A DNA stretch of 64,000 bases, from the NCBI GenBank assembly GCA_000687695.1, contig JHWZ01000014.1:1-64000 (forward strand), written 5' to 3'. A program made the translations under genes and the position numbers. Position 1 is the stretch's first letter, and each line of letters opens with the position of its first letter. Origin of the DNA: Lachnospiraceae bacterium P6B14 (GTDB lineage: Bacteria > Bacillota > Clostridia > Lachnospirales > Lachnospiraceae). Shown one piece after another: positions 1 through 64,000 of this stretch. The notes below the pieces were generated by a model that was not told the origin of the DNA, ran no database searches, and saw only the letters and a program-made list of their open reading frames with translations.

Positions 1-182
1 ACGACTGGATCCAGGCTTGGGCGCCCATTGTCCGGAGAGTACTTGTCCTCTACAAGATCATAAATGAATGACCAGTCAAGTGCACTATCAATCAATCGGA
101 GCAGATGATCCTTGGGAACAAGGTCATCCATACAGATGAATTGAACCTGTTCTCGGTTCTTTTCGACGTTCGTTGACATCAT
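1..182 (-). CDS. IS1182-family transposase, N-terminal fragment cut by window edge
   Basis: The minus strand encodes about 60 residues starting with two tandem ATGs. It reads through DDLVPKDHLLRLIDSALDW, then FIYDLVEDKYSPDNGRPSLD, which is the characteristic N-terminal stretch of IS1182/IS5-like transposases. The frame runs off the left edge, so whether the element is intact cannot be judged. A GGAGGG ribosome binding site lies at 191-197, 8-10 bases before the first ATG at 182. It is the only mobile-element signal seen in the window. The terminal inverted repeat expected just upstream (about 183-283) could not be identified by eye. Identification as a transposase is fairly secure; the exact IS family less so. 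Confidence 0.75.
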   Translation of the reverse strand, partial: MMSTNVEKNREQVQFICMDDLVPKDHLLRLIDSALDWSFIYDLVEDKYSPDNGRPSLDPV

Positions 183-218
183 AGGCAGATACCCTCCATA
201 TCTGATTTCTATGATACC

Positions 219-247
219 ATTATACCAAAAAAGCGCTGAAAAATCCA
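219..247 (-). promoter_or_regulatory. Probable transposase promoter (extended -10)
   Basis: On the minus strand TGGTATAAT gives a perfect -10 (219-224) with a TGn extension. The -35 position holds only a poor match, as is common for extended -10 promoters. It lies about 35 bases upstream of the transposase start. Confidence 0.45.
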
Positions 248-283
248 GTGTTTTCGATGTTTTTCTTCGTTTTTTCTACGAGA

Positions 284-309
284 AAAGTCCGCGGTTTCCC
301 GCGGACTTT
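284..309 (-). terminator. Intrinsic terminator downstream of the M18 aminopeptidase
   Basis: A perfect 11-bp stem, AAAGTCCGCGG / CCGCGGACTTT, encloses a 4-base loop. On the minus strand the right arm runs into a short T tract (CTTTTC). It ends the operon whose last gene stops at 357. Confidence 0.75.
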
Positions 310-356
310 GTCTACAGTCTGAATAGGGCGTGATACGCCCTATTTTCGCAATTTTC

Positions 357-1757
357 TCAGAAAATGTTCTTCAAAAATACCTCATAACCCTTCTCGGTTT
401 CATAGATATCAGCCTTGCTGGTGATCTCCCATGGAGCATGCATATTCAGCACTGCCACTCCGCAATCGATAACCTCCATGCCGTAAAGCGCCATGATGTA
501 GGCGATGGTTCCGCCTCCTCCCACATCGACCTTTCCGAGCTCCGCTGTCTGATAGTTAACACCGGCATCATCAAGTATTCCTCTGATACGTGCCATGAAC
601 TCTGCATTCGCATCGTTACTTCCGCTCTTCCCCCTGGCTCCGGTAAACTTGTTAAACACCATTCCTCTTCCGAAGTAAGCGGCATTTTTCTTTTCATAAG
701 CAGAGGCGTATGTCGGATCAAATGCGGCACTCACATCCGATGACAACATGCGACTGTTTTTCAAACATCTCTTTACCAATCGATCGTCGTAGTTTCCTAC
801 ACAGCCGATGAGCTCAGCGACGGTGTTCTCAAAGAACTGTGATCTCATTCCAGTCGCTCCGACCGAGCCGATCTCCTCCTTGTCAACCAGAAGACAGCAT
901 GTCGTATGCTCCGGCGCATCCACTGCAAGCATCGCCTTTAGCGACGTGAACGCACAAACCTTATCATCCTGTCCGTACGCCATTATCATGCTGCGATCTA
1001 TACCGGATTCTCTGGCTGCACCTGCCGGTACTATCTCGAGCTCCGCTGATAAGAAATCCTCTTCTTCAACATCATATTTATCCTTTAATAACTTCAGGAT
1101 ATTTTTTTTGACGGCTTCTTTTTCTTCTTTTTCATCCTTTGTTTTTTCAGCCAAAGGCTGTGATCCTACCAGTATATCCAGAGCTTCTCCTTCTATAACC
1201 TTCGAAGCCTTTTTATCCATGTTTTCCTGTGAAAGGTGTATGAGAAGATCCGTCACACAGAATATCGGATCATCCTTATCCTCGCCGATACAAACATTAA
1301 CCACCGTTCCGTCTTTCTTTACAAACACACCGTGGATTGCCAACGGCACGGTCACCCACTGGTACTTCTTTATACCGCCATAGTAATGAGTATCAAGATA
1401 AGCTAAAGATGTATCCTCATAAAGCGGATTCTGTTTTACGTCCATACGCGGTGAATCGATGTGAGCTCCGAGTATGGCCATGCCTTCCTCTAAAGGCTTT
1501 TTTCCTATGTTAAAAAGAACAAGACTCTTGTCCATATTTACTGCATATATTTTGTCACCCGGACGCAGTTTTTTATTCTTTTTAATTACCTCTTCTATAT
1601 CGACGTAACCTGCCTTTTTAGCCTCGTTTACAGCGTATTTACAGCACTCTCTTTCCGTCTTATTTTCGGATAAAAATAACCTGTACTCTTTGTTCAGTTT
1701 TTCGAGTTCATTCAGGTCTTTCTTTTTGTATTTTTTCCATGCATTTTCACGTTCCAT
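357..1757 (-). CDS. M18 family aminopeptidase
   Basis: Zinc-dependent cytoplasmic aminopeptidase of family M18 (aspartyl/leucyl type) that releases N-terminal residues from peptides. The 466-residue length fits the family. Metal-site signatures are present: AHIDSPRMDVK with the first His and Asp (about residue 104), the glutamates in VDKEEIGS, and the C-terminal NMHAPWEITS with the last His ligand. The start chosen is MERENAW at 1757 because GGAGGG stands 6 bases upstream; an in-frame ATG eight codons earlier lacks a site. It is the last gene of a four-gene operon (promoter at 2552) and is followed by a hairpin terminator. Role in peptide turnover is inferred from the family. Confidence 0.93.
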   Translation of the reverse strand: MERENAWKKYKKKDLNELEKLNKEYRLFLSENKTERECCKYAVNEAKKAGYVDIEEVIKKNKKLRPGDKIYAVNMDKSLVLFNIGKKPLEEGMAILGAHIDSPRMDVKQNPLYEDTSLAYLDTHYYGGIKKYQWVTVPLAIHGVFVKKDGTVVNVCIGEDKDDPIFCVTDLLIHLSQENMDKKASKVIEGEALDILVGSQPLAEKTKDEKEEKEAVKKNILKLLKDKYDVEEEDFLSAELEIVPAGAARESGIDRSMIMAYGQDDKVCAFTSLKAMLAVDAPEHTTCCLLVDKEEIGSVGATGMRSQFFENTVAELIGCVGNYDDRLVKRCLKNSRMLSSDVSAAFDPTYASAYEKKNAAYFGRGMVFNKFTGARGKSGSNDANAEFMARIRGILDDAGVNYQTAELGKVDVGGGGTIAYIMALYGMEVIDCGVAVLNMHAPWEITSKADIYETEKGYEVFLKNIF

Positions 1758-1777
1758 TTTATGCCCTCCGTTCAGTA

Positions 1778-2011
1778 TCAATCCTCATCAAACTCTACTA
1801 CTACATAAAAGCCTTTTTCGTTCTCACGTATTTCCTTAACAACTCCTTCTCTGGAGCTTAATCTCTCTCTCAGAGTATAGTTCGCGGACATCGCCACGGC
1901 CGGTACTATAGTGTAGTAATACGCACTCGGTAAAACACCTTCCGTAATCTCAACCGCGTCGCCCTCTTTGACCAACCCCGGGCGCTCCATCTTGAACTCC
2001 ATTTCCCGCAT
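1778..2011 (-). CDS. Small conserved-looking hypothetical protein
   Basis: Unrecognised protein of up to 77 residues, without signal peptide or membrane segment. It has a basic/hydrophobic N-terminal half ([20 protein letters not shown]) and an acidic end, suggesting a small beta-rich domain. An internal ATG at 1990 ([10 protein letters not shown]) has GGAG 6 bases upstream and may be the true start. It lies between another hypothetical gene and the M18 aminopeptidase, with about 20 bases to the next start, so it is co-transcribed. No function is proposed. Confidence 0.6.
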
Positions 2012-2024
2012 AAATACACCAATC

Positions 2025-2264
2025 CTATCTCAATCCCGAAAGTCTGTCGGCATCTACCTCGAATCTCTTTCGCAGCTTCAACTCGGACATGATCCTTTCG
2101 TAATTGTCGGCCTTATCATCTATGATAACATCCAGGCTTACTGCTATGTTCGCAAGAATGTGCTCATCTGCCTCACGCATATCCTCAAAAATACGGATCT
2201 TCTCGGCAGCTGTTTTCGCATCGAGAAACTCCATCATTTTTGCAGTCATTTCTTCCTTGTCCAT
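2025..2264 (-). CDS. Small hypothetical helical protein
   Basis: Unrecognised 79-residue protein, highly charged and predicted by eye to be almost wholly alpha-helical, with no membrane segment. A GGAGAG ribosome binding site stands 7-8 bases before the ATG. It follows the DUF1858 gene by only 3 bases and precedes the next hypothetical gene by 13 bases, so it is the second gene of the aminopeptidase operon. Length and composition suggest a small protein-binding or regulatory subunit, but nothing in the sequence proves this. Confidence 0.6.
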
Positions 2265-2267
2265 ATG

Positions 2268-2498
2268 TCAGCTCTCCTTTTCAGCGAGGGAGTGATTCAC
2301 ATAATCACATACATCCTCAACATCCAACCCATGCACAACACAGGCCTCCGCCAAAGTCTCAACTGCCGCGGACGGACAGCTCACGCATCCCATCCCGCAC
2401 TCAAGCAATGCAATAAACGCATCAGGATGCGCCTGCAAAAGATCGTTTATCTTTATATCCGGAGTAGCATACTCCGTTATCTTTTCCTTTTCTTCCAA
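2268..2498 (-). CDS. DUF1858 domain protein
   Basis: Small 76-residue protein with the DUF1858 signature: an ITEYATPDIKINDLLQAHPD opening, then the CxxxCxxCP-type centre CGMGCVSCPSA and TLAEACVVHGLD. The family is a small helical domain often attached to or near redox and hybrid-cluster proteins; the conserved cysteines may be redox-active or bind a ligand. I place the start at a TTG (2498) because AAAGGAG lies 8 bases upstream. The in-frame ATG at 2540 falls almost on the expected transcription start and has no ribosome binding site. First gene of the aminopeptidase operon. Confidence 0.8.
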   Translation of the reverse strand: MEEKEKITEYATPDIKINDLLQAHPDAFIALLECGMGCVSCPSAAVETLAEACVVHGLDVEDVCDYVNHSLAEKES

Positions 2499-2551
2499 GG
2501 CTTGTTCTCCTTTCCTGTGCCATCGGATAACCCCTGACACTTCAAGAAAGT

Positions 2552-2580
2552 ATTATACTACAGCTTATATTTTTTTTCAA
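2552..2580 (-). promoter_or_regulatory. Sigma-A promoter of the DUF1858-aminopeptidase operon
   Basis: On the minus strand TTGAAA, a 17-base spacer and a perfect TATAAT (2552-2557). The predicted start of transcription is near 2545, which supports the TTG start at 2498 for the first gene. Confidence 0.8.
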
Positions 2581-2581
2581 G

Positions 2582-2617
2582 AAAAAATCAACCCCCGCTT
2601 ATCAAAAGCAGGGGTTG
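2582..2617 (-). terminator. Terminator of the NlpC/P60 hydrolase gene
   Basis: Stem CAACCCC-GCTT / AAGC-GGGGTTG with one mismatch and a 5-base loop (2589-2617). On the minus strand it is followed by TTTTTT (2582-2587). It sits 10 bases past the hydrolase stop codon. Confidence 0.85.
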
Positions 2618-2626
2618 AAATAATTA

Positions 2627-4045
2627 TCAGCTAAGTACTCGTCTTGCCGTGATCGGTGTACGATAATCGATCGGGCTGGTCTTGATACCTGTACGCGGGT
2701 TAGATGCATGTACTACTCGTCCGCCTCCGATGCAGAGAGCTACGTGCGATACATGACTTCCGCTTCCGTAGAAGATCAGGTCTCCTGCCTGAGCATCTCT
2801 CCAGTCAATACGTCTTCCGACACCGGACTGAGAACTCGACGTTCTCGGAAGGGTGATACCAAAGTGACTGAATACTGACATTGTAAATCCTGAACAGTCT
2901 GTTCCGTTTGTCAGTGAGGTACCGCCATATACATACGGGTTACCAACGAACTGAAGTGCGTAGGCTGCGATTGACTCTCCATCGCCATCGGCAAGTGCTC
3001 CGCCGCCGCCCTGGTCATCATCGCTGCGGCCACCGCCGCCGCCACCGCCGCCGCCGTTTCCGCCGCCTCCGCCGGATCCGCCGCCGTCGTTACCACCATT
3101 ACCGCCGCCATTGCCGCCGTTTCCACCGCCGGAATGACCGCCGCCTCCGCCGCCGTTTCCACCGCCGCTTCGGCCTCCTCCATTGTTATCGTTGGAGTCG
3201 TTGTTGTTATGGTTGTTACCGTCATTATTTGATCTGTTGTTATTGTCGTCCTCAGCAGCCTGAGCAGCCTCTCTACGACGCTGTTCTTCTCTTTCCTCTT
3301 CGATGGAAACTGCCTTTTTGAACTGTACGGTAATCTTTACATAATCCTTTGAAACATATCCGATACAGTCGTCATCGACATTTATCTTTACCCAATCGTT
3401 AAACTCTTTAACGACCGGATAACTCTCATCCTGAGATACGAGTGTGATCACTGTCGCACTCTCATTTGAATCCTCACGAACACGAAGTGTCTCGGTAGTG
3501 ACCGTCGCCCACTTTGTTCCGAACTCATCGATGAGCTTTTCTGCACTGTAACCGATAGCCAGATAATCCTTTCGGATATATCCCTCTACCGAACCGGATT
3601 TGATGAAAGCCCAATCACCCTCGTTGCTTACGATGGTAGCCGCGCTCCCTCGATAAAGCTTTCCTACGATCTCTGCATCCGTATTCGGCTGCTTTCTGAT
3701 GTTAACATAGTCAGCCGCGATAGAGATGCCGACATTTGCATACTCAGATGCGTCTTTAACCTCGCCGTTTTCACCGGCTTTTTCCTCTACCAACGCCTCT
3801 CCCGTGACGCTGGTGCCACTCGCCGCGTTACCGCCGAGCATATCCGCGAATGCCACGATGGCCTCCGGATCGCTTCCGATAACTGACTGGAGTGAACAAA
3901 ACATATCCAGTGTATAGGACATTCCCGCAAGCTCGGTCTCAGAACAAATAGTTGTTGATCTGGAAGTAGTAACCGATGCGATAAGTCCCAGAGACATGAT
4001 ACAGCCGGCACCAAGCACAGCCTTGATCAGTCTACCCTTATTCAT
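2627..4045 (-). CDS. Secreted NlpC/P60 peptidoglycan hydrolase with two SH3 domains
   Basis: Exported cell-wall hydrolase of 472 residues that probably cuts the D-iGlu-diamino acid bond in stem peptides. It has an N-terminal signal peptide (basic start, hydrophobic stretch to about residue 25) and two bacterial SH3 domains (about 107-165 and 175-235) for wall binding. A very long Gly/Asn/Ser-rich linker follows (about 255-350). The C-terminal NlpC/P60 domain keeps the catalytic Cys in TDCSGF and the His in SHVALCIGGG. GGGAGG stands before the ATG. It has its own consensus promoter and terminator, so it is monocistronic. The glycine-rich linker is unusually long and is the oddest part of the protein. 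Confidence 0.93.
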   Translation of the reverse strand: MNKGRLIKAVLGAGCIMSLGLIASVTTSRSTTICSETELAGMSYTLDMFCSLQSVIGSDPEAIVAFADMLGGNAASGTSVTGEALVEEKAGENGEVKDASEYANVGISIAADYVNIRKQPNTDAEIVGKLYRGSAATIVSNEGDWAFIKSGSVEGYIRKDYLAIGYSAEKLIDEFGTKWATVTTETLRVREDSNESATVITLVSQDESYPVVKEFNDWVKINVDDDCIGYVSKDYVKITVQFKKAVSIEEEREEQRRREAAQAAEDDNNNRSNNDGNNHNNNDSNDNNGGGRSGGGNGGGGGGHSGGGNGGNGGGNGGNDGGGSGGGGGNGGGGGGGGGRSDDDQGGGGALADGDGESIAAYALQFVGNPYVYGGTSLTNGTDCSGFTMSVFSHFGITLPRTSSSQSGVGRRIDWRDAQAGDLIFYGSGSHVSHVALCIGGGRVVHASNPRTGIKTSPIDYRTPITARRVLS

Positions 4046-4125
4046 GAACCAACCTCCCTATTTTCCGCACTTTCCTCGACATTAGATGCGGAGTTGTTAC
4101 AAATCTATTAACAAAATACGAGTTT

Positions 4126-4154
4126 AGTATAACAATTTATTCTACAGATGTCAA
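4126..4154 (-). promoter_or_regulatory. Sigma-A promoter of the NlpC/P60 gene
   Basis: Minus strand TTGACA (4149-4154), 17-base spacer, TATACT (4126-4131). The roughly 75-base leader that follows contains a small hairpin, TCCGCA...TGCGGA, near 4062-4093. Confidence 0.8.
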
Positions 4155-4233
4155 CACTTTTTTTGAAAAAAATACGAAAATTCGTCAAATTTCTTGCTTT
4201 TCCAAAAAAAAATTGTTTTTTTTAAAAAAATGC

Positions 4234-4262
4234 TTTATTTTTTTCTAATTCTGTGGTACAAT
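4234..4262 (+). promoter_or_regulatory. Promoter of the YjfB-like gene
   Basis: Plus strand TGG-TACAAT gives an extended -10 (4257-4262) about 30 bases before the start codon, with a weak AT-rich -35. No sigma-28 (flagellar) consensus was recognised. Confidence 0.5.
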
Positions 4263-4292
4263 ATTTACACACGATACAAGGAGGTGTCGCTT

Positions 4293-4487
4293 ATGGAGAT
4301 CTCAGACGGACTGAACATCGCAAGATATGCTGCGATATCAGCTCAGAACAGCACCATGGAGGGTGTGGGGATTGCTATGTTGAGCAAGGCGATGGATATG
4401 CAGGAGCAGATGGGAGCCGAGCTCACACAGATGATGGAGCAGTCCATCAACCCGGGATTGGGTGCTAACATTGATTTAAGAGTTTAA
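4293..4487 (+). CDS. YjfB-like putative motility protein
   Basis: Protein of 64 residues with the pattern of the YjfB family: a short N-terminal segment, a central Gln/Ser/Thr stretch, then an amphipathic helix (LSKAMDMQEQMGAELTQMME) and a Pro/Gly/Asn end. Members are small proteins tied to motility genes by family annotation only; the biochemical role is unknown. The start is set by AGGAGG 8 bases before the ATG at 4293; longer in-frame starts upstream fall in the promoter. It stands alone between a promoter and a hairpin at 4523. No other flagellar gene lies in the window. Confidence 0.75.
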   Translation: MEISDGLNIARYAAISAQNSTMEGVGIAMLSKAMDMQEQMGAELTQMMEQSINPGLGANIDLRV

Positions 4488-4522
4488 TTACTTTCTTTCT
4501 CCTTTCTTTATGGATAGTGTGT

Positions 4523-4564
4523 AAGAGACCCGGTAACTGCCGACGGGCAGTGGCCGGGTCTCTT
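4523..4564 (+). terminator. Hairpin after the YjfB-like gene
   Basis: Long stem AAGAGACCCGG / CCGGGTCTCTT with an inner ACTGCC/GGCAGT extension. The downstream sequence is TCTTGCC, so the T tract is weak; it may act as a stabilising hairpin as much as a terminator. Confidence 0.55.
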
Positions 4565-4603
4565 GCCATGTAAAAGGGGACGGAATTGCATAAGGAGGAT
4601 CTC

Positions 4604-5314
4604 ATGTATACACTTCATGACCGCGTCTCATACAGCCGCATCGATGTTGACAGAAAGATCGGCATAGAGTCCATCGTAAACGCGATGCAGGACACTGCCC
4701 TTTTCCACAGTGAGGACATAGGCAGATCTGCCGCATTTTTAGCAGAGCGTCACCGTGCATGGCTCGTATCAGCCTGGCATGTTATTTTTGTAAGGCGTCC
4801 GGAGATGGGCGAGTACTTCGATGTCCACACCTGGGCATACAAATTCTCGGGCATATTCGGTCAGAGAAATTTTCTCATGGAGACTCCGGAACACGAGGTT
4901 CTGGCATATGCGGATTCACGTTGGTTCTACTTTGATTCCGAGAATATGAAACCCACAAGGATCGACAAGGAAGAAAGCGAAGGATATGGCACCGAGCCTC
5001 CTTACGATATGGATTATTCGGTTTCGAGAAAGGTTGACTATCCCGAGGGATTGCCTGAAGTCGGAAGCATATATGTGAATCCGTCGTTACTTGATTCCAA
5101 CGGACATATGAACAACGGACAGTATATACGGCAGGCGGCGGGCTTTCTGCCGATGGGCTATGATGTTGCGGAGCTGCGTGCCGAATATCGTAATGCGGCG
5201 CATCATAAGGATAACATGCGGGTAAGAGCCGGTGAGAGCGACGGCATGTATTACGTCGTCTTCGAAAATGACGAGAACGTGCCATACTTTATCAGCGAAT
5301 TCAAAGCCAGGTAA
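4604..5314 (+). CDS. Acyl-ACP thioesterase
   Basis: Cytoplasmic thioesterase of 236 residues that releases fatty acids from acyl carrier protein. It shows the two tandem hot-dog folds of the plant FatA/FatB and bacterial acyl-ACP thioesterase family. The second repeat holds SLLDSNGHMNNGQY, matching the Asn/His active-site block of the family, and the first holds LVSAWHVIFVRRPEMGE. The start is the ATG at 4604, 6 bases after AAGGAGG. It follows a hairpin and precedes a palindromic intergenic element, and appears monocistronic; no clear promoter was found. It could supply free fatty acids for membrane adjustment or lipoprotein-like use, which is inference. Confidence 0.88.
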   Translation: MYTLHDRVSYSRIDVDRKIGIESIVNAMQDTALFHSEDIGRSAAFLAERHRAWLVSAWHVIFVRRPEMGEYFDVHTWAYKFSGIFGQRNFLMETPEHEVLAYADSRWFYFDSENMKPTRIDKEESEGYGTEPPYDMDYSVSRKVDYPEGLPEVGSIYVNPSLLDSNGHMNNGQYIRQAAGFLPMGYDVAELRAEYRNAAHHKDNMRVRAGESDGMYYVVFENDENVPYFISEFKAR

Positions 5315-5319
5315 TCAAA

Positions 5320-5481
5320 GCCGAGCGCTATGGTAGCTTTTCTTCCTCGCTCGCACATATAAAGTGCTCCTCGGAAGAAAACTACCGCCGCTCGGCATAT
5401 ATACTCATGGTCGGTCGGAAATCGATTTACGATGACAAACTATGGCGGATGAGATGAAAAATATTATGCCGAGCGCTATGG
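5320..5481. repeat. Palindromic intergenic element with a half-copy downstream
   Basis: From 5320 to 5396 there is an imperfect inverted repeat: GCCGAGCG...GGTAG.TTTTCTTCC against GGAAGAAAA.CTACC...CGCTCGGC, with an inner GCAC-ATATAAA-GTGC hairpin. Its first 14 bases, GCCGAGCGCTATGG, recur exactly at 5468-5481 just before the ribosome binding site of the next gene. It fills the gap between the thioesterase and the S1 protein. The source is unknown; it lacks a T tract and is not a classic terminator. Confidence 0.7.
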
Positions 5482-5501
5482 CATTTTAGGAGAGAATTGT
5501 T

Positions 5502-6356
5502 ATGGGATACTTGATTGATAGTTTGGGGCAGAATGTGACACTTAAGATAGCGAGAGTCGCTGAACATGGGGCGTATCTGGTTAACGATGATGCTATCGAG
5601 GGAGATGAAGTTCTGCTTCCGAATAATCAGCTGGATGGAAGTCTGAATGAGGGAGCAGAAGTTGATGTGTTCCTCTACAAGGATTCTGAAGACAGATTGA
5701 TCGCGACAAGGGAGATACCGAAAGTGCACCTCGGGGAGGTTGCCTTATTAAAGGTTACCGATGTAACAAAGATAGGTGCTTTTTTGGATTGGGGATTAAA
5801 GAAGGATCTGTTTTTGCCTTTTAAGGAACAGACAAAGAGGGTTCGTCCCGGGGATATAGCTCTCATAGCCCTTTACATCGACAAGAGCGAGAGGCTCTGC
5901 GGAACGATGCACGTTTATGATTATCTCCGTACAGATCACACGTATGCCAAAAATGATCATGTGCACGGAAGGATATATGAGATAACGGATTCCTTCGGTG
6001 CTTTTGTCGCCGTTGAGGATTGTTTTTCAGCCCTCATCCCGCACAACGAGATGAACAGAATATTAAATGTCGGAGATGAGATAGACGCCCGAATAAAAGA
6101 AATAAGAGAGGATGGCAAACTCACTCTCTCTCTTTCGGAAAAAATAAAAATACAAATGGGTTCAGACGCCGATCGAATCTACGAAAGACTTCTCTCATCC
6201 GACGGCACTCTCCCATTCCATGACAAAACTTCACCTGAAATAATAAAGCGCGAATTCGGCATCAGTAAAGCTGCCTTCAAACGCGCTCTCGGTCGCTTAA
6301 AAAAGGAATCAAAAATCGAAATATACAACGACCATATCTCTATTAATAAGTCGTGA
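5502..6356 (+). CDS. cvfB: S1-domain RNA-binding protein, CvfB-like
   Basis: Cytoplasmic protein of 284 residues matching the CvfB/YitL family: tandem S1-type OB folds followed by a C-terminal winged helix. The pattern VTDVTKIGAFLDWGLKKDLF and EITDSFGAFVAVEDCFSALI marks two S1 repeats, and EIIKREFGISKAAFKRALGR fits the winged helix. CvfB affects virulence-factor expression in staphylococci and binds RNA; the role here is inferred. The start follows AGGAGAG by about 7 bases. The stop codon overlaps the first unit of a tandem intergenic repeat (6350), so the last two codons lie within repeated DNA. Confidence 0.85.
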   Translation: MGYLIDSLGQNVTLKIARVAEHGAYLVNDDAIEGDEVLLPNNQLDGSLNEGAEVDVFLYKDSEDRLIATREIPKVHLGEVALLKVTDVTKIGAFLDWGLKKDLFLPFKEQTKRVRPGDIALIALYIDKSERLCGTMHVYDYLRTDHTYAKNDHVHGRIYEITDSFGAFVAVEDCFSALIPHNEMNRILNVGDEIDARIKEIREDGKLTLSLSEKIKIQMGSDADRIYERLLSSDGTLPFHDKTSPEIIKREFGISKAAFKRALGRLKKESKIEIYNDHISINKS

Positions 6357-6519
6357 GAACAGTCCCGGATGTGCCAACGCGTGCGCGCGGAGCGGCAGGA
6401 GTATTCTCACAGTGAGTCTGCGAGTCGTGAGAACAGCCCCGGATGTGCCAACGCGTGCGCGCCGGGCGGCAGGAGTTTTCTCACAGCGAGTCTGCGTAGC
6501 AGCGAGTCGTGAGAAAAGC
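6350..6519. repeat. Tandem intergenic repeat (two full units plus a partial third)
   Basis: Units start with GTCGTGAGAA at 6350, 6424 and 6506. The first two are 74 and 82 bases and nearly identical, sharing CCGGATGTGCCAACGCGTGC and a GGCAGGAGT.TTCTCAC end. Each unit can fold on itself because GTGAGAA pairs with TTCTCAC. The first unit begins inside the final codons of the S1 protein gene. Confidence 0.85.
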
Positions 6520-6548
6520 TCCGACCGCGCCCCGGCGCGTCGCTTTTT
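6513..6548 (+). terminator. Terminator after the CvfB-like gene
   Basis: Plus strand stem formed by AAAAGC...GACCGCGCC and GGCGCGTCGCTTTT followed by TTCTCTCTTTT. It lies between the convergent CvfB-like and Fn3-protein genes and immediately follows the repeat array. Confidence 0.65.
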
Positions 6549-6556
6549 TCTCTCTT

Positions 6557-7681
6557 TTACTCCACTCTGATATAAGAAATCGCCGGCTTAACGAAGACGA
6601 AATCCTGATCATACACCGGACTCTTTTTCATCTCTTTTCCGACCTTATAGTAATAATACACCCTCACATAATACTTCTTTTTACTCTGTATATATTTATC
6701 CCCGTATTTAGTGATATTACACGATGTTTTATTCGCTCCGATCTTTTTCGCGAGCTTGTATCCCTTGTTCTTTTTCAGCGATACATAAATCTCTTTTTTA
6801 GCGGCCCCCTCGACCTTCAGTCCGGATATTTTTATCGTATCCTTTTTACCGGAAAGCTTGAGTTTTTTTGCATATCCGTACTCAACCGTATCGGACCATG
6901 CCCCATATCTTTTTCCCACACCGGGGATAGTCACATATCCTCTGACCTTGACATAAACTATCTTTCCGGGGTGGCAGGGCTTCATGGAAAAATGAACCGC
7001 TGCGGAAGATACGGCATCACCTGATACATTCGCCGCATAAAGTTTTTTACCCTTGTAGTTCTCCGCTCTTACCTGATATCCATCAGAATAATTGTCGGTT
7101 CTAAATGAAAAATCGGAGTCATTGAGATTTTTGTAGATTCCAATCAAGGTCGGTTTTGGGAGCTTTCCGGGAGTTGTTCTCACATTCTCAACGATTACTC
7201 CCGTTTCTTTTTCATCCTTTTTGTTTCCGGCCTGATCCGACTCATAGATTTTGAAAGTATAAGAAGTCGCCGCTTCCAGCTTGTTTATGGTAACCTTGAA
7301 AGTGTTTAACCCACCGATGGCAGGCACGGGAGTCACCGAGGCTCCGGTTGCAGCGGGCGTTGCTGTGGGCGCTGTAGCCTCGTCCACAAAAGGCGTTATT
7401 CCACCCGAAAGCCTGATCTCATTCTTATCAGCCATCACCTGATAAACACAATAAAACGATGCCGAACCCTTCCAGCCTATCGTCACATAATGACTTTCCT
7501 TTACCGTACCGCCCTCGTCAAATGCTCCATATCCGGCATCAAGCTGAGCCACCTCAGTAGCAGATGTTACGGCAAGACTCTGTTTACCTGATTTGATGGT
7601 AAACGGAAGCACCAGCAGTGACAAAAGAAGCACCGGCACTATAAGTCTTTTATTATTCCTTGCTTTGTTATGAGCTTTCAT
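6557..7681 (-). CDS. Secreted fibronectin type III-like protein
   Basis: Exported protein of 374 residues with an N-terminal signal/anchor segment (basic residues then LIVPVLLLSLLVLPF). The body is beta-rich. Two or more Fn3-like modules are suggested by WKGSASFYCVYQV, LEAATSYTFKIYESD and KKYYVRVYYYYKVGKEMKKS, the last resembling the Lachnospiraceae Fn3 repeat. A Thr/Pro/Ala linker (about 103-120) separates modules. No catalytic motif is seen. It lies 37 bases downstream of the branching-enzyme homologue, with GAAGGGG before the ATG, so it is probably the last gene of that operon. A surface structural or binding role is likely but unproven. Confidence 0.75.
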   Translation of the reverse strand: MKAHNKARNNKRLIVPVLLLSLLVLPFTIKSGKQSLAVTSATEVAQLDAGYGAFDEGGTVKESHYVTIGWKGSASFYCVYQVMADKNEIRLSGGITPFVDEATAPTATPAATGASVTPVPAIGGLNTFKVTINKLEAATSYTFKIYESDQAGNKKDEKETGVIVENVRTTPGKLPKPTLIGIYKNLNDSDFSFRTDNYSDGYQVRAENYKGKKLYAANVSGDAVSSAAVHFSMKPCHPGKIVYVKVRGYVTIPGVGKRYGAWSDTVEYGYAKKLKLSGKKDTIKISGLKVEGAAKKEIYVSLKKNKGYKLAKKIGANKTSCNITKYGDKYIQSKKKYYVRVYYYYKVGKEMKKSPVYDQDFVFVKPAISYIRVE

Positions 7682-7718
7682 GTTTGCTGCCCCTTCCCCA
7701 CAAGCCGGCTGTTATACC

Positions 7719-10037
7719 TCAGCTACCCTTTTCGCACGAAAAGATGTGGATAGCCATAGGAGCAAGACGAATCTCTATAGAGTTAGCCCTGCCGTCCTGC
7801 TTTATCTTTTTCGATGTTCTGAGTCTCGGATTACCGAAGCCGAAGCCTCCGAATTTCTCATCATCGCTGGTAAATATTTCCTTATATTTGCCCGCGAAAG
7901 GCACACCGATCCTGAACTTGTCATACGGAACCGGAGTGAAGTTACAAACGATCATGAGTGTCTCATCTTTTGTTTTTCTCAAAAATGCTATCGACGAGCG
8001 AGAAGCATCGAGTGAACTGACCCACTCAAAGCCTGCCGGCTTGTCATCATCCGCATAGAGCGCCGGATGAGCCTTATAGAACTCATTTATCACGCTCACA
8101 TATCCGCGAAGCTTCTCATGCTCCTCGCGCTCATCGGTAACCTTCCAATCGATCGGAAGGATTCCTGTTCTGTAGTCAAAGCTCTTCTCTCTGTGATGAT
8201 AGAGCGGCTCACCGATATACCATGGCTCGAGCTCTCCCGACTCCATACCCGCGAAGTTCAATACTCTACCCGGATGAACCAGCTGATATGCGTATGCGAG
8301 TCTCAGTGAAGCGAACTTCTGATGACGCATACCTGCCATCTTGTGATACATCGCGCCTGCTTTTCCTGCTACATCATCACAGCCTATTCCGAGTATATAT
8401 TCTTCTGCATACTGATACGCCATACTGAGCGTAAGCGTATCATGTCTTCCGCTCCTAAAGAGAGGATCTGTCTGCATATAATCGAGGAAGTCATGCTTCC
8501 ATCCCTCGTTCCATACGAGATCGAAACCTATACCGCCGTCATCGGTGCTGTCGGTAAGTCCCGGATAGATCACGGAATCATGTCCGATGGTAAACGCACC
8601 CGGAGCATATTCATGAACCATATTGTTCAGATTGCGAAGGAACTCGAGGCCCTCGAGATTCTCGTTTCCTCCGTATATATTTGCAACCCACTCGTCACTG
8701 CGACGACCATAGTCGCAATAAAGCATCGGGCCGAGATCATTTATCTGAAGACCGTCCACATGGAACTCGTTGAGCCAGTACATAGCGGCGCCAACGAGGA
8801 AGTTCACTACCTCGCTTCTTCCGTAGTTATAGATCTTTGTATCCATGAACGGATGCACGCCCTGTCTCGGATCGAGATGCTCGTAAAGACAGGTTCCGTC
8901 GAACTCAACCAGTCCCTGTGTATCCCTCGGGAAGCACGACGGAGTGAAATCAACTATAACTCCGATTCCTCTTTTGTGGAAGCAGTCCACGAAGTACTTA
9001 AAGCCCTCCGGTGAACCGTATCTCGATGTCGGTGCAAAATATCCGGTAGTCAGATATCCGAGTGACTGATCAAGCGGATGCTCTGCTATCGGAAGGATAT
9101 TTACATGGGTATAACCCATTTTTTCACAATACTGAGACACATCGTCAGCGATCTCCTTATAATCATGGAACTGAAGCTGACAGGTCTTTTTTGATACGGG
9201 ATCCGGAAGAACGAACCCTGCAAGACTGAACGAATACACGAGCACCGGATCTTTTCTCACATTATAATCCACACGTGACTTCATCCATTTTTCATCACTC
9301 CAGGCAAAGTCATCATCATCACAAACGATCGCACTGAACTCAGGACGCAGATCAAACATACGTCCCACAGGATCGGTTTTATAAACATCCTTGCCAACGG
9401 AATTGAGTATTCTGTACTGATACTTCTCACCGGCCTTAAGTCCCGGAATAAAAAGCTCAAACACCCCGCAATCCTCCAAAAGCGACATCGGATTCGCGGT
9501 CTTGTCCCAATTATTGAAAGGACCCACAACAGACACTGCTCTCGCATTCGGAGCCCATACTGCAAAATGAGTTCCCTTCACACCGTCTATCTCACAAACT
9601 CTTGCTCCGAGAATAGATGTGATATCCTCATGAATTCCGTTTACAAACTTATTTCTATCCATCGCGTCGATAGCTGACGGAGTAGTATATGGGTCGATCA
9701 GTTCTTCTGTTTCCTTACCCTTGGTCACGATAAGACGATACTTCGGGAACTGATCTACAGTCATTTTTTCCCTGTCAGCCTTGCGACTCGGAAGCTTTTT
9801 CACGGGAACAACAGCGGCAAAATATCCGCTCTTCGAGTATTTTTTCATCGGATAACTGCGTCCGGTCTCGGTGACCTTCACTTTTATCTCGGATACCCCC
9901 GGGAAAAATACCCCGACAAACATATGCTTGGCATCTACCGCACGCGGACCGAGTACCAGCTCAGGGTTCGGACATTCTGCGTACTCCAGAGCCTCCAGCT
10001 CCGGCCACTGGATAAAGTCTTCTACTTTGATCGCCAT
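7719..10037 (-). CDS. GH13 branching-enzyme homologue lacking catalytic residues (pseudoenzyme)
   Basis: Protein of 772 residues with the full architecture of 1,4-alpha-glucan branching enzyme (GlgB): N-terminal beta-sandwich domains (CBM48-like, about 150-245), a GH13 barrel (about 265-610) and a C-terminal beta domain. By alignment to GlgB from memory the active site is gone. Region I His is Cys368 (TPSCFP). The Asp nucleophile in GLRVDAV is Asn433 within GLQINDL and the preceding Arg is Gln431. The acid/base Glu of AEES is replaced in TIGHDS (483-488). The SHDE block reads SMAYQY (538-543). The frame is intact and scaffold motifs such as FNYGR-like YNYGR remain. It likely binds glucan or regulates rather than branches; a moved nucleophile (Asp434) cannot be excluded. 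Confidence 0.85.
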   Translation of the reverse strand: MAIKVEDFIQWPELEALEYAECPNPELVLGPRAVDAKHMFVGVFFPGVSEIKVKVTETGRSYPMKKYSKSGYFAAVVPVKKLPSRKADREKMTVDQFPKYRLIVTKGKETEELIDPYTTPSAIDAMDRNKFVNGIHEDITSILGARVCEIDGVKGTHFAVWAPNARAVSVVGPFNNWDKTANPMSLLEDCGVFELFIPGLKAGEKYQYRILNSVGKDVYKTDPVGRMFDLRPEFSAIVCDDDDFAWSDEKWMKSRVDYNVRKDPVLVYSFSLAGFVLPDPVSKKTCQLQFHDYKEIADDVSQYCEKMGYTHVNILPIAEHPLDQSLGYLTTGYFAPTSRYGSPEGFKYFVDCFHKRGIGVIVDFTPSCFPRDTQGLVEFDGTCLYEHLDPRQGVHPFMDTKIYNYGRSEVVNFLVGAAMYWLNEFHVDGLQINDLGPMLYCDYGRRSDEWVANIYGGNENLEGLEFLRNLNNMVHEYAPGAFTIGHDSVIYPGLTDSTDDGGIGFDLVWNEGWKHDFLDYMQTDPLFRSGRHDTLTLSMAYQYAEEYILGIGCDDVAGKAGAMYHKMAGMRHQKFASLRLAYAYQLVHPGRVLNFAGMESGELEPWYIGEPLYHHREKSFDYRTGILPIDWKVTDEREEHEKLRGYVSVINEFYKAHPALYADDDKPAGFEWVSSLDASRSSIAFLRKTKDETLMIVCNFTPVPYDKFRIGVPFAGKYKEIFTSDDEKFGGFGFGNPRLRTSKKIKQDGRANSIEIRLAPMAIHIFSCEKGS

Positions 10038-10058
10038 ATTTTGCCTCCTTTGTCTCTG

Positions 10059-10748
10059 TTACTCTTCGTACCACATGCGGATCGGTGTCCCGGTCTCGTC
10101 ATATTCCAGTTCTCTCTTTGGTTGATATTTTTTCAAAACGTGTTCCATCGGATAAGTCGACAAAAACCCTACCAGCCCGGGCAGGATTATAGCAAAGAAC
10201 ATCGTCGGCGTACCCCACTGAACATATGTTAAAAGCGCGGCGAATATTACCATAGCGAGGATGATCACACCGTGCAATATATGACGAAATGTACAGAAAA
10301 GCCCAAATCTGATCGTCATCATAAACTTGTTATCAAACCTCGATATGATCGGAAATACATTTAATGTAAGTATCGCCAGAACGATCATCATAACGAGGTA
10401 AATAGCCGCGAGCACTCCACCCGTTCCTTCCTTCGTGGACGAGTTGAGTCCGAGGTAGTTGATATTCCACCAAAGCAGGAAGTAAATAGCCACTATGATC
10501 AGCCAATAAATGGTGGACTGTTTGAAGTTCTGCTTGAAACTCCTCCAAAACTCTCTGAACACATAACCCTGCCCGTGACGTATCACCTTCGCGCATACAT
10601 AGTAAAGCGAAGTGATCGCATCGCCTATGGTGATGATCGGTATACAGAATACCAAAAATATCAAAGACACCCATATCATATCGAATATCCTTGACAGCGT
10701 CACCATGACGGGATTATCAGTCGAAAAAAATCGGCTCATTCGGCTCAT
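10059..10748 (-). CDS. YesL family membrane protein (DUF624)
   Basis: Integral membrane protein of 229 residues with about five hydrophobic segments (about 23-45, 75-100, 115-140, 155-185, 190-205). The opening FFSTDNPVMVTLSRIFDMIW and the CIPIITIGDAITSLYY block are typical of the YesL/DUF624 family, whose members often neighbour carbohydrate genes. The function is not known. It lies 21 bases upstream of the branching-enzyme homologue, so the two are co-transcribed, which fits a glycan-related context. Start assigned at the first ATG (10748); a second ATG three codons on is equally possible. Confidence 0.85.
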   Translation of the reverse strand: MSRMSRFFSTDNPVMVTLSRIFDMIWVSLIFLVFCIPIITIGDAITSLYYVCAKVIRHGQGYVFREFWRSFKQNFKQSTIYWLIIVAIYFLLWWNINYLGLNSSTKEGTGGVLAAIYLVMMIVLAILTLNVFPIISRFDNKFMMTIRFGLFCTFRHILHGVIILAMVIFAALLTYVQWGTPTMFFAIILPGLVGFLSTYPMEHVLKKYQPKRELEYDETGTPIRMWYEE

Positions 10749-10798
10749 CTTTCAGCAATTCCTTCCATAATTAACACACTCACGCCACGTCACTACTC

Positions 10799-10918
10799 GC
10801 CACGCACACTCGGATCCCTGCGGGATCCTCGTTGCACGGCAGTCGCCGTGTGCATACTATGTGTAAGCCACATGCGGGAGCAAGCTCCCGCCGTGTCCTA
10901 CACATGTATGCGCGTGGC
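10799..10918. repeat. Compound intergenic hairpin, about 120 nt
   Basis: Nested inverted repeats: GCCACGC (10799) with GCGTGGC (10912), GCATACTATGTGTA (10852) with TACACATGTATGC (10899), and GCGGGAGC-AA-GCTCCCGC (10874-10891). A side hairpin CACGGC-AGTC-GCCGTG lies at 10835-10850. It fills the gap between the DUF1015 and YesL genes and has no T tract. Confidence 0.7.
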
Positions 10919-10925
10919 TCGTTGC

Positions 10926-12215
10926 TTACGCGTCAAGCTCATGTATAAACAGCCCGCTTCTGAGTTTCGGCTCAAACCATGTTGACTTCGGTGGCATCAA
11001 AAGCCCTGCATCCGCCACATCAAAAAGCTCACTGATGGATGTCGGATACATCGAGAACGATATCTTCATATCTGAGTCAGCTCTTCTCTCGAGCTCATCA
11101 AGTCCTCTGATTCCTCCGATGAAATCAATCCTCTTATCAGTTCTCGGATCACCGATACCGAGGATCGGTCCCAACAGGTAATCCTGAAGGATCGACACAT
11201 CCAGAGAGCCCACTGCATCCTTACCCTTGTACAGCTCCTCTTTTGCGGAAATCTTATACCACTGACCTCCGATGTACATACCGAAGGTTCCTTTTTTATC
11301 GGGACGGACCTGCTCACCTGCCGCCTCAACATTGAATGATTCTCTCACCTTTGAGAAAAATGTCTCCGTGCTGAGTCCGTTCAGGTCTTTGACGGTCCTG
11401 TTATAATCCATTATCTTCAGCTGATCCTCAGGGAAAAGTACCGACAGGAAGTAATCAGACTCTACTCTGGAGTCCTCATTGGCCTCCATGGTCTCGATAT
11501 CTCCCATCTTGATCGTATTTCCGGCAGCTGCGGCCGCCTCTCTTCTTTTCAGTCCCACCTTTACGGCAGATGCCGCACGGTGATGACCGTCCGCGATGTA
11601 GATCGCATCGATACCCTCAAAGGTCTCTTCAATCTTTTCTACATCTGTGGCATCAGCTATTTTCCATACTCTATGAGTCACTTCATCCGGTGCCGTGAAA
11701 TCATAGAGCGGTGTCTGCTTCATTGACTTGGCCATAACCGAGTCAATAGTAGCATCATCTCTGTATGCGAGGAAGATCGGACCGGTCTGTGCACCCAATG
11801 TGTCTACATGTGTAATACGGTCTATTTCCTTGTCTTCTCTCGTGTTCTCATGCTTCTTTATCACTCCGCTCACATAGTCATCTATGGAGGCTACTGCCAC
11901 CAGACCTATCTGTGAACGTCCGTCCATGATCAGTTCATATACAAAATACGCCTGATCTGTATCACGAATAAAAGTTCCCTCATCAAGCCTTGCCTGATAG
12001 AGCTCCTTTGCATGCTGATACACCTGCGGATCATACGTGTCCACCTCGTCAGGAAGACTCGTCTCCGCTCTGTCTATCGCGAGGAACGATAAAGGTTCTC
12101 TTTCCACCTCTACCTTTGCCTCGGCTCTGTTGTATACATCATAAGGCAGCGCAGCCACGCGGGATGCTACATCCTCGCGTGGTCTGACACTGCAAAACGG
12201 TTTGATCGTTGCCAT
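10926..12215 (-). CDS. DUF1015 family protein
   Basis: Cytoplasmic protein of 429 residues with all hallmarks of DUF1015: opening PFCSVRPREDVASRVAALPY, the block IKKHENTREDKEIDRI, LGAQTGPIFLAY, YIADGHHRAASA and the end PKSTWFEPKLRSGLFIHEL. The family is related to ParB-fold proteins and often neighbours serine or nucleotide metabolism genes. The conserved HENT and DGHHR motifs look catalytic, but the reaction is not established. It is preceded by AAGAGGAGAAG-type purines before the ATG. It sits 32 bases after an Ig-like protein gene and is separated from YesL by a large hairpin. Confidence 0.88.
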   Translation of the reverse strand: MATIKPFCSVRPREDVASRVAALPYDVYNRAEAKVEVEREPLSFLAIDRAETSLPDEVDTYDPQVYQHAKELYQARLDEGTFIRDTDQAYFVYELIMDGRSQIGLVAVASIDDYVSGVIKKHENTREDKEIDRITHVDTLGAQTGPIFLAYRDDATIDSVMAKSMKQTPLYDFTAPDEVTHRVWKIADATDVEKIEETFEGIDAIYIADGHHRAASAVKVGLKRREAAAAAGNTIKMGDIETMEANEDSRVESDYFLSVLFPEDQLKIMDYNRTVKDLNGLSTETFFSKVRESFNVEAAGEQVRPDKKGTFGMYIGGQWYKISAKEELYKGKDAVGSLDVSILQDYLLGPILGIGDPRTDKRIDFIGGIRGLDELERRADSDMKISFSMYPTSISELFDVADAGLLMPPKSTWFEPKLRSGLFIHELDA

Positions 12216-12247
12216 ACTTTCTTCTCCTCTTCCCTAACTAAACTGTA

Positions 12248-13096
12248 TTATGCGTATGCGCGCTTGAATACCTTGTAATCAGAATACTGCTTTGTAGTTG
12301 TTGCGGTTTTTGTATCCTTACCTTTTCCACTGAGATAGGAAGAAACTGTCTGAACGTCGACTACTTTTCCTGCAGCATCATAGAATACGATATCAGCCCT
12401 TGCAGATACATATTTGCTGTATTTATTTTTGAATGAGACCGCACCTGACGACGGGTTATAGCTTACCGAAACCTTGCTTGAAAGATTCTTATAACTGAGC
12501 ATCATATCATGCTTTAGTGCATAAGATTTTACTCTGATAGCAGTTGCTCCCTGAGTGATGAGGTCTCCGCCGATATATACGCTGATATACATCTTTGCGT
12601 TCGGTACGAGGCTGTATACAGTCTCCTCACCGGACTTCAGCACGTTAAGATTTGCATCAACGATATCGTACTTCAGAACAGCTGATGACATGTAGTCTCC
12701 ACACTTATTTGTGATCTCATAGTATGCATATCCGCTGTATGAGCCGATCTGAGCTCCCTTGTAAACACATTTGAGTTTTCTGTTCTTTACCGTGATGTTG
12801 TATTTTCCGTAACCATACTTACCTCTTACATTGATAGTAGCCTTTCCTGCCTTCTTTGCTGTAAGCTTAAGCTTGTTACCGCCAAACTTCTTTACTGATA
12901 CCACGCTCGGCTTACTTGACTTAGCAGATGTCAGATTTCCGATGAAAAGAACAGAAACCTTTGCCTTCTCACCCTTGATCATAACATACTTCTTTGTTGC
13001 AGCCTGAGCCTGCTTTACAGGTCCTGCCACACCGGCAAGGCCGAAAACCAGTGCCAGCATAACTACGATACTTCCGATTCTTTTTAAACCTTTCAT
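12248..13096 (-). CDS. Secreted Ig-like (BIG2-type) protein
   Basis: Exported protein of 282 residues. A signal peptide (MKGLKRIGSIVVMLALVFGL, cleavage likely after AQAA) precedes one Ig-like BIG2 module (about 35-105) with VSVLFIGNLTSAKSSKPSVV and AKKAGKATINVRGKYGYGKY. A second beta-rich domain with no recognised family follows. The start at 13096 is fixed by AAAGGAGG 5 bases upstream; the longer reading frame would overlap the preceding gene. It follows the CobL-like gene by 46 bases. No catalytic motif is visible, so a surface or adhesion role is assumed only from architecture. Confidence 0.8.
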   Translation of the reverse strand: MKGLKRIGSIVVMLALVFGLAGVAGPVKQAQAATKKYVMIKGEKAKVSVLFIGNLTSAKSSKPSVVSVKKFGGNKLKLTAKKAGKATINVRGKYGYGKYNITVKNRKLKCVYKGAQIGSYSGYAYYEITNKCGDYMSSAVLKYDIVDANLNVLKSGEETVYSLVPNAKMYISVYIGGDLITQGATAIRVKSYALKHDMMLSYKNLSSKVSVSYNPSSGAVSFKNKYSKYVSARADIVFYDAAGKVVDVQTVSSYLSGKGKDTKTATTTKQYSDYKVFKRAYA

Positions 13097-13142
13097 TTCA
13101 TCCTCCTTTTTTGGAACGCTTTTTGCTCCATACTCCTTAGTT

Positions 13143-14048
13143 TTATTCTCCTGCCTTTGCCGTGATGATCCACGGTGCCGGCTGGTTTTCAAATACATTC
13201 TTCGATGTGAGCTTTGAAACCTGGATCTGAATGATCGTCGTATCAGTGATACCGAACTTAGCCAGGATATCATTCATCGAAGCGGCAACCCTGAAATCGA
13301 GTGTGTAGATAACAAACTCCATCTTCGGGTTTATCTTTAAGAGATACTCGATCTCCTGCTCCATGCTTGCCGATGCTACGAGCATCGTTGTGTCGGGTAC
13401 CGGAAGATCTCTCATCGTATCTCCGCCGACATGATCGATGATCGTCACGTTGGTCAGACCGAACTGATTGACATTTTCCTCGATGGTCTCACGGTCTCTC
13501 TCCTTGTACTCAACAGCGATGACCTCACCATCCCCCAACATTGCAGCTGTCTCAATAGCAATGGATGCAGCTGAAATGGTACAGAAGTTTTTGTGCTCGT
13601 CAATCTGCATCTTTGACAGAATGACTGCCCTGATCTCCGATCCGACATACTTAACAGATCCCGAATAAAACTTCTTATTATCCATACCGAACTTGATCGT
13701 AGATCTCGCGTTCGGATTCAACACTATCATACCCGCGGAAGCATTGATCCCGCGATCGATCATCTCGGAAACCTTGTTTCTCTTAACCTCACCCTCAGGC
13801 TCAGATCCCTCATTATAGATGATCTCACAGTCCCCAAGTCCGACATTCCACATCCTGTAGAATATATCCATATCCCCGGCCTCGGTAAACACGAGCACGC
13901 ATCTGTGCGCCTCCACAGTAGGTATTAAGTTTTTATTTTTTCTTGTTATATCGAGTATTTTGACATGCTCAAGGTCGATCTCAGTATTCGCCGAAAAATA
14001 CTGCAACCAAGAAATAATATGTGTATTGGTAAATAATTGTTCAGCCAT
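13143..14048 (-). CDS. CobL/CbiT-like protein with lost SAM motif
   Basis: Protein of 301 residues that reads like a shrunken CobL (CbiE-CbiT fusion). Residues 60-115 resemble the end of the CbiE part (WNVGLGDCEIIYNEG...AGMIVLNPN). Residues 120-215 match CbiT (KFGMDNKKFYSGSVKYVGSE, IRAVILSKMQ, DGEVIAVEYKERDRETIEEN). The glycine-rich SAM-binding motif I of CbiT (WDVGAGTGS) is replaced by FCTISAASIA (155-164), so methyl transfer looks unlikely. No cobalamin genes are near. Probably a repurposed methyltransferase fold; assignment is by eye and moderate. GGAGGG precedes the ATG. Confidence 0.6.
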   Translation of the reverse strand: MAEQLFTNTHIISWLQYFSANTEIDLEHVKILDITRKNKNLIPTVEAHRCVLVFTEAGDMDIFYRMWNVGLGDCEIIYNEGSEPEGEVKRNKVSEMIDRGINASAGMIVLNPNARSTIKFGMDNKKFYSGSVKYVGSEIRAVILSKMQIDEHKNFCTISAASIAIETAAMLGDGEVIAVEYKERDRETIEENVNQFGLTNVTIIDHVGGDTMRDLPVPDTTMLVASASMEQEIEYLLKINPKMEFVIYTLDFRVAASMNDILAKFGITDTTIIQIQVSKLTSKNVFENQPAPWIITAKAGE

Positions 14049-14087
14049 AAAATCCCTCCTTATCTATGTTACTTCTTTCAGCCCGCA

Positions 14088-14223
14088 GCAGATTGTTTAA
14101 ATCTGTAACTGTGGTGGATGTGTATCATACGTCGTTGCGCAGCATGTGTCTTTTACATGCGTGCAACGTGACGTATGATAAAAAAGCGCAAGCGTGCCAC
14201 CACAGACAGATAAAACAATCTGC
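14088..14223. repeat. Large compound intergenic hairpin, 136 nt
   Basis: Seven paired blocks in register: GCAGATTGTTT/AAACAATCTGC, ATCTGT/ACAGAT, TGTGGTGG/CCACCACA, TATCATACGTC/GACGTATGATA, TTGC/GCAA and GCATGT/ACATGC around the loop GTCTTTT (14148-14154). Unpaired GCGCAAGCG lies on the 3' side. It sits between the porB stop and the start of the CobL-like gene. No T tract follows. It shares layout and short sequence blocks with the element at 50883-51022. Confidence 0.85.
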
Positions 14224-14244
14224 GTCGCGGCGACAAGTCACTAA

Positions 14245-15180
14245 TTAGTTGCACTTATCCAGCAATTCTTCCCACTTGGCGTCAACATACTCCTGCGCCG
14301 CCTCGATGGTCCACTCATTCCCCGGCTTAAAGCAATGCGAAAATCTTCCCTGCCTCTTCATGAACTCCTCAACCGGAAGCTTTTTCTTCGGCTCATATGT
14401 CAGGCGATACTCACCCTCAACGACCTCATACAGTGGCCAGATGCAGGTGTCTATCGCGAGCTGGCACATATCCCTCAGATCCTCTGCCGGATACTGCCAT
14501 CCTCTCGGACACGGTGTGAGCACGTTTACGAAGGTAGGTCCCTCAGTGTAGATGGCTCTGTGAGCCTTCTCGTGGAAATCCTTCATCGTACCGAACAAAG
14601 TCGTCTGTGCGACATACGGTGAGCCGTGTGCTACCATGATCTGTGTAAGATCCTTTTGATTCTGCTTTTTTCCGACGCTCTCGACACCTGCCGGAGTCGT
14701 TGTGGCAGAAGCAAAACGCGGTGTTGCAGATGATCTCTGTGTACCTGTATTCATATATGCGTTATTGTCATAGCAGAAATAAGTGTAATCGTGCCCTCTC
14801 TCAAACGCACCTGAAAGCGACTGGAATCCGATATCATAGGTTCCACCGTCACCACCGATGGCGAGAATCTTGACATTTTTATCCTTCGGGATGATACCCT
14901 GTTTCTTTTTAAACTGATATGCGGCCTCAACACCCGCTGCCGTAGCAGACGCGTTCTCAAATGCCGTATGGATGTATGAATCAGTCCATGCCGTGTAAGG
15001 ATACTGGAAGGATGATACCTCGAGACATCCCGTAGCGTTACAGATAACTGCCTGATCCTCGGGATTAACAGCGCGCATCATGGCACGGCATACGATACCT
15101 GCGCCGCATCCTGCGCAAAGTCTGTGGCCGGCGTGAAAGCGATCTTCCTTGGCCATTTGCTCCTTAAGATTGTAAGCCAT
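14245..15180 (-). CDS. porB: Pyruvate:ferredoxin oxidoreductase, beta subunit
   Basis: Thiamine-diphosphate subunit (311 residues) of the four-subunit pyruvate synthase/ferredoxin oxidoreductase, which converts pyruvate and CoA to acetyl-CoA, CO2 and reduced ferredoxin. Seen: the N-terminal HRLCAGCGAG Fe-S/ThDP motif, CNATGCLEV, and the ThDP-Mg motif GGDGGTYDIGFQ followed by YDNNAYMNTG. It follows porA by 3 bases and is last in the porCDAB operon. Substrate pyruvate is inferred from family resemblance; a related 2-oxoacid cannot be excluded by eye. Confidence 0.93.
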   Translation of the reverse strand: MAYNLKEQMAKEDRFHAGHRLCAGCGAGIVCRAMMRAVNPEDQAVICNATGCLEVSSFQYPYTAWTDSYIHTAFENASATAAGVEAAYQFKKKQGIIPKDKNVKILAIGGDGGTYDIGFQSLSGAFERGHDYTYFCYDNNAYMNTGTQRSSATPRFASATTTPAGVESVGKKQNQKDLTQIMVAHGSPYVAQTTLFGTMKDFHEKAHRAIYTEGPTFVNVLTPCPRGWQYPAEDLRDMCQLAIDTCIWPLYEVVEGEYRLTYEPKKKLPVEEFMKRQGRFSHCFKPGNEWTIEAAQEYVDAKWEELLDKCN

Positions 15181-15183
15181 GAA

Positions 15184-16389
15184 TCACACCTCCCCTCTCA
15201 TAGTCGATCCGTCATGCTCGCGCTGTCCCATGTGAATGTAGACATGCTCAACCTTTCCGGTCTTTGCGATATCGGCTAACTTATCATAAACATTCTTGGC
15301 AGCCTTGACCGTGAAGTCTCTTCCACCAAGTCCATATACTACATCTATCATCTTCGGATGATTTTCAAGATTGATGCAGGCTCCGCTCACCTCAGCGAAC
15401 AGCGGTCCACCGTATGCGGAGAAGCCCTCGCTCTTGTCCATAACAGCTACAGCCTTAACGTGAGAGAGTGCCTCGGCGATCTCCGTAGCAGGGAACGGTC
15501 TGAATACACGAAGCTTAATAAGTCCTGCCTTCACACCCGCATCTCTCAACTCATCAACAGCTGCCTTTGCGGTACCCGCACTGGAACCGATGATGACCAT
15601 GGCGATCTCAGCATCGTCCATTTTATAGCTCTCAAAAAATCCGTACTTTCTCCCGAATGTCTTTTCGAAATCAGCAGCTACATCGAGTATAACCTTTTTC
15701 GCGTTGATCATGGCGTTTGCCTGAGCAACTCTGGCCTCCATGTAGTAATTCGAAATTCCGTAAGGTCCTACTGCAAGAGGATTCTCCTCCTTCAGAAGGT
15801 AATTCTCCGGATGATACTCTCCTACGAACTTCTTCACTGCCGCATCATCCTCGAGCTCGATATTCTCAAGGGCGTGTGATGTGATGAATCCGTCCTCACA
15901 AACCATGAGCGGAAGTCTCACGTCCGGATGCTCGGCGATCCTGTGAGCCATAAGGTAGTTATCATATACCTCCTGGTTGTTTTCACCGTAAAGCTGAATG
16001 AAACCGGAATCTCTCTCTGCCATTGAGTCAGAATAATCATGATTGATATTGATCGGTCCCGTGAGCGCACGACATGCTACAGCCAGCACGATTGGCAGTC
16101 TCGAAGACGCTGCCACATACAGGACCTCATTCATGAATGAAAGTCCCGCTGATGACGTAGCGGTTACGGCTCTACAGCCCGCTGCCTCTGCTCCCACGCA
16201 GGCAGACAATGATGAATGCTCACTTTCCACACATATAAACTCGGTGTCCACCTTACCGTCAGCCACATACTGTGCAAAAAACTGCGGTATCTCCGTTGAC
16301 GGAGTGATGGGGAACATCGCAAATACATCGGGATTTATCTGGCGCATCGCCGTCGCGATGGCCTCGTTCCCTGATAATCTCTCTCTCAT
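15184..16389 (-). CDS. porA: Pyruvate:ferredoxin oxidoreductase, alpha subunit
   Basis: Alpha subunit of 401 residues. It has the N-terminal pyrimidine-binding domain (FPITPSTEIPQFFAQYVADG, VESEHSSLSACVGAEAAGCR) and a C-terminal transketolase-like domain (IKLRVFRPFPATEI, VMDKSEGFSAYGG). The start is the ATG at 16389, which overlaps the porD stop codon (ATGA) and follows GGGAGG. An in-frame extension of 19 codons would lie inside porD. Works with porB, porC and porD as one cytoplasmic complex. Confidence 0.93.
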   Translation of the reverse strand: MRERLSGNEAIATAMRQINPDVFAMFPITPSTEIPQFFAQYVADGKVDTEFICVESEHSSLSACVGAEAAGCRAVTATSSAGLSFMNEVLYVAASSRLPIVLAVACRALTGPININHDYSDSMAERDSGFIQLYGENNQEVYDNYLMAHRIAEHPDVRLPLMVCEDGFITSHALENIELEDDAAVKKFVGEYHPENYLLKEENPLAVGPYGISNYYMEARVAQANAMINAKKVILDVAADFEKTFGRKYGFFESYKMDDAEIAMVIIGSSAGTAKAAVDELRDAGVKAGLIKLRVFRPFPATEIAEALSHVKAVAVMDKSEGFSAYGGPLFAEVSGACINLENHPKMIDVVYGLGGRDFTVKAAKNVYDKLADIAKTGKVEHVYIHMGQREHDGSTMRGEV

Positions 16390-16691
16390 TGTTCGTCCTC
16401 CCATCCTATGGCCTGGAACGGACATACTTTCAGGCAGATGCCGCATCCTTTACAATGGTCATAATCAAAATCAACGCGCTTTCCGTCTTCTACCGGGATA
16501 GAAGCATCCGGGCAGTACGGTGTGCACATCAGGCACTGTTTACATTTATCAGGCTTCCAAATCGGAGTACGGGAACGCCACTCACCTGTTTTGGTAAGCT
16601 CGGATGTTCCGGGCTCATAGATCTCGCAACCCGTGGTCATATCCTGCCAAGCTATATCCTCATGGATATCAGCTGCTTTTAAACTGCTCAT
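16386..16691 (-). CDS. porD: Pyruvate:ferredoxin oxidoreductase, delta (ferredoxin) subunit
   Basis: Subunit of 101 residues carrying two [4Fe-4S] clusters: CKQCLMCTPYCP and CKGCGICLKVCP. The pair passes electrons from the ThDP site to external ferredoxin. It overlaps porC by 4 bases at its start and porA by 4 bases at its end, which implies translational coupling. The length and the PDASIPV segment after the first cluster are typical. Confidence 0.93.
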   Translation of the reverse strand: MSSLKAADIHEDIAWQDMTTGCEIYEPGTSELTKTGEWRSRTPIWKPDKCKQCLMCTPYCPDASIPVEDGKRVDFDYDHCKGCGICLKVCPFQAIGWEDEQ

Positions 16692-17275
16692 GACGCTTCC
16701 TCCTTAACTTCCTTCATGGATCTGCGCAGGCACTTGAGGTTGCCCTCGATGACCTGCGGCTTTTTTGCAAACTTATGTGAGTACGATGCCTCCATATCCT
16801 TCAGGAACGAATCCTTCTCCACGCATCCGCTGACGGCGACTACCGCTGCGAGCATAGGCGTGTTCGGAAAGTATTTTCCGAGGCAGTCAATGGATATCTT
16901 CCTGGCGTCTATCGTACATACCCTGCCGGTGTAACCCTTCAGATGGGGACGGATCTCGGCAGGATCCTTCTCCGTATTCACTATGATAGCCCCGTCAGGG
17001 CTAAGACCTGCGGTCACATCCACACTCTCAAGGAGTGTCTCATCCACCACCACAACATAGTCCGGATCATAAATGTTTGAATGGATGTTGCAGCGTTCCT
17101 TTGAAATCCTGTTGTACGCCGTTATCGGTGCTCCCGATCTCTCCGGTCCGTACTCGGGAAATGACTGCACATACTGTCCTGCCGAAAAAGCAGCATCAGC
17201 CAGAAGCTGACTTGCAGTCTTCGCCCCCTGGCCACCTCTTCCGTGCCAGCGGATTTCGATCATGTCGTCGTTCAT
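16688..17275 (-). CDS. porC: Pyruvate:ferredoxin oxidoreductase, gamma subunit
   Basis: Gamma subunit of 195 residues with the family opening EIRWHGRGGQGAKTASQLLA and QSFPEYGPERSGAPITAYNR, and TLLESVDVTAGLSPDGAIIVN in the middle. It is the first gene of the por operon, with AAGGAGAG before the ATG. The promoter (17326-17354) sits on the far side of a terminator hairpin; transcription should start inside that hairpin. Confidence 0.93.
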   Translation of the reverse strand: MNDDMIEIRWHGRGGQGAKTASQLLADAAFSAGQYVQSFPEYGPERSGAPITAYNRISKERCNIHSNIYDPDYVVVVDETLLESVDVTAGLSPDGAIIVNTEKDPAEIRPHLKGYTGRVCTIDARKISIDCLGKYFPNTPMLAAVVAVSGCVEKDSFLKDMEASYSHKFAKKPQVIEGNLKCLRRSMKEVKEEAS

Positions 17276-17289
17276 TTCTTTCTCTCCTT

Positions 17290-17325
17290 CTAAAAAAACC
17301 GTCTGTACATAGATGTACAGACGGT
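17290..17325 (-). terminator. Terminator of the partner-switching operon
   Basis: A perfect 13-bp stem, ACCGTCTGTACAT-AG-ATGTACAGACGGT (17298-17325), followed on the minus strand by TTTTTTT. It ends the operon whose last gene, the STAS protein, stops at 17379, and lies only 20 bases before the porC start. Confidence 0.9.
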
Positions 17326-17354
17326 ATTATATCCTATTTAATGCAAAAATTCAA
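17326..17354 (-). promoter_or_regulatory. Promoter of the por operon, overlapping the upstream terminator
   Basis: Minus strand TTGAAT (17349-17354), 17-base spacer and perfect TATAAT (17326-17331). The -10 abuts the terminator stem, so the expected start near 17319 lies inside the hairpin. Only read-through RNA from upstream would contain both arms. Confidence 0.8.
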
Positions 17355-17378
17355 GGAAAACTTTATGGAATTGCCCGA

Positions 17379-17678
17379 TTATTCGATATTCAGGATGTCA
17401 GTGAAGCCCGTCACATCAAAGATTTCCATGATATCATCGGACGCGTTCTTAATGACCATATCTCCCTGAGAGTTCATAACCTTCTGTCCTGAAAGCAGAA
17501 CCCTGAGTCCTGCACTCGAAATATACTCAAGCTTTGTCATATCTACAACAAGTGATGTTACACCGCCAAGCTCGTTTTTAACAACATTCTCAAGTTCAGG
17601 AGCTGTTGTTGTGTCAAGGCGTCCCTCGAGAGCCAGTGTAAGATCGTTTCCATTCTTCTCTTTTGTAATGTTCAACAT
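17379..17678 (-). CDS. STAS-domain anti-sigma factor antagonist
   Basis: Protein of 99 residues, a single STAS domain of the SpoIIAA/RsbV type: LEGRLDTTTAPELE, the phosphorylation loop YISSAGLRVLLS with the target Ser, and EIFDVTGFTDIL at the end. In partner switching the dephosphorylated form binds the RsbW-type kinase. The start at 17678 has AAAGGAGG 9 bases upstream; the longer frame has none. It is last in the operon after the ATPase gene and also has its own promoter (17735) with a hairpin in the leader, which could give extra antagonist. Its partners are encoded immediately upstream. Confidence 0.92.
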   Translation of the reverse strand: MLNITKEKNGNDLTLALEGRLDTTTAPELENVVKNELGGVTSLVVDMTKLEYISSAGLRVLLSGQKVMNSQGDMVIKNASDDIMEIFDVTGFTDILNIE

Positions 17679-17707
17679 GGTTGATATCCTCCTTTTACTG
17701 CTGTCGT

Positions 17708-17763
17708 CACGCTTCGGCGTGTCTCTCAAAGACTACTATACCATATTTGTTCAACAAACGCAA
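17708..17763 (-). promoter_or_regulatory. Internal promoter and leader hairpin for the STAS gene
   Basis: Minus strand TTGCGT (17758-17763), 17-base spacer with TGG extension, TATAGT (17735-17740). A tight CACGC-TTCG-GCGTG hairpin follows at 17708-17721. It lies in the gap after the ATPase gene. Confidence 0.6.
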
Positions 17764-17770
17764 ATCATTT

Positions 17771-18175
17771 TTACAATTTTTTTACTATCGTAAATATGTT
17801 TTTATTATCCTCACGTTTGTAGCTCACATCGTCCATGCTCTTTTTCACCATGAATATACCCAGACCGCCTATCGGCCTGTCCTCGGCGGAGAGCGTGATA
17901 TCCGGATCCTCCTTTGCCAAAGGATCATAAGGCGTACCCTCATCGATAAAGGTTATCTGCGCCTGCTCGGGGGTTATATCGAATTGGAGCACTGCCCCTC
18001 CGGCACCCTCTTCGCCGTACGCATAATGGGCGATGTTTACAAAAATCTCCTCAACGGCGATATCAAGTGATATCTGGGTTTTCATCGGACAGTCGCAAGC
18101 CTCGAGCTCCGCGTCCATAAACGCGAGTACCTCATTCAGGTTTTCGACCTTTGCGTCGATCTTCAGTTCTTTCAT
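17771..18175 (-). CDS. RsbW/SpoIIAB-type ATP-binding protein
   Basis: Single-domain GHKL kinase of 134 residues of the RsbW class. The N box is AVEEIFVNIAHYAY (about 43-56), the G1 box FIDEGTPYDPL and the G2 box RPIGGLGIFMVKK. Such proteins phosphorylate a STAS antagonist and bind a client, classically a sigma factor. Here the likely partners are the STAS protein just downstream and the PP2C phosphatase just upstream. No sigma factor gene is in the operon, so the client is unknown. It follows the phosphatase gene by 10 bases. Confidence 0.92.
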   Translation of the reverse strand: MKELKIDAKVENLNEVLAFMDAELEACDCPMKTQISLDIAVEEIFVNIAHYAYGEEGAGGAVLQFDITPEQAQITFIDEGTPYDPLAKEDPDITLSAEDRPIGGLGIFMVKKSMDDVSYKREDNKNIFTIVKKL

Positions 18176-18185
18176 ATTCTCCCCC

Positions 18186-20339
18186 TTAGTTTTCTTTTCC
18201 GTAGTATGTGAACGCCATCATAGTCAGGTCGTCAAACTGCGGAGCCTCGGCTACAAACTCTTCGATACTGTTTACAACATTACCGAGAAGCTCTTCGGGC
18301 TTTGCATCCGGATTTATATTCAGCGCATCCGTAAGTCTCTCCTCACCGAAAAGCTCATTGTTAGCGTCGGTAGCCTCCGTAACACCGTCCGTGTATACGT
18401 AAAGTGTATCTCCCGGAACAACCTCGAACTCATGCTCCTTGAACGGAAGACCTTCCATCGTGGCTACCGCCGGTGAGTGACGATATTTGATCAGCTCGAA
18501 GTTTCCATCCTTGTGACGAAGAGCAGGATGCTCATGTCCGGCGTTTGCCGCGAGTCCCTTCCCTGTATTCAGATCTATGATCGCAAGCCATACGGTTACG
18601 AAAAGCTCTGCCTCGTTACCCTCGCACATCTGATCATTTACATCCGAAAGGATCATCGCAGGCGAGCCACCCATCATGGCACGAGTCTTGATAGACGTCT
18701 TCGCTTTCGCCATAAACAGCGCTGCCGGCACTCCCTTCCCTGATACATCAGCCATAACGAGCACTATATGATTATCATCCGTCAGGAAGAAATCATAGAA
18801 ATCTCCTCCGACTTCCTTCGCAGGCGTCATCGACGCATACAGATCAAACATCGGATTATCCTTGTAATCATCGAAGTTTGTCGGCACCATGCTGGCCTGG
18901 ATATTGGTTGCCAGTGACAACTCACTCGCTATCCTCTGCTCCTTCGCAGTAATATCCGTGATATCCTTGATGTACTGTTTCATACGCTCTGTCAGTGACG
19001 AGAACGACTCAGCCAGCACCTGAATCTCATCTCCGGTATCAACATCCCACTCGAAATCGAGGTTTTCTCCCTTTATTTCCTCGACCTTGGCAGTGAGCTC
19101 TACGACCTCTCGTACGAGAACCTTTGCTGCCTTTTTCGATACAAAGAATGAAAGCACATACAGGATGATAAATACAACTACCATCGCGATCAGCACCATA
19201 CGGATCTGTCCGTTTGAGTCCTCGACCGCACGATCACTTGATTCCTCCAAAGACTTCAAAAGACTGTTCGTCGGCGCCTGCACCTCTGACTCGGGAATGA
19301 TCGTAAAGAACGTCCATCCGACAGTCTCAAGCGGAGAATACGCAACACAGCTGTCCACTCCGTCCAGGTTCAGTACCGCGATTCCTCTCTCGCCCTTCAC
19401 AGCCTTTGTGACCAGCTCTGCCAGATCTTTTTGATCGCTCTGTCTCAAATCCGTGATCTTTTCCAGATCGCAGGAGAATGTTTCCCCGCCACCTGATGAG
19501 AAAATGACCTTCCCCTCACCGTCGATCATACATGCATAACCGTTTTTACCTACTCGGGTTTCCAAAACGGCTTTCTCAAGCTCGGTAAGATACATTCCCG
19601 CACCGGCAACACCCATGAACTCTTTGCCTTTGTAGAACGGGACACCGCACATGATCCCGACGCCCGATGTATGAGCGTCACGTGACAGAGATGTAAAGAA
19701 CGGTGCCTGTTTTTCACTCGCTCCTATGTACCACGGTCTGGTATCAGCCTCGTAAGGCATTATATTTCCGTCTTCATCAAACTTCTTTTCCGCAATATAA
19801 TCAGCCTGGATCATTATTCCGCTCTTTGCAGCGATATAATTTGACACCATGTTCGGATCATTTTTGTTTACGGAAAGCAACGTGTCCTGCGCGTTTGCGA
19901 GCAATCCGAGTTCATTTTTTACATCCGCGCTCTCTGTATCTGTTTTCTCGGAAAAAAGCAGCTGAACGGAAAGTTTGCCTTTGTTTTTCGCATCCGGAAG
20001 AGGCACACTTCTTTCATAGTAATCATCAGCGTTGTCATACATATTCGATACGGTGTCGGCCACTGTCTTAACGCTGATCTGGAACTTCTTTAAAGCATTG
20101 TCGGCGCTATCCGCCTTTGCCTGTGCGGACTGCTGCAGACTCTCCTCTATCTGTCTTCTCATCGTCTCGGATGAGATCACCTCGGCATCCTGTCCCGCCT
20201 TCTCACTGGACTCGATAAATGTCGATCTGAGTCCGAAAATAGTGATGAACATGACGATGGCAACGATAACCAGTGCCGACTCGGTCATGACTATCGCAAC
20301 CCGGGAGATTTTTTCACGTAACGAACGACGTTTTTTCAT
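18186..20339 (-). CDS. Sensor PP2C phosphatase (Cache-HAMP-SpoIIE)
   Basis: Membrane phosphatase of 717 residues of the RsbU/SpoIIE type. Order: TM1 (about 15-36); an extracellular dCache-like sensor (about 45-350, with DTRPWYIGASEKQAPFF and GNGYACMI-like VGKNGYACMID); TM2 (MVLIAMVVVFIILYVLSFFV, about 378-398); HAMP (about 400-455) and a short coiled coil; then the PP2C domain (about 490-715). Metal-binding Asp motifs EVGGDFYDFF, MADVSGKGVPAALF and YTDGVTEATD are intact. It should dephosphorylate the STAS protein in response to an external ligand. The gene lies 21 bases after the acetyltransferase gene. Confidence 0.93.
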   Translation of the reverse strand: MKKRRSLREKISRVAIVMTESALVIVAIVMFITIFGLRSTFIESSEKAGQDAEVISSETMRRQIEESLQQSAQAKADSADNALKKFQISVKTVADTVSNMYDNADDYYERSVPLPDAKNKGKLSVQLLFSEKTDTESADVKNELGLLANAQDTLLSVNKNDPNMVSNYIAAKSGIMIQADYIAEKKFDEDGNIMPYEADTRPWYIGASEKQAPFFTSLSRDAHTSGVGIMCGVPFYKGKEFMGVAGAGMYLTELEKAVLETRVGKNGYACMIDGEGKVIFSSGGGETFSCDLEKITDLRQSDQKDLAELVTKAVKGERGIAVLNLDGVDSCVAYSPLETVGWTFFTIIPESEVQAPTNSLLKSLEESSDRAVEDSNGQIRMVLIAMVVVFIILYVLSFFVSKKAAKVLVREVVELTAKVEEIKGENLDFEWDVDTGDEIQVLAESFSSLTERMKQYIKDITDITAKEQRIASELSLATNIQASMVPTNFDDYKDNPMFDLYASMTPAKEVGGDFYDFFLTDDNHIVLVMADVSGKGVPAALFMAKAKTSIKTRAMMGGSPAMILSDVNDQMCEGNEAELFVTVWLAIIDLNTGKGLAANAGHEHPALRHKDGNFELIKYRHSPAVATMEGLPFKEHEFEVVPGDTLYVYTDGVTEATDANNELFGEERLTDALNINPDAKPEELLGNVVNSIEEFVAEAPQFDDLTMMAFTYYGKEN

Positions 20340-20360
20340 TTGCTGTCCCCTTTCATTCTT

Positions 20361-21431
20361 TTAATTATTTACATGCCTGTTTTTGTAGAATTCCTGAATA
20401 TACTCCCTGATCTCGGCAAAGGAATCAGTCAGAACATAATCCTCCATACACAGGTTCCAATCATCTACCCACTGCATATAAAGCTGCTCCCTTTTTCCGC
20501 AGACCGGTTTAAATCCGGTAAAGAAATATCCGGCTTTTTTTAACTCCTCATAGTTTTTAAGAATAGTCGGCGTATCATCATACAAAGCGATCTGTATACT
20601 GTAATACCCTTTTCCGCGATAGGTCTTTACAAGCTCGGTCATTTTTTCTGCCAGGTCAAGGCCTTCGTTTATCACCAACACCTCGATAAACTCCTGCGAC
20701 TCGTCGACCTTGATCCTGTATTCACCCTCGGCAGGCAGCGTATCAGTCACCTCACCAGACGTGCGTATCTCGCATAATACACCTATCCTGTCATATATCT
20801 TTTTCCCGAACGGAGCCAACTCCTCCGGAAGATATATAACACCTGCTTCGCGTTTTTTAACAGGCTCTATCATGATACCCTCGGAATGCTTGTCACAGTG
20901 TCCCTTCGGGTAACTGTTTTTCATTTTTTCGGTCAAAAATCTTCCCAAACGGAATCCCACCGGGAACATCCCTCTTTTCTCACATGTCCCCTGAGTAAAG
21001 GAATGGAATGTGACCGCATGAACAAAAATCGACGGGATATCCATCGCCTCCAGAATATCGTAGGTATAGTTGACCAGCGCTATGGACAACCCGTATCCGC
21101 GATACTCCTTGGCAAGAATCTGCGACGCAGGCTCAACACACTCATCGATTTCCGAAAAATGCGTAAAAATCTCCATTCCGGCGATCTCTCCGTCTGCCTC
21201 TCCGACAAAAAAGTCATAGTCTCCCGACTTCGCATGCTCCCTGATCCATGCCTCGTCATAGAAGTAAGGTTTAAAATAACTGTCACCATACTCCGCACGG
21301 ATGCATGCCATCATGCCTTTCTCGTCACCGTCTTTAAACGGTCGAAGAATAAACTCCTTCTCGACGCCGGTCTTTGAGTTTTTCAGCATGACGCTGACCG
21401 GCTTTGCACCTGATGTTTCCTCTCTCCCCAT
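20361..21431 (-). CDS. GNAT family acetyltransferase with C-terminal extension
   Basis: Protein of 356 residues. The first 170 residues are a GNAT fold: FILRPFKDGDEKGMMACIRA, VGEADGEIAGMEIF, and the acetyl-CoA loop LAKEYRGYGLSIALVNYTYD. A second domain (about 200-340) has weak GNAT-like character (MTELVKTYRGKGYYSIQIAL, LKKAGYFFTGFKPVCGKREQ), so this may be a tandem GNAT. The substrate is unknown. It lies between the MATE-ATPase fusion (15 bases upstream) and the phosphatase, so it is built into the partner-switching operon. No signal peptide. Confidence 0.85.
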   Translation of the reverse strand: MGREETSGAKPVSVMLKNSKTGVEKEFILRPFKDGDEKGMMACIRAEYGDSYFKPYFYDEAWIREHAKSGDYDFFVGEADGEIAGMEIFTHFSEIDECVEPASQILAKEYRGYGLSIALVNYTYDILEAMDIPSIFVHAVTFHSFTQGTCEKRGMFPVGFRLGRFLTEKMKNSYPKGHCDKHSEGIMIEPVKKREAGVIYLPEELAPFGKKIYDRIGVLCEIRTSGEVTDTLPAEGEYRIKVDESQEFIEVLVINEGLDLAEKMTELVKTYRGKGYYSIQIALYDDTPTILKNYEELKKAGYFFTGFKPVCGKREQLYMQWVDDWNLCMEDYVLTDSFAEIREYIQEFYKNRHVNN

Positions 21432-21446
21432 ATTTCTCCCTTTTTA

Positions 21447-23240
21447 TCACAGCTCGACGATCAGGTTGTTCACACCCAGTGTTCTTTTAAACGTGATCAT
21501 CTTTGCTTTATTGTTTATCAGACGAATTCCCAGTGATTCATCTTCTAAAAGTTCCTCCGGTGTCATCTTTTCTATCTTGTCACGATACCATTTGATCGGA
21601 TCAAAAATAGGTCCTCCGCATCGGATACGTAAAACGATCCCCTGTTCATCCACCATCATTCTGACGTCAGCGAATTTTTTCTCATCCTCACCGAGACATC
21701 TCTCGTTCATGATGACCAAAAGCTCCTCCAGCGCGAGCGGAAGGCTCATGGCAAATCTCGGATCGATATCGTTCTTTTCACAGAACTCCTCCATCATCAT
21801 CGAAGCGGATACAGCTCCCTCTTTGTTACCGCGCACGGAGAACGAGTATATGTTTTCTCCCTCTTTTTCCACCTGCTTCAAAAGAAGAAGTCCCTTTAAC
21901 TCAGGTTTTCGTTTTCGCTTTCTCGCCGATACCGCGAACATGCATCCCACACAGGCGAACTCGGCGATAGGAAATGCTGCCATATACCACTTTCCGAGTC
22001 CCGTAACAAAGAATAACGAAGCAAAAAGAACGACCAGCAAAAATGCCCTCAAAAATGTAAGTAGCAGCGCTATTTTATTCTCACCGATAGCCGTATAAAA
22101 ATAGATATATACATTTATGATCGCTGCCGGTATCAGACTGAATGCCGCCATCTGTATGGCAAACGCGGCGTCCGACAAAATATGACTGTCATGTATTCCG
22201 AAAAACTCAGCCAAAGGTTTTGCACATACTGCTATCCCTATAAACAATACTCCATGGATTATCAAAGAATATGAGCGCGTTCTCCTCATCAGAAGCCTGA
22301 TACTCACCAGATCACGTTCACCGTAAAACACGCCCGCAAGCGGAGCCACCGTCTGTCCGCATCCGAATACCGATGCAGACGTAAAGGAGATGATCGAACA
22401 TGCCACCGCAAAAGCACTGGCAGAATCCGCTCCGAGAAACCGCAAAACAAGGAAGTTCATAACGAGTGTCCTGAACATGTTGCAAAGGTTGTTAAGTCCC
22501 GAAGCACCTCCCGTAACACATACTGCCATCGTAAGAACTATAAAGCGCTTAAAACCGAATCTGCGCGGATGGATCTGAGCCTTTTTCCCGAAAAACAGGA
22601 TAAGCACCCCGATTATATCCGCTATCGCTGTACTGATCACCGTAGCCCACGCTACACCCATCATGCCCCATCCGTTCTCCAAAAACACTACCAGGAGCAC
22701 TACGTCTATCACACCCATCATAAGAAAAATAAGCATGGGCGTCTTTGCTCTTCCGTCGAGCCTGAGAAAGTTGAACGGAAAATACATTAAGGTCGTCAAA
22801 AATCCGAAGACCAGCATGAGCTCCGCATAACTTTTCATAAATGAAAACAGAGCCTCATCGCATCCCATGAGAAACATGAAAGGTTTGAGAAAAATAAGGA
22901 TCAAAGCCGAGATCACCGCAGGCATCAAAATCGATGCAATAAATGCGTAAGACTCATATTCTCCGACTTCCTTTTCTTCTCCCTTTCCCATGGATACGGA
23001 AGCTCTGGCACTCGCTCCGATGTTTATCAGACATCCGAACATTGCAAATAAAAATGTAAACGAACTGAGAAGATTCATCGCGGTCAGCGCCTGTTTTCCC
23101 AGATATCGTCCTGCCAAAAGCGTGTTGATAAACTGTACTGCCGTTGTCCCCAGTATAGCGAGGATGGTCGGCACCAGATACCGCTGCAATGTCTTCTTTA
23201 TGAAGTAATCATTTGTTGTGTGTTCTATATTCTCGTTCAT
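21447..23240 (-). CDS. MATE transporter fused to RsbW-type ATPase domain
   Basis: Membrane protein of 597 residues. Residues 1-455 form a 12-TM MATE/MviN-type exporter (FINTLLAGRYLGKQALTAMN, GCGQTVAPLAGVFYGERD). Residues about 470-597 form a GHKL ATPase domain of the anti-sigma kinase class: N box LALEELLVIMNE, G1 RCGGPIFDP, G2 ESLGIRLI. A MATE carrying a regulatory kinase domain is unusual in textbook systems. It is the first gene of the operon, directly after promoter 23262, and is followed by the acetyltransferase, phosphatase, RsbW-type and STAS genes. The STAS protein may therefore gate the transporter. This is inference from linkage. Confidence 0.88.
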   Translation of the reverse strand: MNENIEHTTNDYFIKKTLQRYLVPTILAILGTTAVQFINTLLAGRYLGKQALTAMNLLSSFTFLFAMFGCLINIGASARASVSMGKGEEKEVGEYESYAFIASILMPAVISALILIFLKPFMFLMGCDEALFSFMKSYAELMLVFGFLTTLMYFPFNFLRLDGRAKTPMLIFLMMGVIDVVLLVVFLENGWGMMGVAWATVISTAIADIIGVLILFFGKKAQIHPRRFGFKRFIVLTMAVCVTGGASGLNNLCNMFRTLVMNFLVLRFLGADSASAFAVACSIISFTSASVFGCGQTVAPLAGVFYGERDLVSIRLLMRRTRSYSLIIHGVLFIGIAVCAKPLAEFFGIHDSHILSDAAFAIQMAAFSLIPAAIINVYIYFYTAIGENKIALLLTFLRAFLLVVLFASLFFVTGLGKWYMAAFPIAEFACVGCMFAVSARKRKRKPELKGLLLLKQVEKEGENIYSFSVRGNKEGAVSASMMMEEFCEKNDIDPRFAMSLPLALEELLVIMNERCLGEDEKKFADVRMMVDEQGIVLRIRCGGPIFDPIKWYRDKIEKMTPEELLEDESLGIRLINNKAKMITFKRTLGVNNLIVEL

Positions 23241-23261
23241 TTAAGCCTCCAGACGAGAAAC

Positions 23262-23290
23262 ATTATACCACATAATTATGGTAAATTCAA
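23262..23290 (-). promoter_or_regulatory. Promoter of the partner-switching operon
   Basis: Minus strand TTGAAT (23285-23290), 17-base spacer and TATAAT (23262-23267), the same hexamers as the por promoter. The spacer contains the 10-bp palindrome CATAATTATG (23271-23280), a possible operator. GGAGG follows before the start at 23240. Confidence 0.8.
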
Positions 23291-23325
23291 CTCTTGCTTT
23301 TCTCGCCCGGTCATATTGGCCCGAT

Positions 23326-24099
23326 TTATGCCGAAATGGCATCCTTCATCTGTTTTACGTACTCCCCGACATGCGCGGGAGCCTCCTTTCCGTACTGTTT
23401 TAACAGCTTTATAATGGCTGAGCCCACTATGGCTCCATCCGATATATCCGCCATCTTTTTTGCCTGCTCCGGAGTGGATATGCCGAACCCGATCGCACAC
23501 GGGGTATCAGTGTTCTGTCTGACAACCTTGACTATCGAATCAAGGTCGGTCGTGATCTCGCTTCTGGTACCCGTCACTCCGAGACTCGATACTATGTACA
23601 GAAATCCTGTTGACTCCTTTGCTATCATCGCGATACGATCCTCCGATGTAGGAGCCACAAAAGAAATCAGATCCACGTCATGAGCCTCACATATCGAAAG
23701 AAACTCCTCCTTTTCCTCATACGGAAGGTCAGGCAGGATCAACCCGTCTATACCGATCTCCTCACATGTCGATATAAACTTCTCCGCACCGCCGGAAAAC
23801 ACCACATTAGCGTAGGTCATAAATACCATAGGGGTGTCTAAATCCTTACGAAGTCTTCTCACCATATCAAATATATGAGCCGGCTTCACTCCGCCGGTGA
23901 GAGCTCTCAGGTTTGCCTCCTGGATCACAGGTCCCTCCGCCGTCGGATCGGAAAACGGGATACCGAGCTCGATCAGGTCCGCGCCATTTTTCACGGCCTC
24001 CCTGACTACCTTTTCAGTCGTCTCTATATCAGGGTCACCACAGGTTATAAACGGGATAAATGCCTTCCCATCCTTAAAAGCATTTGCTATCTTACTCAT
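23326..24099 (-). CDS. trpA: Tryptophan synthase alpha chain
   Basis: Cytoplasmic aldolase subunit (257 residues) that cleaves indole-3-glycerol phosphate to indole and glyceraldehyde 3-phosphate. Family signatures: [16 protein letters not shown] (catalytic Glu near [13 protein letters not shown] with the second acid), VMFMTYAN-like [11 protein letters not shown] and [14 protein letters not shown]. The start at 24099 follows GGGAGG and overlaps the end of trpB by 8 bases; an upstream in-frame ATG lies deep inside trpB. Last gene of the trpDFBA operon. Confidence 0.95.
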
Positions 24100-25282
24100 G
24101 GATATCCTCCCCTCTGTATCTGGCGATGGCCGCACAGTCCTTGTCACCGCGTCCGGATACCGTTATAACTATGATCTTGTCTTTGTCCATCTGTGGCGCC
24201 AGCTTCATGGCGTACGCGATGGCATGCGAGCTCTCTATGGCAGGGATAATACCCTCCGTTCTCGATGTGTACTCAAATGCCTCCACAGCTTCGTCATCCG
24301 TGATCGGAACATATTTCGCTCTTCCGATATCATGCAGATGCGCGTGCTCAGGCCCGACACCCGGATAATCAAGTCCCGCGGAGATCGAGTAAACGGGAGC
24401 TATCTGTCCGTCATCATCCTGACAGAAATAAGACTTCATTCCATGAAAAATACCAAGTCGTCCGGTCGCAACGGTAGCCGCAGTCTCAAATGTATCCACA
24501 CCGCGTCCCGCTGCCTCACAACCGATCAGCTCCACTTCCTTATCTTCGATGAAATTGTAGAAGCTTCCAATGGCATTTGAGCCGCCGCCCACGCATGCCA
24601 TCACCACATCCGGAAGTCTTCCTTCCTTCTCGAGAATCTGCTCTTTAATTTCCTTCGAAATAACAGCCTGAAAATCTCTTACAATGGTCGGGAACGGATG
24701 CGGTCCCATAACCGATCCCAGACAGTAATGCGTATCCGAGATCCTCGATGTCCACTCTCTCATCGCCTCACTTACGGCATCCTTGAGTGTCGCAGTACCT
24801 GATGTTACCGGGATTACCTCGGCTCCTAAAAGTCTCATGCGATATACATTTAATGCCTGCCTTTTTGTATCCTCCTCACCCATGAAAACAACACACTCCA
24901 TTCCCATGAGTGCCGCCGCGGTAGCCGTAGCCACTCCATGCTGTCCGGCTCCTGTTTCGGCGATAAGTCTGGTCTTTCCCATCTTTTTAGCGAGGAGCGC
25001 CTGTCCGAGAACATTGTTTACCTTATGAGCTCCGGTGTGGTTTAAGTCCTCCCTTTTTAAATATATCTTTGCTCCGCCGAGATCCTCTGTCATCTTTTTT
25101 GCATAATAAAGACGCGAAGGGCGGTTGGCATACTCATTAAAAAGAGTACTTAATTCCTTCTGAAACTCAGGATCATTTTTATAGTGATCATATGCCTTTT
25201 CAAGCTCTATCACCGCATTCATAAGCGTCTCTGATATATACTGTCCTCCGTGTATACCGAAACGTCCTTTTGGATTTGTCAT
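24092..25282 (-). CDS. trpB: Tryptophan synthase beta chain
   Basis: PLP enzyme of 396 residues that condenses indole with serine. The PLP lysine lies in [15 protein letters not shown], and the phosphate-binding glycine loop is [25 protein letters not shown] is also diagnostic. Standard length for the TrpB1 type. Its ATG overlaps the trpF stop by 4 bases. It channels indole from TrpA. Confidence 0.96.
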
Positions 25283-25878
25283 TCTGATCTTCCTTTCCTG
25301 ATAAACTCTGCCATTTTTCCCATGTCTTTTTTTCCATCCGTCTCTATTCCGGAGCTGACATCCACTCCGTAAGGATGAAGCTTTTTTATTGCATCATATA
25401 CATTGTATGTGTCCAGTCCTCCGGCGAGAATATAATCTCTTTTTATTCCTGTTACAAGACTCCAGTCAAAACTCTCTCCGGCGCCCGTACCTGCGTCAAG
25501 CAACACCAAATCAGCATGAGAGTTTTCTGCTTTATTTATGTCTTCTTTTGATGTTATTTTAAACGCTTTAATAACAGGTTTTTTTGTGAGTGTTTTTATG
25601 GTCAAAACATCATCATCAGACTCATCACCATGGAGCTGGATCATATCGATAAGTCCTCTTGAACATATATATGAAATATAATTCACGGGCTCATCTACAA
25701 AAACACCCACAAGAGGAATCCCTTCTTTTAAGTTTTCTCTGAACGAAGGAAGTTCATCCGGGTCCACGCTTCTTTTAAATCCTTTGGAAAGTATAACTCC
25801 GATATAGTCAGGCGAAAGGCCTGAAGCATTTTTTACATCCTCGGGAGTCATCATCCCGCAAAGCTTGATCCGTGTCAT
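25279..25878 (-). CDS. trpF: Phosphoribosylanthranilate isomerase
   Basis: Isomerase of 199 residues with the TIM-barrel signatures: [14 protein letters not shown] (catalytic Cys), [39 protein letters not shown] (catalytic Asp) and [10 protein letters not shown]. Converts phosphoribosylanthranilate to the ribulose form. It lies 13 bases after trpD and overlaps trpB. It is a separate protein, not fused to TrpC. Confidence 0.95.
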
Positions 25879-25891
25879 CTCATACCTCCGA

Positions 25892-26911
25892 TTATCTGTT
25901 GCTTACCTCGATAAACTTTTCAAGAGTATCTATAGCCTTTCCGGAATCCAATATCTCTCCTGCCTTCTTTACTCCGTCTGCAAGTGTATCAACTATCCCT
26001 CCGATATAAAGAGCTGCACCGGCATTCATAAGTATTGCATCACGTTTCGGTCCTTTTTCCTTACCTGAAAGTATGTCTCTTGTGATCCGAGCGTTCTCCT
26101 CGGGAGTTCCACCCTTCAGATCATCCTTCGTGCAGAAATTAAGTCCGAAGTTCTCCGGTGAAATAACCGTCGAACGATACCAACCGTCTCTGATCTCACA
26201 TATTTTGGTCGGCGCACTCATCGATATCTCATCGAGCTTGTCACGTCCGTAAACAACCATACCGCGCTTAACTCCGAGGGTGATAAGAACCTGTGTCAAA
26301 GGCTCTACCAGATACTCGTCATACACTCCGAGAAGCATCATCGTAGGCGATCCGGGGTTTGTCAGGGGTCCGAGGATATTGAACACCGTTCTGAATCCAA
26401 GCTCTTTTCTGATAGCACCTACGTACTTCATTGATGTGTGATATTTCTGTGCAAAGAAAAAGCACATTCCAACCTCATTCAAAAGCTCAACACATTTTTC
26501 GGGAGACTGGTCGATGTTTACACCGAGAGCCTCCAGGCAGTCAGCGGTACCACACTTACTTGATGCCGCACGGTTTCCATGCTTGGCAACCTTCATGCCT
26601 GCCGTAGCCGCTACAAGTGCTGAGGTAGTGGAGATATTAAAACTTCCCGCTCCGTCTCCTCCGGTACCGACGATCTCAAAGATATCCATGCCGGTATCTA
26701 CCTTTGTCGCGTGGTCACGCATGGCGGCAGCGCAGCCTGCGATCTCATCAGTGGTCTCCGCTCTGGCACTCTTTGTTGACAGTGCCGATAAAAATGCCGC
26801 GTTCTGCGTAGGAGATGTCTCACCTCCCATGATCTCGTTCATGACGGCATAAGCCTCATCATAGGTGAGATCCTCCTTGTTTACGATCTTTTCGATTGCT
26901 TCCTTTATCAT
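25892..26911 (-). CDS. trpD: Anthranilate phosphoribosyltransferase
   Basis: Transferase of 339 residues joining anthranilate to PRPP. Diagnostic motifs: the PRPP loop [36 protein letters not shown], and [21 protein letters not shown] precedes the ATG. It is the first gene behind the Trp T-box leader, so tryptophan starvation should switch on trpDFBA. TrpE and TrpG are not in the window. Confidence 0.96.
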
Positions 26912-26958
26912 ATTACCACCTTTCCGGAGCCATAGCTCCCCTTCAATATTTACCGCTC

Positions 26959-27241
26959 GAAAAAAAATATCCCAGCAGTAAACAAACTGTTACTGCTGGG
27001 ACAGATTATATACTCTAACCTGCGGTGCCACCCGGCTTGATGATAAATATCATCCACTCAACGCATACCACCATATGCCGTTTTTGATAACGGAGATCCT
27101 TACTCCGTCTCCCATACTCGCAAAATCGCTTTCAGGTCGCCCTCTGAAGTCCATTCGATCGGGGAACTCTGTGTTGCCATCTCACCATCGGCAACTCTCT
27201 CATACAGGTCGATCCCGTCTACTTACCCTTCATCAACGGTT
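26959..27241 (-). promoter_or_regulatory. Tryptophan T-box leader riboswitch
   Basis: Leader on the minus strand between trpC and trpD. The T-box core GGGTGGCACCGC includes TGGCACC at 27024-27030. A Stem I specifier loop has GAATGGAC with the codon UGG at 27151-27153 (tryptophan). The leader ends in a strong terminator: CCCAGCAGTA / TACTGCTGGG stem (26970-27001) followed by a run of T (26959-26968). Uncharged tRNA-Trp would favour the antiterminator. Confidence 0.93.
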
Positions 27242-27247
27242 TAGCAA

Positions 27248-27277
27248 AGTTTATCACATATACTGCACTCTTGTCAA
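27248..27277 (-). promoter_or_regulatory. Promoter of the T-box leader and trpDFBA
   Basis: Minus strand TTGACA (27272-27277), 18-base spacer and TGA-TAAACT (27248-27253), an extended -10. It lies just after the trpC stop codon, so trpC is outside the T-box-controlled transcript. Confidence 0.7.
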
Positions 27278-27286
27278 TACATTTTT

Positions 27287-28063
27287 TTAACTTTTTAATT
27301 CATCCAGTTTCGATATCTTATCAGGTGCCCTCATCAGTGTCTCTCCGACCAGCACTGCATCCGCACCGATCTCACGCATGAGGCGGACATCGGATGCGTC
27401 CCTGATACCGCTTTCCGATACAAATATCACATCCTGCGGGATCAGTTCTCTGAGACGTTTTGAATTCTCATGATCAACCGAAAAATCCTTGAGATTGCGA
27501 TTGTTCACCCCTATGATACGTGCACCCACTGATATGGCTGTTTTTACCTCATCCTCATCGTGCGTTTCAACAAGAGCGGACAATCCTATATGATCACATA
27601 CATCTATGTATTTTTTGATAGTATCCGCATCCAACAGCGACACGATCAAAAGCACCGCTGCCGCTCCGTTTACCTTCGCCGCATATATCATATACTCATC
27701 CACGGTAAAGTCTTTTCTGAGGCACGGAATGTTTACTTCCTCCGCGATCTCCTGCAGATACTCATCCTTTCCCATAAACCATTTTGGCTCGGTGAGTACG
27801 CTTATCGCATCAGCGCCCGCCTCCTCGTACTCCTTCGCGATGGTCAGATACGGAAACTCCTCCGCGATCACCCCCTTTGACGGGGACGCTTTTTTACACT
27901 CGCAGATGAAACTGATATCATCCTTTTTCAGTGCTTTTTCAAATGGAAAATCCCCGACGGGAAGCCCTCTAGCGAAGGCTTCCATATCACCGGCGGGGAT
28001 CATTATTTTATCGTTTATTACTCGCTCGCGGGCGTATGCCGCGATTTTTTCAAGAATGTTCAT
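27287..28063 (-). CDS. trpC: Indole-3-glycerol phosphate synthase
   Basis: TIM-barrel enzyme of 258 residues that closes the indole ring. Signatures: FICECKKASPSKGVI (catalytic Lys), CLRKDFTVDEYMIY, LLIVSLLD, ALVETHDEDE, GVNNRNLKDF and VSESGIRDASDV. It stands 17 bases after the chemoreceptor stop codon and has only a weak purine run before its ATG. No promoter is evident in that gap, so it is probably transcribed from the chemoreceptor promoter and not controlled by the T-box downstream. Confidence 0.95.
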   Translation of the reverse strand: MNILEKIAAYARERVINDKIMIPAGDMEAFARGLPVGDFPFEKALKKDDISFICECKKASPSKGVIAEEFPYLTIAKEYEEAGADAISVLTEPKWFMGKDEYLQEIAEEVNIPCLRKDFTVDEYMIYAAKVNGAAAVLLIVSLLDADTIKKYIDVCDHIGLSALVETHDEDEVKTAISVGARIIGVNNRNLKDFSVDHENSKRLRELIPQDVIFVSESGIRDASDVRLMREIGADAVLVGETLMRAPDKISKLDELKS

Positions 28064-28080
28064 TTATCGGTAACCCAATC

Positions 28081-30165
28081 CTATACTTCAAACTTCGATA
28101 TGATCTCTCCAAGCTGATTCATACTCTCTTCGTTATCCTTGAGTCGTACATAACCTTCGCTTGTAGATGTCGTAACATTTACGGACTTCTCTGCTACGGT
28201 GTGTACGGCATCTTCGGACTTTCCGATCACATCACTGATATTTTCAACGGCTCCGGAGATATCCGAGATACTTGCTGCCATCTCTGATGTTGCCTCTCCG
28301 ATATTGCCCATCATGTTTATAAATACCTGAGCGTCACGCTCATAGTCTTTTCCTACCTTCTCGAAGGACTCATAATCTTTGAGCACTGTCTCTCCGAGGA
28401 ACTTGGTAGTCGTCTCGATACACTTGCGCAGATTCGTCACGGCTGTGTTGACCTGAACTACGATCTCATCGATATGTCCGACAGTCTCTGATGTCTGCGA
28501 AGCCAATCCTCCGATCTCTGATGCGACTACCGCGAAGCCCTTACCTGCCTCTCCGGCCCTTGCAGCCTCTATGGAAGCGTTCAACGCAAGGAGGTTGGTC
28601 TGACCTGATATCGACTGGATATTGGTCGTGAGCTCGTTGATCCTCTCAACTGCCTTTGACTGCTCTGTCGCCTCTGCGACATCCGCAAGGATCGTATCAT
28701 ACATATCACGAAGCTTGTTGGCTGAAGTCTCTGCAAACGACTCGAGTTCTTTTGCCTTGTCAGCAAGATCATCCGCTGCCGTACGTCCTTCATCGATAAG
28801 CTCGTAGATCTGCTCGGAGTTTCCTTTCGCTCCGGACATCTGCTCATTTATACGTGTAGCATCCGCTGCCGTCTCAGCAAAGCTGGATGAGAGTTCCTCG
28901 AGCACTGCCGAGTTATCCTCGCTCATCATGTTGTTATCCTTCATGATACCATCAAGCTCGGATGTAGCGTCTGTTATCGTGACCTGGATAGATTGCATGT
29001 TCGCAACCATTTCAGCAAGTGCGGTCCTCATCTTAAGTATCGCCTTTGCCATGGTCGCCAGCTCGTCATGTCCCTTGGCCAGTTTCTCTGTGACCTGATT
29101 ATCTTTCAGGCGGAGATTGGCCGTGTCATCGATCACTCCGGTAAGCTTCTTGAGAGGTCTCGTGATAGTCATCGAGATGAGGAATCCTATCGCTATCACT
29201 ATGATGAGAACTACCACTCCTACTATAAGGATGGTGAGCTGAAGCTTTTTCGCATTTTCATTTATATCAGCCGCAGTAGCTATGACACCGAACTTCATGC
29301 CATTGGAAAGCAGCATGTAGCAGGTCTCCTTGCCACCCTCGGAATCAGTGAAGCTCATCGGCTCCATTACATTCTGATTTGCCTTCAGCGCTGCAGCGAC
29401 CTCGCTCATTCCGTCCTTCGTGGCGAAATCAGCGCCTGTCTCAAGTACGTCATCGGAAAGAGCGTTTCCTGCTGCATTCACAAGGTATCCCTTTCCTGAG
29501 TTATACAGATCAACGTTCTTTGCAAGGTCATCGAGCAGGGTGAAATCGATATCCATTCCGATGATACCGATAGACTCGCCTTTTTCATCGTAGATAGGAA
29601 CCACGTATGAGATCATATATATATTTACATTTGCATTCAGATACGGATCCATCCAGATCGGAGCCTTGTTCTGAACAGGGATGTAATACCAGCCTACATG
29701 CTCGAGATCACTTGGATCAAACTGAGAGAAGTCGGTCGGTGTCACACTCTCGAACTCCTCTTCAAGAGAGTTTCTTGTGAAAAAAAGTCCCGATGTCGGG
29801 TTGGAGTATTCGGGATTGTATCTGACATAAGCACATATCGCACCCTCTGTATTGTTCGCAAACGTAAGGGTGTCACCCTTTATTGTCTGTGTCAGCTGGT
29901 CGGCGTATTTTTTATCTGATTTGAACTGATTGGTATCAATCCTCTTCATGACCAGCTCCGAAAGCGTATTCACAGACTGTTCTATTTTCAAGATCAGTGT
30001 ATCAGCCTTCTCTGCCTGCTCCGCGCAGACTGCTTTCATTTTTTCTTCGGCATCCTGTCTGGCTACATTTCCCGAGTTCACGATACTGATGGCTCCGACA
30101 GCGCCTACGCCGAGAACTGCACAAATCAGGATTGCTGCGATGATCTTTACTCTGATCGATCTCAT
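28081..30165 (-). CDS. Methyl-accepting chemotaxis protein (dCache-HAMP)
   Basis: Membrane chemoreceptor of 694 residues. TM1 (about 6-28) and TM2 ([20 protein letters not shown], about 310-332) bracket a dCache_1 sensor (about 35-300, including [15 protein letters not shown]). A HAMP domain (about 333-390) and the cytoplasmic signalling domain follow; its hairpin tip reads [21 protein letters not shown] then [20 protein letters not shown]. The ligand is probably a small amino acid or organic acid, as for other dCache receptors, but cannot be read from sequence. It has its own consensus promoter and is followed closely by trpC. Confidence 0.94.
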
Positions 30166-30223
30166 TTATGGCTACCTCCATGTCTGTAATAATATGGATT
30201 TACTGCACAAAACTCCAATGATC

Positions 30224-30252
30224 ATTATACTATTTCAGACGCCCTACGTCAA
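30224..30252 (-). promoter_or_regulatory. Promoter of the chemoreceptor gene
   Basis: Minus strand TTGACG (30247-30252), 17-base spacer and perfect TATAAT (30224-30229), about 60 bases before the start codon. Confidence 0.85.
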
Positions 30253-30260
30253 GAAAAAAT

Positions 30261-30404
30261 GTGTCGAAGGATTCTGTCCATTTCAGTTCTTTCGGGAGCA
30301 TTTCTCCGGCTACTGATATTGACTTTTTCGAAGAACAATGGTATGGTTTAGCAGGAACAGTATTAATATATGTAGAATTGAAAAAGGATCAGGAAGTAAA
30401 GTAG
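30261..30404 (+). other. Possible gene remnant (plus-strand open stretch)
   Basis: The plus strand between the chemoreceptor promoter and the terminator at 30452 stays open for about 60 codons and ends with a protein-like stretch (DIDFFEEQWYGLAGTVLIYV, then ELKKDQEVK, stop at 30404). It has no ATG or ribosome binding site. It may be the tail of a deleted gene or chance. The rest of the 340-base gap shows only the promoter and terminator. Confidence 0.25.
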
Positions 30405-30451
30405 AAACAGTGAAAGCGTAGAAACGGAGGAAGGAAAGGTGATCAAACAAA

Positions 30452-30491
30452 AAAAGACCGCCATACCCCTCGCGGGGTACGGCGGTCTTTT
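30452..30491. terminator. Bidirectional terminator
   Basis: Stem AAAAGACCGCC-TACCCC / GGGGTA-GGCGGTCTTTT with a TCGC loop, T-rich on both strands. It ends the ACT-protein operon on the minus strand (stop at 30506). Confidence 0.9.
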
Positions 30492-30505
30492 CTTTTATGA
30501 CTATT

Positions 30506-30871
30506 TTAGTCTACATCGTATCCGGCATCTCTAAGTACTTCTATAGCCCGTTCATAGTTCTTTTCTTTCACCAATACATAATCTGTATTATAGGTCGACA
30601 CGGCAAAAATACTAATCTCACTTTTGGCAAGGATACCGGATATCTCTGAAAGCACACCGACAAGTGAGAAATCCAATTCGCCGTCAAACCGAAATCCTTT
30701 CCATCCATCTTCGCGATCAGTTGTTTTCGAAGGCAGATCCTCTGTTTTACAAACGAGAGATATTTCCTCGTCTGTCCTGCCAATAAAGAAAAAATCAAGG
30801 CTTAGATCGATATCTTCCACAGATAACAGCTTGCAGACTGTCAGATTGTATGGTAATGCGGTTAGTTTCAT
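30506..30871 (-). CDS. ACT domain protein (CASTOR-like)
   Basis: Protein of 121 residues with two small ACT-like subdomains. The C-terminal half is clear: FSLVGVLSEISGILAKSEISIFAVSTYNTDYVLVKEKNYERAIEVL, a stretch typical of the ACT_7/CASTOR family that binds amino acids. No catalytic residues. It lies 34 bases after the phosphatase-transpeptidase gene and is followed by a strong terminator. An 81-base piece of this gene (30651-30731) is copied in inverted orientation at 32691-32771. The ligand is unknown; an amino-acid sensor role is inferred. Confidence 0.85.
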   Translation of the reverse strand: MKLTALPYNLTVCKLLSVEDIDLSLDFFFIGRTDEEISLVCKTEDLPSKTTDREDGWKGFRFDGELDFSLVGVLSEISGILAKSEISIFAVSTYNTDYVLVKEKNYERAIEVLRDAGYDVD

Positions 30872-30905
30872 AATTGCGGACGCCCTTTTAAAACTCGTAT
30901 CAATC

Positions 30906-32582
30906 TCAAGGAATAATGTTTTTCCCCATCACTACTGCACAATCTTTTTTAACCTTTTTAAGCGTCTCTATCATGTACTTCTCGGGAATCGCAACACAGC
31001 CTGCGGTCCACGGACGCACCTTGAAGCAGTGAAGGAAGATAGCCGAACCGAGACCGTCCTCACCTTTTTCATTCCAGCTGATGTTCATCGCGTATTGGTA
31101 CGCTAGGTTTTCTTCGATCAGGTGCTCCGAGTCATCATCATAGATAAGCTCCGGATGCTCTGATTTCTTTACTGGCTGATTGTAGAACGGACCATTTTTT
31201 CCGTACCAGTAATCATCATCGGTAAGTTTCATATACGGAAATGCGGTGCAGCCCGGATCGTCTGCGATTCCAAACGCATGAGTAAAGTGATATACACCTA
31301 CAGGTGAGGCACCGCTTCCCTCGAAACGATTCTCGTACATGCCTGTTCTTCCGATAAATCCGTATGTCGTAAAGATCGTCTTCCAGTTTCCTTTTGTGTC
31401 TTTCTCGTAGAAGCCGATATCCGCGTTTGTGCCATCGAGTCCGTTTACGACCATAACCTGACTTACATTCTTAAGCTCATCCATATCTCTCGGCAGAGCC
31501 AATGCGTTCTCGAGTGATATCGGCTCTCTTTCAAGATAGTAAATTCTAAGTGTATAAATGTCATTTACGCTAAGTCCCAGTTTCTCACGTGCGTAAGCAT
31601 CGACGGAACCGCTTGTCTGATCCATATAATCAAGTGCGATCTCGATACGCTGAGCATCAAGCCCTGCTGCAGTATCAGGCATGAACTCGGCGGTCAGCAT
31701 GTAGTCCTGAAGGATAGTCTGTCTGTCGACATTCAGGATCGACAGAAGGATAGCCGCAAGAAGACCTGTTCTGTCCTTGCCGTATGTGCAGTGCCAGAGC
31801 ACGGCGTGTTTTCCATGATCAGCTACTATAGCTTTGAGCGCCTTAGAGAGAGACTCTACTGCACTCGGATCCTTTTCAAGCAGAGTACGGTATAAGTTTT
31901 TCGGATATGTCTTTTTTACAGGGTCATCGTATTTATCTACGATATCCAAAGGGGCTTTGATATAATCTACACCCTCTATTGTCGGATCCGGAGCCTTTTT
32001 GATTTCCGACTCGATTCGAAGATCGATATCAAGTCCGACATTATATTTATTCTTCAGGATTCCGAGATCCTCGTTCGATGCCGTGTCAAGTTTGGATGTT
32101 CTGAGGAGCATACCCTTTTTCACGGTCCATCCGTCTTTGGTTTTATACCCACCGAGCTCTCTGGCGTTTAAAACCGATGTTATCGGGAGAGCCTGCGCAC
32201 TCTTCTTTACAGTTTGGTTTGCCTTATTTACGGTAACCTTGCAGGTAAGCTTCTTTGTCTTGGTCTTTTTGCCGACCTTGTACTTAACACCGGCTGTAAT
32301 GGTCGAGGTACCCTCGTACTTACCGACAACTACAACACCTGATTTGGTTTTGCTCGCCAGGGTTACGTTTTGGTTTGAAGCCTTCCAAGTGGTCTTAACG
32401 AGCTTTTTAGCGGTGAACTTAACCTTGAGTGACTCTCCCTCTGACTGATTTACAAAAAGTCCTGTATTAGAGAGTATCGGTGCGCTCGAGGCATTAACGT
32501 CCGTATTTATTCCGACAGCAGCAGACGGAGCCAGAAGTGCGAGTGCCATAATCATGGCGATTATTCTGTTTCTGATTTTCAT
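30906..32582 (-). CDS. Exported tyrosine phosphatase-L,D-transpeptidase fusion
   Basis: Protein of 558 residues with an unusual domain order. A signal peptide (MKIRNRIIAMIMALALLAPS) is followed by an Ig-like module (about 35-120). Next is a protein-tyrosine-phosphatase domain (about 130-350), with LNARELGGY and the P-loop HCTYGKDRTG (Cys265, Arg271). Last is a YkuD-type L,D-transpeptidase domain (about 370-558), with FLHCFK (His518) and TAGCVAIPE (Cys529). Both active sites look intact. Start chosen at the second of two tandem ATGs, 7 bases after AGGAGG. The transpeptidase part should act on peptidoglycan; the role of an exported phosphatase is unclear. Co-transcribed with the ACT gene. Confidence 0.85.
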   Translation of the reverse strand: MKIRNRIIAMIMALALLAPSAAVGINTDVNASSAPILSNTGLFVNQSEGESLKVKFTAKKLVKTTWKASNQNVTLASKTKSGVVVVGKYEGTSTITAGVKYKVGKKTKTKKLTCKVTVNKANQTVKKSAQALPITSVLNARELGGYKTKDGWTVKKGMLLRTSKLDTASNEDLGILKNKYNVGLDIDLRIESEIKKAPDPTIEGVDYIKAPLDIVDKYDDPVKKTYPKNLYRTLLEKDPSAVESLSKALKAIVADHGKHAVLWHCTYGKDRTGLLAAILLSILNVDRQTILQDYMLTAEFMPDTAAGLDAQRIEIALDYMDQTSGSVDAYAREKLGLSVNDIYTLRIYYLEREPISLENALALPRDMDELKNVSQVMVVNGLDGTNADIGFYEKDTKGNWKTIFTTYGFIGRTGMYENRFEGSGASPVGVYHFTHAFGIADDPGCTAFPYMKLTDDDYWYGKNGPFYNQPVKKSEHPELIYDDDSEHLIEENLAYQYAMNISWNEKGEDGLGSAIFLHCFKVRPWTAGCVAIPEKYMIETLKKVKKDCAVVMGKNIIP

Positions 32583-32690
32583 CATGTTCCCTCCTTGATA
32601 TTTTTCTTGTTTTCTCCCACGCATGTACTATGGTAACATAAAACAGGCTGAAATACAACATAAGAATAGGGAGCGGCTCAACTTGCTGTT

Positions 32691-32771
32691 TTCGAAAACA
32701 ACTGATCGCGAAGATGGATGGAAAGGATTTCGGTTTGACGGTGAATTGGATTTCTCACTTGTCGGTGTGCT
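32691..32771 (+). pseudogene. Inverted-duplicate fragment of the ACT domain gene
   Basis: Eighty of 81 bases match the complement of 30651-30731 inside the ACT gene; the single difference (32742) is synonymous in that frame. The fragment encodes TDREDGWKGFRFDGELDFSL but has no start or stop. At its left end TTCGAAAA overlaps the 17-base repeat ACTTGCTGTTTTCGAAA (32681-32697), also found at 40680-40696. It lies in a 262-base intergenic gap that otherwise shows no gene. Confidence 0.85.
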
Positions 32772-32886
32772 AAAATGGTCATACTAGAATCAGAGTTTCC
32801 TTAGGTCTGCGACGGATGCGACCGTAATTCAACTTTCTTATTATGGGTTTTATTATAACAGAAAAGCCCCTTTTTCGCAAGTTTTT

Positions 32887-34062
32887 CTATGGGATCGGAT
32901 GAAGCGTATCGATCGTAGAAAACAGCTTTTTCTTCGCCTTACTTATCACCGGTTTCCTGAGCATATTCGGGACTGTTGGCGATGTCGCTACACCACGAAT
33001 AAACTTTATCTGCGAGTATCCCGCGATGATCCGGTTTATCTCTTCGAGCTCTTTTTTATCCGATGTATTAAAATACTTCGCCAGGATGATTTCCCATACC
33101 CTTGCAAATTCCTTTTGTCCGAGGACTCCCTTGATCTTTCCCCATCCGTGCTTTGCAGCCGTCACATATACCAGATGCATTGATGACAGGTCAAGTATGG
33201 GATGTCCCAAACCGGAGTCCTCGACATCTATAAGAACGATCTCCCCGTTTTGATACATAATATTTCCGGGATGAAAATCCTGGTGTATAAAAGTGTTTCT
33301 TTCCGGAATATCATCGATCAGCTTCATCAGCCTTGCCGTCTCATCTTCGGTGTAGTAGCCACGATCCGCCGCGGCGCGTATGTCAGCTCGCGCATTGTTC
33401 CTGGCATCCTGCAGAGAGCCCGGCTCCAACTCGATCTGATGGAGTTTGATGAGTGTATCCGCTATTAAATTTGCATACCTGTCTAAGTCGTCCGGATGAG
33501 ACCCCAGTTCCTGGAGCATGGACTTTGCATCGATCATCTCATATACAACTCCGTAATCCTCTCCGACTTTGACAACATCAAACGCAATAGCCGAAGGGAT
33601 CCCTTGTACAAAAACGCTTTTGGTAACCTCTTTGTTCTTGCGGATCTTCTCAAGACTGTTGCGTTCTCCGTAGTACACCTTGGCTATAGTTTCCGGATCC
33701 AGTCGGTAAACAACTCCGTTTCCGCCTTCACCGATCATTTCACATCCTTCAACACTGATCTCTCGAAGTCTCTTTTGGACGTCAAAAAGATCCGTAAACC
33801 CGGTCGTATCAAAAATGTCATAAACCTCAGGAGAAACCTCGGTAACGGCAATCTCCGCTCCCACACTCTTTTTTACCTTCATAAGTACGCGAAGACCGGC
33901 ACTTGAAATGTAGACAAGCTCTGAGGCATCAAAAACCGGATTTGCCCCCTCGTTCTCGGAAAGGATTCTCTGGATTTCTTCATCAATCTGAGATGCATTG
34001 TTGGTATCAATACGTCCCTCAAGAAAAATAGTTACTTCTTTTCCCGTTTTCTCCGATCTCAT
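32887..34062 (-). CDS. STAS domain fused to APH-like kinase (TIGR02172-like)
   Basis: Protein of 391 residues. Residues 1-100 are a STAS domain with YISSAGLRVLMK and DIFDTTGFTDLF, closely resembling the free STAS protein at 17379. Residues about 108-391 are a kinase of the aminoglycoside phosphotransferase fold: MIGEGGNGVVYRLD (nucleotide loop), IAKVYYGE (Lys), catalytic loop FIHQDFHPGNIMY and metal motif LIDVEDSGLGHP. This matches the TIGR02172 family of small-molecule or protein kinases. Its start overlaps the stop of the preceding gene (ATGA). The substrate is unknown; the STAS part suggests coupling to partner switching. Confidence 0.87.
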   Translation of the reverse strand: MRSEKTGKEVTIFLEGRIDTNNASQIDEEIQRILSENEGANPVFDASELVYISSAGLRVLMKVKKSVGAEIAVTEVSPEVYDIFDTTGFTDLFDVQKRLREISVEGCEMIGEGGNGVVYRLDPETIAKVYYGERNSLEKIRKNKEVTKSVFVQGIPSAIAFDVVKVGEDYGVVYEMIDAKSMLQELGSHPDDLDRYANLIADTLIKLHQIELEPGSLQDARNNARADIRAAADRGYYTEDETARLMKLIDDIPERNTFIHQDFHPGNIMYQNGEIVLIDVEDSGLGHPILDLSSMHLVYVTAAKHGWGKIKGVLGQKEFARVWEIILAKYFNTSDKKELEEINRIIAGYSQIKFIRGVATSPTVPNMLRKPVISKAKKKLFSTIDTLHPIP

Positions 34063-35840
34063 TGGTTGCCCTCCTTTTTCAACCTGATATTTTTCAGCAT
34101 GGCCAAAACGCTCTTTGCACAGGTTTCGGCAGCTTCTTTCTTAAAAGATTCATATTCGACACTATGAGATCCATCGGATTTATCCGAGATGGCCCGCAAC
34201 ACCACAAAGGGCGTACCATTCAGATAACATGCCTGTGCGATAGCTGCTCCCTCCATCTCACAACACAATCCGCCAAAGTCAGATACGATCTTTTCCTTCT
34301 GCTCTTTATCGGAAATGAATTGATCCCCGGAACAGATTCTTCCTTCATAGACATGGATATTTGGAAAGTTCTCCTGCACGGCCGCGACCGCCGCCTTACG
34401 CATCGACTCATCCGCCGGAAATGCATAAAGGCCGGTATATGGTATTTCTCCCTTTGCAAATCCGATTGCCTCTACGGTAAAATCATGCTGAACAGCGTCA
34501 ACCGACACAACAATATCTCCGATATCCAGTTTATTGTCCAGTGAACCGGCAACACCGGAATTGATGATCTTTACGCAGCCATAATTGTTGATCAGTGTGT
34601 TCGCACATATACCGGCATTGACTTTTCCCATACCACACTGTACGATGACAACATTTTTCCCTTCGATGGTACCCTCGCAAAACTCCATACCGGCAATCTT
34701 CGTTGTTTTTTTGATATCGGCTGTCTTCTTCAGGAGGCTGACTTCTTCCTCCATCGCACCGATAATCCCAATCGCCTCCGCATTCTTATCCCCATCCGAC
34801 TCGCCTTTCATGCCCTTGGAATACATGTCGGAATAGACACTGGTAATCGATGTCGGAAGTTCAAAGTGCTGATAATCCTTGCGGTCTGTCCAGTCACCGC
34901 CCCATTCAAATCCTTTTTCGATGAAAAGCCGGTAGCAGAGGTCATCCTTTTCAATCTTATAATCAAAATCTTTCGTCCTGTCGAGATAAGGCGCGCCGGT
35001 TGCCGGCTCTATCAATTCCTTCACTGTACCATCCTCGTTTGTCACGAATTTGTGGTACGGGTTGTACAGGGTATTGATATCAACAGCCATTCCCAAACCA
35101 TGTTTCGATACCGTGGTCGTATGCGATATGAATCGGAAATTGAAACTGGATGAATTGTTATCCCTCATCTGGGTTTCATCATCCGCCATATAATTATCAG
35201 GTAATACCATCCGCTCAATCGGATAGTCCGCATCATATAGTTTTTCGAGTATTTCCAGAACATCCTCAGCGATGAGCTTGTGCACCACCATCTCTCCCTG
35301 ATGCACATTCCCATCCTTATCCTTGTGCAATGCCTGTATGTATCGCAGATCCTCACGTGGAACTATACAATCCTCTTTATATGTATTTCCCTGTTTCATT
35401 CTGTAAAACAGTTCATCCGTTATAGGCCAGATAGAAAAACCGGCCCTGTCAGCTTTGATTGGTTTATACTCCTGTTTCTCTTTTTTTGCAACCCTTACAG
35501 TTAGAGAAAGCTTATACGTCTTCTTGGTCTTAATCTTCAGATAAACGGTTGTGCTTCCCGTCTTCTTTCCGTTGATCCGTATCGCCGTCTTTTTCCCTGC
35601 ACCGGCAGACACAGCCGATACGATCGATTTGTCCTTAACGCTTACCGTGAGTTTCTTTACGCTCTTTTTTGTTGTATTCTTTATTTTGATGGTAGCACTG
35701 TCACCTACCAAAATAGAAACTCTTTCATATGCAAGAGCGGGTTTCTTCGCTGAAGCTTCTGCCGGGGCAGAAATAATAGCTCCTATCAGCAAAACTCCAA
35801 CCATGACTACACTCATTATTTTTCTGATTTTCTTCATCAT
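34059..35840 (-). CDS. Exported M15 peptidase-MTA/SAH nucleosidase fusion
   Basis: Protein of 593 residues. A signal peptide (to about residue 31) is followed by an Ig-like module (about 36-118). An M15-type zinc peptidase domain (about 130-330) keeps His247 and Asp254 in SKHGLGMAVDI and His325 in KDYQHFEL. The last 240 residues (about 355-590) are a complete 5'-methylthioadenosine/S-adenosylhomocysteine nucleosidase: IGIIGAMEEEVSLL, CEMEGAAIAQ and RAISDKSDG carry the catalytic acids. The nucleosidase is normally cytosolic, so its fusion behind a signal peptide is very odd. The frame is continuous across the junction. Overlaps the STAS-kinase start by 4 bases. Confidence 0.87.
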   Translation of the reverse strand: MMKKIRKIMSVVMVGVLLIGAIISAPAEASAKKPALAYERVSILVGDSATIKIKNTTKKSVKKLTVSVKDKSIVSAVSAGAGKKTAIRINGKKTGSTTVYLKIKTKKTYKLSLTVRVAKKEKQEYKPIKADRAGFSIWPITDELFYRMKQGNTYKEDCIVPREDLRYIQALHKDKDGNVHQGEMVVHKLIAEDVLEILEKLYDADYPIERMVLPDNYMADDETQMRDNNSSSFNFRFISHTTTVSKHGLGMAVDINTLYNPYHKFVTNEDGTVKELIEPATGAPYLDRTKDFDYKIEKDDLCYRLFIEKGFEWGGDWTDRKDYQHFELPTSITSVYSDMYSKGMKGESDGDKNAEAIGIIGAMEEEVSLLKKTADIKKTTKIAGMEFCEGTIEGKNVVIVQCGMGKVNAGICANTLINNYGCVKIINSGVAGSLDNKLDIGDIVVSVDAVQHDFTVEAIGFAKGEIPYTGLYAFPADESMRKAAVAAVQENFPNIHVYEGRICSGDQFISDKEQKEKIVSDFGGLCCEMEGAAIAQACYLNGTPFVVLRAISDKSDGSHSVEYESFKKEAAETCAKSVLAMLKNIRLKKEGNQ

Positions 35841-35859
35841 TTGTTCTCACTTTCTTTTT

Positions 35860-35949
35860 TTAGAACACATTACTCGCAACAACCATAACGCTTCCGGCGA
35901 TTATTCCTAACAGCAGAATATACTGTGTCCTCCTTAAGTTAAGTCCCAA
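35860..35949 (-). CDS. Possible small hydrophobic peptide
   Basis: In the gap between the PreA-like and M15-nucleosidase genes the minus strand encodes 29 residues from a TTG: LGLNLRRTQYILLLGIIAGS then MVVASNVF, one transmembrane helix after a basic start. The ribosome binding site is poor for the TTG; an AAGGAGG lies inside the frame. It may be a real small membrane peptide or the tail of a lost gene. Confidence 0.3.
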   Translation of the reverse strand: MGLNLRRTQYILLLGIIAGSVMVVASNVF

Positions 35950-35955
35950 GCGCCC

Positions 35956-37458
35956 CTATCGTGATAATCTGCTGATCCGTTTTCGCGCCGGATGTATCGC
36001 ATCCTGTGGACATACGAGTCTGCATAAATGGCATCCTACACACCTGCTCCCGTCAATTTTCGGAATACGTCCTTCAAACCGGATAGCCTGATGGCCTCCA
36101 TCATTACAGGAAATGACGCATCTTCCGCATCCGTTGCATTTTTCTATTTCAAATTCAGGAAATAGAATCGTATCCCTTTCCAGTACGTCGGTCGTGTCAC
36201 TCACACTGGCAAGACCGGCTCCGACAATATCTTTGACGGAACGTATCCCCATTTGAGCCAGATAATAATTCAATCCCTCTTTCAGATCATCAATGATCCT
36301 GTATCCGTATTGCATCACGGCTGTGGTGATCTGCAATGAGCCCGCGCCCATCAGGATAAACTCAAGTGCATCTCTCCAAGTCTCTATTCCGCCCATACCG
36401 CTGATATGCATCCCCTTAAGAGCAGGATTCTGTCCCATCTCCGCAATAAACCTGAGTGCTATCGGCTTCACCGCAGTTCCGCTATATCCTCCGACTGCCG
36501 ATCTGCCTCTGACCGCGGGTGCCGAAACATATGTATATAGATTAACCCCGACAATGCTTTTTATGGTATTGATCGCTGCGATACCATCGGCGCCACCACG
36601 CAGGGCGGCTTCTGCCGCCGGATTCATCGAGGCGACATTGGGGGTGAGCTTAGCCAATACCGGTATCGTAGTACTTCTTTTAGCCGCTGCCGTGTATTTC
36701 TCAACCAGTTCAGGGATTTGCCCGATATCTGAGCCTAACCCGTCCTCCTGCATGTTGGGACACGAGAAGTTTAATTCAACCGCATCAGCACCATTTTCCT
36801 CGCACAGTTTAGCTAACGCCCCCCACTCTGCCTCATCCTGTCCCATGATCGATGCAAGGATAAACTTGTTTGGATAATTCTTTTTCAGCCGCCTGAAAAT
36901 GGCCATGTTTTCCGCCACACTATGATCTGACAACTGTTCGATGTTCTTAAACCCTATGATACTTCCATTATCTCCCTTGATCGCTGAAAAACGAGGTGAT
37001 GCTTCATGAATATCAAGCGAGCAGATCGTCTTAAAACAAGCTCCGGCCCACCCGGCCTCAAATGCCCTTGCACACATGTCATATGTGGATGCTACCACGG
37101 ATGAAGAAAGCAAAAACGGGTTTTCCAAAGGAATACCGCACAAATCTGCGACAAGTCGGTTTTCATCCTGCGGCAACTCAATCTCTGCCTCCGGGCGCAC
37201 TTTATCATATAAATCGCACACGATCTGCCTGATCGGAACTCTGCCGGAATTTACACACGCCGCTTCGCAAGGTGTCTGGCAATCCACACATGGATTGTCC
37301 GCCTTCAGACGAAGCGCAGCCACATCCTGATCATCCATCCATATCCCAAACAACGCCTTCGCGGGATCGATCGCCCTGCATGCACTCGAACAAGGTGCAT
37401 CCATACATAATGCACACGAAATCATATCGGATCGATTTATGATGTTTTTCTTTAACAC
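35956..37458 (-). CDS. PreA-like dihydropyrimidine/dihydroorotate dehydrogenase with Fe-S domains
   Basis: Flavoprotein of 500 residues. It has an N-terminal cysteine-rich region (CALCMDAPCSSACR, CVDCQTPCEAAC) and a DHOD-type FMN barrel (about 100-400) with NFSCPNMQEDGLG and the FMN-phosphate region GMGGIETWRDALEFILMGAG. The C-terminus holds two [4Fe-4S] motifs, CNGCGRCVISC and CVGCHLCRLVCP. This is close to the PreA subunit of NAD-dependent dihydropyrimidine dehydrogenase, with a built-in N-terminal Fe-S segment. From memory of mammalian enzyme, the catalytic Cys of GMGLACGQ appears as Ile here (GLGSDIGQ), so the substrate may differ. Its place amid MATE and wall enzymes is unexplained. Confidence 0.82.
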   Translation of the reverse strand: MLKKNIINRSDMISCALCMDAPCSSACRAIDPAKALFGIWMDDQDVAALRLKADNPCVDCQTPCEAACVNSGRVPIRQIVCDLYDKVRPEAEIELPQDENRLVADLCGIPLENPFLLSSSVVASTYDMCARAFEAGWAGACFKTICSLDIHEASPRFSAIKGDNGSIIGFKNIEQLSDHSVAENMAIFRRLKKNYPNKFILASIMGQDEAEWGALAKLCEENGADAVELNFSCPNMQEDGLGSDIGQIPELVEKYTAAAKRSTTIPVLAKLTPNVASMNPAAEAALRGGADGIAAINTIKSIVGVNLYTYVSAPAVRGRSAVGGYSGTAVKPIALRFIAEMGQNPALKGMHISGMGGIETWRDALEFILMGAGSLQITTAVMQYGYRIIDDLKEGLNYYLAQMGIRSVKDIVGAGLASVSDTTDVLERDTILFPEFEIEKCNGCGRCVISCNDGGHQAIRFEGRIPKIDGSRCVGCHLCRLVCPQDAIHPARKRISRLSR

Positions 37459-37496
37459 CGTATCACCTCAAAAATCCAGTTACAACTGCACACCCT

Positions 37497-38826
37497 CTAC
37501 ACCTCCTGTACTTTGCACATTCCATAGCTAAACAGCTTTTCCTTTTTAATAAAACGAACATATCCATACATCAGCCCAATCGCCACCACCGGTCCTGACG
37601 CTATACCTACCGCTATTCCCTCAAGTGCGATCTGCCCGAACAGCATCGAAAAAAGTATCGGCAACACAGCAATAGCCATACCGATCATTACGATCGCGCG
37701 AAGCACTCTTCTCGTGTATTGGTAGAATATTCCTGCAACACGTGAAAAGCATATAAAGATTGTTGCAGGAGCCAGTATTATGAGCATTATAGTTGCGCGC
37801 CCGGCAGTCTCGGCATCATCGATATCAAAAGCCGCCGGCATAATGAATGACGTACACAGTATGATGGCGGTCAGCACAATACCCTCTATCATAGCTGCAC
37901 GTTTTGTGATCTTTATGGAATAATCCATACGTTCACTGCTGTTTTTACCTATACTGTCATTCATCGCAACAATTTCATAGTCACTTATTCCTTCGCTCAG
38001 ATAAAACACGAACTCAAAGACATTTATCACTATTGCTACGGCTGCGACTCCGGATGCTCCGTAGTTTTCAAGAGTATTGGTATTTACCACCATTTCAAAC
38101 AAAACCATAAATATAGCAAGTGCACTTTCCGGAAAACCTACCCTTGCTATCTCCAGTACTTCCCGGAAGTTCAGGTGCCATCTGAACCTGATCCCGTGTT
38201 TTTTTTGTGAATAAAAATGTGCATATTATAAGGAGCTCAACCATGATCGATATTACCGAAGCTAATCCCACTCCAAAAAGTCCCATCTGAAGACCAAGCT
38301 GCCAGGAGAGCAAAGCATTTATGCCTACTCTGGATACGCCCGCAACATAATACTGCACATAGCCACCGCGATACAACACATATGTAAATAAAAAGGTATC
38401 AAACAAATCCACAAGCGGATCGAACCGCATCGCGTTGAAGTAATCCAGCGCACCATCATACACAGCCGGATCATCCGCCACAAGCCGGACAAGATCGGGC
38501 GTAAAAAGAGTATAAATCGAAGTCAGAATAATCCCGCAAATACCGCACACTATCAACGTCTGGCTGAATAAATCTCCCATTTTTTTGTGGTCGCCTGCAC
38601 CATGTGCCCTTACTATAAACGCTGCTGCAGCTACACTTATGAGATATCCGATAAACACTTCAAAATATATGTACGGTTCTATTAGATTGACAGATGCAAA
38701 CGCCTCATCCGTAGAGATACTTCCGATCACAATCTCATCTACTAAAATCGCTATCTCTTCAAGTAAAATGGCAATAGTTGCCCCGATGAATACCGGGAAA
38801 AATCTTATATCTCTTTTATCCGGCAT
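37497..38826 (-). pseudogene. MATE family transporter, frameshifted at an A8 tract
   Basis: Two overlapping frames make one 442-residue MATE transporter. The first (from 38826, after GGAGG) runs from MPDKRDIRFFPVFIGAT to FLFTKK and then loses homology. The other frame continues with HGIRFRWHLNFREVLEIARV through to the stop at 37497. The shift falls at eight consecutive A residues on the coding strand (38199-38206); seven would restore the frame. It may be a true pseudogene, a slippage-prone on/off switch or an assembly indel. It lies between the MATE-ATPase fusion gene and the PreA-like gene. Confidence 0.8.
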
Positions 38827-38844
38827 GAAATAAATCCTCCTACC

Positions 38845-40587
38845 TTAATTTTGATCATATTTTACCAGGAACGAACTTCTGTTAAAACTCATTGTTGTCA
38901 GGTGTCGGTTGTCGAAATCTCTCTTCTCCAGATAAGACGCAACAGTATAAGCAGAAAGAGATTTGATGCTTAAGTCCTCATCTGCCATATCGAAAGAAAC
39001 CCCTCCGTCCTTTGAGATGAGTTGAACCCCCTCAGGTCTGATAAATACCGTACATTCGGCAAGAACTGCTTTGTTATCATTCATCTGCCTTATGAACATA
39101 TTCATCTCTTCTACAAGCAGCGTGACGCGACCGATCGTTCGGTTATCTACGCTGTGATCATGTAAAAGCGTCTCAATCTCGTGCTGCACCCTTATGATAT
39201 CCTCCGGATCAGTACTCAGATTATAGGTATAACCGGTTTCGTCCCCGAAAGTCCTATTCAGAAGCAAAGGACTATCCTCCTTGCCATAACGGAGCCTTAA
39301 GAACAGTACCACGGCAAAATATGCAACAATCGGTCCTCCTAAAAGACCGACAAATACACCGAATATATTCAGAACTACTCCAAATATAACAACAAGAGAT
39401 ACACTGAAGATGATATCTCGCATGGCACAGGCGATAAGTCCCAATAATATCCTCTCTATGATCAGATAGTAGGATGTAACAAGATATAACAGACTGACAA
39501 AAACAGAGCCAAGTGCCGTCACACGTACAGTCTCCTGCACATATTGGGCGAGTTCGGGCGATGTTACGTCCAAAATAGACGGCACAAATGGTGCAAAAAT
39601 GATCAATGCGACCGATACTGCTATTCCCTCTATGATAGCCGTTTTCTGCGCAAGCGCATAGATGTAGCGCAAACCATCTTTGCTGTGTTCCCCGTAGTAT
39701 ACGCTCAGAATAGGTGAAACCGCCTCTCCGATGCCATCAAAGAGTAACTGAAACTCCCTACACAGTGTTATGGTTGAGACTATGATCAGATACTGTGAAC
39801 CGAACCTCGCACTGATAAAAACATTAAGTATCGCAGTGAAAGCAGCGAGGAAAAGGTATGAACTGGAATCGATGATGCTGTAGCGCACCACATCCTTTAA
39901 TACTCTAAACGAAAAATAAAGATTGAACCGAAGAGAATTGCTCTTCTTCAAAAAGTGGATCAGATAGATCAGCAGAGAAACGGCACCAAATATGAATGAA
40001 GCAAGCCCGATGCCCCTGATCCCCATAAACTGACTCAACACAACTGAAAAAACAATGTTACCAAGACCCTGCACACCGCTTGCAATGGTGGAGATAGTCT
40101 CATCACCATCGCTGTATACCGCTTCACCTATAAGCATCTGTACGGGCATGATCAGGATCGTAAATCGCATCCAGGAAAGATAACCCGAAGCCTGCGAAAA
40201 AATCTGCCCATTAACACCATCGCTTTTTAAATATGCCTCTCCAAACAGACTTATCGCTACAAACATAATTACTCCGATCACAATGGACATAAGTAACCCC
40301 AGACCGAAAACCTGATCGGCTCTTTCCTTGTTGAACTTGCCCATCTCGGTAGAGTAAAGGATCGGTACTCCTAATGATATCACAGATCCGAAAAACGCTG
40401 CAAGCGAATACATCGGAGTCACCAACGTGACGCCTGCTACGGCATCTGAGCCAACAACGATACCGGCAATAATGGAATCCGACATCAAAAGCAAAGAAAC
40501 CACTATCATGGTCAAAGTACCGCCAAGCAGCATGGAATAAAACTTTTTTGACATCAGCGTGGGCCGGTTTTTCTTTAATAGACTCAT
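38845..40587 (-). CDS. MATE transporter with degenerate ATPase-like C-terminal domain
   Basis: Membrane protein of 580 residues: a 12-TM MATE core (about 15-440; MLLGGTLTMIVVSLLLMSDS, GIGEAVSPILSVYYGEHS) and a C-terminal domain of about 130 residues resembling the RsbW ATPase fold. The N-box region reads LLVEEMNMFIRQM, where the usual Asn is out of place, and KDGGVSFD stands for the G1 box; no clear G2 glycine motif is seen. It is thus a likely non-kinase relative of the fusion at 21447. GGAGGAAG precedes the ATG. First gene of the accessory cluster, with promoter 40637. Confidence 0.83.
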   Translation of the reverse strand: MSLLKKNRPTLMSKKFYSMLLGGTLTMIVVSLLLMSDSIIAGIVVGSDAVAGVTLVTPMYSLAAFFGSVISLGVPILYSTEMGKFNKERADQVFGLGLLMSIVIGVIMFVAISLFGEAYLKSDGVNGQIFSQASGYLSWMRFTILIMPVQMLIGEAVYSDGDETISTIASGVQGLGNIVFSVVLSQFMGIRGIGLASFIFGAVSLLIYLIHFLKKSNSLRFNLYFSFRVLKDVVRYSIIDSSSYLFLAAFTAILNVFISARFGSQYLIIVSTITLCREFQLLFDGIGEAVSPILSVYYGEHSKDGLRYIYALAQKTAIIEGIAVSVALIIFAPFVPSILDVTSPELAQYVQETVRVTALGSVFVSLLYLVTSYYLIIERILLGLIACAMRDIIFSVSLVVIFGVVLNIFGVFVGLLGGPIVAYFAVVLFLRLRYGKEDSPLLLNRTFGDETGYTYNLSTDPEDIIRVQHEIETLLHDHSVDNRTIGRVTLLVEEMNMFIRQMNDNKAVLAECTVFIRPEGVQLISKDGGVSFDMADEDLSIKSLSAYTVASYLEKRDFDNRHLTTMSFNRSSFLVKYDQN

Positions 40588-40636
40588 CTGTCTTCCTCCG
40601 AGATATTATTCATTTCCCCTGTACTCAATTACAGCC

Positions 40637-40665
40637 ATTATACCTTTTTTTTTTCGGATTATCAA
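40637..40665 (-). promoter_or_regulatory. Promoter of the MATE accessory cluster
   Basis: Minus strand TTGATA (40660-40665), 17-base spacer rich in A, TATAAT (40637-40642), about 50 bases before the start codon at 40587. Confidence 0.75.
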
Positions 40666-40679
40666 CAGATTATTTCTCG

Positions 40680-40870
40680 ACTTGCTGTTTTCGAAACGAG
40701 AGAGTGCCTGCGGAATCCGGCAAACGCCTCGTTCCCCCGTCCGATGAGATCATCAACGAAACCCAACAAGTTCGGCTCGACTTCGCTACCAGCATTATCT
40801 GCGAAACCAGCAAACGCCTCGTTCCAGTCGCTTTGCTCCTTACACTCGGTCGTTTGCTGGATTTCTATGA
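40680..40870. repeat. Mosaic repeat region related to the rpsI 3' end
   Basis: This gap contains several short repeats. GCTGTTTTCGAAACGA (40684) nearly matches the complement of the last rpsI codons, and CGATGAGATCATC...CGAAAC (40742) and ATTATCTGCGAAAC (40793) match the sequence just after the rpsI stop. CAAACGCCTCGTTCC occurs twice (40720 and 40811). CCAGCAAACG/CGTTTGCTGG forms a hairpin (40807-40860). The first 17 bases recur at 32681-32697. No gene is seen. Confidence 0.65.
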
Positions 40871-40874
40871 AATC

Positions 40875-40934
40875 AGGATATCAAAAAAGAGTGCCACGGC
40901 AAGCAAGCTTGCCTGGCACTCTTTTCGATATCCT
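40875..40934 (-). terminator. Terminator of the rplM-rpsI operon
   Basis: Very strong stem: AAAAGAGTGCC...GGCAAG-CTTGCC...GGCACTCTTTT, with outer AGGATATC/GATATCCT. On the minus strand the T-rich arm CTCTTTTTT follows. It begins 16 bases after the rpsI stop codon. Confidence 0.88.
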
Positions 40935-40949
40935 GTTTCGCAGATAATC

Positions 40950-41342
40950 TCATCGTTTCGAAAACTGCGGTGCACGTCTCGCTTTTTTGAGACCGTACTT
41001 CTTACGCTCTTTCTCACGAGAATCGCGGGTAAGGAACCCTGCCTTCTTGAGAGCCGGGCGGAAGTCCTCATCCGCCTTGTTAAGAGCTCTTGCGATGCCG
41101 TGACGGATAGCGCCCGCCTGTCCGGTAAATCCACCACCGTGAACTGTTACCTTGACATCATATTTGTCAGCTGTACCTGTTATCTCTAACGGCTGACGAA
41201 CGATGATTTTCAGAGTCTCAAGACCGAAATAATCATCCATGTCCTTTTTATTGATGGTCACCTTGCCTGAGCCCGGTGTGATGTACACACGTGCTACAGA
41301 AGACTTTCTTCTGCCGGTGCCATAAAATGTCGTAGCTGCCAT
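40950..41342 (-). CDS. rpsI: 30S ribosomal protein S9
   Basis: Protein of 130 residues with the S9 opening [16 protein letters not shown], the central [19 protein letters not shown] and the invariant basic tail [17 protein letters not shown] that reaches toward the P-site tRNA. Full length. It follows rplM by 19 bases, the universal L13-S9 pair. Its last codons and stop lie in an inverted repeat with the downstream mosaic region. Confidence 0.98.
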
Positions 41343-41361
41343 GTTATCTCTCCTTTCTTAA

Positions 41362-41790
41362 TCAAATATCAAGTGCTTCCGGCTTCTGTGCCGCATGCTC
41401 ATGCTCCGGTCCTGCATAGACGTGAAGCTTCTTCAGCATCTGACGTCCGAGCTTACCCTTCGGGAGCATACCCTTGACTGCGTGAGTGATAACATACTCC
41501 GGCTTTTTCTGAAGCATATCGCGAAGAGTTGTCTCCTTCATTCCTCCGACATAGTCTGAGTGATGATAGTAAATCTTCTGATCAAGCTTCTTACCGGTGG
41601 TTGCCACCTTCTCTGCATTAACAATGATCACATAATCACCTGTGTCTACAGACGGTGTATAGATCGGCTTTTTCTTGCCGCGCAGTATGTTTGCAACCTC
41701 TGTTGACAGACGTCCAAGAGTCTTGCCGTCCGCATCAATCACATACCACTTTCTTTCCACGTCGGATGCTTTCGCAACATATGTTTTCAT
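41362..41790 (-). CDS. rplM: 50S ribosomal protein L13
   Basis: Protein of 142 residues: [40 protein letters not shown] and [20 protein letters not shown] are typical of L13. The start at 41790 follows GGAGG; the in-frame extension to 41940 would lie within the structured leader. The gene is preceded by a consensus promoter and a leader that may be autoregulated by L13. Confidence 0.98.
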
Positions 41791-41905
41791 CCTTCGTTTC
41801 CTCCTACTCTGTTTGCAAACCTCTGTGGGAAATGTCCGAAACCCACGTTTGCAGCTGTTTTTCGGGCTTTTCGGCCGGGGCAATGGCCTCTGAACCCGCG
41901 TCACG
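41791..41905 (-). promoter_or_regulatory. Candidate L13 autoregulatory leader
   Basis: The leader of about 110 bases between promoter and rplM folds through TGCAAAC-GTGGG pairing with CCCAC...GTTTGCA, close to the ribosome binding site. Firmicute L13-S9 operons are known to carry an L13-binding leader; I did not match it to the family consensus base by base. Confidence 0.6.
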
Positions 41906-41911
41906 TTCCAT

Positions 41912-41940
41912 ATTATAGTACAAACACCCTTACGTGTCAA
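41912..41940 (-). promoter_or_regulatory. Promoter of rplM-rpsI
   Basis: Perfect consensus on the minus strand: TTGACA (41935-41940), 17-base spacer, TATAAT (41912-41917), as expected for a strongly expressed ribosomal operon. Confidence 0.92.
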
Positions 41941-41961
41941 TCATTTTTTTGGAAAAATGGC

Positions 41962-41991
41962 GAAAAAATGCCCCCTGGCTAACCAGGGGGC
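41962..41991 (-). terminator. Terminator of the small membrane protein gene
   Basis: Perfect stem GCCCCCTGG-CTAA-CCAGGGGGC (41970-41991), followed on the minus strand by ATTTTTT. Confidence 0.9.
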
Positions 41992-42022
41992 GTCGTAATC
42001 ATCTACTTCTTTCTCCTACGAA

Positions 42023-42349
42023 TCATACAACTTCATTTTCCTGACGCTGTTTGTTACGATACGTCCTGATCGACAGCATCAATGCTAATCCGAAGAAAAA
42101 TGCCGCTACATACACGAGTAAAAAGCTTCCGCTTGTCACACTGAGCATCGCTGCTCCGGCAAACCCGGTATCAGCTGCAGTAGCTCCTCCGACCGGTGTA
42201 AAACCGATCATACATACCAGAGCGACCACACATACACCAAGTACACCGGTTACGGCACTTTCGATTCGAAACAGCATCTTGGTACGCTGGATCTTCATCT
42301 CTTTTGCCCGATCATGCATACGGGTTATTCTTTCCTCGTTTGTACTCAT
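42023..42349 (-). CDS. Small two-helix membrane protein
   Basis: Unrecognised protein of 108 residues: a charged N-terminal helix (about 1-30), two transmembrane segments (about 33-52 and 70-92) joined by a small Gly/Ala/Thr loop, and a basic/polar tail. AAAGGAGAG precedes the ATG. It is downstream of the PrsW-type gene with a 201-base structured gap and ends in a strong terminator. It could belong to the sigma factor cluster, but the gap makes that uncertain. No function is assigned. Confidence 0.65.
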   Translation of the reverse strand: MSTNEERITRMHDRAKEMKIQRTKMLFRIESAVTGVLGVCVVALVCMIGFTPVGGATAADTGFAGAAMLSVTSGSFLLVYVAAFFFGLALMLSIRTYRNKQRQENEVV

Positions 42350-42393
42350 GTCCGCTCTCCTTTGTTTCTTTCCAGGGGTTACGTTTCACACTT

Positions 42394-42506
42394 GGTATCC
42401 CAGGATACCATATGAGAAGGAATTGCGGGCCTTCCCATATCGTATCATGGCAGGAATATATAAGTGCCTTACAACACGTTATCTCCCCCTCTACCTACCA
42501 TGATAC
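42394..42506. repeat. Intergenic inverted repeats
   Basis: GGTATCC-CA-GGATACC (42394-42409) is a tight hairpin in the leader of the small membrane protein gene. GTATCATGGCAGG (42442) pairs with CCTACCATGATAC (42494), 12 of 13 bases. They may form a leader structure or a processing site between the PrsW-type gene and the downstream gene. No ORF is seen in 42350-42550. Confidence 0.5.
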
Positions 42507-42550
42507 CTGTAATTGAAAATCTCCCACCTTTTTTTGAAAAAAATTTCAAA

Positions 42551-43219
42551 TCACGTAGGATCTTGATATTTTTCGGAATCATTTGATGCTTTTCGTCTCA
42601 TCAAACGGATTTCTATAATCAAAACTACTGCCAAGGTCGTCAGCATAGGGATCAAAAATCCGATCAAAGCGGGAATGCCTGTCTGCGCTACCAAAAGATT
42701 ATACACACCATGATAGGTGATGGCGGCCGCGAGCAGTCCGATTATCCCTGCCACCTGAAGCCATCTGTTTCCCCAAAGCCAGATCACGCCGGCTGATACG
42801 ATGGTTCCGCAGACCACATGCATGGCTCCGGTTCCGAATCCGCGTATCATCAGGTGGAAGAAGCTGTCCGATCCGTTTGTGATCAGATAGCACACGTTTT
42901 CAAAGGTCGCAAACCCGACTGATGTCATCAGCACTCGCTCCGGGATCTCTGATTTATTCGGTGTATAAACCAAAAGATAATAAAGCAGCGGAATAAACTT
43001 AATGATTTCCTCAACAAATGGCGCTATCTCGATAGTAGCGGCTGTATCGTCCAAAAAACTCATCCGCGCGATATAGGTCGTTATGTATGAGGAAAAAAAG
43101 CACGCAGTTACCCCTGCGAACAAAAATATCATGCGGCCTTTTTTTGTTCCCTTCAAACACAGCATGGAAATGATCATCGGTGCCGCGAGACATATAAATA
43201 TGTTTTCGATATGACTCAT
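42551..43219 (-). CDS. PrsW family intramembrane protease
   Basis: Membrane protein of 222 residues with the PrsW (M82) active-site pattern spread over its helices: PFVEEIIKF, FATFENVCYL, GTGAMHVVCG and TYHGVYNL. PrsW-type enzymes cleave anti-sigma factors at site 1. The start at 43219 overlaps the previous stop (ATGA) and follows GGAGG; the longer frame would run into the upstream gene. It lies two genes downstream of an ECF sigma factor, which fits control of that sigma factor by membrane proteolysis. Confidence 0.85.
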   Translation of the reverse strand: MSHIENIFICLAAPMIISMLCLKGTKKGRMIFLFAGVTACFFSSYITTYIARMSFLDDTAATIEIAPFVEEIIKFIPLLYYLLVYTPNKSEIPERVLMTSVGFATFENVCYLITNGSDSFFHLMIRGFGTGAMHVVCGTIVSAGVIWLWGNRWLQVAGIIGLLAAAITYHGVYNLLVAQTGIPALIGFLIPMLTTLAVVLIIEIRLMRRKASNDSEKYQDPT

Positions 43220-43950
43220 TCGCTCACCTCCGTCTTTTCCACGTTTTCCGCTCTCACCGCAGCCTTGAGCGCGATCATGATAATGATAAAGTTTACGGAA
43301 TACATGATATCGACCCAAAAATACGGATTAGCGAACGAGTCTCCGACCCAAAAACTCGATATAGTCCAGAGCGCGTACTCGATCACTATCGCCGCAAAAG
43401 CCGCCATGTATAAAGAAAACTTTTCTGATACATGACCGTTATTCTTTACATTCTGTCTTTCAATCTCCAGCGCTCCTCCGGTCACCCAGAATGCCGCCGT
43501 CATAACCGCTGCCGCCAGTGCATTATCAAAAATACCCCCGCTGTCCATCACGTAGAACACAGCCATCGCGATCGTAAAAAGCGGTATCAAAAGTTGAAGA
43601 CGTGACTGCATTCTGACCGTCTTTTTACCGGAAACGTATAATACCAGTATCGCAAGAAACAAAAATGACGCATACCATGCAAGATTAGGTATGTATGGAT
43701 TCTCAGGGGTCTCACCATAGAACGCCAGATGTAAAACATAGAAAAGATCACCCAAAAAACACTCCCCGGTAAACAGTCCGTACAGTATCCACTCACGCCT
43801 TCCCACGAAAAAAGTCATGGAGGAAATCTTACTTTCCTCCACAGGCGCGGTCTCATTGTATCTGCGTATTTTGAACGCATGATAAAAAGCGACGAGCGTA
43901 CATATCGCCGACAGTACCATCTGGAACAGGTTATCAACGAATTCTACCAT
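43216..43950 (-). CDS. Polytopic membrane protein, possible sigma regulator
   Basis: Unrecognised membrane protein of 244 residues with about seven hydrophobic segments. Between the first and second lies a cytoplasmic-looking loop (IRRYNETAPVEESKIS). It sits between the ECF sigma factor (30 bases upstream) and the PrsW-type protease (4-base overlap). By position it might be the anti-sigma factor or sensor, though it lacks the usual zinc-finger anti-sigma motif. Function inferred only from context. Confidence 0.7.
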   Translation of the reverse strand: MVEFVDNLFQMVLSAICTLVAFYHAFKIRRYNETAPVEESKISSMTFFVGRREWILYGLFTGECFLGDLFYVLHLAFYGETPENPYIPNLAWYASFLFLAILVLYVSGKKTVRMQSRLQLLIPLFTIAMAVFYVMDSGGIFDNALAAAVMTAAFWVTGGALEIERQNVKNNGHVSEKFSLYMAAFAAIVIEYALWTISSFWVGDSFANPYFWVDIMYSVNFIIIMIALKAAVRAENVEKTEVSE

Positions 43951-43980
43951 AACAGTTACCGGTCTCCCAAAACACCTTCG

Positions 43981-44553
43981 CTACAGGTATGGATCCTCCA
44001 CACCCTCTTTTTTCAACTCTTCTTTCATACGGGTCTTCCCTCTCTGAAGGAGATGATCAACCCTTTTCGGCTTAACCTTCATAACATCCGCCACCTGCGC
44101 GTAGCTCAAGCCATCAAAATACACCAGGTACAGAACTTCTCTGAGCTCGGGCTCTATACGGGCCAGGCATTTGTTCAGTATCTCTGTTTTTTCATTCTGA
44201 ACAGCAGTACCCTCGGTGGATTCATCTGAAGCCAGAACCTCCTCCATACCATCCAGATCAAAGGTCTCTATCATGGATGATTTCTTCAGATGCCTGGCTG
44301 TAAGGTTTCTGCCGGTCTTAAAAAGATATGCCTTAAAACAGTTCTCCGATATCCACGGGCGTTTCACCATGATACGCGCGAACGCCTCTATCATCAGATC
44401 CTCCGCATCCTGATAATCATGTACCATACCGTACAGATACCAGAGCAGGCTGTCTCCGTGGCGGAGCATAAGCTCATCATATGCGGTGGAGTCACCCTTA
44501 AGAAATCCGGCGTACAGCTCGTCGTCGGACGGGATTGAATCTTTCTCGCTCAT
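43981..44553 (-). CDS. ECF-type RNA polymerase sigma factor
   Basis: Protein of 190 residues with region 2 ([38 protein letters not shown]) and region 4 ([20 protein letters not shown] then [20 protein letters not shown] with the helix-turn-helix). The start at 44553 follows GGAGAGG. The promoter is a good sigma-A match, with no clear ECF-type AAC motif at -35, so autoregulation is not obvious. It opens a three-gene operon with a 7-TM protein and a PrsW-type protease, and diverges from uvrB. Confidence 0.9.
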
Positions 44554-44584
44554 CGGGTCACCTCTCCACACATTTAATGAATAT

Positions 44585-44613
44585 ATTATACGAAAAATAT
44601 CCCGAAAAATCAA
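44585..44613 (-). promoter_or_regulatory. Promoter of the ECF sigma operon
   Basis: Minus strand TTGATT (44608-44613), 17-base spacer, TATAAT (44585-44590). Confidence 0.75.
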
Positions 44614-44636
44614 GTTATTTCCAAAAACGCCAATCA

Positions 44637-44649
44637 GAACAAATGTTTG
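44637..44649. promoter_or_regulatory. LexA operator (SOS box)
   Basis: GAACAAATGTTTG matches the Gram-positive SOS box pattern GAAC-RNRY-GTTY. It lies 9 bases upstream of the uvrB -35 and between the divergent uvrB and sigma operon promoters. Confidence 0.75.
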
Positions 44650-44657
44650 TTTTTCTC

Positions 44658-44686
44658 TTTACAAGCAGGTAAAGATATGGTATAAT
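44658..44686 (+). promoter_or_regulatory. Promoter of uvrB
   Basis: TTTACA (44658-44663), 17-base spacer ending TGG, TATAAT (44681-44686), with the LexA box just upstream. Confidence 0.85.
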
Positions 44687-44713
44687 ATGTTCACTTACGC
44701 AAGGAGGATGCCT

Positions 44714-46720
44714 ATGTCATTCAAGCTTCATATGCCTTTTCAGCCCACCGGCGATCAGCCACAGGCAATAGAAAAAATAGTTCAGGGCTTCCGTGAAGGG
44801 AATCAGTTTGAGACCCTGCTCGGCGTGACCGGCTCCGGAAAAACGTTTACCATGGCAAACGTCATCCAGGCACTGGACAAACCCACCCTGGTCATCGCTC
44901 ACAATAAAACTCTGGCTACACAGCTCTATGGCGAGTTCAAGGAATTTTTCCCGGAAAATGCCGTCGAGTATTTCGTCTCATACTATGACTACTACCAGCC
45001 GGAGGCTTATGTACCCTCGACCGATACCTATATCGAAAAGGATTCAGATATAAATGACGAGATAGACAAGCTCCGTCATTCCGCGACGGCATCACTGACC
45101 GAGCGCCGCGATGTGGTGATCATCTCCAGCGTTTCCTGCATCTACGGACTCGGCTCTCCCATAGATTATCAGCATATGACGGTATCTCTTCGTCCCGGCA
45201 TGGAGAAGGACAGGGACGATGTCATCAGACAGCTTATAGATATTCAGTTTACGAGAAATGACATGGATTTTCACCGCGGCACCTTCCGTGTGCGCGGCGA
45301 TGTGGTAGAGATATTCCCCGCCTCTGCGACTGACAAGGCTCTCCGAGTGGAGTTTTTCGGTGACGAAGTGGACAGGATTACCGAGATAGATGTTCTGACG
45401 GGTGAACCGTTAAACACTCTGGAGCATATGGTCGTATTCCCCGCATCCCACTACGTAGTCGCTCCGGACAAAATGGAAGCTGCGATCGCGAGGATCGAGG
45501 CAGAGCTTGCCAAACAGGAAGAATACTTCAAAAAAGAAGGCAAACTTTTGGAGCTGCAGCGTATATCCGAGCGGACGCATTTTGATATAGAGATGCTAAG
45601 GGAAACCGGCTTCTGCTCAGGCATAGAGAACTACTCCATGCATCTGGCAGGGCGTACTCCCGCTGACTCTCCGCAGACACTTTTGGATTATTTTCCTGAT
45701 GATTTTTTGATCATAGTAGATGAGTCCCATATGACGATCCCTCAGATCGGAGGTATGTATAACGGTGACCAATCGCGAAAAACAACGCTCGTTGACTACG
45801 GATTCCGCCTGCCCTCTGCGAAATGTAACAGGCCTCTTTCCTTTGAAGAGTTCGAGTCTCATATAAACCAGATGCTCTTTGTGTCTGCTACACCCGCAAA
45901 GTACGAAGAAAGCCACGAGCTTTTGCGCGCGGAGCAGATCACCAGACCGACGGGGCTTCTGGATCCCGAGGTTATCGTTCGCCCTATACAGGGGCAGGTA
46001 GATGATCTGATTGGAGAGATAAGACGTGTCGTATCAAAGGTCGAGGACGACATACACGGAAAGGTCCTCGTGACCACCCTGACCAAGCGTATGGCAGAGG
46101 ATCTGACAAAATATCTGAAGGAAGCCGACATCAGAGTTCAGTATCTGCACTCTGATATTGATACCATGGAGCGCGCGGAGATCATAAGAAATATGCGTCT
46201 CGATAAGTTTGACGTCCTCGTAGGCATCAACCTTCTCCGTGAGGGACTCGATATACCCGAGGTTCAACTTGTAGCCATACTTGATGCGGACAAGGAAGGA
46301 TTCCTCAGATCGGAGACCTCTCTGATCCAGACCATCGGGCGAGCCGCGAGAAATGTGGACGGACGAGTCATCATGTATGCTGACTCAGAGACCGACTCGA
46401 TGAAAAAAGCGATCTCCGAGACGAACCGCAGACGCGAGATCCAGGACCGCTACAACAAAGAACACAACATCACACCGCAGACCATTCACAAGGCCGTACG
46501 CGATCTGATAAAGATATCATCAAAGGCAGATACGGATATAAGTGAAGCAGAGAAGGACGCAGAGTCCATGAGTTACAAAGAGCTCGAGAAGGCTGCCCGC
46601 GAGATGATGAAGCGGATGAATCACGCTGCAACAGAGCTCGACTTCGAGTCTGCCGCGAGGTACCGCGACCGCATGATGGAATACAAAAAACACATGCAGG
46701 AGATAAGGCACGGAGATTGA
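44714..46720 (+). CDS. uvrB: Excinuclease ABC subunit B
   Basis: DNA repair helicase-like subunit of 668 residues. Seen: Walker [10 protein letters not shown], the beta-hairpin region [29 protein letters not shown] (DEAD-like), helicase motifs [15 protein letters not shown] and QTIGRAARN, and the C-terminal UvrC-binding domain ([20 protein letters not shown]). The start at 44714 follows AAGGAGG; the longer frame lacks a site. It heads a DNA repair gene set with uvrA two genes on and carries a LexA box, so it is damage-inducible. Confidence 0.98.
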
Positions 46721-46751
46721 CAAAAATAATTGAAGCAAAGGAGAACTAAAC

Positions 46752-47288
46752 ATGCTTAAACAATATTCCCAAGAACAACTGATACTCAGCGAAGGCGATA
46801 AGGACTCCAAGCTGTACAAGATCGTTTCAGGAAATGCCGAAGTGTATGTCGGATACGGAACGAAACACGAAACGATCATAGGTATACTTTCTGAAGGAGC
46901 GTACTTCGGAGAGATCGGAGCATTCACTGACAATGCATCCATCTACACCGTCGTCGCCTACTGCGATTGCCTTATCATGGAAATAGAAAAAGACGAGCTT
47001 GAAGAATATGCAAAACTGAACTACAGGGATCTGCTCGCCATCATGTCAAATATGGCAAACACGATGGCAAACCTTAAGGCTAACATAGAAATGCTCTCTG
47101 AAGACATCTCCTCGCTTATGGAAGATCGTGAGAACACAAAAAGAAACCAGGAGATCGCCGAACACATTCGAACGAGCGATGTAACAAAGCAGTTGATCCG
47201 GTATCAGATAATGATGGGAAATAACAGTTTATTATACGGAGGAATGAACACAAAATGCCAGCAAAAAAGAACGAAAACAAAAAAATGA
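46752..47288 (+). CDS. Cyclic nucleotide-binding domain protein without DNA-binding domain
   Basis: Protein of 178 residues. Residues about 5-105 form a CNB (Crp/PKA regulatory) fold: [40 protein letters not shown] with the phosphate-binding GEIGAF-type motif, and [13 protein letters not shown]. After it comes a helical region (about 110-178), with no helix-turn-helix. The classic RxA arginine of cNMP binding reads as DNASIY, so nucleotide binding is uncertain. It lies between uvrB and uvrA and overlaps the uvrA start by 34 bases, which implies coupled expression with excision repair. Confidence 0.85.
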
Positions 47289-50116
47289 TCCGCATCCGCG
47301 GAGCCAAAGAGCACAACTTAAAAAACATCTCTCTCGAGATCCCGAGAGATGAGTTTGTCGTTCTCACAGGTCTCTCCGGCTCAGGCAAATCATCCCTCGC
47401 ATTTGATACGATATACGCCGAAGGTCAGCGCAGATACATGGAGTCACTCTCCTCCTACGCCAGACAGTTCCTCGGTCAGATGGAAAAGCCTGACGTTGAG
47501 AGCATCGAGGGCCTCCCGCCTGCCATCTCCATCGATCAGAAGACCACCAACAGGAATCCACGTTCCACCGTCGGTACGGTGACAGAGATATATGACTACT
47601 TCCGCCTGCTCTTCGCCAGAGTCGGCACGCCGCACTGTCCGAACTGTGGCAAGCCCATCGAAAAGCAGACAGTAGATCAGATCGTCGATGAGCTGATGCG
47701 CCTGCCGGACGGCACCAGGATCCAGCTTTTGGCTCCTGTAGTACGCGGTCGCAAGGGACGACATGAAAAAGTCCTTGACCGCGCGAAGCGAAGCGGTTAT
47801 GTCCGCGTCCGCATCGACGGGAACCTCTACGAGCTCACCGACACGATCGAGCTCGATAAAAATATCAAGCACTCCATCGACATCGTGGTAGACCGTCTGA
47901 AGATACGTGAGGGTATCGAAAAACGTATGACGGACTCCATCGAGAATGTCCTCAAGATAGCAGACGGACTGATGACCGTGAAGCTGGTGGATGAAGGGAA
48001 GGGCGACGAACCAAAGGAACTTCATTTTTCACAGAGCTTTTCCTGTCCGGATTGCGGGATAAGCATAGATGAGATAGAGCCCAGGAGCTTTTCATTCAAC
48101 AACCCGTTCGGCGCGTGCCCAATATGTAACGGTATCGGATATCGCATGGAGTTTGACGAAGAGTTGATGATCCCTGACCCGTCACTTTCCATCAAGGAGG
48201 GCTGCCTTGTGGCACCCGGATGGGCATCGGTAGTCAAGGAGGACAGCTACTCACGATGTGTACTCGAGGGCGTGGCAAAGGCATACAAGTTTTCACTAGA
48301 TACACCGTGGAAGGACTACCCGAAAAAGATCCATGATGTCCTGTGGTTCGGCACCGGCGACAGAAAGGTCGACGTCAGCTACGAGAGTCGCAACGGCCGC
48401 GGACAGTATCATGTATCGTTTGATGGTATTTTTAACAATATAAAACAGCGCTATCGTGAAACATCATCAGAGTGGTCACGTCAGGAATACGAAGCCCTGA
48501 TGCGCATCACGCCATGTGATGAGTGCGGCGGCAGACGTCTGAAACCTGAGTCTCTCGCTGTCACGATCGGTGATAAAAACATATCCGAGCTTTGCGACTT
48601 TCCTATACAGAAACTCAAAACATTCATGGACGAGGTTGATCTCACACCACGTCAACAGCAGATCGGACGTCTGGTATTAAAAGAGATCCGCTCCAGGCTT
48701 GGATTTCTGGTCGATGTGGGGCTTGATTATCTGAATCTGGCACGTGCGACTGCCACCCTCTCCGGCGGTGAGGCCCAGCGTATCAGGCTCGCAACGCAGA
48801 TAGGTTCCGGTCTCGTCGGAGTTGCATACATACTTGACGAGCCCAGTATAGGACTCCATCAGCGTGACAATGATAAACTCATCGCCACTCTGAAAAAGCT
48901 CCGCGACCTCGGAAACACCCTTATAGTCGTAGAGCATGATGAGGAGACGATGCTCGCTGCGGACTATATAGTCGACATAGGACCGGGCGCGGGCTCACAC
49001 GGAGGCGAGGTAGTCGCTACCGGTACTGCCAAAGACATAATGAAGGATAAATCCTCCATAACCGGCAGATATCTCTCGCACAAGGTTGAGATACCCATCC
49101 CGCCCACCAGACAAAAGCCGGCCAACTGGCTTACCATCCAGGGCGCTGCGGCAAACAATCTGAAAAACATAAATGTAAAGCTCCCGCTTGGAATTTTTAC
49201 ATGTATCACGGGCGTATCGGGTTCGGGTAAATCATCTCTGATCAACGAGGTTCTGTGTAAAAGCCTTTTGAAAACACTTAACCGCGCGCATACCATACCC
49301 GGAAAGCATAAAGCCATAAAGGGAATAGAGAAGCTTGATAAGGTAATAGAGATCGACCAGTCACCTATCGGGCGTACACCCAGATCCAACCCGGCTACCT
49401 ACACGGGAGTATTTGATTTGATCCGTGACCTCTTCGCTTCCACACCGGATGCGAAGGCCAAGGGATATAAGAAGGGCCGTTTCTCCTTCAATGTCAAGGG
49501 AGGCCGATGCGAGGCATGTGCCGGTGACGGTATCATAAAGATCGAAATGAACTTTCTACCGGACATCTATGTTCCGTGTGAAGTATGTGACGGACGCAGA
49601 TACAACCGCGAAACACTGGACGTCCGCTACAAGGGTAAAAACATTTACGAGGTTCTGGACATGACAGTCGAGGAGGCTTTGGACTTCTTTAAGCATATCC
49701 CGACCATCCACAGAAAAATACAGACCATGTATGATGTCGGCCTTTCCTATGTCAAACTCGGACAACCATCCACGGAGCTCTCCGGCGGTGAGGCACAGCG
49801 TATCAAGCTGGCAACAGAGTTGTCACGTCGCTCTACCGGAAAGACGATTTACATACTCGACGAGCCGACCACAGGTCTTCACTTCGCAGATGTCCACAAG
49901 CTGATAGACATCCTGCACCGTCTCACCGAGGGAGGCAACACGGTCGTTGTCATCGAGCACAATCTCGACGTGATAAAGACAGCCGACTATATCATAGATA
50001 TGGGTCCCGAAGGTGGAGACAAGGGTGGAACCGTTATAACTCAGGGAACTCCTGAGGAGGTTGCCAAATGTGATAAGTCTTACACAGGACAGTATCTGAA
50101 ACGCATACTTGAATGA
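47255..50116 (+). CDS. uvrA: Excinuclease ABC subunit A
   Basis: Damage-recognition ATPase of 953 residues with two ABC modules. Walker A sites are [14 protein letters not shown] and [14 protein letters not shown]; signature motifs [13 protein letters not shown] and [13 protein letters not shown]. The zinc-binding cysteines are present ([10 protein letters not shown]...[14 protein letters not shown]...CEVCDG). Complete length. GGAGG lies about 12 bases before the ATG, within the end of the upstream gene. Works with UvrB in global nucleotide excision repair. Confidence 0.98.
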
Positions 50117-50153
50117 TTACAGAAGTAGAACCCATAAAACAGGAGGAAAAATC

Positions 50154-50816
50154 ATGTACAGCTTTTTTGCAATGATGGCCAGGATGAAATACATTTCGCG
50201 TTGGGCCCTGATGAGAAACTCACGTGAAGAAAATGTCAGTGAGCATACACTCGAGGTTGCCATGATCGCTCACGGTCTCGCACTGATCTCGAAAGATCGA
50301 TATTCTATAAATGTAGACGAGGCACGTGCTGCCCTGAAAGGCATCTATCATGACGCCAATGAGATCATCACCGGAGATATGCCGACACCGGTCAAGTATT
50401 ATGACGAAGACATACGCGCTTCATATAAGAGAGTGGAGAACATCGCCAGCCATACCCTGATGAACAAACTCCCTCCCGACATGCAGAAGTTTTATCAGCC
50501 TCTGCTCTTCGGAGAGGAGGATGCTTTGGACTTCCTTGACAAGCTCGACGAAGGCGGTCAGGTCGACGCCGACACCCTGAACTCAGATAAGAAAGCTCTG
50601 GACGCGTACGAGTGGCGTCTGGTAAAGGCCGCTGACAAGCTCTCAGCCCTGATCAAGTGTATCGAGGAGCGCAACAGCGGTAACCACGAGTTTGACAGCG
50701 CCTATGAGTCTACACGCGCGACTCTCGAAGCGATGGACGTTCCGGCGGTCGATGACTTCCTGAACGAGTTCCTGCCGGCATATGAGCTGACGCTCGACGA
50801 GTTGCAAGGACGCTAA
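50154..50816 (+). CDS. YfbR-like HD-domain 5'-nucleotidase
   Basis: Cytoplasmic HD-superfamily hydrolase of 220 residues. Metal ligands: His in NVSEHTLEVAM, HD in IYHDANEIITGD, and Asp in LVKAADKLSALI. MPTPVKYY after the HD pair is typical of YfbR, which removes phosphate from deoxynucleoside 5'-monophosphates. The start follows AGGAGG; the longer frame overlaps uvrA. It probably shares the uvr transcript and may serve nucleotide pool cleaning. It ends before a large compound hairpin. Confidence 0.88.
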   Translation: MYSFFAMMARMKYISRWALMRNSREENVSEHTLEVAMIAHGLALISKDRYSINVDEARAALKGIYHDANEIITGDMPTPVKYYDEDIRASYKRVENIASHTLMNKLPPDMQKFYQPLLFGEEDALDFLDKLDEGGQVDADTLNSDKKALDAYEWRLVKAADKLSALIKCIEERNSGNHEFDSAYESTRATLEAMDVPAVDDFLNEFLPAYELTLDELQGR

Positions 50817-50882
50817 CACTTCTTAATTCATTGTTCTAAAACAAAGGTCTGCCTTATGAGACATTTTGTGATCAGGCCACAA

Positions 50883-51022
50883 TAGGGCAGGTTTGATTTA
50901 TCGTGCGAGGGACCTCGGGAAAACGTCGGTGCGTAGGCGCCGTATTTTGGCGCCATGCACCGCTACGTTTTTCCATGACGCAAGTGGAGTCCCGAGCAGA
51001 TAAATCACAACCGACCGCCTAT
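50883..51022. repeat. Large compound intergenic hairpin, 140 nt
   Basis: Paired blocks in register: ATAGG/GCCTAT, GGTTTGATTTATC/GATAAATCACAACC, GGGAC/GTCCC, GGAAAACGT/ACGTTTTTCC and GGTGCGTAGGCGCC/GGCGCCATGCACC around the loop GTATTTT (50942-50948). It lies between the convergent YfbR-like and hpf genes and is not followed by a T tract. It shares the ACGTCG, loop, CGCAAG and CAGATAA blocks in the same order as the element at 14088. Confidence 0.85.
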
Positions 51023-51072
51023 GTGGCTGTCACATATTTTCCGAAAAGAACTACTATGGAACAATCAATTAA

Positions 51073-51096
51073 AAAGGGACGCTTGCGCGTCCCTTT
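51073..51096 (-). terminator. Terminator of hpf
   Basis: Stem AAAGGGACGC-TTGC-GCGTCCCTTT; on the minus strand the tail is TTTTTAATTG. It lies 20 bases past the hpf stop codon. Confidence 0.88.
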
Positions 51097-51115
51097 GTTA
51101 GTAATGCGACTGTGA

Positions 51116-51643
51116 TCAGAAGTCCGGCTCGATAAGTCCGTATGTTGATCCCTTACGCTTGTAAACAACGTTTACCTCCTCAGTATCAGCATTTCTGAAT
51201 ACAAAGAAGTTGTGTCCGAGAAGCTCCATCTGTACGCAAGCCTCCTCCGGATCCATCGGCTTCATAGCGAAGCGCTTGGAACGGATGATCTCGATCTCCT
51301 CCTCATCGAAGGCATCCTCATCAATAAAGCTCTTTGAAAGCTGTGCAGCATTCTGCTCTTTATCAATAAGCTTGTTTTTGTACTTGCGAAGCTGTCTCTC
51401 GATGACCTCCTCAACCAGGTCGATCGAAACATACATATCAGTACTTGTCTCCTCCGCACGGATAATGGTTCCCTTCATCGGGATCGTAACCTCGATCTTC
51501 TGACGAGACTTCTCTGTGCTGAGTGTTACATGAACCTCTGTGCTCTCATTGAAATAGCGCTCAAGCTTTCCGATCTTCTCTTCAACAGCCGAACGCAGCC
51601 CCTCCGTTACATCGATATTCTTTCCACTGACAACTAGATTCAT
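51116..51643 (-). CDS. hpf: Ribosome hibernation-promoting factor, long form
   Basis: Protein of 175 residues. The N-terminal S30AE/YfiA domain (about 1-100) binds the decoding centre (MNLVVSGKNIDVTEGLRSAV), and the C-terminal dimerisation domain (about 120-175) reads RSKRFAMKPMDPEEACVQME, LLGHNFFVFRNADTEEVNVV, YKRKGSTYGLIEP. The long form makes 100S ribosomes in stationary phase. The start at 51643 follows AAGGAG; the longer frame has no site. Consensus promoter upstream. Confidence 0.96.
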   Translation of the reverse strand: MNLVVSGKNIDVTEGLRSAVEEKIGKLERYFNESTEVHVTLSTEKSRQKIEVTIPMKGTIIRAEETSTDMYVSIDLVEEVIERQLRKYKNKLIDKEQNAAQLSKSFIDEDAFDEEEIEIIRSKRFAMKPMDPEEACVQMELLGHNFFVFRNADTEEVNVVYKRKGSTYGLIEPDF

Positions 51644-51714
51644 AGGCCAAGTCTCCTTTTCAAGTATTTGCCACGCCCATATACACGTACCGGGCAATAG
51701 CATCTCTTGTATTG

Positions 51715-51743
51715 ATTATACTACAAAAATCCTCAATCGGCAA
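51715..51743 (-). promoter_or_regulatory. Promoter of hpf
   Basis: Minus strand TTGCCG (51738-51743), 17-base spacer, TATAAT (51715-51720). Confidence 0.75.
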
Positions 51744-51778
51744 CCACTATTTTTCCTTAAAACTCATTCAAAAATGAC

Positions 51779-51795
51779 AAGATGTCTGACATCTT
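51779..51795. promoter_or_regulatory. Perfect palindrome upstream of hpf
   Basis: AAGATGTC-T-GACATCTT is an inverted repeat of two 8-base arms. It lies about 36 bases upstream of the hpf -35, where an activator could bind. Its owner is unknown. Confidence 0.4.
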
Positions 51796-51852
51796 TACGA
51801 AACTATCCGAATTGTAACTGACAATAATCTGACTTAAAAATCGGTCGACTTT

Positions 51853-51922
51853 CGTGGATAATGTTTATAATTATGTTGACAAGTGTCGATTTACGTAAAA
51901 ATCGTGGCTAAAATGTGGATAA
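51853..51922. promoter_or_regulatory. Cluster of DnaA-box-like sites
   Basis: In the 342-base gap between hpf and pyrG, TGTGGATAA (51914-51922) is a perfect DnaA box on the complementary strand. CGTGGATAA (51853-51861) differs at one base and CGTGGCTAA (51903-51911) at two. All share orientation. There is no dnaA, dnaN or AT-rich unwinding region nearby, so this is not an origin. Confidence 0.4.
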
Positions 51923-51985
51923 GTATGCACATCTCATACTCTACTCCTGTCTTCGTACTTCTGTTCGAAAAACGAAGTTGTCAGA

Positions 51986-53593
51986 CTACTTATCCTGATA
52001 TTTGATAGCTGCTCCGATGAATCCTTTGAACAACGGATGAGGATGATTCGGTCTGGATTTGAACTCCGGATGAGCCTGTGTGGCTACATACCACGGATGA
52101 GACGGGATCTCCATCATCTCAACTATTCTGTTGTCAGGAGACAGACCTGATAACTTCATGCCATTTTTTTCGAGATCGTCACGATAGTAGTTGTTCACCT
52201 CATAACGATGTCTGTGCCTCTCACTGATGGTGTCGGTTCCATACAGCTCTCTCGCCTTGGTCCCCTCAGCGAGCACACATGGATATGAACCCAAACGCAG
52301 TGTTCCACCGATGTCTTCTACTCCGTTCTGATCCGGCATCAGATGGATGACCGGGTGAGTTGTCGCAGGATCAAGCTCAGCTGAGTGCGCATCATTCCAA
52401 CCGATGACATGTCTTGCAAACTCTACGATACCGAGCTGCATTCCCAGACACAGGCCGAGGAACGGTACATCATTTTCTCTTGCGTATTTGATGGATGTTA
52501 TGATACCCTCTGTACCTCTCTCTCCGAAACCGCCCGGGACGATCACGCCACTGACATCGCTAAGATAATCAGCAACATTGTCATCTGTGAGCTCCTCGGA
52601 GTCTACCCACTTGATCTCTACGTTGACACTGTGCGCGTAGCCTCCGTGCTTCAGAGACTCCACTACACTTATGTATGCGTCGTGAAGTGCGGTATACTTT
52701 CCGACAAGTGCAACAGTAACATCCTTATTAACGTTTTTAATGTTTTCTACCATCGTCTGCCATTCTTCGATCTCAGGCTCCGGACACTCGAGATGCAAAC
52801 ATTTGCAGGCTATCTGAGCGAGTCCTTCCTGCTCCATGGCGAGAGGCACTTCGTAGAGAGTCTCCACGTCAAGGTTCTGAATAACATGATCGGTAGGTAT
52901 GTTACAGAAAAGGGAAATCTTGTCCCTGATCGATTTATCAAGAGGAACCTCAGTACGGCATACCACGAGGTCAGGCTGGATTCCCATTCCCTGCAGCTCT
53001 TTTACACTCTGCTGGGTGGGCTTTGATTTCAACTCCTCGGAGGTTCTGAGATACGGTACCAATGTGACATGGATGATGATAGCGTTCTCATGACCGATGT
53101 CAAGCTGGAACTGACGTATCGCCTCCAAAAACGGCTGGCTCTCGATATCTCCGACCGTACCACCGACCTCGATGATCGCGATCTGTGTATCCTTGCAACC
53201 GTCATTTCTATAGAATCTGCTCTTTAATTCGTTAGTTATGTGCGGGATAACCTGCACGGTTCCTCCACCGTAGTCACCTCGACGCTCCTTCGAGAGTACG
53301 GACCAGTAAACCTTTCCGGTAGTAACGTTACTCTGCTTGGTCAGGCTCTCGTCGATGAATCTCTCATAATGTCCCAGATCGAGGTCAGTCTCTGCACCAT
53401 CATCCGTCACGAAAACCTCGCCGTGCTGGATCGGATTCATGGTACCCGGATCGATATTGATGTAGGGATCAAACTTCTGCATGGTCACCTGAAAACCTCT
53501 CATTTTCAGAAGGCGTCCGAGCGACGCTGCGGTGATTCCTTTTCCCAGACCGGACACAACTCCTCCGGTCACAAACACATACTTAACAGCCAT
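51986..53593 (-). CDS. pyrG: CTP synthase
   Basis: Amidotransferase of 535 residues making CTP from UTP, ATP and glutamine. The N-terminal synthetase domain has [20 protein letters not shown] and [15 protein letters not shown]. The C-terminal class I glutaminase domain has [18 protein letters not shown] with the nucleophile Cys, and the final His-Glu in [21 protein letters not shown] precedes the ATG. Leader contains a hairpin (53615-53638) that could take part in pyrimidine control. Confidence 0.98.
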
Positions 53594-53614
53594 AATTCCT
53601 CTTTTCTAAACGTC

Positions 53615-53694
53615 AGAAGCACCGCATAACGGTGCCTCTGTATGCCTATTGCTTCATATACAACGATTATACTGTATTTTAAGTGATTTTACAA
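53615..53694 (-). promoter_or_regulatory. pyrG promoter and leader hairpin
   Basis: Minus strand TTGTAA (53689-53694), 17-base spacer, TATAAT (53666-53671). The leader hairpin AGA-GCACCG-TTATG-CGGTGC-TCT (53615-53638) lacks a strong T tract, so it is not a clear terminator. Confidence 0.6.
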
Positions 53695-53727
53695 CCTTTT
53701 TTTCCATTTTTTTGAACTGCCAACACT

Positions 53728-53755
53728 GTGACACATGATTCTGATACTTTATAAT
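53728..53755 (+). promoter_or_regulatory. Promoter of the transglutaminase-like gene
   Basis: GTGACA (53728-53733), 16-base spacer, TATAAT (53750-53755), 30 bases before the start codon. Confidence 0.65.
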
Positions 53756-53784
53756 AAGAATTTTCTGTACCGGAGGGATTCATT

Positions 53785-55767
53785 ATGAGAAACAAAAAAG
53801 CGCGTTTTCGTATCGCATGTATATTGGCTTTTGGTCTCTGTGTCGCGCAGGTCGGCCCGCGTATCAGTGACGCATCGACTCAGGCAAAAAGCGTTTCTTC
53901 ATATACGAATACTGATTCCGAGTCAGGCATCTTCAGATATCTGAAGGTTATCAACCCGGCCGACAGTGCCTCTTCAGAAAAAAACTCCGACAGTGCAGCA
54001 AGACAAGTTGAAAGCCTCACAACAGATGATGAATATGTAAACAAGCTGGGCTCCACTCTGTCCACGCAGATGCTGTCCTTCATAAGTAATGATGGTGCAG
54101 CCTCCGCTTATATCGATACCGTGACAGGAAGCGAGCTGGCATCTCTTAACCGGGATCTCAGAAACTCAGGTTATGATGGTGACTATACGGATATAGTGAC
54201 CAAGGTCAGATTTACACTGCCGGCAGGAACTCTTCCCGGCAGCATTGTCAAGATGGACAACAATGCTCTATTCTACCTCGAGCAGGCCATATCGAGATAC
54301 CCGGCACTCTGCTGCCTTTTTACCATGGCTGCACTCGACAATGTAAACAATACGCTCACGGTATATTCACCCGTTCCGAAGTCAGATCTCGCGGACACGA
54401 TCAGCCTGTATCAGACGACACTTGATGATATGATAAAGGTTGTCAAGGACAACGCATCAGATATGAACGACGCGGAAAAAGTTCTTTATTTACATGATCA
54501 GGTAGTGGCTATAACAGAGTACTCTCTCGGCAGGACAGGAATACATGCCGAAGACTACATCCCTGCAGCCGCCATGCTTTTCAACCTTTCCGTATGCCAG
54601 TCATACGCTGCTGTCCTTAACCAGGCACTCAGAGCAGTCGGACTAACATCTTACGTCGTATATTCAAACACCCATGCCTGGGTGGCAGTACGTGTGAACG
54701 GTTCATGGTACTATGTCGATCCGACCTATGATGACTCGAGAGTCCTCGGTGAGGGATTAGATACGGTCAAGCATAACTATGTTCTGATGGGAAACAATGC
54801 TGACAGTGCACATACACTGAGCACTGATTATGCTTTGCATTTTTCCACCGATATTGCCAATCATCTCGGTGGAGCGGCTGACTCATTCTTCCCAAGCCAG
54901 ATCAACATTAAAAATATCACTTCACAGATGAGTTATGCTAACAAAGGATTTTACTACACCGAAAACAATACAGTTTATAAATGGCTTCGCACGACAAGCC
55001 GAAAAGAGACTTTAAACCTTACCGCAGCATCGTCAAGACGTGTAGCCGTACTGGATGGTTATGTATACATCAGCGGAACCACGGGACTTCTCAAAATGGA
55101 TCCTGCCGGCTCCACCGCAACACGCATTGATACGGATTCCATCACAGGCATGTACGAGGCTGCAAGAAAGCTGTATGTCTCAAAGGGTGGAGCATACAAC
55201 ATCTATCTCAGTAAGTCATCACCTGTGACTTCGCCATCACCGTATGTGACTATGAGTCCGTATACAACACCGCTGCCGTCAGGCTATACACCGGGGCCGA
55301 CCGTTTCACCGGGAACGACCGCGTCAGCCGGACCGACCTCATCGAGCAGGATACCTACGGTTCCACCGTACCCTACCGCGACGATATACGACCCTACACT
55401 TGTGAGCCCGACGCCCACAGGCTATACAGGGCCTACATCAACTCCTTATCCGGATAACGACAGCTTTACCGTTCCGGCAAAGACCTATATTAAACAGCTT
55501 AATAACTCCGCCACCAGAGCGGCTTATGTCAAATGGAAAAAAGTAAAGGGTGCTACCAGATATCAGGTGCAGTATTCACCCTCAAAGAGTTTCAATACAA
55601 AACAGATAAGAATATCCATGACCAGCTCTGTCACTATAGCAAATCTTTATAAAAACAAAACCTACTATTTCCGTGTCAGAGCGGTAAAAATCAAACGAGT
55701 AAACGGCGTGATCGCCTACAAATACGCTCCATGGAGCGCAAAAAAGAAACTGAAGATCAAGAAATGA
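53785..55767 (+). CDS. Secreted transglutaminase-like protein with Fn3 domain
   Basis: Exported protein of 660 residues. It has a signal peptide (about 1-31), an N-terminal region of unknown fold, and a transglutaminase-like core (about 225-340). The triad is Cys in LSVCQSYAAVL, His in SNTHAWVAVR and Asp in YYVDPTYDDS. A Thr/Pro/Ser-rich linker (about 480-555) and a C-terminal Fn3-like module (about 565-660; YFRVRAVKIKRVNGVIAYKY) follow. Such proteins act as peptidases or crosslinkers at the cell surface. Its tail overlaps the end of the convergent CtpA-type gene by 11 bases. GGAGGG precedes the ATG. Confidence 0.88.
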   Translation: MRNKKARFRIACILAFGLCVAQVGPRISDASTQAKSVSSYTNTDSESGIFRYLKVINPADSASSEKNSDSAARQVESLTTDDEYVNKLGSTLSTQMLSFISNDGAASAYIDTVTGSELASLNRDLRNSGYDGDYTDIVTKVRFTLPAGTLPGSIVKMDNNALFYLEQAISRYPALCCLFTMAALDNVNNTLTVYSPVPKSDLADTISLYQTTLDDMIKVVKDNASDMNDAEKVLYLHDQVVAITEYSLGRTGIHAEDYIPAAAMLFNLSVCQSYAAVLNQALRAVGLTSYVVYSNTHAWVAVRVNGSWYYVDPTYDDSRVLGEGLDTVKHNYVLMGNNADSAHTLSTDYALHFSTDIANHLGGAADSFFPSQINIKNITSQMSYANKGFYYTENNTVYKWLRTTSRKETLNLTAASSRRVAVLDGYVYISGTTGLLKMDPAGSTATRIDTDSITGMYEAARKLYVSKGGAYNIYLSKSSPVTSPSPYVTMSPYTTPLPSGYTPGPTVSPGTTASAGPTSSSRIPTVPPYPTATIYDPTLVSPTPTGYTGPTSTPYPDNDSFTVPAKTYIKQLNNSATRAAYVKWKKVKGATRYQVQYSPSKSFNTKQIRISMTSSVTIANLYKNKTYYFRVRAVKIKRVNGVIAYKYAPWSAKKKLKIKK

Positions 55768-56941
55768 TCTCCAGTGCCTTTGCGAGCTGATTGTCTGAAT
55801 CAGTTCCCATATTCTCTTTTTCACCGGTGTAGGCTATATTCACATCCGGAGTGAGTCCCTTTCCGTGGATATGTGTTCCATTCGGAAGAAGATACTCTCC
55901 GGTTGTGAGCTTGACCGCACCGAGATTATCAGGCAACTTGAATATCGCCTGAACGATTCCCTTTCCATAAGAAGTCTCACCGACGAGATTAGCTCCGGCC
56001 CTTTCATGAAGCGCCCCCGCAAAAGCCTCTGATCCGCTGGCAGACCCGCCGTTTATCAGAACAACCATCGGTTTGTCAAGTCTTTCCTTTGCGGTTGACT
56101 TGTATATCACATCCTTCTGACCCTTTCTAGTCTCGGTCAAAAGTGTTCCCTCTGGTAATAGCCTGTCAAGCATGGATAATACTGCCGTGAGAACTCCGCC
56201 GGGATTATCTCTCAGATCAAATATCACCGCACGCATTCCCTGCTTTTCCAAATCATCTACTGCCTCATTAAACTGCTTCGGCGTCTCTCTGTCGAAGTTT
56301 TCTATATGAATATATCCTGTCTTATCTTTAAGCATACTGTAGGAGATAGACTCGTTAACAATACTCTCCGGAATAACAGATACCTCAACCTCCGACTTTT
56401 TACCGAGCGAATCAATCCTCGATACTCTTATCCGATGTTTCTGTCCCCCACTCTCACGGATCTTCTGAATGAGATCATCAACGGTCATTTTTTCCGTGCT
56501 CTCTCCGTCAAACCCGATGATCACATCATTCGACTTTATCCCCGCTTTTTCCGCCGGTGAATCAGGCTTGACCTCTGATACAACCTTATCACCGGTAGTC
56601 GGATCCGTTCTTATCGTAACGCCTATTCCGATATACTCTCCATCATTCTGTGTCTTTACCTGATTAAGCTCATCATAGGTCAAAAATCCTGAGAACTGAT
56701 CTCCCAACGCTGCCACCATGCCCTTGGCTGCGTACTCGGCAAACTTCTTGTCTGTCGTGTCATTTTTCCAATAGTATTTGTCAACATAGGTTTCGACCAC
56801 CTTCGTCAGATCATAGGCTTCGTCAGCCGCGTGCGTTGTTGAAAGCGGATGGATATTCAGCATATCGCAGACAAGCATCGCCACGGTCAACAAAAGGATG
56901 CCCGTTACGATGCCTGTAAAGTACAGCCTCCAGGGTTTCAT
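55757..56941 (-). CDS. S41 family C-terminal processing peptidase (CtpA-like)
   Basis: Membrane-anchored periplasm-side serine protease of 394 residues. A single TM (about 8-28) is followed by a PDZ domain (about 100-180; SPAEKAGIKSNDVIIGFDGE) and the S41 catalytic domain. It keeps Ser in GGSASGSEAFAGAL and Lys in SYGKGIVQ (the Ser-Lys dyad). Cleaves proteins near C-termini in quality control or signalling. It lies 10 bases after the CdaR-like regulator and shares its transcript. AAGGAG precedes the ATG. Confidence 0.94.
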   Translation of the reverse strand: MKPWRLYFTGIVTGILLLTVAMLVCDMLNIHPLSTTHAADEAYDLTKVVETYVDKYYWKNDTTDKKFAEYAAKGMVAALGDQFSGFLTYDELNQVKTQNDGEYIGIGVTIRTDPTTGDKVVSEVKPDSPAEKAGIKSNDVIIGFDGESTEKMTVDDLIQKIRESGGQKHRIRVSRIDSLGKKSEVEVSVIPESIVNESISYSMLKDKTGYIHIENFDRETPKQFNEAVDDLEKQGMRAVIFDLRDNPGGVLTAVLSMLDRLLPEGTLLTETRKGQKDVIYKSTAKERLDKPMVVLINGGSASGSEAFAGALHERAGANLVGETSYGKGIVQAIFKLPDNLGAVKLTTGEYLLPNGTHIHGKGLTPDVNIAYTGEKENMGTDSDNQLAKALEIIS

Positions 56942-56951
56942 TTACTTCTCC

Positions 56952-58040
56952 TTAGTACTCTATCGTTTCAAGGTAATTCATATATTTCATGACCATGAGT
57001 GCGATCTGGAAAGTGATCGCATCCTCGAAAGTCTGTATATCAAGCCCGGTCATCTTCTGCAGTTTGTCAAGTCTGTACACGAGGGTATTTCTATGGATAT
57101 ACAGCTCCCTCGATGTCTTCGACACATTCAGATTGTTTGAAAAGAACTGGTCGATAGTCGTCAGCGTTTCTTCGTCAAACTCCACCGGTCTCTCACTACC
57201 GAATATCTCACGGATGAACATACGGCACAGCTGCAGAGGAAGCTGGTATATCAGTCTTCCTATGCCGAGGTTTCCATAGGCAACAACCCTTCTCTCACTG
57301 TAAAAAATATTCCCGACGTCCAGAGCCATCTTCGCTTCCTTGTACGAACGCGACACCTCTTTGATATCACTGACTACTGTACCGTAGGACACGCGGGCAC
57401 TTACCATGATCTCGCTCTCCAAAGTATCCACGAGCTCATGCGCGATCAAATTCAGATCATCCGTCGTCTCCTCGTCGGTCATCTCCTTAACAATTATGAT
57501 ATCCTTCTCGTCGACAGCCGTGATAAAATCTCTGACGCCCCCCGAAAACAAACTCCTGATCGTCTCCATGATTCCGGCATCCTTCTCTCTGGCAACCTCT
57601 ACCAAAAATACAACACGTCTCGCTCTCATCTCTATATGAAGCTTCTGCGAACGATTCAGGATGTCAACCAAAAGAAGATTATCAAGCAAAAGATTCTTTA
57701 TAAAATCATCCTTGTCATATTTATCCTTGTATGCGACCAACAGATGATTCATATGGAAAACAACCATCTTTCCGGTCGTCTTTGACTTCGACGAATCCCC
57801 ATCGACCACAACTACAAACGACACATCGTCATCATCAAATACTTTCAGGAAGTAGCTTCCTTTTACGAGCTTTATATCATCAGCCAAAGCGACAAAGGTT
57901 TTGATATCCTTTTCGATATCCTTTATCGCACCACCGGTCTGTGCGAGGACATTTGCCTCACGGTCATAGACCGTCAGATCCACACCTGTGATATCATGTA
58001 TCCCGTCTATTGATTGCTGGATGAGCTGATTGGAAATCAT
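56952..58040 (-). CDS. CdaR/PucR family transcriptional regulator
   Basis: Regulator of 362 residues. The N-terminal sugar-diacid recognition domain (about 1-130; MISNQLIQQSIDGIHDITGV) is followed by a GGDEF-like CdaR middle domain (about 135-270) and a PucR-type helix-turn-helix (about 300-360; NLNVSKTSRELYIHRNTLVY, RLDKLQKMTGLDI). Ligands of the family include glycerate and glucarate; here unknown. It is transcribed with the CtpA-type gene and diverges from the large Ig-like protein gene. The gap holds the phased AAACTGAC array. AGGAGG precedes the ATG. Confidence 0.88.
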   Translation of the reverse strand: MISNQLIQQSIDGIHDITGVDLTVYDREANVLAQTGGAIKDIEKDIKTFVALADDIKLVKGSYFLKVFDDDDVSFVVVVDGDSSKSKTTGKMVVFHMNHLLVAYKDKYDKDDFIKNLLLDNLLLVDILNRSQKLHIEMRARRVVFLVEVAREKDAGIMETIRSLFSGGVRDFITAVDEKDIIIVKEMTDEETTDDLNLIAHELVDTLESEIMVSARVSYGTVVSDIKEVSRSYKEAKMALDVGNIFYSERRVVAYGNLGIGRLIYQLPLQLCRMFIREIFGSERPVEFDEETLTTIDQFFSNNLNVSKTSRELYIHRNTLVYRLDKLQKMTGLDIQTFEDAITFQIALMVMKYMNYLETIEY

Positions 58041-58090
58041 ATGTACCTCCTGAGAATCTTCCTATTGTTATAAAAATAAACCCAAGTACC

Positions 58091-58119
58091 ATTCTATCAC
58101 AAGAGTTTCACATTGTCAA
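58091..58119 (-). promoter_or_regulatory. Promoter of the CdaR-like regulator operon
   Basis: Minus strand TTGACA (58114-58119), 17-base spacer, TAGAAT (58091-58096). The first AAACTGAC copy begins 2 bases from the -35. Confidence 0.85.
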
Positions 58120-58120
58120 A

Positions 58121-58194
58121 AAACTGACACCAAGCTGCTTAGAAACTGACACCAAACTGTGCCAAAACTGACTTTATTTTGTGAGGAAACTGAC
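58121..58194. promoter_or_regulatory. Four phased AAACTGAC repeats between divergent promoters
   Basis: RAAACTGAC occurs at 58120, 58142, 58164 and 58186, exactly 22 bases apart (about two helical turns). The complementary strand reads GTCAGTTTY. The spacing and the CAGTT core resemble tandem sites of LytTR-type response regulators, but the regulator is not known. The array spans the space between the -35 of the CdaR-like operon and the -35 position of the Ig-like protein gene. Confidence 0.75.
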
Positions 58195-58206
58195 AAACCC
58201 TGTTGT

Positions 58207-58212
58207 TACAAT
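58207..58212 (+). promoter_or_regulatory. -10 element of the large Ig-like protein gene
   Basis: TACAAT with no recognisable -35: the -35 position (about 58184-58189) is occupied by the fourth AAACTGAC copy. This suggests an activator-dependent promoter. Confidence 0.5.
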
Positions 58213-58268
58213 ACACACATGACATGAAAACACAGGGGCATTTTTCAGACCCCGGAAAGGATGATATT

Positions 58269-60617
58269 ATGATTAAAAAAACAGTAAAAAGAAGTTTGGC
58301 ATTCACACTCGCTGCTTCACTCGCATTCGGAGCAGCACCGATTTCGGGATTTGCGGGAGTTCCCAAGGTAGCACAGGCTGCTGAAACCGCAGGCACTTAC
58401 ACAACAGCAAAAAGTATCACGCTCACGACAGGCACAACAAACTATTTTGAACTCGGAAACATAGGTACAGCACTCACAGGCTTTGTCGGATCGGAAAAGC
58501 TCGCGATCAAGTTAAACGAAAACGATAAGACGATCGCGGGAATTGCTCTCTCCGAATCACCGGAAAACTGGCTCGACAAAATTGAGCTCGCCCGTGACAC
58601 GGCAGGAACTCCAAAGATCTATGTAAAGGGTCTCAAGGCAGGCACAGCGACGATCAAACTCGTAGCCCTGGACGGAAGCAACAACGAGATCGCAAACTCG
58701 GTACAGAATATCGACGTTTCCGTATCAGACCTTGTAAAGAACGTGATAGTAAAGGATAAGGATTCCAAAGCACTTGACGATCTGGCTACCATCTCCATGG
58801 TGAACAAAAAGACCGCTGAGGTATCAGTAGAGCTCAATAACATCTCCGCTGATGGATTCGGAGTAACTACTGATTATACAGCAAAGGGTATCTATGTTGA
58901 GGATACCGGCATCGCCACAGCGGCATACGCAAACAACAAGATCACCTTCACGGGAGTAAAAGCCGGAACAACAAAGGTTTACATATATATCCCGACAGAG
59001 AATATCCGCCGCCAGTTCACACTCTCTGTAGCTGAGGACACAGTCCTTTCGGCAACTCTTGACGGAGCAACCTACTCCATCGGAACAGACAAAAAGTGGA
59101 CAAAGGAAAATAAGGTGGTTAACGCTCCTGTTATCTATCTTAACAACAGCGCAAAGACTGCTCAGATAAATGCAGTTTCATCGAACGGAAAGGCAGTTAC
59201 ATTTACCTCAACCGGAGATATCGTAGTAGGTAATGACGGCTCCATCAGTGCAAAGCTCGACTCTGCAGGCAAGGTGACTACCGGTAACGCCAAGGTAACA
59301 TTCGGCGTAGCTGCAGACGCTGACAAGAACATGAGCGCCATCGATGGAATCGATGTAAATGTAGTCATCACATCGGATCCGGTAAATGTAGCCAAGGTTG
59401 AGGCATTCAATTCAGAAAACAAATCTCTCGGAAAGTCAGAGGGAAGCTTTACCGTAGCAGGCAGCACCATAACGGGTGTCCCGGGAGTCCCTGCAGCAGA
59501 GGCAGACCAGGCTGTCATCAAGCTCTCAACGAAGGACAAGACCTCCGAGACATTTACCATAGAATCAAATATCGATGAAAAATACGTTGACATCACAGTA
59601 AAGAGTGGCTCTGAGTTCATCAAACTCGAGGGCAAGACAATAACAGCCGTAAAGAAGGGTTCAGCTTCCATCGAGGTAAAGGCTAAGGGCGATGAGAGCA
59701 CTCTTTCAAACGCAACCGCAACAGTAGTATTCAAGGTTGAAGTACTCGATAAAAATGTCAACAACGTGATCACCGCTTCACCTATCTTCCTTAACAAGGA
59801 CAAGCTGACTGATACCATCAAGGCATCAGCTACGCACGGAAACAAGTTAAGCTACTACCTTGCAAAAGAGGTTGACGGAAAGCTCGTAGCTACAGACAAG
59901 GATTCAGATCCGAGCTATGATGTAACTGTAAATAAACTCACCGGTGAGGTTACATACAAAAACACAACCAGAAGCGGATTCTGCTACATAGCAGTAGTTG
60001 CCGCTGACGATGTTGCAGATTCCGTAAAGCCTGAAGACGCATTTGTAAAGGTTACCTACGGAGACTATGTAAAGAAAGCATCCGACCTTGCAGTAGCATC
60101 AGCCAAGATCAGCGTAAAGGCCGGCGAGAGTGTAAGCTGCGGCGCAACCTCTACTCAGGAGCTCACCTACACATCAGACGATGAGGCTGTAGCAACAGTC
60201 GCATCAGACGGAACTATCACAGGCGTTTCAGCCGGTACCGCGGTTATCACCATCAAGGCCGCTGCAAACGATGAGTTTAACGAGGGTGAGAAGAGTGTAA
60301 CGGTTGTAGTTTCCAAAAACGCCAACACCTTATCAGCAAAAGGAAAGTCAGTTAAAGTAAGCCTTGCAAAGCTTAACAAAAAAGACCAGAAGGTTAAGGC
60401 TTCCGCTGCTGTCAAGGTTGCAAAGGCTGTAGGCAAAGTAACCTACGTAAAGAAGTCCGGAAACAAGGCTGTCAAAGTTGCAAAGAACGGCAAGATCACC
60501 GTAAAGAAGGGCTTGAAGAAGGGCACCTATAAAGTTAAGGTTACCGTAAAAGCTGCAGGAAATGCTTCATATAATAAAGCAAGCAAGACTGTTACGGTAA
60601 AGATCGTAGTAAAATAA
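58269..60617 (+). CDS. Large secreted Ig-like (BIG2) surface protein
   Basis: Exported protein of 782 residues. A signal peptide (MIKKTVKRSLAFTLAASLAF, cleavage near AQAA) is followed by a long array of beta domains. At least one clear BIG2 module is present (SYTSDD-like LTYTSDDEAVATVASDGTIT, GVSAGTAVITIKA, about 645-690). The Lys-rich C-terminal repeat (SAKGKSVKVSLAKLNKKDQ ... KKGTYKVKVTVKA) is common in Lachnospiraceae surface proteins. No catalytic site or sortase motif. Length and Lys-rich end suggest an abundant S-layer-like or wall-associated protein. Start at 58269 after GAAAGGATG. Transcription is probably activator-dependent. Ends in a strong terminator. Confidence 0.85.
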   Translation: MIKKTVKRSLAFTLAASLAFGAAPISGFAGVPKVAQAAETAGTYTTAKSITLTTGTTNYFELGNIGTALTGFVGSEKLAIKLNENDKTIAGIALSESPENWLDKIELARDTAGTPKIYVKGLKAGTATIKLVALDGSNNEIANSVQNIDVSVSDLVKNVIVKDKDSKALDDLATISMVNKKTAEVSVELNNISADGFGVTTDYTAKGIYVEDTGIATAAYANNKITFTGVKAGTTKVYIYIPTENIRRQFTLSVAEDTVLSATLDGATYSIGTDKKWTKENKVVNAPVIYLNNSAKTAQINAVSSNGKAVTFTSTGDIVVGNDGSISAKLDSAGKVTTGNAKVTFGVAADADKNMSAIDGIDVNVVITSDPVNVAKVEAFNSENKSLGKSEGSFTVAGSTITGVPGVPAAEADQAVIKLSTKDKTSETFTIESNIDEKYVDITVKSGSEFIKLEGKTITAVKKGSASIEVKAKGDESTLSNATATVVFKVEVLDKNVNNVITASPIFLNKDKLTDTIKASATHGNKLSYYLAKEVDGKLVATDKDSDPSYDVTVNKLTGEVTYKNTTRSGFCYIAVVAADDVADSVKPEDAFVKVTYGDYVKKASDLAVASAKISVKAGESVSCGATSTQELTYTSDDEAVATVASDGTITGVSAGTAVITIKAAANDEFNEGEKSVTVVVSKNANTLSAKGKSVKVSLAKLNKKDQKVKASAAVKVAKAVGKVTYVKKSGNKAVKVAKNGKITVKKGLKKGTYKVKVTVKAAGNASYNKASKTVTVKIVVK

Positions 60618-60636
60618 AACAACAGATATTCACTGC

Positions 60637-60694
60637 AAAATGTTCTCCTAAAAAGAGCCGGGCGATATGGCCATCGCCCGGCTCTGAACATTTT
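60637..60694 (+). terminator. Terminator of the Ig-like surface protein gene
   Basis: Inner stem AGAGCCGGGCGAT / ATCGCCCGGCTCT (60654-60685), outer stem AAAATGTTC / GAACATTTT, T tract to 60694. Confidence 0.85.
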
Positions 60695-60709
60695 TGAATC
60701 TGAAATCCT

Positions 60710-62833
60710 CTATCTGCGTCTGCGGTTGGATCCGTGCTGCTCATAGTATCTTCTCTTGTCATCATACATACGCTCATCCGCCATACGTACGAGCGCGTCG
60801 AACGTAAATCCCTCGCTGGAAAAAGCAGTACCGATGGATACCGAGCGGCCCTTTTTCTCAATCATATCGCGAACCTCTCTGACGGCCAGAGTGAACTGTT
60901 CGCGGTTGCCGCCCTCACGGATGACCAAAAACTCGTCTCCGCCCATGCGGAACACTCTCCTGTCGCCGAATACTTCCTTCAGACTGTCGGCAACATCGAT
61001 GATCAGTTTATCACCGGCATCATGGCCGTGCTCGTCATTCATCCTCTTCAGTCCGTTTATATCGCACATCATGAGGCCGTACGGGTTTTCACTCTGCTCC
61101 ATCTTCTCCTTCATCTCGTCGAGCGAACGACGGTTGGAGATACCGGTTAGCGAATCAATATAGCTGTATTTGATCAGCTGCTTTTGCGCGTCACGCTGGC
61201 GCATAACGACAACAAAGAAGAAACCGAGAAGTCTGAGAATTCCTGTAAGCTCCTTTGCTTTGTCTGCAGGCGGATTGTCAATACCGAAAAATCCGATATA
61301 GCCACCCTCTTTTTCAAGGGGACTCGCGATAACTGAATGGATGTCCTGAGGCTTTAAGATGTTATATGTCTTTTCACTCACATCCTTGTATTTTTCCAAA
61401 TCCTCTATTTGATGATAACCTGTCTCATGGAACTTCTCATACCACAGCTGTACAACCCCGTCAAACGGCATTTTTTTCAGATTGTCAATCTGCGGAGCAA
61501 CACCCTCTCTACACCATTCATATGTGTTTTCAAAAGTTCCGTCATAATTATCCTCAAAAATATACGCTCTATCGGCTCCACTCTCCTCACCGAGATAAGC
61601 GAGCATCTGCTCGATGATGACCTCCGGATCCTGACCGGAGAACGAATACTTCAAAAGATTGTTTACGAACTGCTGGTTATCAAATCTCTGATGCTCCATC
61701 ATCATACGTCTCTGCGCCTGAGTGATCATGACAAGGATAAAAATGATAAAGCCCATCTGCATGAGCATACCGTTACTTATGAACTTTTTCCCGCTCATGA
61801 CGTACTGGAACAGATCTACACCCGATCCGATCACAAAACAAAACGTACCAAAGTATAATGCACGATTCAACGTTTTGTGCCTGTGCTTTCTGTGCTCGAG
61901 CCAGTCATCTATGATCACGATAATAAGCACGATCAGACAACCGACACATGAGATCACATTCAGGAAGTTTATATCATGCAGATCCACTCCGCTTATTATC
62001 CTCAGCCCATACAACAGGCTCGCGCAGACTACAGTAAACCAGAAGGATATCCTCTCGTATATACGGCGTCTTTTTTCCGTAACGGAGTTTACAAATACGA
62101 CTAACGGGAATCCTATAAAGGACAGACATGAATAATCAACAACACGTATCAGTAACTGATTGTGAATAAAAATATGCGGAACGAGAGTCGGCACCGCTGA
62201 CCAGACACCTCCAAGAATTACCGACATTGCGAGTGCCGGCATGTGATAGTTCGTGTTTTTCAGACCGATCGAGCTGATAAACATCACCATCACAAGTACA
62301 CCGAATATGACGATGAGGAATGAAAGTAAGAACGAAAAGCCATGTGCTTGGAACACCATCGCATTGAAATCGGTAGGCGATCCCACATATGATTCCTTAA
62401 AAAATCCCGAGCCCTCACCTGCGTATATAGGCTCGCAAACGAGCCTGATCACGCTTCCGCCGGGTCGGCAAAGAATACGGTGGATGTGATCACCGTATCC
62501 TTTTCCTGTTATATTCTCCTCGGGATGATATTCATAGATTAAACGATTGTTTACATATACCTTAAAATAGATATTGTGGCTGACGAGATTCCAAACATCA
62601 TCAGCCTTTGACTGTATAGGGGTCGTGCGAGTCAATACAACCTTCTCGCCTGCCTCCATTCTCGGCATGTCGGAGAGATCCATCATGCGTCCGCCTTCTG
62701 TTTTCCATTCGTCGTTGAAAGCGATGAGATCACCTGCGGTCTCATCTTTTCCGACAATACTATAAAGCCCATAGCCAAGCACAAATACTACGAGAGCCAC
62801 ATAGACTATGTACAGAATTCGGTGTAGCTTCAT
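60710..62833 (-). CDS. Membrane diguanylate cyclase (7TM, GAF-like, GGDEF)
   Basis: Membrane signalling enzyme of 707 residues. TM1 (about 6-27), an extracellular domain (to about 165), about seven TM helices of the 7TM-DISM type (about 170-375), a GAF-like domain (about 395-540), and a C-terminal GGDEF domain (about 545-700) with DSLTGISNRRSLDE and the intact active site RMGGDEFLV. The inhibitory RxxD site upstream of GGDEF is not present. It makes cyclic di-GMP, usually linked to loss of motility and to surface attachment. It follows the phenylacetate-CoA ligase gene by 9 bases. Confidence 0.93.
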   Translation of the reverse strand: MKLHRILYIVYVALVVFVLGYGLYSIVGKDETAGDLIAFNDEWKTEGGRMMDLSDMPRMEAGEKVVLTRTTPIQSKADDVWNLVSHNIYFKVYVNNRLIYEYHPEENITGKGYGDHIHRILCRPGGSVIRLVCEPIYAGEGSGFFKESYVGSPTDFNAMVFQAHGFSFLLSFLIVIFGVLVMVMFISSIGLKNTNYHMPALAMSVILGGVWSAVPTLVPHIFIHNQLLIRVVDYSCLSFIGFPLVVFVNSVTEKRRRIYERISFWFTVVCASLLYGLRIISGVDLHDINFLNVISCVGCLIVLIIVIIDDWLEHRKHRHKTLNRALYFGTFCFVIGSGVDLFQYVMSGKKFISNGMLMQMGFIIFILVMITQAQRRMMMEHQRFDNQQFVNNLLKYSFSGQDPEVIIEQMLAYLGEESGADRAYIFEDNYDGTFENTYEWCREGVAPQIDNLKKMPFDGVVQLWYEKFHETGYHQIEDLEKYKDVSEKTYNILKPQDIHSVIASPLEKEGGYIGFFGIDNPPADKAKELTGILRLLGFFFVVVMRQRDAQKQLIKYSYIDSLTGISNRRSLDEMKEKMEQSENPYGLMMCDINGLKRMNDEHGHDAGDKLIIDVADSLKEVFGDRRVFRMGGDEFLVIREGGNREQFTLAVREVRDMIEKKGRSVSIGTAFSSEGFTFDALVRMADERMYDDKRRYYEQHGSNRRRR

Positions 62834-62842
62834 AACGCTTAA

Positions 62843-64000
62843 TTACCCCTTATACAATCCTCTCTTATCGATAACACGTACGGCTTTACCTTCGCTTCTG
62901 TCAATCGACTTTGGCTCAACAAGCTTGACATCCGCAAGTATTCCAAGCATTCCCTTCAGTCCGGATACAAGCTTCTTTACGGCGATAGACTCGTCGAAGG
63001 TATCGTCCTCAGCCATAAACGGAGTCTTTTCAACCATGACCTCTATTCTATCCTGATGCGCCTTGTCACGGGTGACTACGATCTGATAGTTTGCCTGATA
63101 ACCCTGATTGATAAGTACCGTCTCTATCTGTGAAGGGAATACATTTACTCCCTTTACGATGAGCATATCATCACTTCTGCCCAAGGGCTTGGTCATTTTT
63201 ACATGAGTTCTGCCGCAGGAACATTTTTCATGGGAAAGGATGCAGATATCGCGTGTACGATATCTGAGAAGCGGGAACGCCTCCTTTGTGATGCTCGTGA
63301 ACACGAGCTCACCCTTCTCTCCGTCAGGAAGCACCTCACCGGTCTGAGGATTGATAACCTCAGCGATAAAGTGATCCTCATTTATATGCATACCCGTCTG
63401 CTCCTCACATTCGAAAGCAACACCCGGGCCCGATATCTCAGTAAGTCCGTAAATATCATACGCTTTGATGCCAAGGGAGTTCTCGATCTCTGCACGCATC
63501 TCCTCTGTCCAAGCCTCTGCGCCGAAAATACCTGATTTCAGCTTAAGACGATCCTTTACGCCTCTCTCCTGGATACTCTCTGCCAGATACGCCGCATACG
63601 ACGGAGTACAGCAAAGGATGGTCGATCCCAGGTCTTCCATAAACTGGATCTGACGCTCGGTGTTTCCTGATGACATCGGCAGTGTCATGCATCCCACTCT
63701 GTGAGAACCTGCATCCAAGCCGGCTCCTCCGGTGAAAAGACCGTAGCCGTAGCAAACATGTACGACGTCCTCCTTTGAACCGCCTGCTGCGACGATTGCT
63801 CTTGCACAGCAGTCAGCCCACAGATCGAGGTCATGCTGCGTATAAAAAGCTACAACTCTGCGTCCTGTAGTACCGCTCGTAGAGTGGATCCTTACAACCT
63901 CGCTCACAGGTCTGGCCAGAAGTCCGTACGGATACGCATCCCTGAGGTCGTCCTTTGTGATGAAAGGAAGCTTGTGCAGATCCTCGATACCTTTTATATC
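62843..64000 (-). CDS. Phenylacetate-CoA ligase, N-terminus cut by window edge
   Basis: At least 385 residues of an adenylate-forming PaaK-type ligase. The AMP-binding loop IHSTSGTTGRRVV, YGLFTGGAGLDAG, YGLTEISGPGVA and the C-terminal lid region FTSITKEAFPLLRYRTRDIC are present. The frame runs past the right edge (LPFITKDDLRDAYPYGLLAR precedes the first ATG seen), so the start is outside. It activates phenylacetate or a related aromatic acid; in gut clostridia such enzymes often serve aromatic fermentation or lysate uptake. It is in one operon with the diguanylate cyclase. Confidence 0.92.
   Translation of the reverse strand, partial: DIKGIEDLHKLPFITKDDLRDAYPYGLLARPVSEVVRIHSTSGTTGRRVVAFYTQHDLDLWADCCARAIVAAGGSKEDVVHVCYGYGLFTGGAGLDAGSHRVGCMTLPMSSGNTERQIQFMEDLGSTILCCTPSYAAYLAESIQERGVKDRLKLKSGIFGAEAWTEEMRAEIENSLGIKAYDIYGLTEISGPGVAFECEEQTGMHINEDHFIAEVINPQTGEVLPDGEKGELVFTSITKEAFPLLRYRTRDICILSHEKCSCGRTHVKMTKPLGRSDDMLIVKGVNVFPSQIETVLINQGYQANYQIVVTRDKAHQDRIEVMVEKTPFMAEDDTFDESIAVKKLVSGLKGMLGILADVKLVEPKSIDRSEGKAVRVIDKRGLYKG

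Follow-up and report, generated by a model that had tools for sequence, protein, structure and literature searches.

The operon and its switch proteins

The window analyzed here, a 64,000-nucleotide stretch of DNA from Lachnospiraceae bacterium P6B14, carries on its minus strand the five-gene operon listed in Table 1. ORF positions and Pfam searches place all five genes where an earlier note, made from the sequence alone, had put them. The gaps from the MATE gene through the GNAT and PP2C genes to rsbW are 15, 21, and 10 nt, and about 90 nt separate rsbW from the STAS gene. The STAS ORF is listed from a TTG at 17729, but its likely start, judged by the AGGAGG that precedes it, is the ATG at 17678. 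The strong terminator described in the earlier note holds up. Its single promoter stands in part: the operon is preceded by a good candidate site, and a second candidate in the rsbW-STAS gap implies that the STAS gene may also be transcribed separately, from a promoter of its own; such sites occur at chance frequency (17 in the region against 15.8 in shuffled sequences, sd 4.4).

Table 1. Features of the P6B14 operon, in window coordinates
Feature	Position	Strand	Details
MATE exporter with C-terminal RsbW-like domain	21447..23240	(-)	597 aa
Degenerate RsbW-like domain	21447..21854, approximate boundaries	(-)	model and HATPase_c_2
GNAT-fold protein	20361..21431	(-)	356 aa
dCache - weak HAMP - PP2C/SpoIIE phosphatase	18186..20339	(-)	717 aa
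Free RsbW-like Ser kinase	17771..18175	(-)	134 aa
STAS-only antagonist (RsbV-like)	17379..17678	(-)	99 aa from likely ATG
Putative sigma-A promoter of the operon	23262..23290	(-)	TTGAAT-17-TATAAT, 10/12, extended -10
Putative separate STAS promoter	17735..17763	(-)	TTGCGT-17-TATAGT, 8/12, TG before -10
Intrinsic terminator	17298..17325	(-)	12-bp stem, -19 kcal/mol, z -7.0

The operon encodes all components of a partner-switching system of the RsbU/V/W type, namely, a phosphatase with PP2C motifs, an intact GHKL Ser kinase, and a STAS protein with a conserved Ser. The phosphatase matches SpoIIE (2.2e-46) and dCache_1 (1.4e-17) in Pfam and has the catalytic motifs GGDFYD, DVSGKG, DGVTEA, and DDLT; the HAMP domain that had been proposed between these parts is weak (0.048, below the cut-off). 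Its dCache domain contains Y-x4-R-x-W-Y, found in 14 of 29 PP2C rows, and a later D. By the spacing that we take the dCache_1AA motif Y...R.WY...D...D to have, with W128 and D146, the position of the last Asp is occupied by Gly in P6B14. The positions described for this amino-acid sensor motif include Y121, R126, Y129, and D173 (PMC10104139). The free RsbW-like protein (HATPase_c_2, E 5.3e-24) has intact N, G1, and G2 boxes, with N47, D78, G80, and GGLG invariant in nine homologues. The STAS protein (Pfam STAS, E 4.8e-15) carries a Ser-Ser pair, a candidate phosphorylation site, the first Ser being present in 16 of 17 sequences (Thr in one) and the second in all 17.

The GNAT protein scores just below the Pfam cut-off (E 0.0016), and in its confident predicted structure the N-terminal half has the GNAT fold with an R-G acyl-CoA loop. 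It is probably an acyltransferase; the C-terminal half, judged by eye, may be a second GNAT-like domain. A scan of genome contigs with this protein gave 32 pattern matches, with no relative among them.

The RsbW-like tail of the exporter

The fusion protein consists of a part with the MATE fold (residues about 12-445; Pfam MatE, E 2.4e-30) and a degenerate RsbW/GHKL-like domain (about 463-597). Taken singly, the P6B14 domain matches HATPase_c_2 weakly (E 0.017, below the cut-off). Among 26 MATE-linked domains of the P6B14-like type, 17 match at E<=0.01, the best at 2.6e-10, which establishes the relationship by sequence, and the order of elements in the predicted structure of residues 463-596 (beta-alpha-alpha-beta-beta-alpha-alpha-beta-beta) fits it. 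The best PDB match of the tail by sequence profile is RsbW 6m36, at E 0.19, below significance. In a structure search with the full fusion model the matches mainly cover residues 8-458, and RsbW/SpoIIAB chains are absent among the listed matches, which are filled by MATE and MurJ structures.

The N-box Asn and the G1 Asp, which serve Mg/ATP binding, are absent in P6B14 and in all 26 full-length rows of this type. On the basis of this loss an active kinase on the transporter was rejected, and "ATPase domain", the earlier wording, finds no support; the tail could bind the STAS protein but should not phosphorylate it. Thus the MATE-linked domain looks like a kinase-dead reader, and labor would be divided between the intact kinase, the free RsbW of nine modules, and the dead copies on the exporters. 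These exporters belong to a larger family of MATE fusions, in which 58 of 74 sampled members retain the N-box Asn.

RsbW-like domains were also found on SDF symporters and on one ABC ATPase; some are weakly detectable and some lie in the same operons. Twenty-four SDF symporters have an N-terminal extension of more than 110 aa, 12 of which match local RsbW-like profiles, and the N-box Asn is absent in 23 of the 24, L186 having Asn there. Two SDF fusions, in L049 and L187, are encoded inside full modules; neither matches the local RsbW-like profiles, and hhalign of L049 and L026 taken singly is weak. In L088, an ABC ATPase with a C-terminal RsbW-like copy is encoded between the STAS and MATE fusion genes.

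Conservation of the module

The co-occurrence of the MATE fusion with STAS, PP2C, RsbW, and GNAT genes is conserved across genomes. In 24 named loci (three of which, L196, L199, and L206, are the same records as the family loci L048, L047, and L049), genes within 5 kb of the fusion encode PP2C in 21 cases, RsbW, free or fused to PP2C, in 16, STAS in 14, and GNAT in 23, the last count taking in partial frames in L190 (contig end) and L208. RsbW is fused to PP2C in six loci, and none was found nearby in eight, half of these being cut by a contig end; in L194, L198, L208, and L210 it was not found within 5 kb despite sufficient DNA, and in L208 neither was PP2C. Ten loci lack a nearby STAS gene. 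Four of their genomes (L194, which is Eubacterium xylanophilum, L197, L198, and L199) were searched, and in each a close STAS-only protein is encoded away from the locus (E 8e-40 to 1e-43).

Chance adjacency was rejected by two comparisons. PP2C genes lie within 2, 4, and 6 kb of 12, 17, and 19 of the 74 MATE fusions, where 0.7, 1.2, and 1.6 are expected from genome density. Further, among the matches listed for seven genomes, a PP2C neighbor within about 6 kb was found for 7 of 13 long-frame MATEs and for 0 of 76 plain MATEs, with positions available for 16 of 21 PP2C genes.

The linkage to switch genes is strongest in the clade with degenerate tails. PP2C or free RsbW is encoded within 4 kb of 9 of the 58 fusions that retain the Asn, against 11 of the 16 that have lost it; the Fisher p of 8.5e-5 overstates the evidence, because on the tree one clade (10 rows) and a single further pair account for most of the Asn/Asp loss and of the linkage, which are thus largely traits of that clade and not independent evidence. 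A test of independent pairs on the tree had too few pairs, and for STAS linkage the difference is not significant (5/16 against 7/58, p 0.12). Four Asn losses are unlinked to switch genes: L144, L117, L140, and a second P6B14 fusion at 38845. The 60 regions retrieved for these counts come from the upper part of a 141-row list of long-frame matches, down to about E 1e-12; they were ranked by likeness to the P6B14-type domain, with lower long-frame matches left out, so this sample favors the P6B14 clade.

Related modules were also observed beyond the MATE-fusion family (L232-L235).

A candidate switch acting on transport

We lean toward a partner-switching module with the transporter as its output, since the full set of kinase, phosphatase, and STAS genes adjoins the fusion gene and the operon contains no sigma gene. 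In the proposed mechanism, the dCache domain would sense an external ligand and set the activity of the PP2C phosphatase, which together with the free RsbW kinase would determine whether the conserved Ser-Ser pair of the STAS protein is phosphorylated. The MATE tail, probably an RsbW copy that has kept the fold without the ATP site, would act as a docking domain, and the STAS protein would alternate between it and the kinase. Dephosphorylated STAS would bind the tail and alter transport, phosphorylated STAS would not bind, and the GNAT protein could make or modify the exported compound. On this view the target of control may be transport itself, and not gene expression.

The same genes could belong to ordinary sigma factor control, in which the client of RsbW is a sigma factor from elsewhere in the genome, the GNAT protein and the transporter are merely co-transcribed regulon members, and the MATE tail is passive or self-assembling. 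ORFs and a local search for ECF-type genes revealed no sigma factor inside the P6B14 operon, in agreement with the earlier note; the P6B14 genome has 15 Sigma70_r2 matches, one of them an ECF-like gene at 43981-44613. ECF-type genes also occur near five modules elsewhere: 23 nt after rsbW in L199 (by Pfam), beside the module in L206, between a PP2C gene and a fusion gene in L093, and, in L232 and L233, in convergent orientation with the module. However, these neighbors are of the ECF type, whereas the classic clients of RsbW and SpoIIAB are of the SigB/SigF type, and local search of the retrieved DNA, short for several loci, detected no ECF-type gene in 22 of the 24 named loci. Sigma control also leaves unexplained the retention of RsbW-like domains on several transporter classes, and we consider it rather unlikely.

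Two further explanations concern the tail itself. As a pseudokinase scaffold, it would pair with free RsbW, recruiting the kinase to the membrane or tuning it, and the STAS protein would act on another target. GHKL kinases of the RsbW type are dimers, intact and dead copies of one fold family are encoded adjacently here, and in L085 and L104 the rsbW gene overlaps the fusion gene; the six loci with RsbW fused to PP2C and the eight with none found nearby speak against such pairing, which seems to us decidedly unlikely. The tail could also be what drift has left of an active kinase domain, retained for folding or dimerization only; this would agree with the lost ATP residues and with the divergence of the clade's tails, which are 27-47% identical to that of P6B14. 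Nevertheless, their length, fold, two Glu of helix 2, Asp/Arg of the next strand, and a Gly are invariant in the clade, and it is exactly in this clade that linkage to switch genes peaks, making a remnant most improbable.

The reading of the transporter as the output is aided by the related domain on two further transporter classes, SDF symporters and the ABC ATPase. As a tentative extension, to which we give a little less than an even chance, kinase-dead RsbW domains in Clostridia could form a portable reader module on MATE exporters, SDF importers, and an ABC ATPase. A single STAS phospho-switch would then govern uptake, export, and an enzyme for processing (GNAT, or GH3 with ATP-grasp), with direct post-translational control of a cycle in which a compound is taken up, modified, and exported. 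The switch may have yet another output in fusions of STAS with a phosphotransferase (APH).

The P6B14 operon resembles the RsbU-RsbV-RsbW and SpoIIE-SpoIIAA-SpoIIAB systems in its sensor PP2C phosphatase, GHKL Ser kinase with intact boxes, and STAS protein with a Ser-Ser pair, but it has no sigma gene and has a second, kinase-dead GHKL domain on the exporter. MlaB is a constitutive subunit of the MlaB-MlaF complex, with no known kinase/phosphatase switch, and the transporter class in P6B14 is different. The likeness lies in the context of transporter regulation, MlaB being described as a STAS protein within an ABC transporter complex (PMC7367683). The SLC26/SulP transporters, named in PMC8256260, also carry a fused element of the STAS/anti-sigma toolkit; in them the element is STAS, whereas in P6B14 it is the kinase-fold partner. 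In SiaABCD of Pseudomonas aeruginosa, also composed of a phosphatase, a kinase, and a binding protein with an effector other than a sigma factor, the unphosphorylated binding protein is reported to bind the stalk of a diguanylate cyclase and so act on it directly (PMC8457831); the effector proposed for P6B14 is instead the exporter and its RsbW-like tail. The NCBIfam SiaA match in P6B14 (3.3e-20, 72 bits) is far below the cut-off of 700. Full-text searches of the open-licence PMC literature, directed at a transporter fused to an RsbW-like domain or at partner switching with outputs other than sigma factors, listed no paper that, judged by its title and the start of its abstract, describes such a fusion.

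Partner switching is known mainly for freeing sigma factors; where the output is a different one, the direct target of several systems is still missing, according to PMC8256260. Among these systems, the non-canonical STAS-only proteins SypA, BtrV, RbaV, and HmpV appear to be the switch output, with direct targets described there as unknown or unclear, whereas the P6B14 operon itself encodes a candidate STAS target. This candidate lies within a transporter, and there is a residue-level reason for it to read the phosphate signal instead of writing it. If the proposal is true, bacteria would have a new way of gating transport directly by an outside ligand, and annotators would gain a means of recognizing transporters under such regulation among Clostridia of the gut and rumen.

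Operon structure and the tail of its exporter

The five-gene minus-strand operon proposed in the earlier note, running from 23240 to 17379, was borne out with small corrections, and the strong terminator claimed for it was confirmed as a hairpin with a 12-bp stem followed by a T run (-19 kcal/mol, z -7.0). The spacers among the first four genes are 10 to 21 nt, and the STAS gene is separated from the preceding gene by about 90 nt, a gap that possibly contains a promoter of its own. A promoter match abuts exactly the start of the terminator hairpin, and thus the next operon may have a promoter that overlaps this terminator. In two close relatives (loci L188 and L189), the operon, judged by eye, apparently occupies the equivalent site, with trp genes on one side and 2-oxoacid oxidoreductase genes on the other.

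Features of the window and of compared loci
Feature	Location	Strand	Length or remark
MATE exporter with C-terminal RsbW-like domain	first gene, from 23240	-	597 aa
GNAT-fold protein	second gene	-	356 aa
dCache-PP2C phosphatase	third gene	-	717 aa
RsbW-type kinase	fourth gene	-	134 aa
STAS protein	last gene, ends 17379	-	99 aa
Promoter match	17326-17354	-	10/12
Y_phosphatase3 + YkuD L,D-transpeptidase domains	30906-32624	-	odd fusion
STAS domain + APH-type phosphotransferase	32887-34062	-	fusion
D-alanyl-D-alanine carboxypeptidase (Peptidase_M15_4) + PNP_UDP_1 phosphorylase/nucleosidase domain	34059-35840	-	odd fusion
MATE gene in two overlapping frames, beside second MATE fusion	37497-38108, 38095-38826	-	broken gene or assembly error
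Second MATE fusion	38845-40587	-	diverged tail
SDF symporter with N-terminal RsbW-like extension	L026 (contig C9 of the same genome) 4710-6359
SDF symporter with N-terminal RsbW-like extension	L181 (contig C2 of the same genome) 8353-9933
LPG_synthase_C-like protein	L127 7106-7987		adjoins MATE fusion with PP2C and RsbW
Protein directly upstream of STAS	L203 7771-8364		197 aa; no Pfam match; by eye like another degenerate GHKL protein

The ATPase domain that had been ascribed to the transporter was not found as such. In an alignment with the free RsbW encoded in this operon, the tail has Ile in place of the N-box Asn and Cys in place of the G1 Asp. Full-length window-type rows numbered 26, comprising the window itself, four family members, and 21 of the 24 named loci, and none of them has either residue. 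The tail is therefore better named a kinase-dead RsbW-like domain. In nine of nine free RsbW proteins from modules of this type, both residues are present. The predicted structure of the fusion is confident (pLDDT 88.2, pTM 0.86), and in this model the strand and helix order of the tail is as expected for the RsbW fold; two Glu in its second helix are invariant among window-type rows.

Distribution and linkage to switch genes

The check for co-occurrence across genomes suggested in the earlier note yielded 24 named loci with a window-type fusion, including Eubacterium xylanophilum ATCC 35991 (L194), Robinsoniella peoriensis (L199), Sporofaciens musculi (L204), and MAGs labelled Oscillibacter, Gracilibacteraceae, and Christensenella. 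Counting neighbors up to 5 kb from the fusion, GNAT was found in 23 loci (partial frames counted), PP2C in 21, RsbW in 16 (fused to PP2C in six), and STAS in 14, with contig ends accounting for several missing neighbors. No RsbW was found within this distance in L194, L198, L208, and L210, though there is room on the contig, and no PP2C in L208. Ten loci lack STAS within 5 kb; a search of four of their genomes (L194, L197, L198, and L199) detected in each a close STAS-only protein at another place (E 8e-40 to 1e-43). Other families within the phylum also have related modules (L232 to L235), in which MATE fusions adjoin Cache-PP2C genes. By eye, the Asn is missing from the tails of these fusions, with the Asp retained in L235, and three of the loci (L233, L234, and L235) also yielded a free RsbW.

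The tail profile matched 70 of 397 genomes of the window's family, and for 101 of its 141 rows the open frame is 560 to 720 aa long, a length that fits a fusion but that PP2C-RsbW fusions may also reach. On the phylum scale, 10 of 299 genomes gave any match, and four of these belong to the window's family. Further MATE fusions are encoded on contigs C12, C1, and C5 of the genome from which the window comes, and all retain Asn and Asp. In the second fusion of the window the N-box Asn is replaced by Phe and the G1 Asp is retained; no PP2C or RsbW was found within 6 kb of it. One genome, G307 (regions L102, L111, L136, L139, and L140), has an unusually large partner-switching repertoire, with 25 PP2C and eight tail-profile matches.

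Linkage was assessed for 74 MATE fusions from fetched regions ranked by likeness to the window-type domain, a set that favors its clade. A PP2C gene is present near 12 of them at a limit of 2 kb, 17 at 4 kb, and 19 at 6 kb, the expectation from PP2C density in the same genomes being 0.7, 1.2, and 1.6 (highest values in 20,000 simulations, 6, 8, and 9). Among the matches listed for seven genomes, PP2C occurs within about 6 kb of 0/76 plain versus 7/13 long-frame MATE genes, a control resting on the listed PP2C genes, 16 of 21 with known positions. The Asn is lost in 16 of the 74 fusions, together with the Asp in 11. PP2C or free RsbW lies within 4 kb of 11/16 Asn-lost versus 9/58 Asn-kept fusions; this association is not independent evidence, because ten of the 16 form one clade (SH-aLRT 92). 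In that clade both residues are lost throughout and nine members are linked, the contig of the tenth (L095) ending within a downstream Cache protein. Outside it, the pair L127 and L143 combines Asn loss with linkage, four losses occur without linkage, and the pairs are too few for an independent-pairs test.

Similar domains on other transporters and variable enzymes

The L049 module additionally includes an SDF symporter that is extended at its N-terminus by a domain of about 120 aa. Searches with two such domains, weak in hhalign when used alone, matched 10/250 and 9/250 genomes. When 24 extended SDF proteins were aligned, 23 had no Asn at the N-box place, and 12 reached 1e-4 or better against local RsbW-like profiles; the extensions of L049 and L187 were assigned solely via alignment with the remaining set, and that of L026 matches HATPase_c_2 at 0.0014, below the cut-off. 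Extended symporters stand next to MATE fusions in L113 and L139, and in L187 one is flanked by a pair consisting of STAS and PP2C-RsbW on one side and by a STAS-APH fusion on the other. The stretches fetched for L026 and L181 yielded neither PP2C nor STAS nor free RsbW. In L088, the gene between STAS and the MATE fusion encodes an ABC ATPase with a C-terminal RsbW-like copy (hhalign probability 84), in which Gln and Tyr occupy the two ATP positions.

The enzyme next to the fusion differs within the clade. The window type has GNAT; GH3 was assigned by Pfam in L086 and by eye in L088, L089, and L100; ATP-grasp was assigned by Pfam in L089 and L100, and by eye in L095. A STAS-APH fusion adjoins a MATE fusion in L090, and five STAS matches in the window's genome fall in frames about 400 aa long. 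One switch is recurrently grouped with an exporter and a small-molecule-modifying enzyme, sometimes plus an importer.

A proposed partner switch acting on a transporter

The most likely working view is that the partner switch acts on the transporter. An external ligand bound by the dCache domain would alter PP2C activity, and PP2C and RsbW would set the phosphorylation state of STAS at its conserved Ser-Ser pair. Unphosphorylated STAS would bind the dead tail and alter transport, while phosphorylated STAS would neither bind nor affect it. The sensing and phosphorylation half would follow by analogy with established Rsb/SpoII biology; fold, residue loss, and linkage suggest the tail as the STAS target. 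The window Cache domain resembles amino-acid sensors in Y-x4-R-x-W-Y and the subsequent Asp, but has Gly at the position taken for the last Asp. A precedent for an unphosphorylated partner acting directly on a non-sigma effector is SiaC-SiaD (PMC8457831).

The strongest rival is a sigma factor as client of the switch: the window's genome has 15 Sigma70_r2 matches, and ECF-type sigma genes adjoin the modules of L199, L206, L093, L232, and L233. The tail could possibly serve instead as a pseudokinase scaffold for RsbW. That it is a passive remnant is less likely, because its residues are conserved and switch genes are linked to it.

Targeted searching of open-licence papers, judged by their titles and the openings of their abstracts, found none describing a switch of this type whose apparent output is a transporter bearing a kinase-dead RsbW tail. 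The module itself is of a known kind, and its new part would be this transporter, apparently acting as the output.
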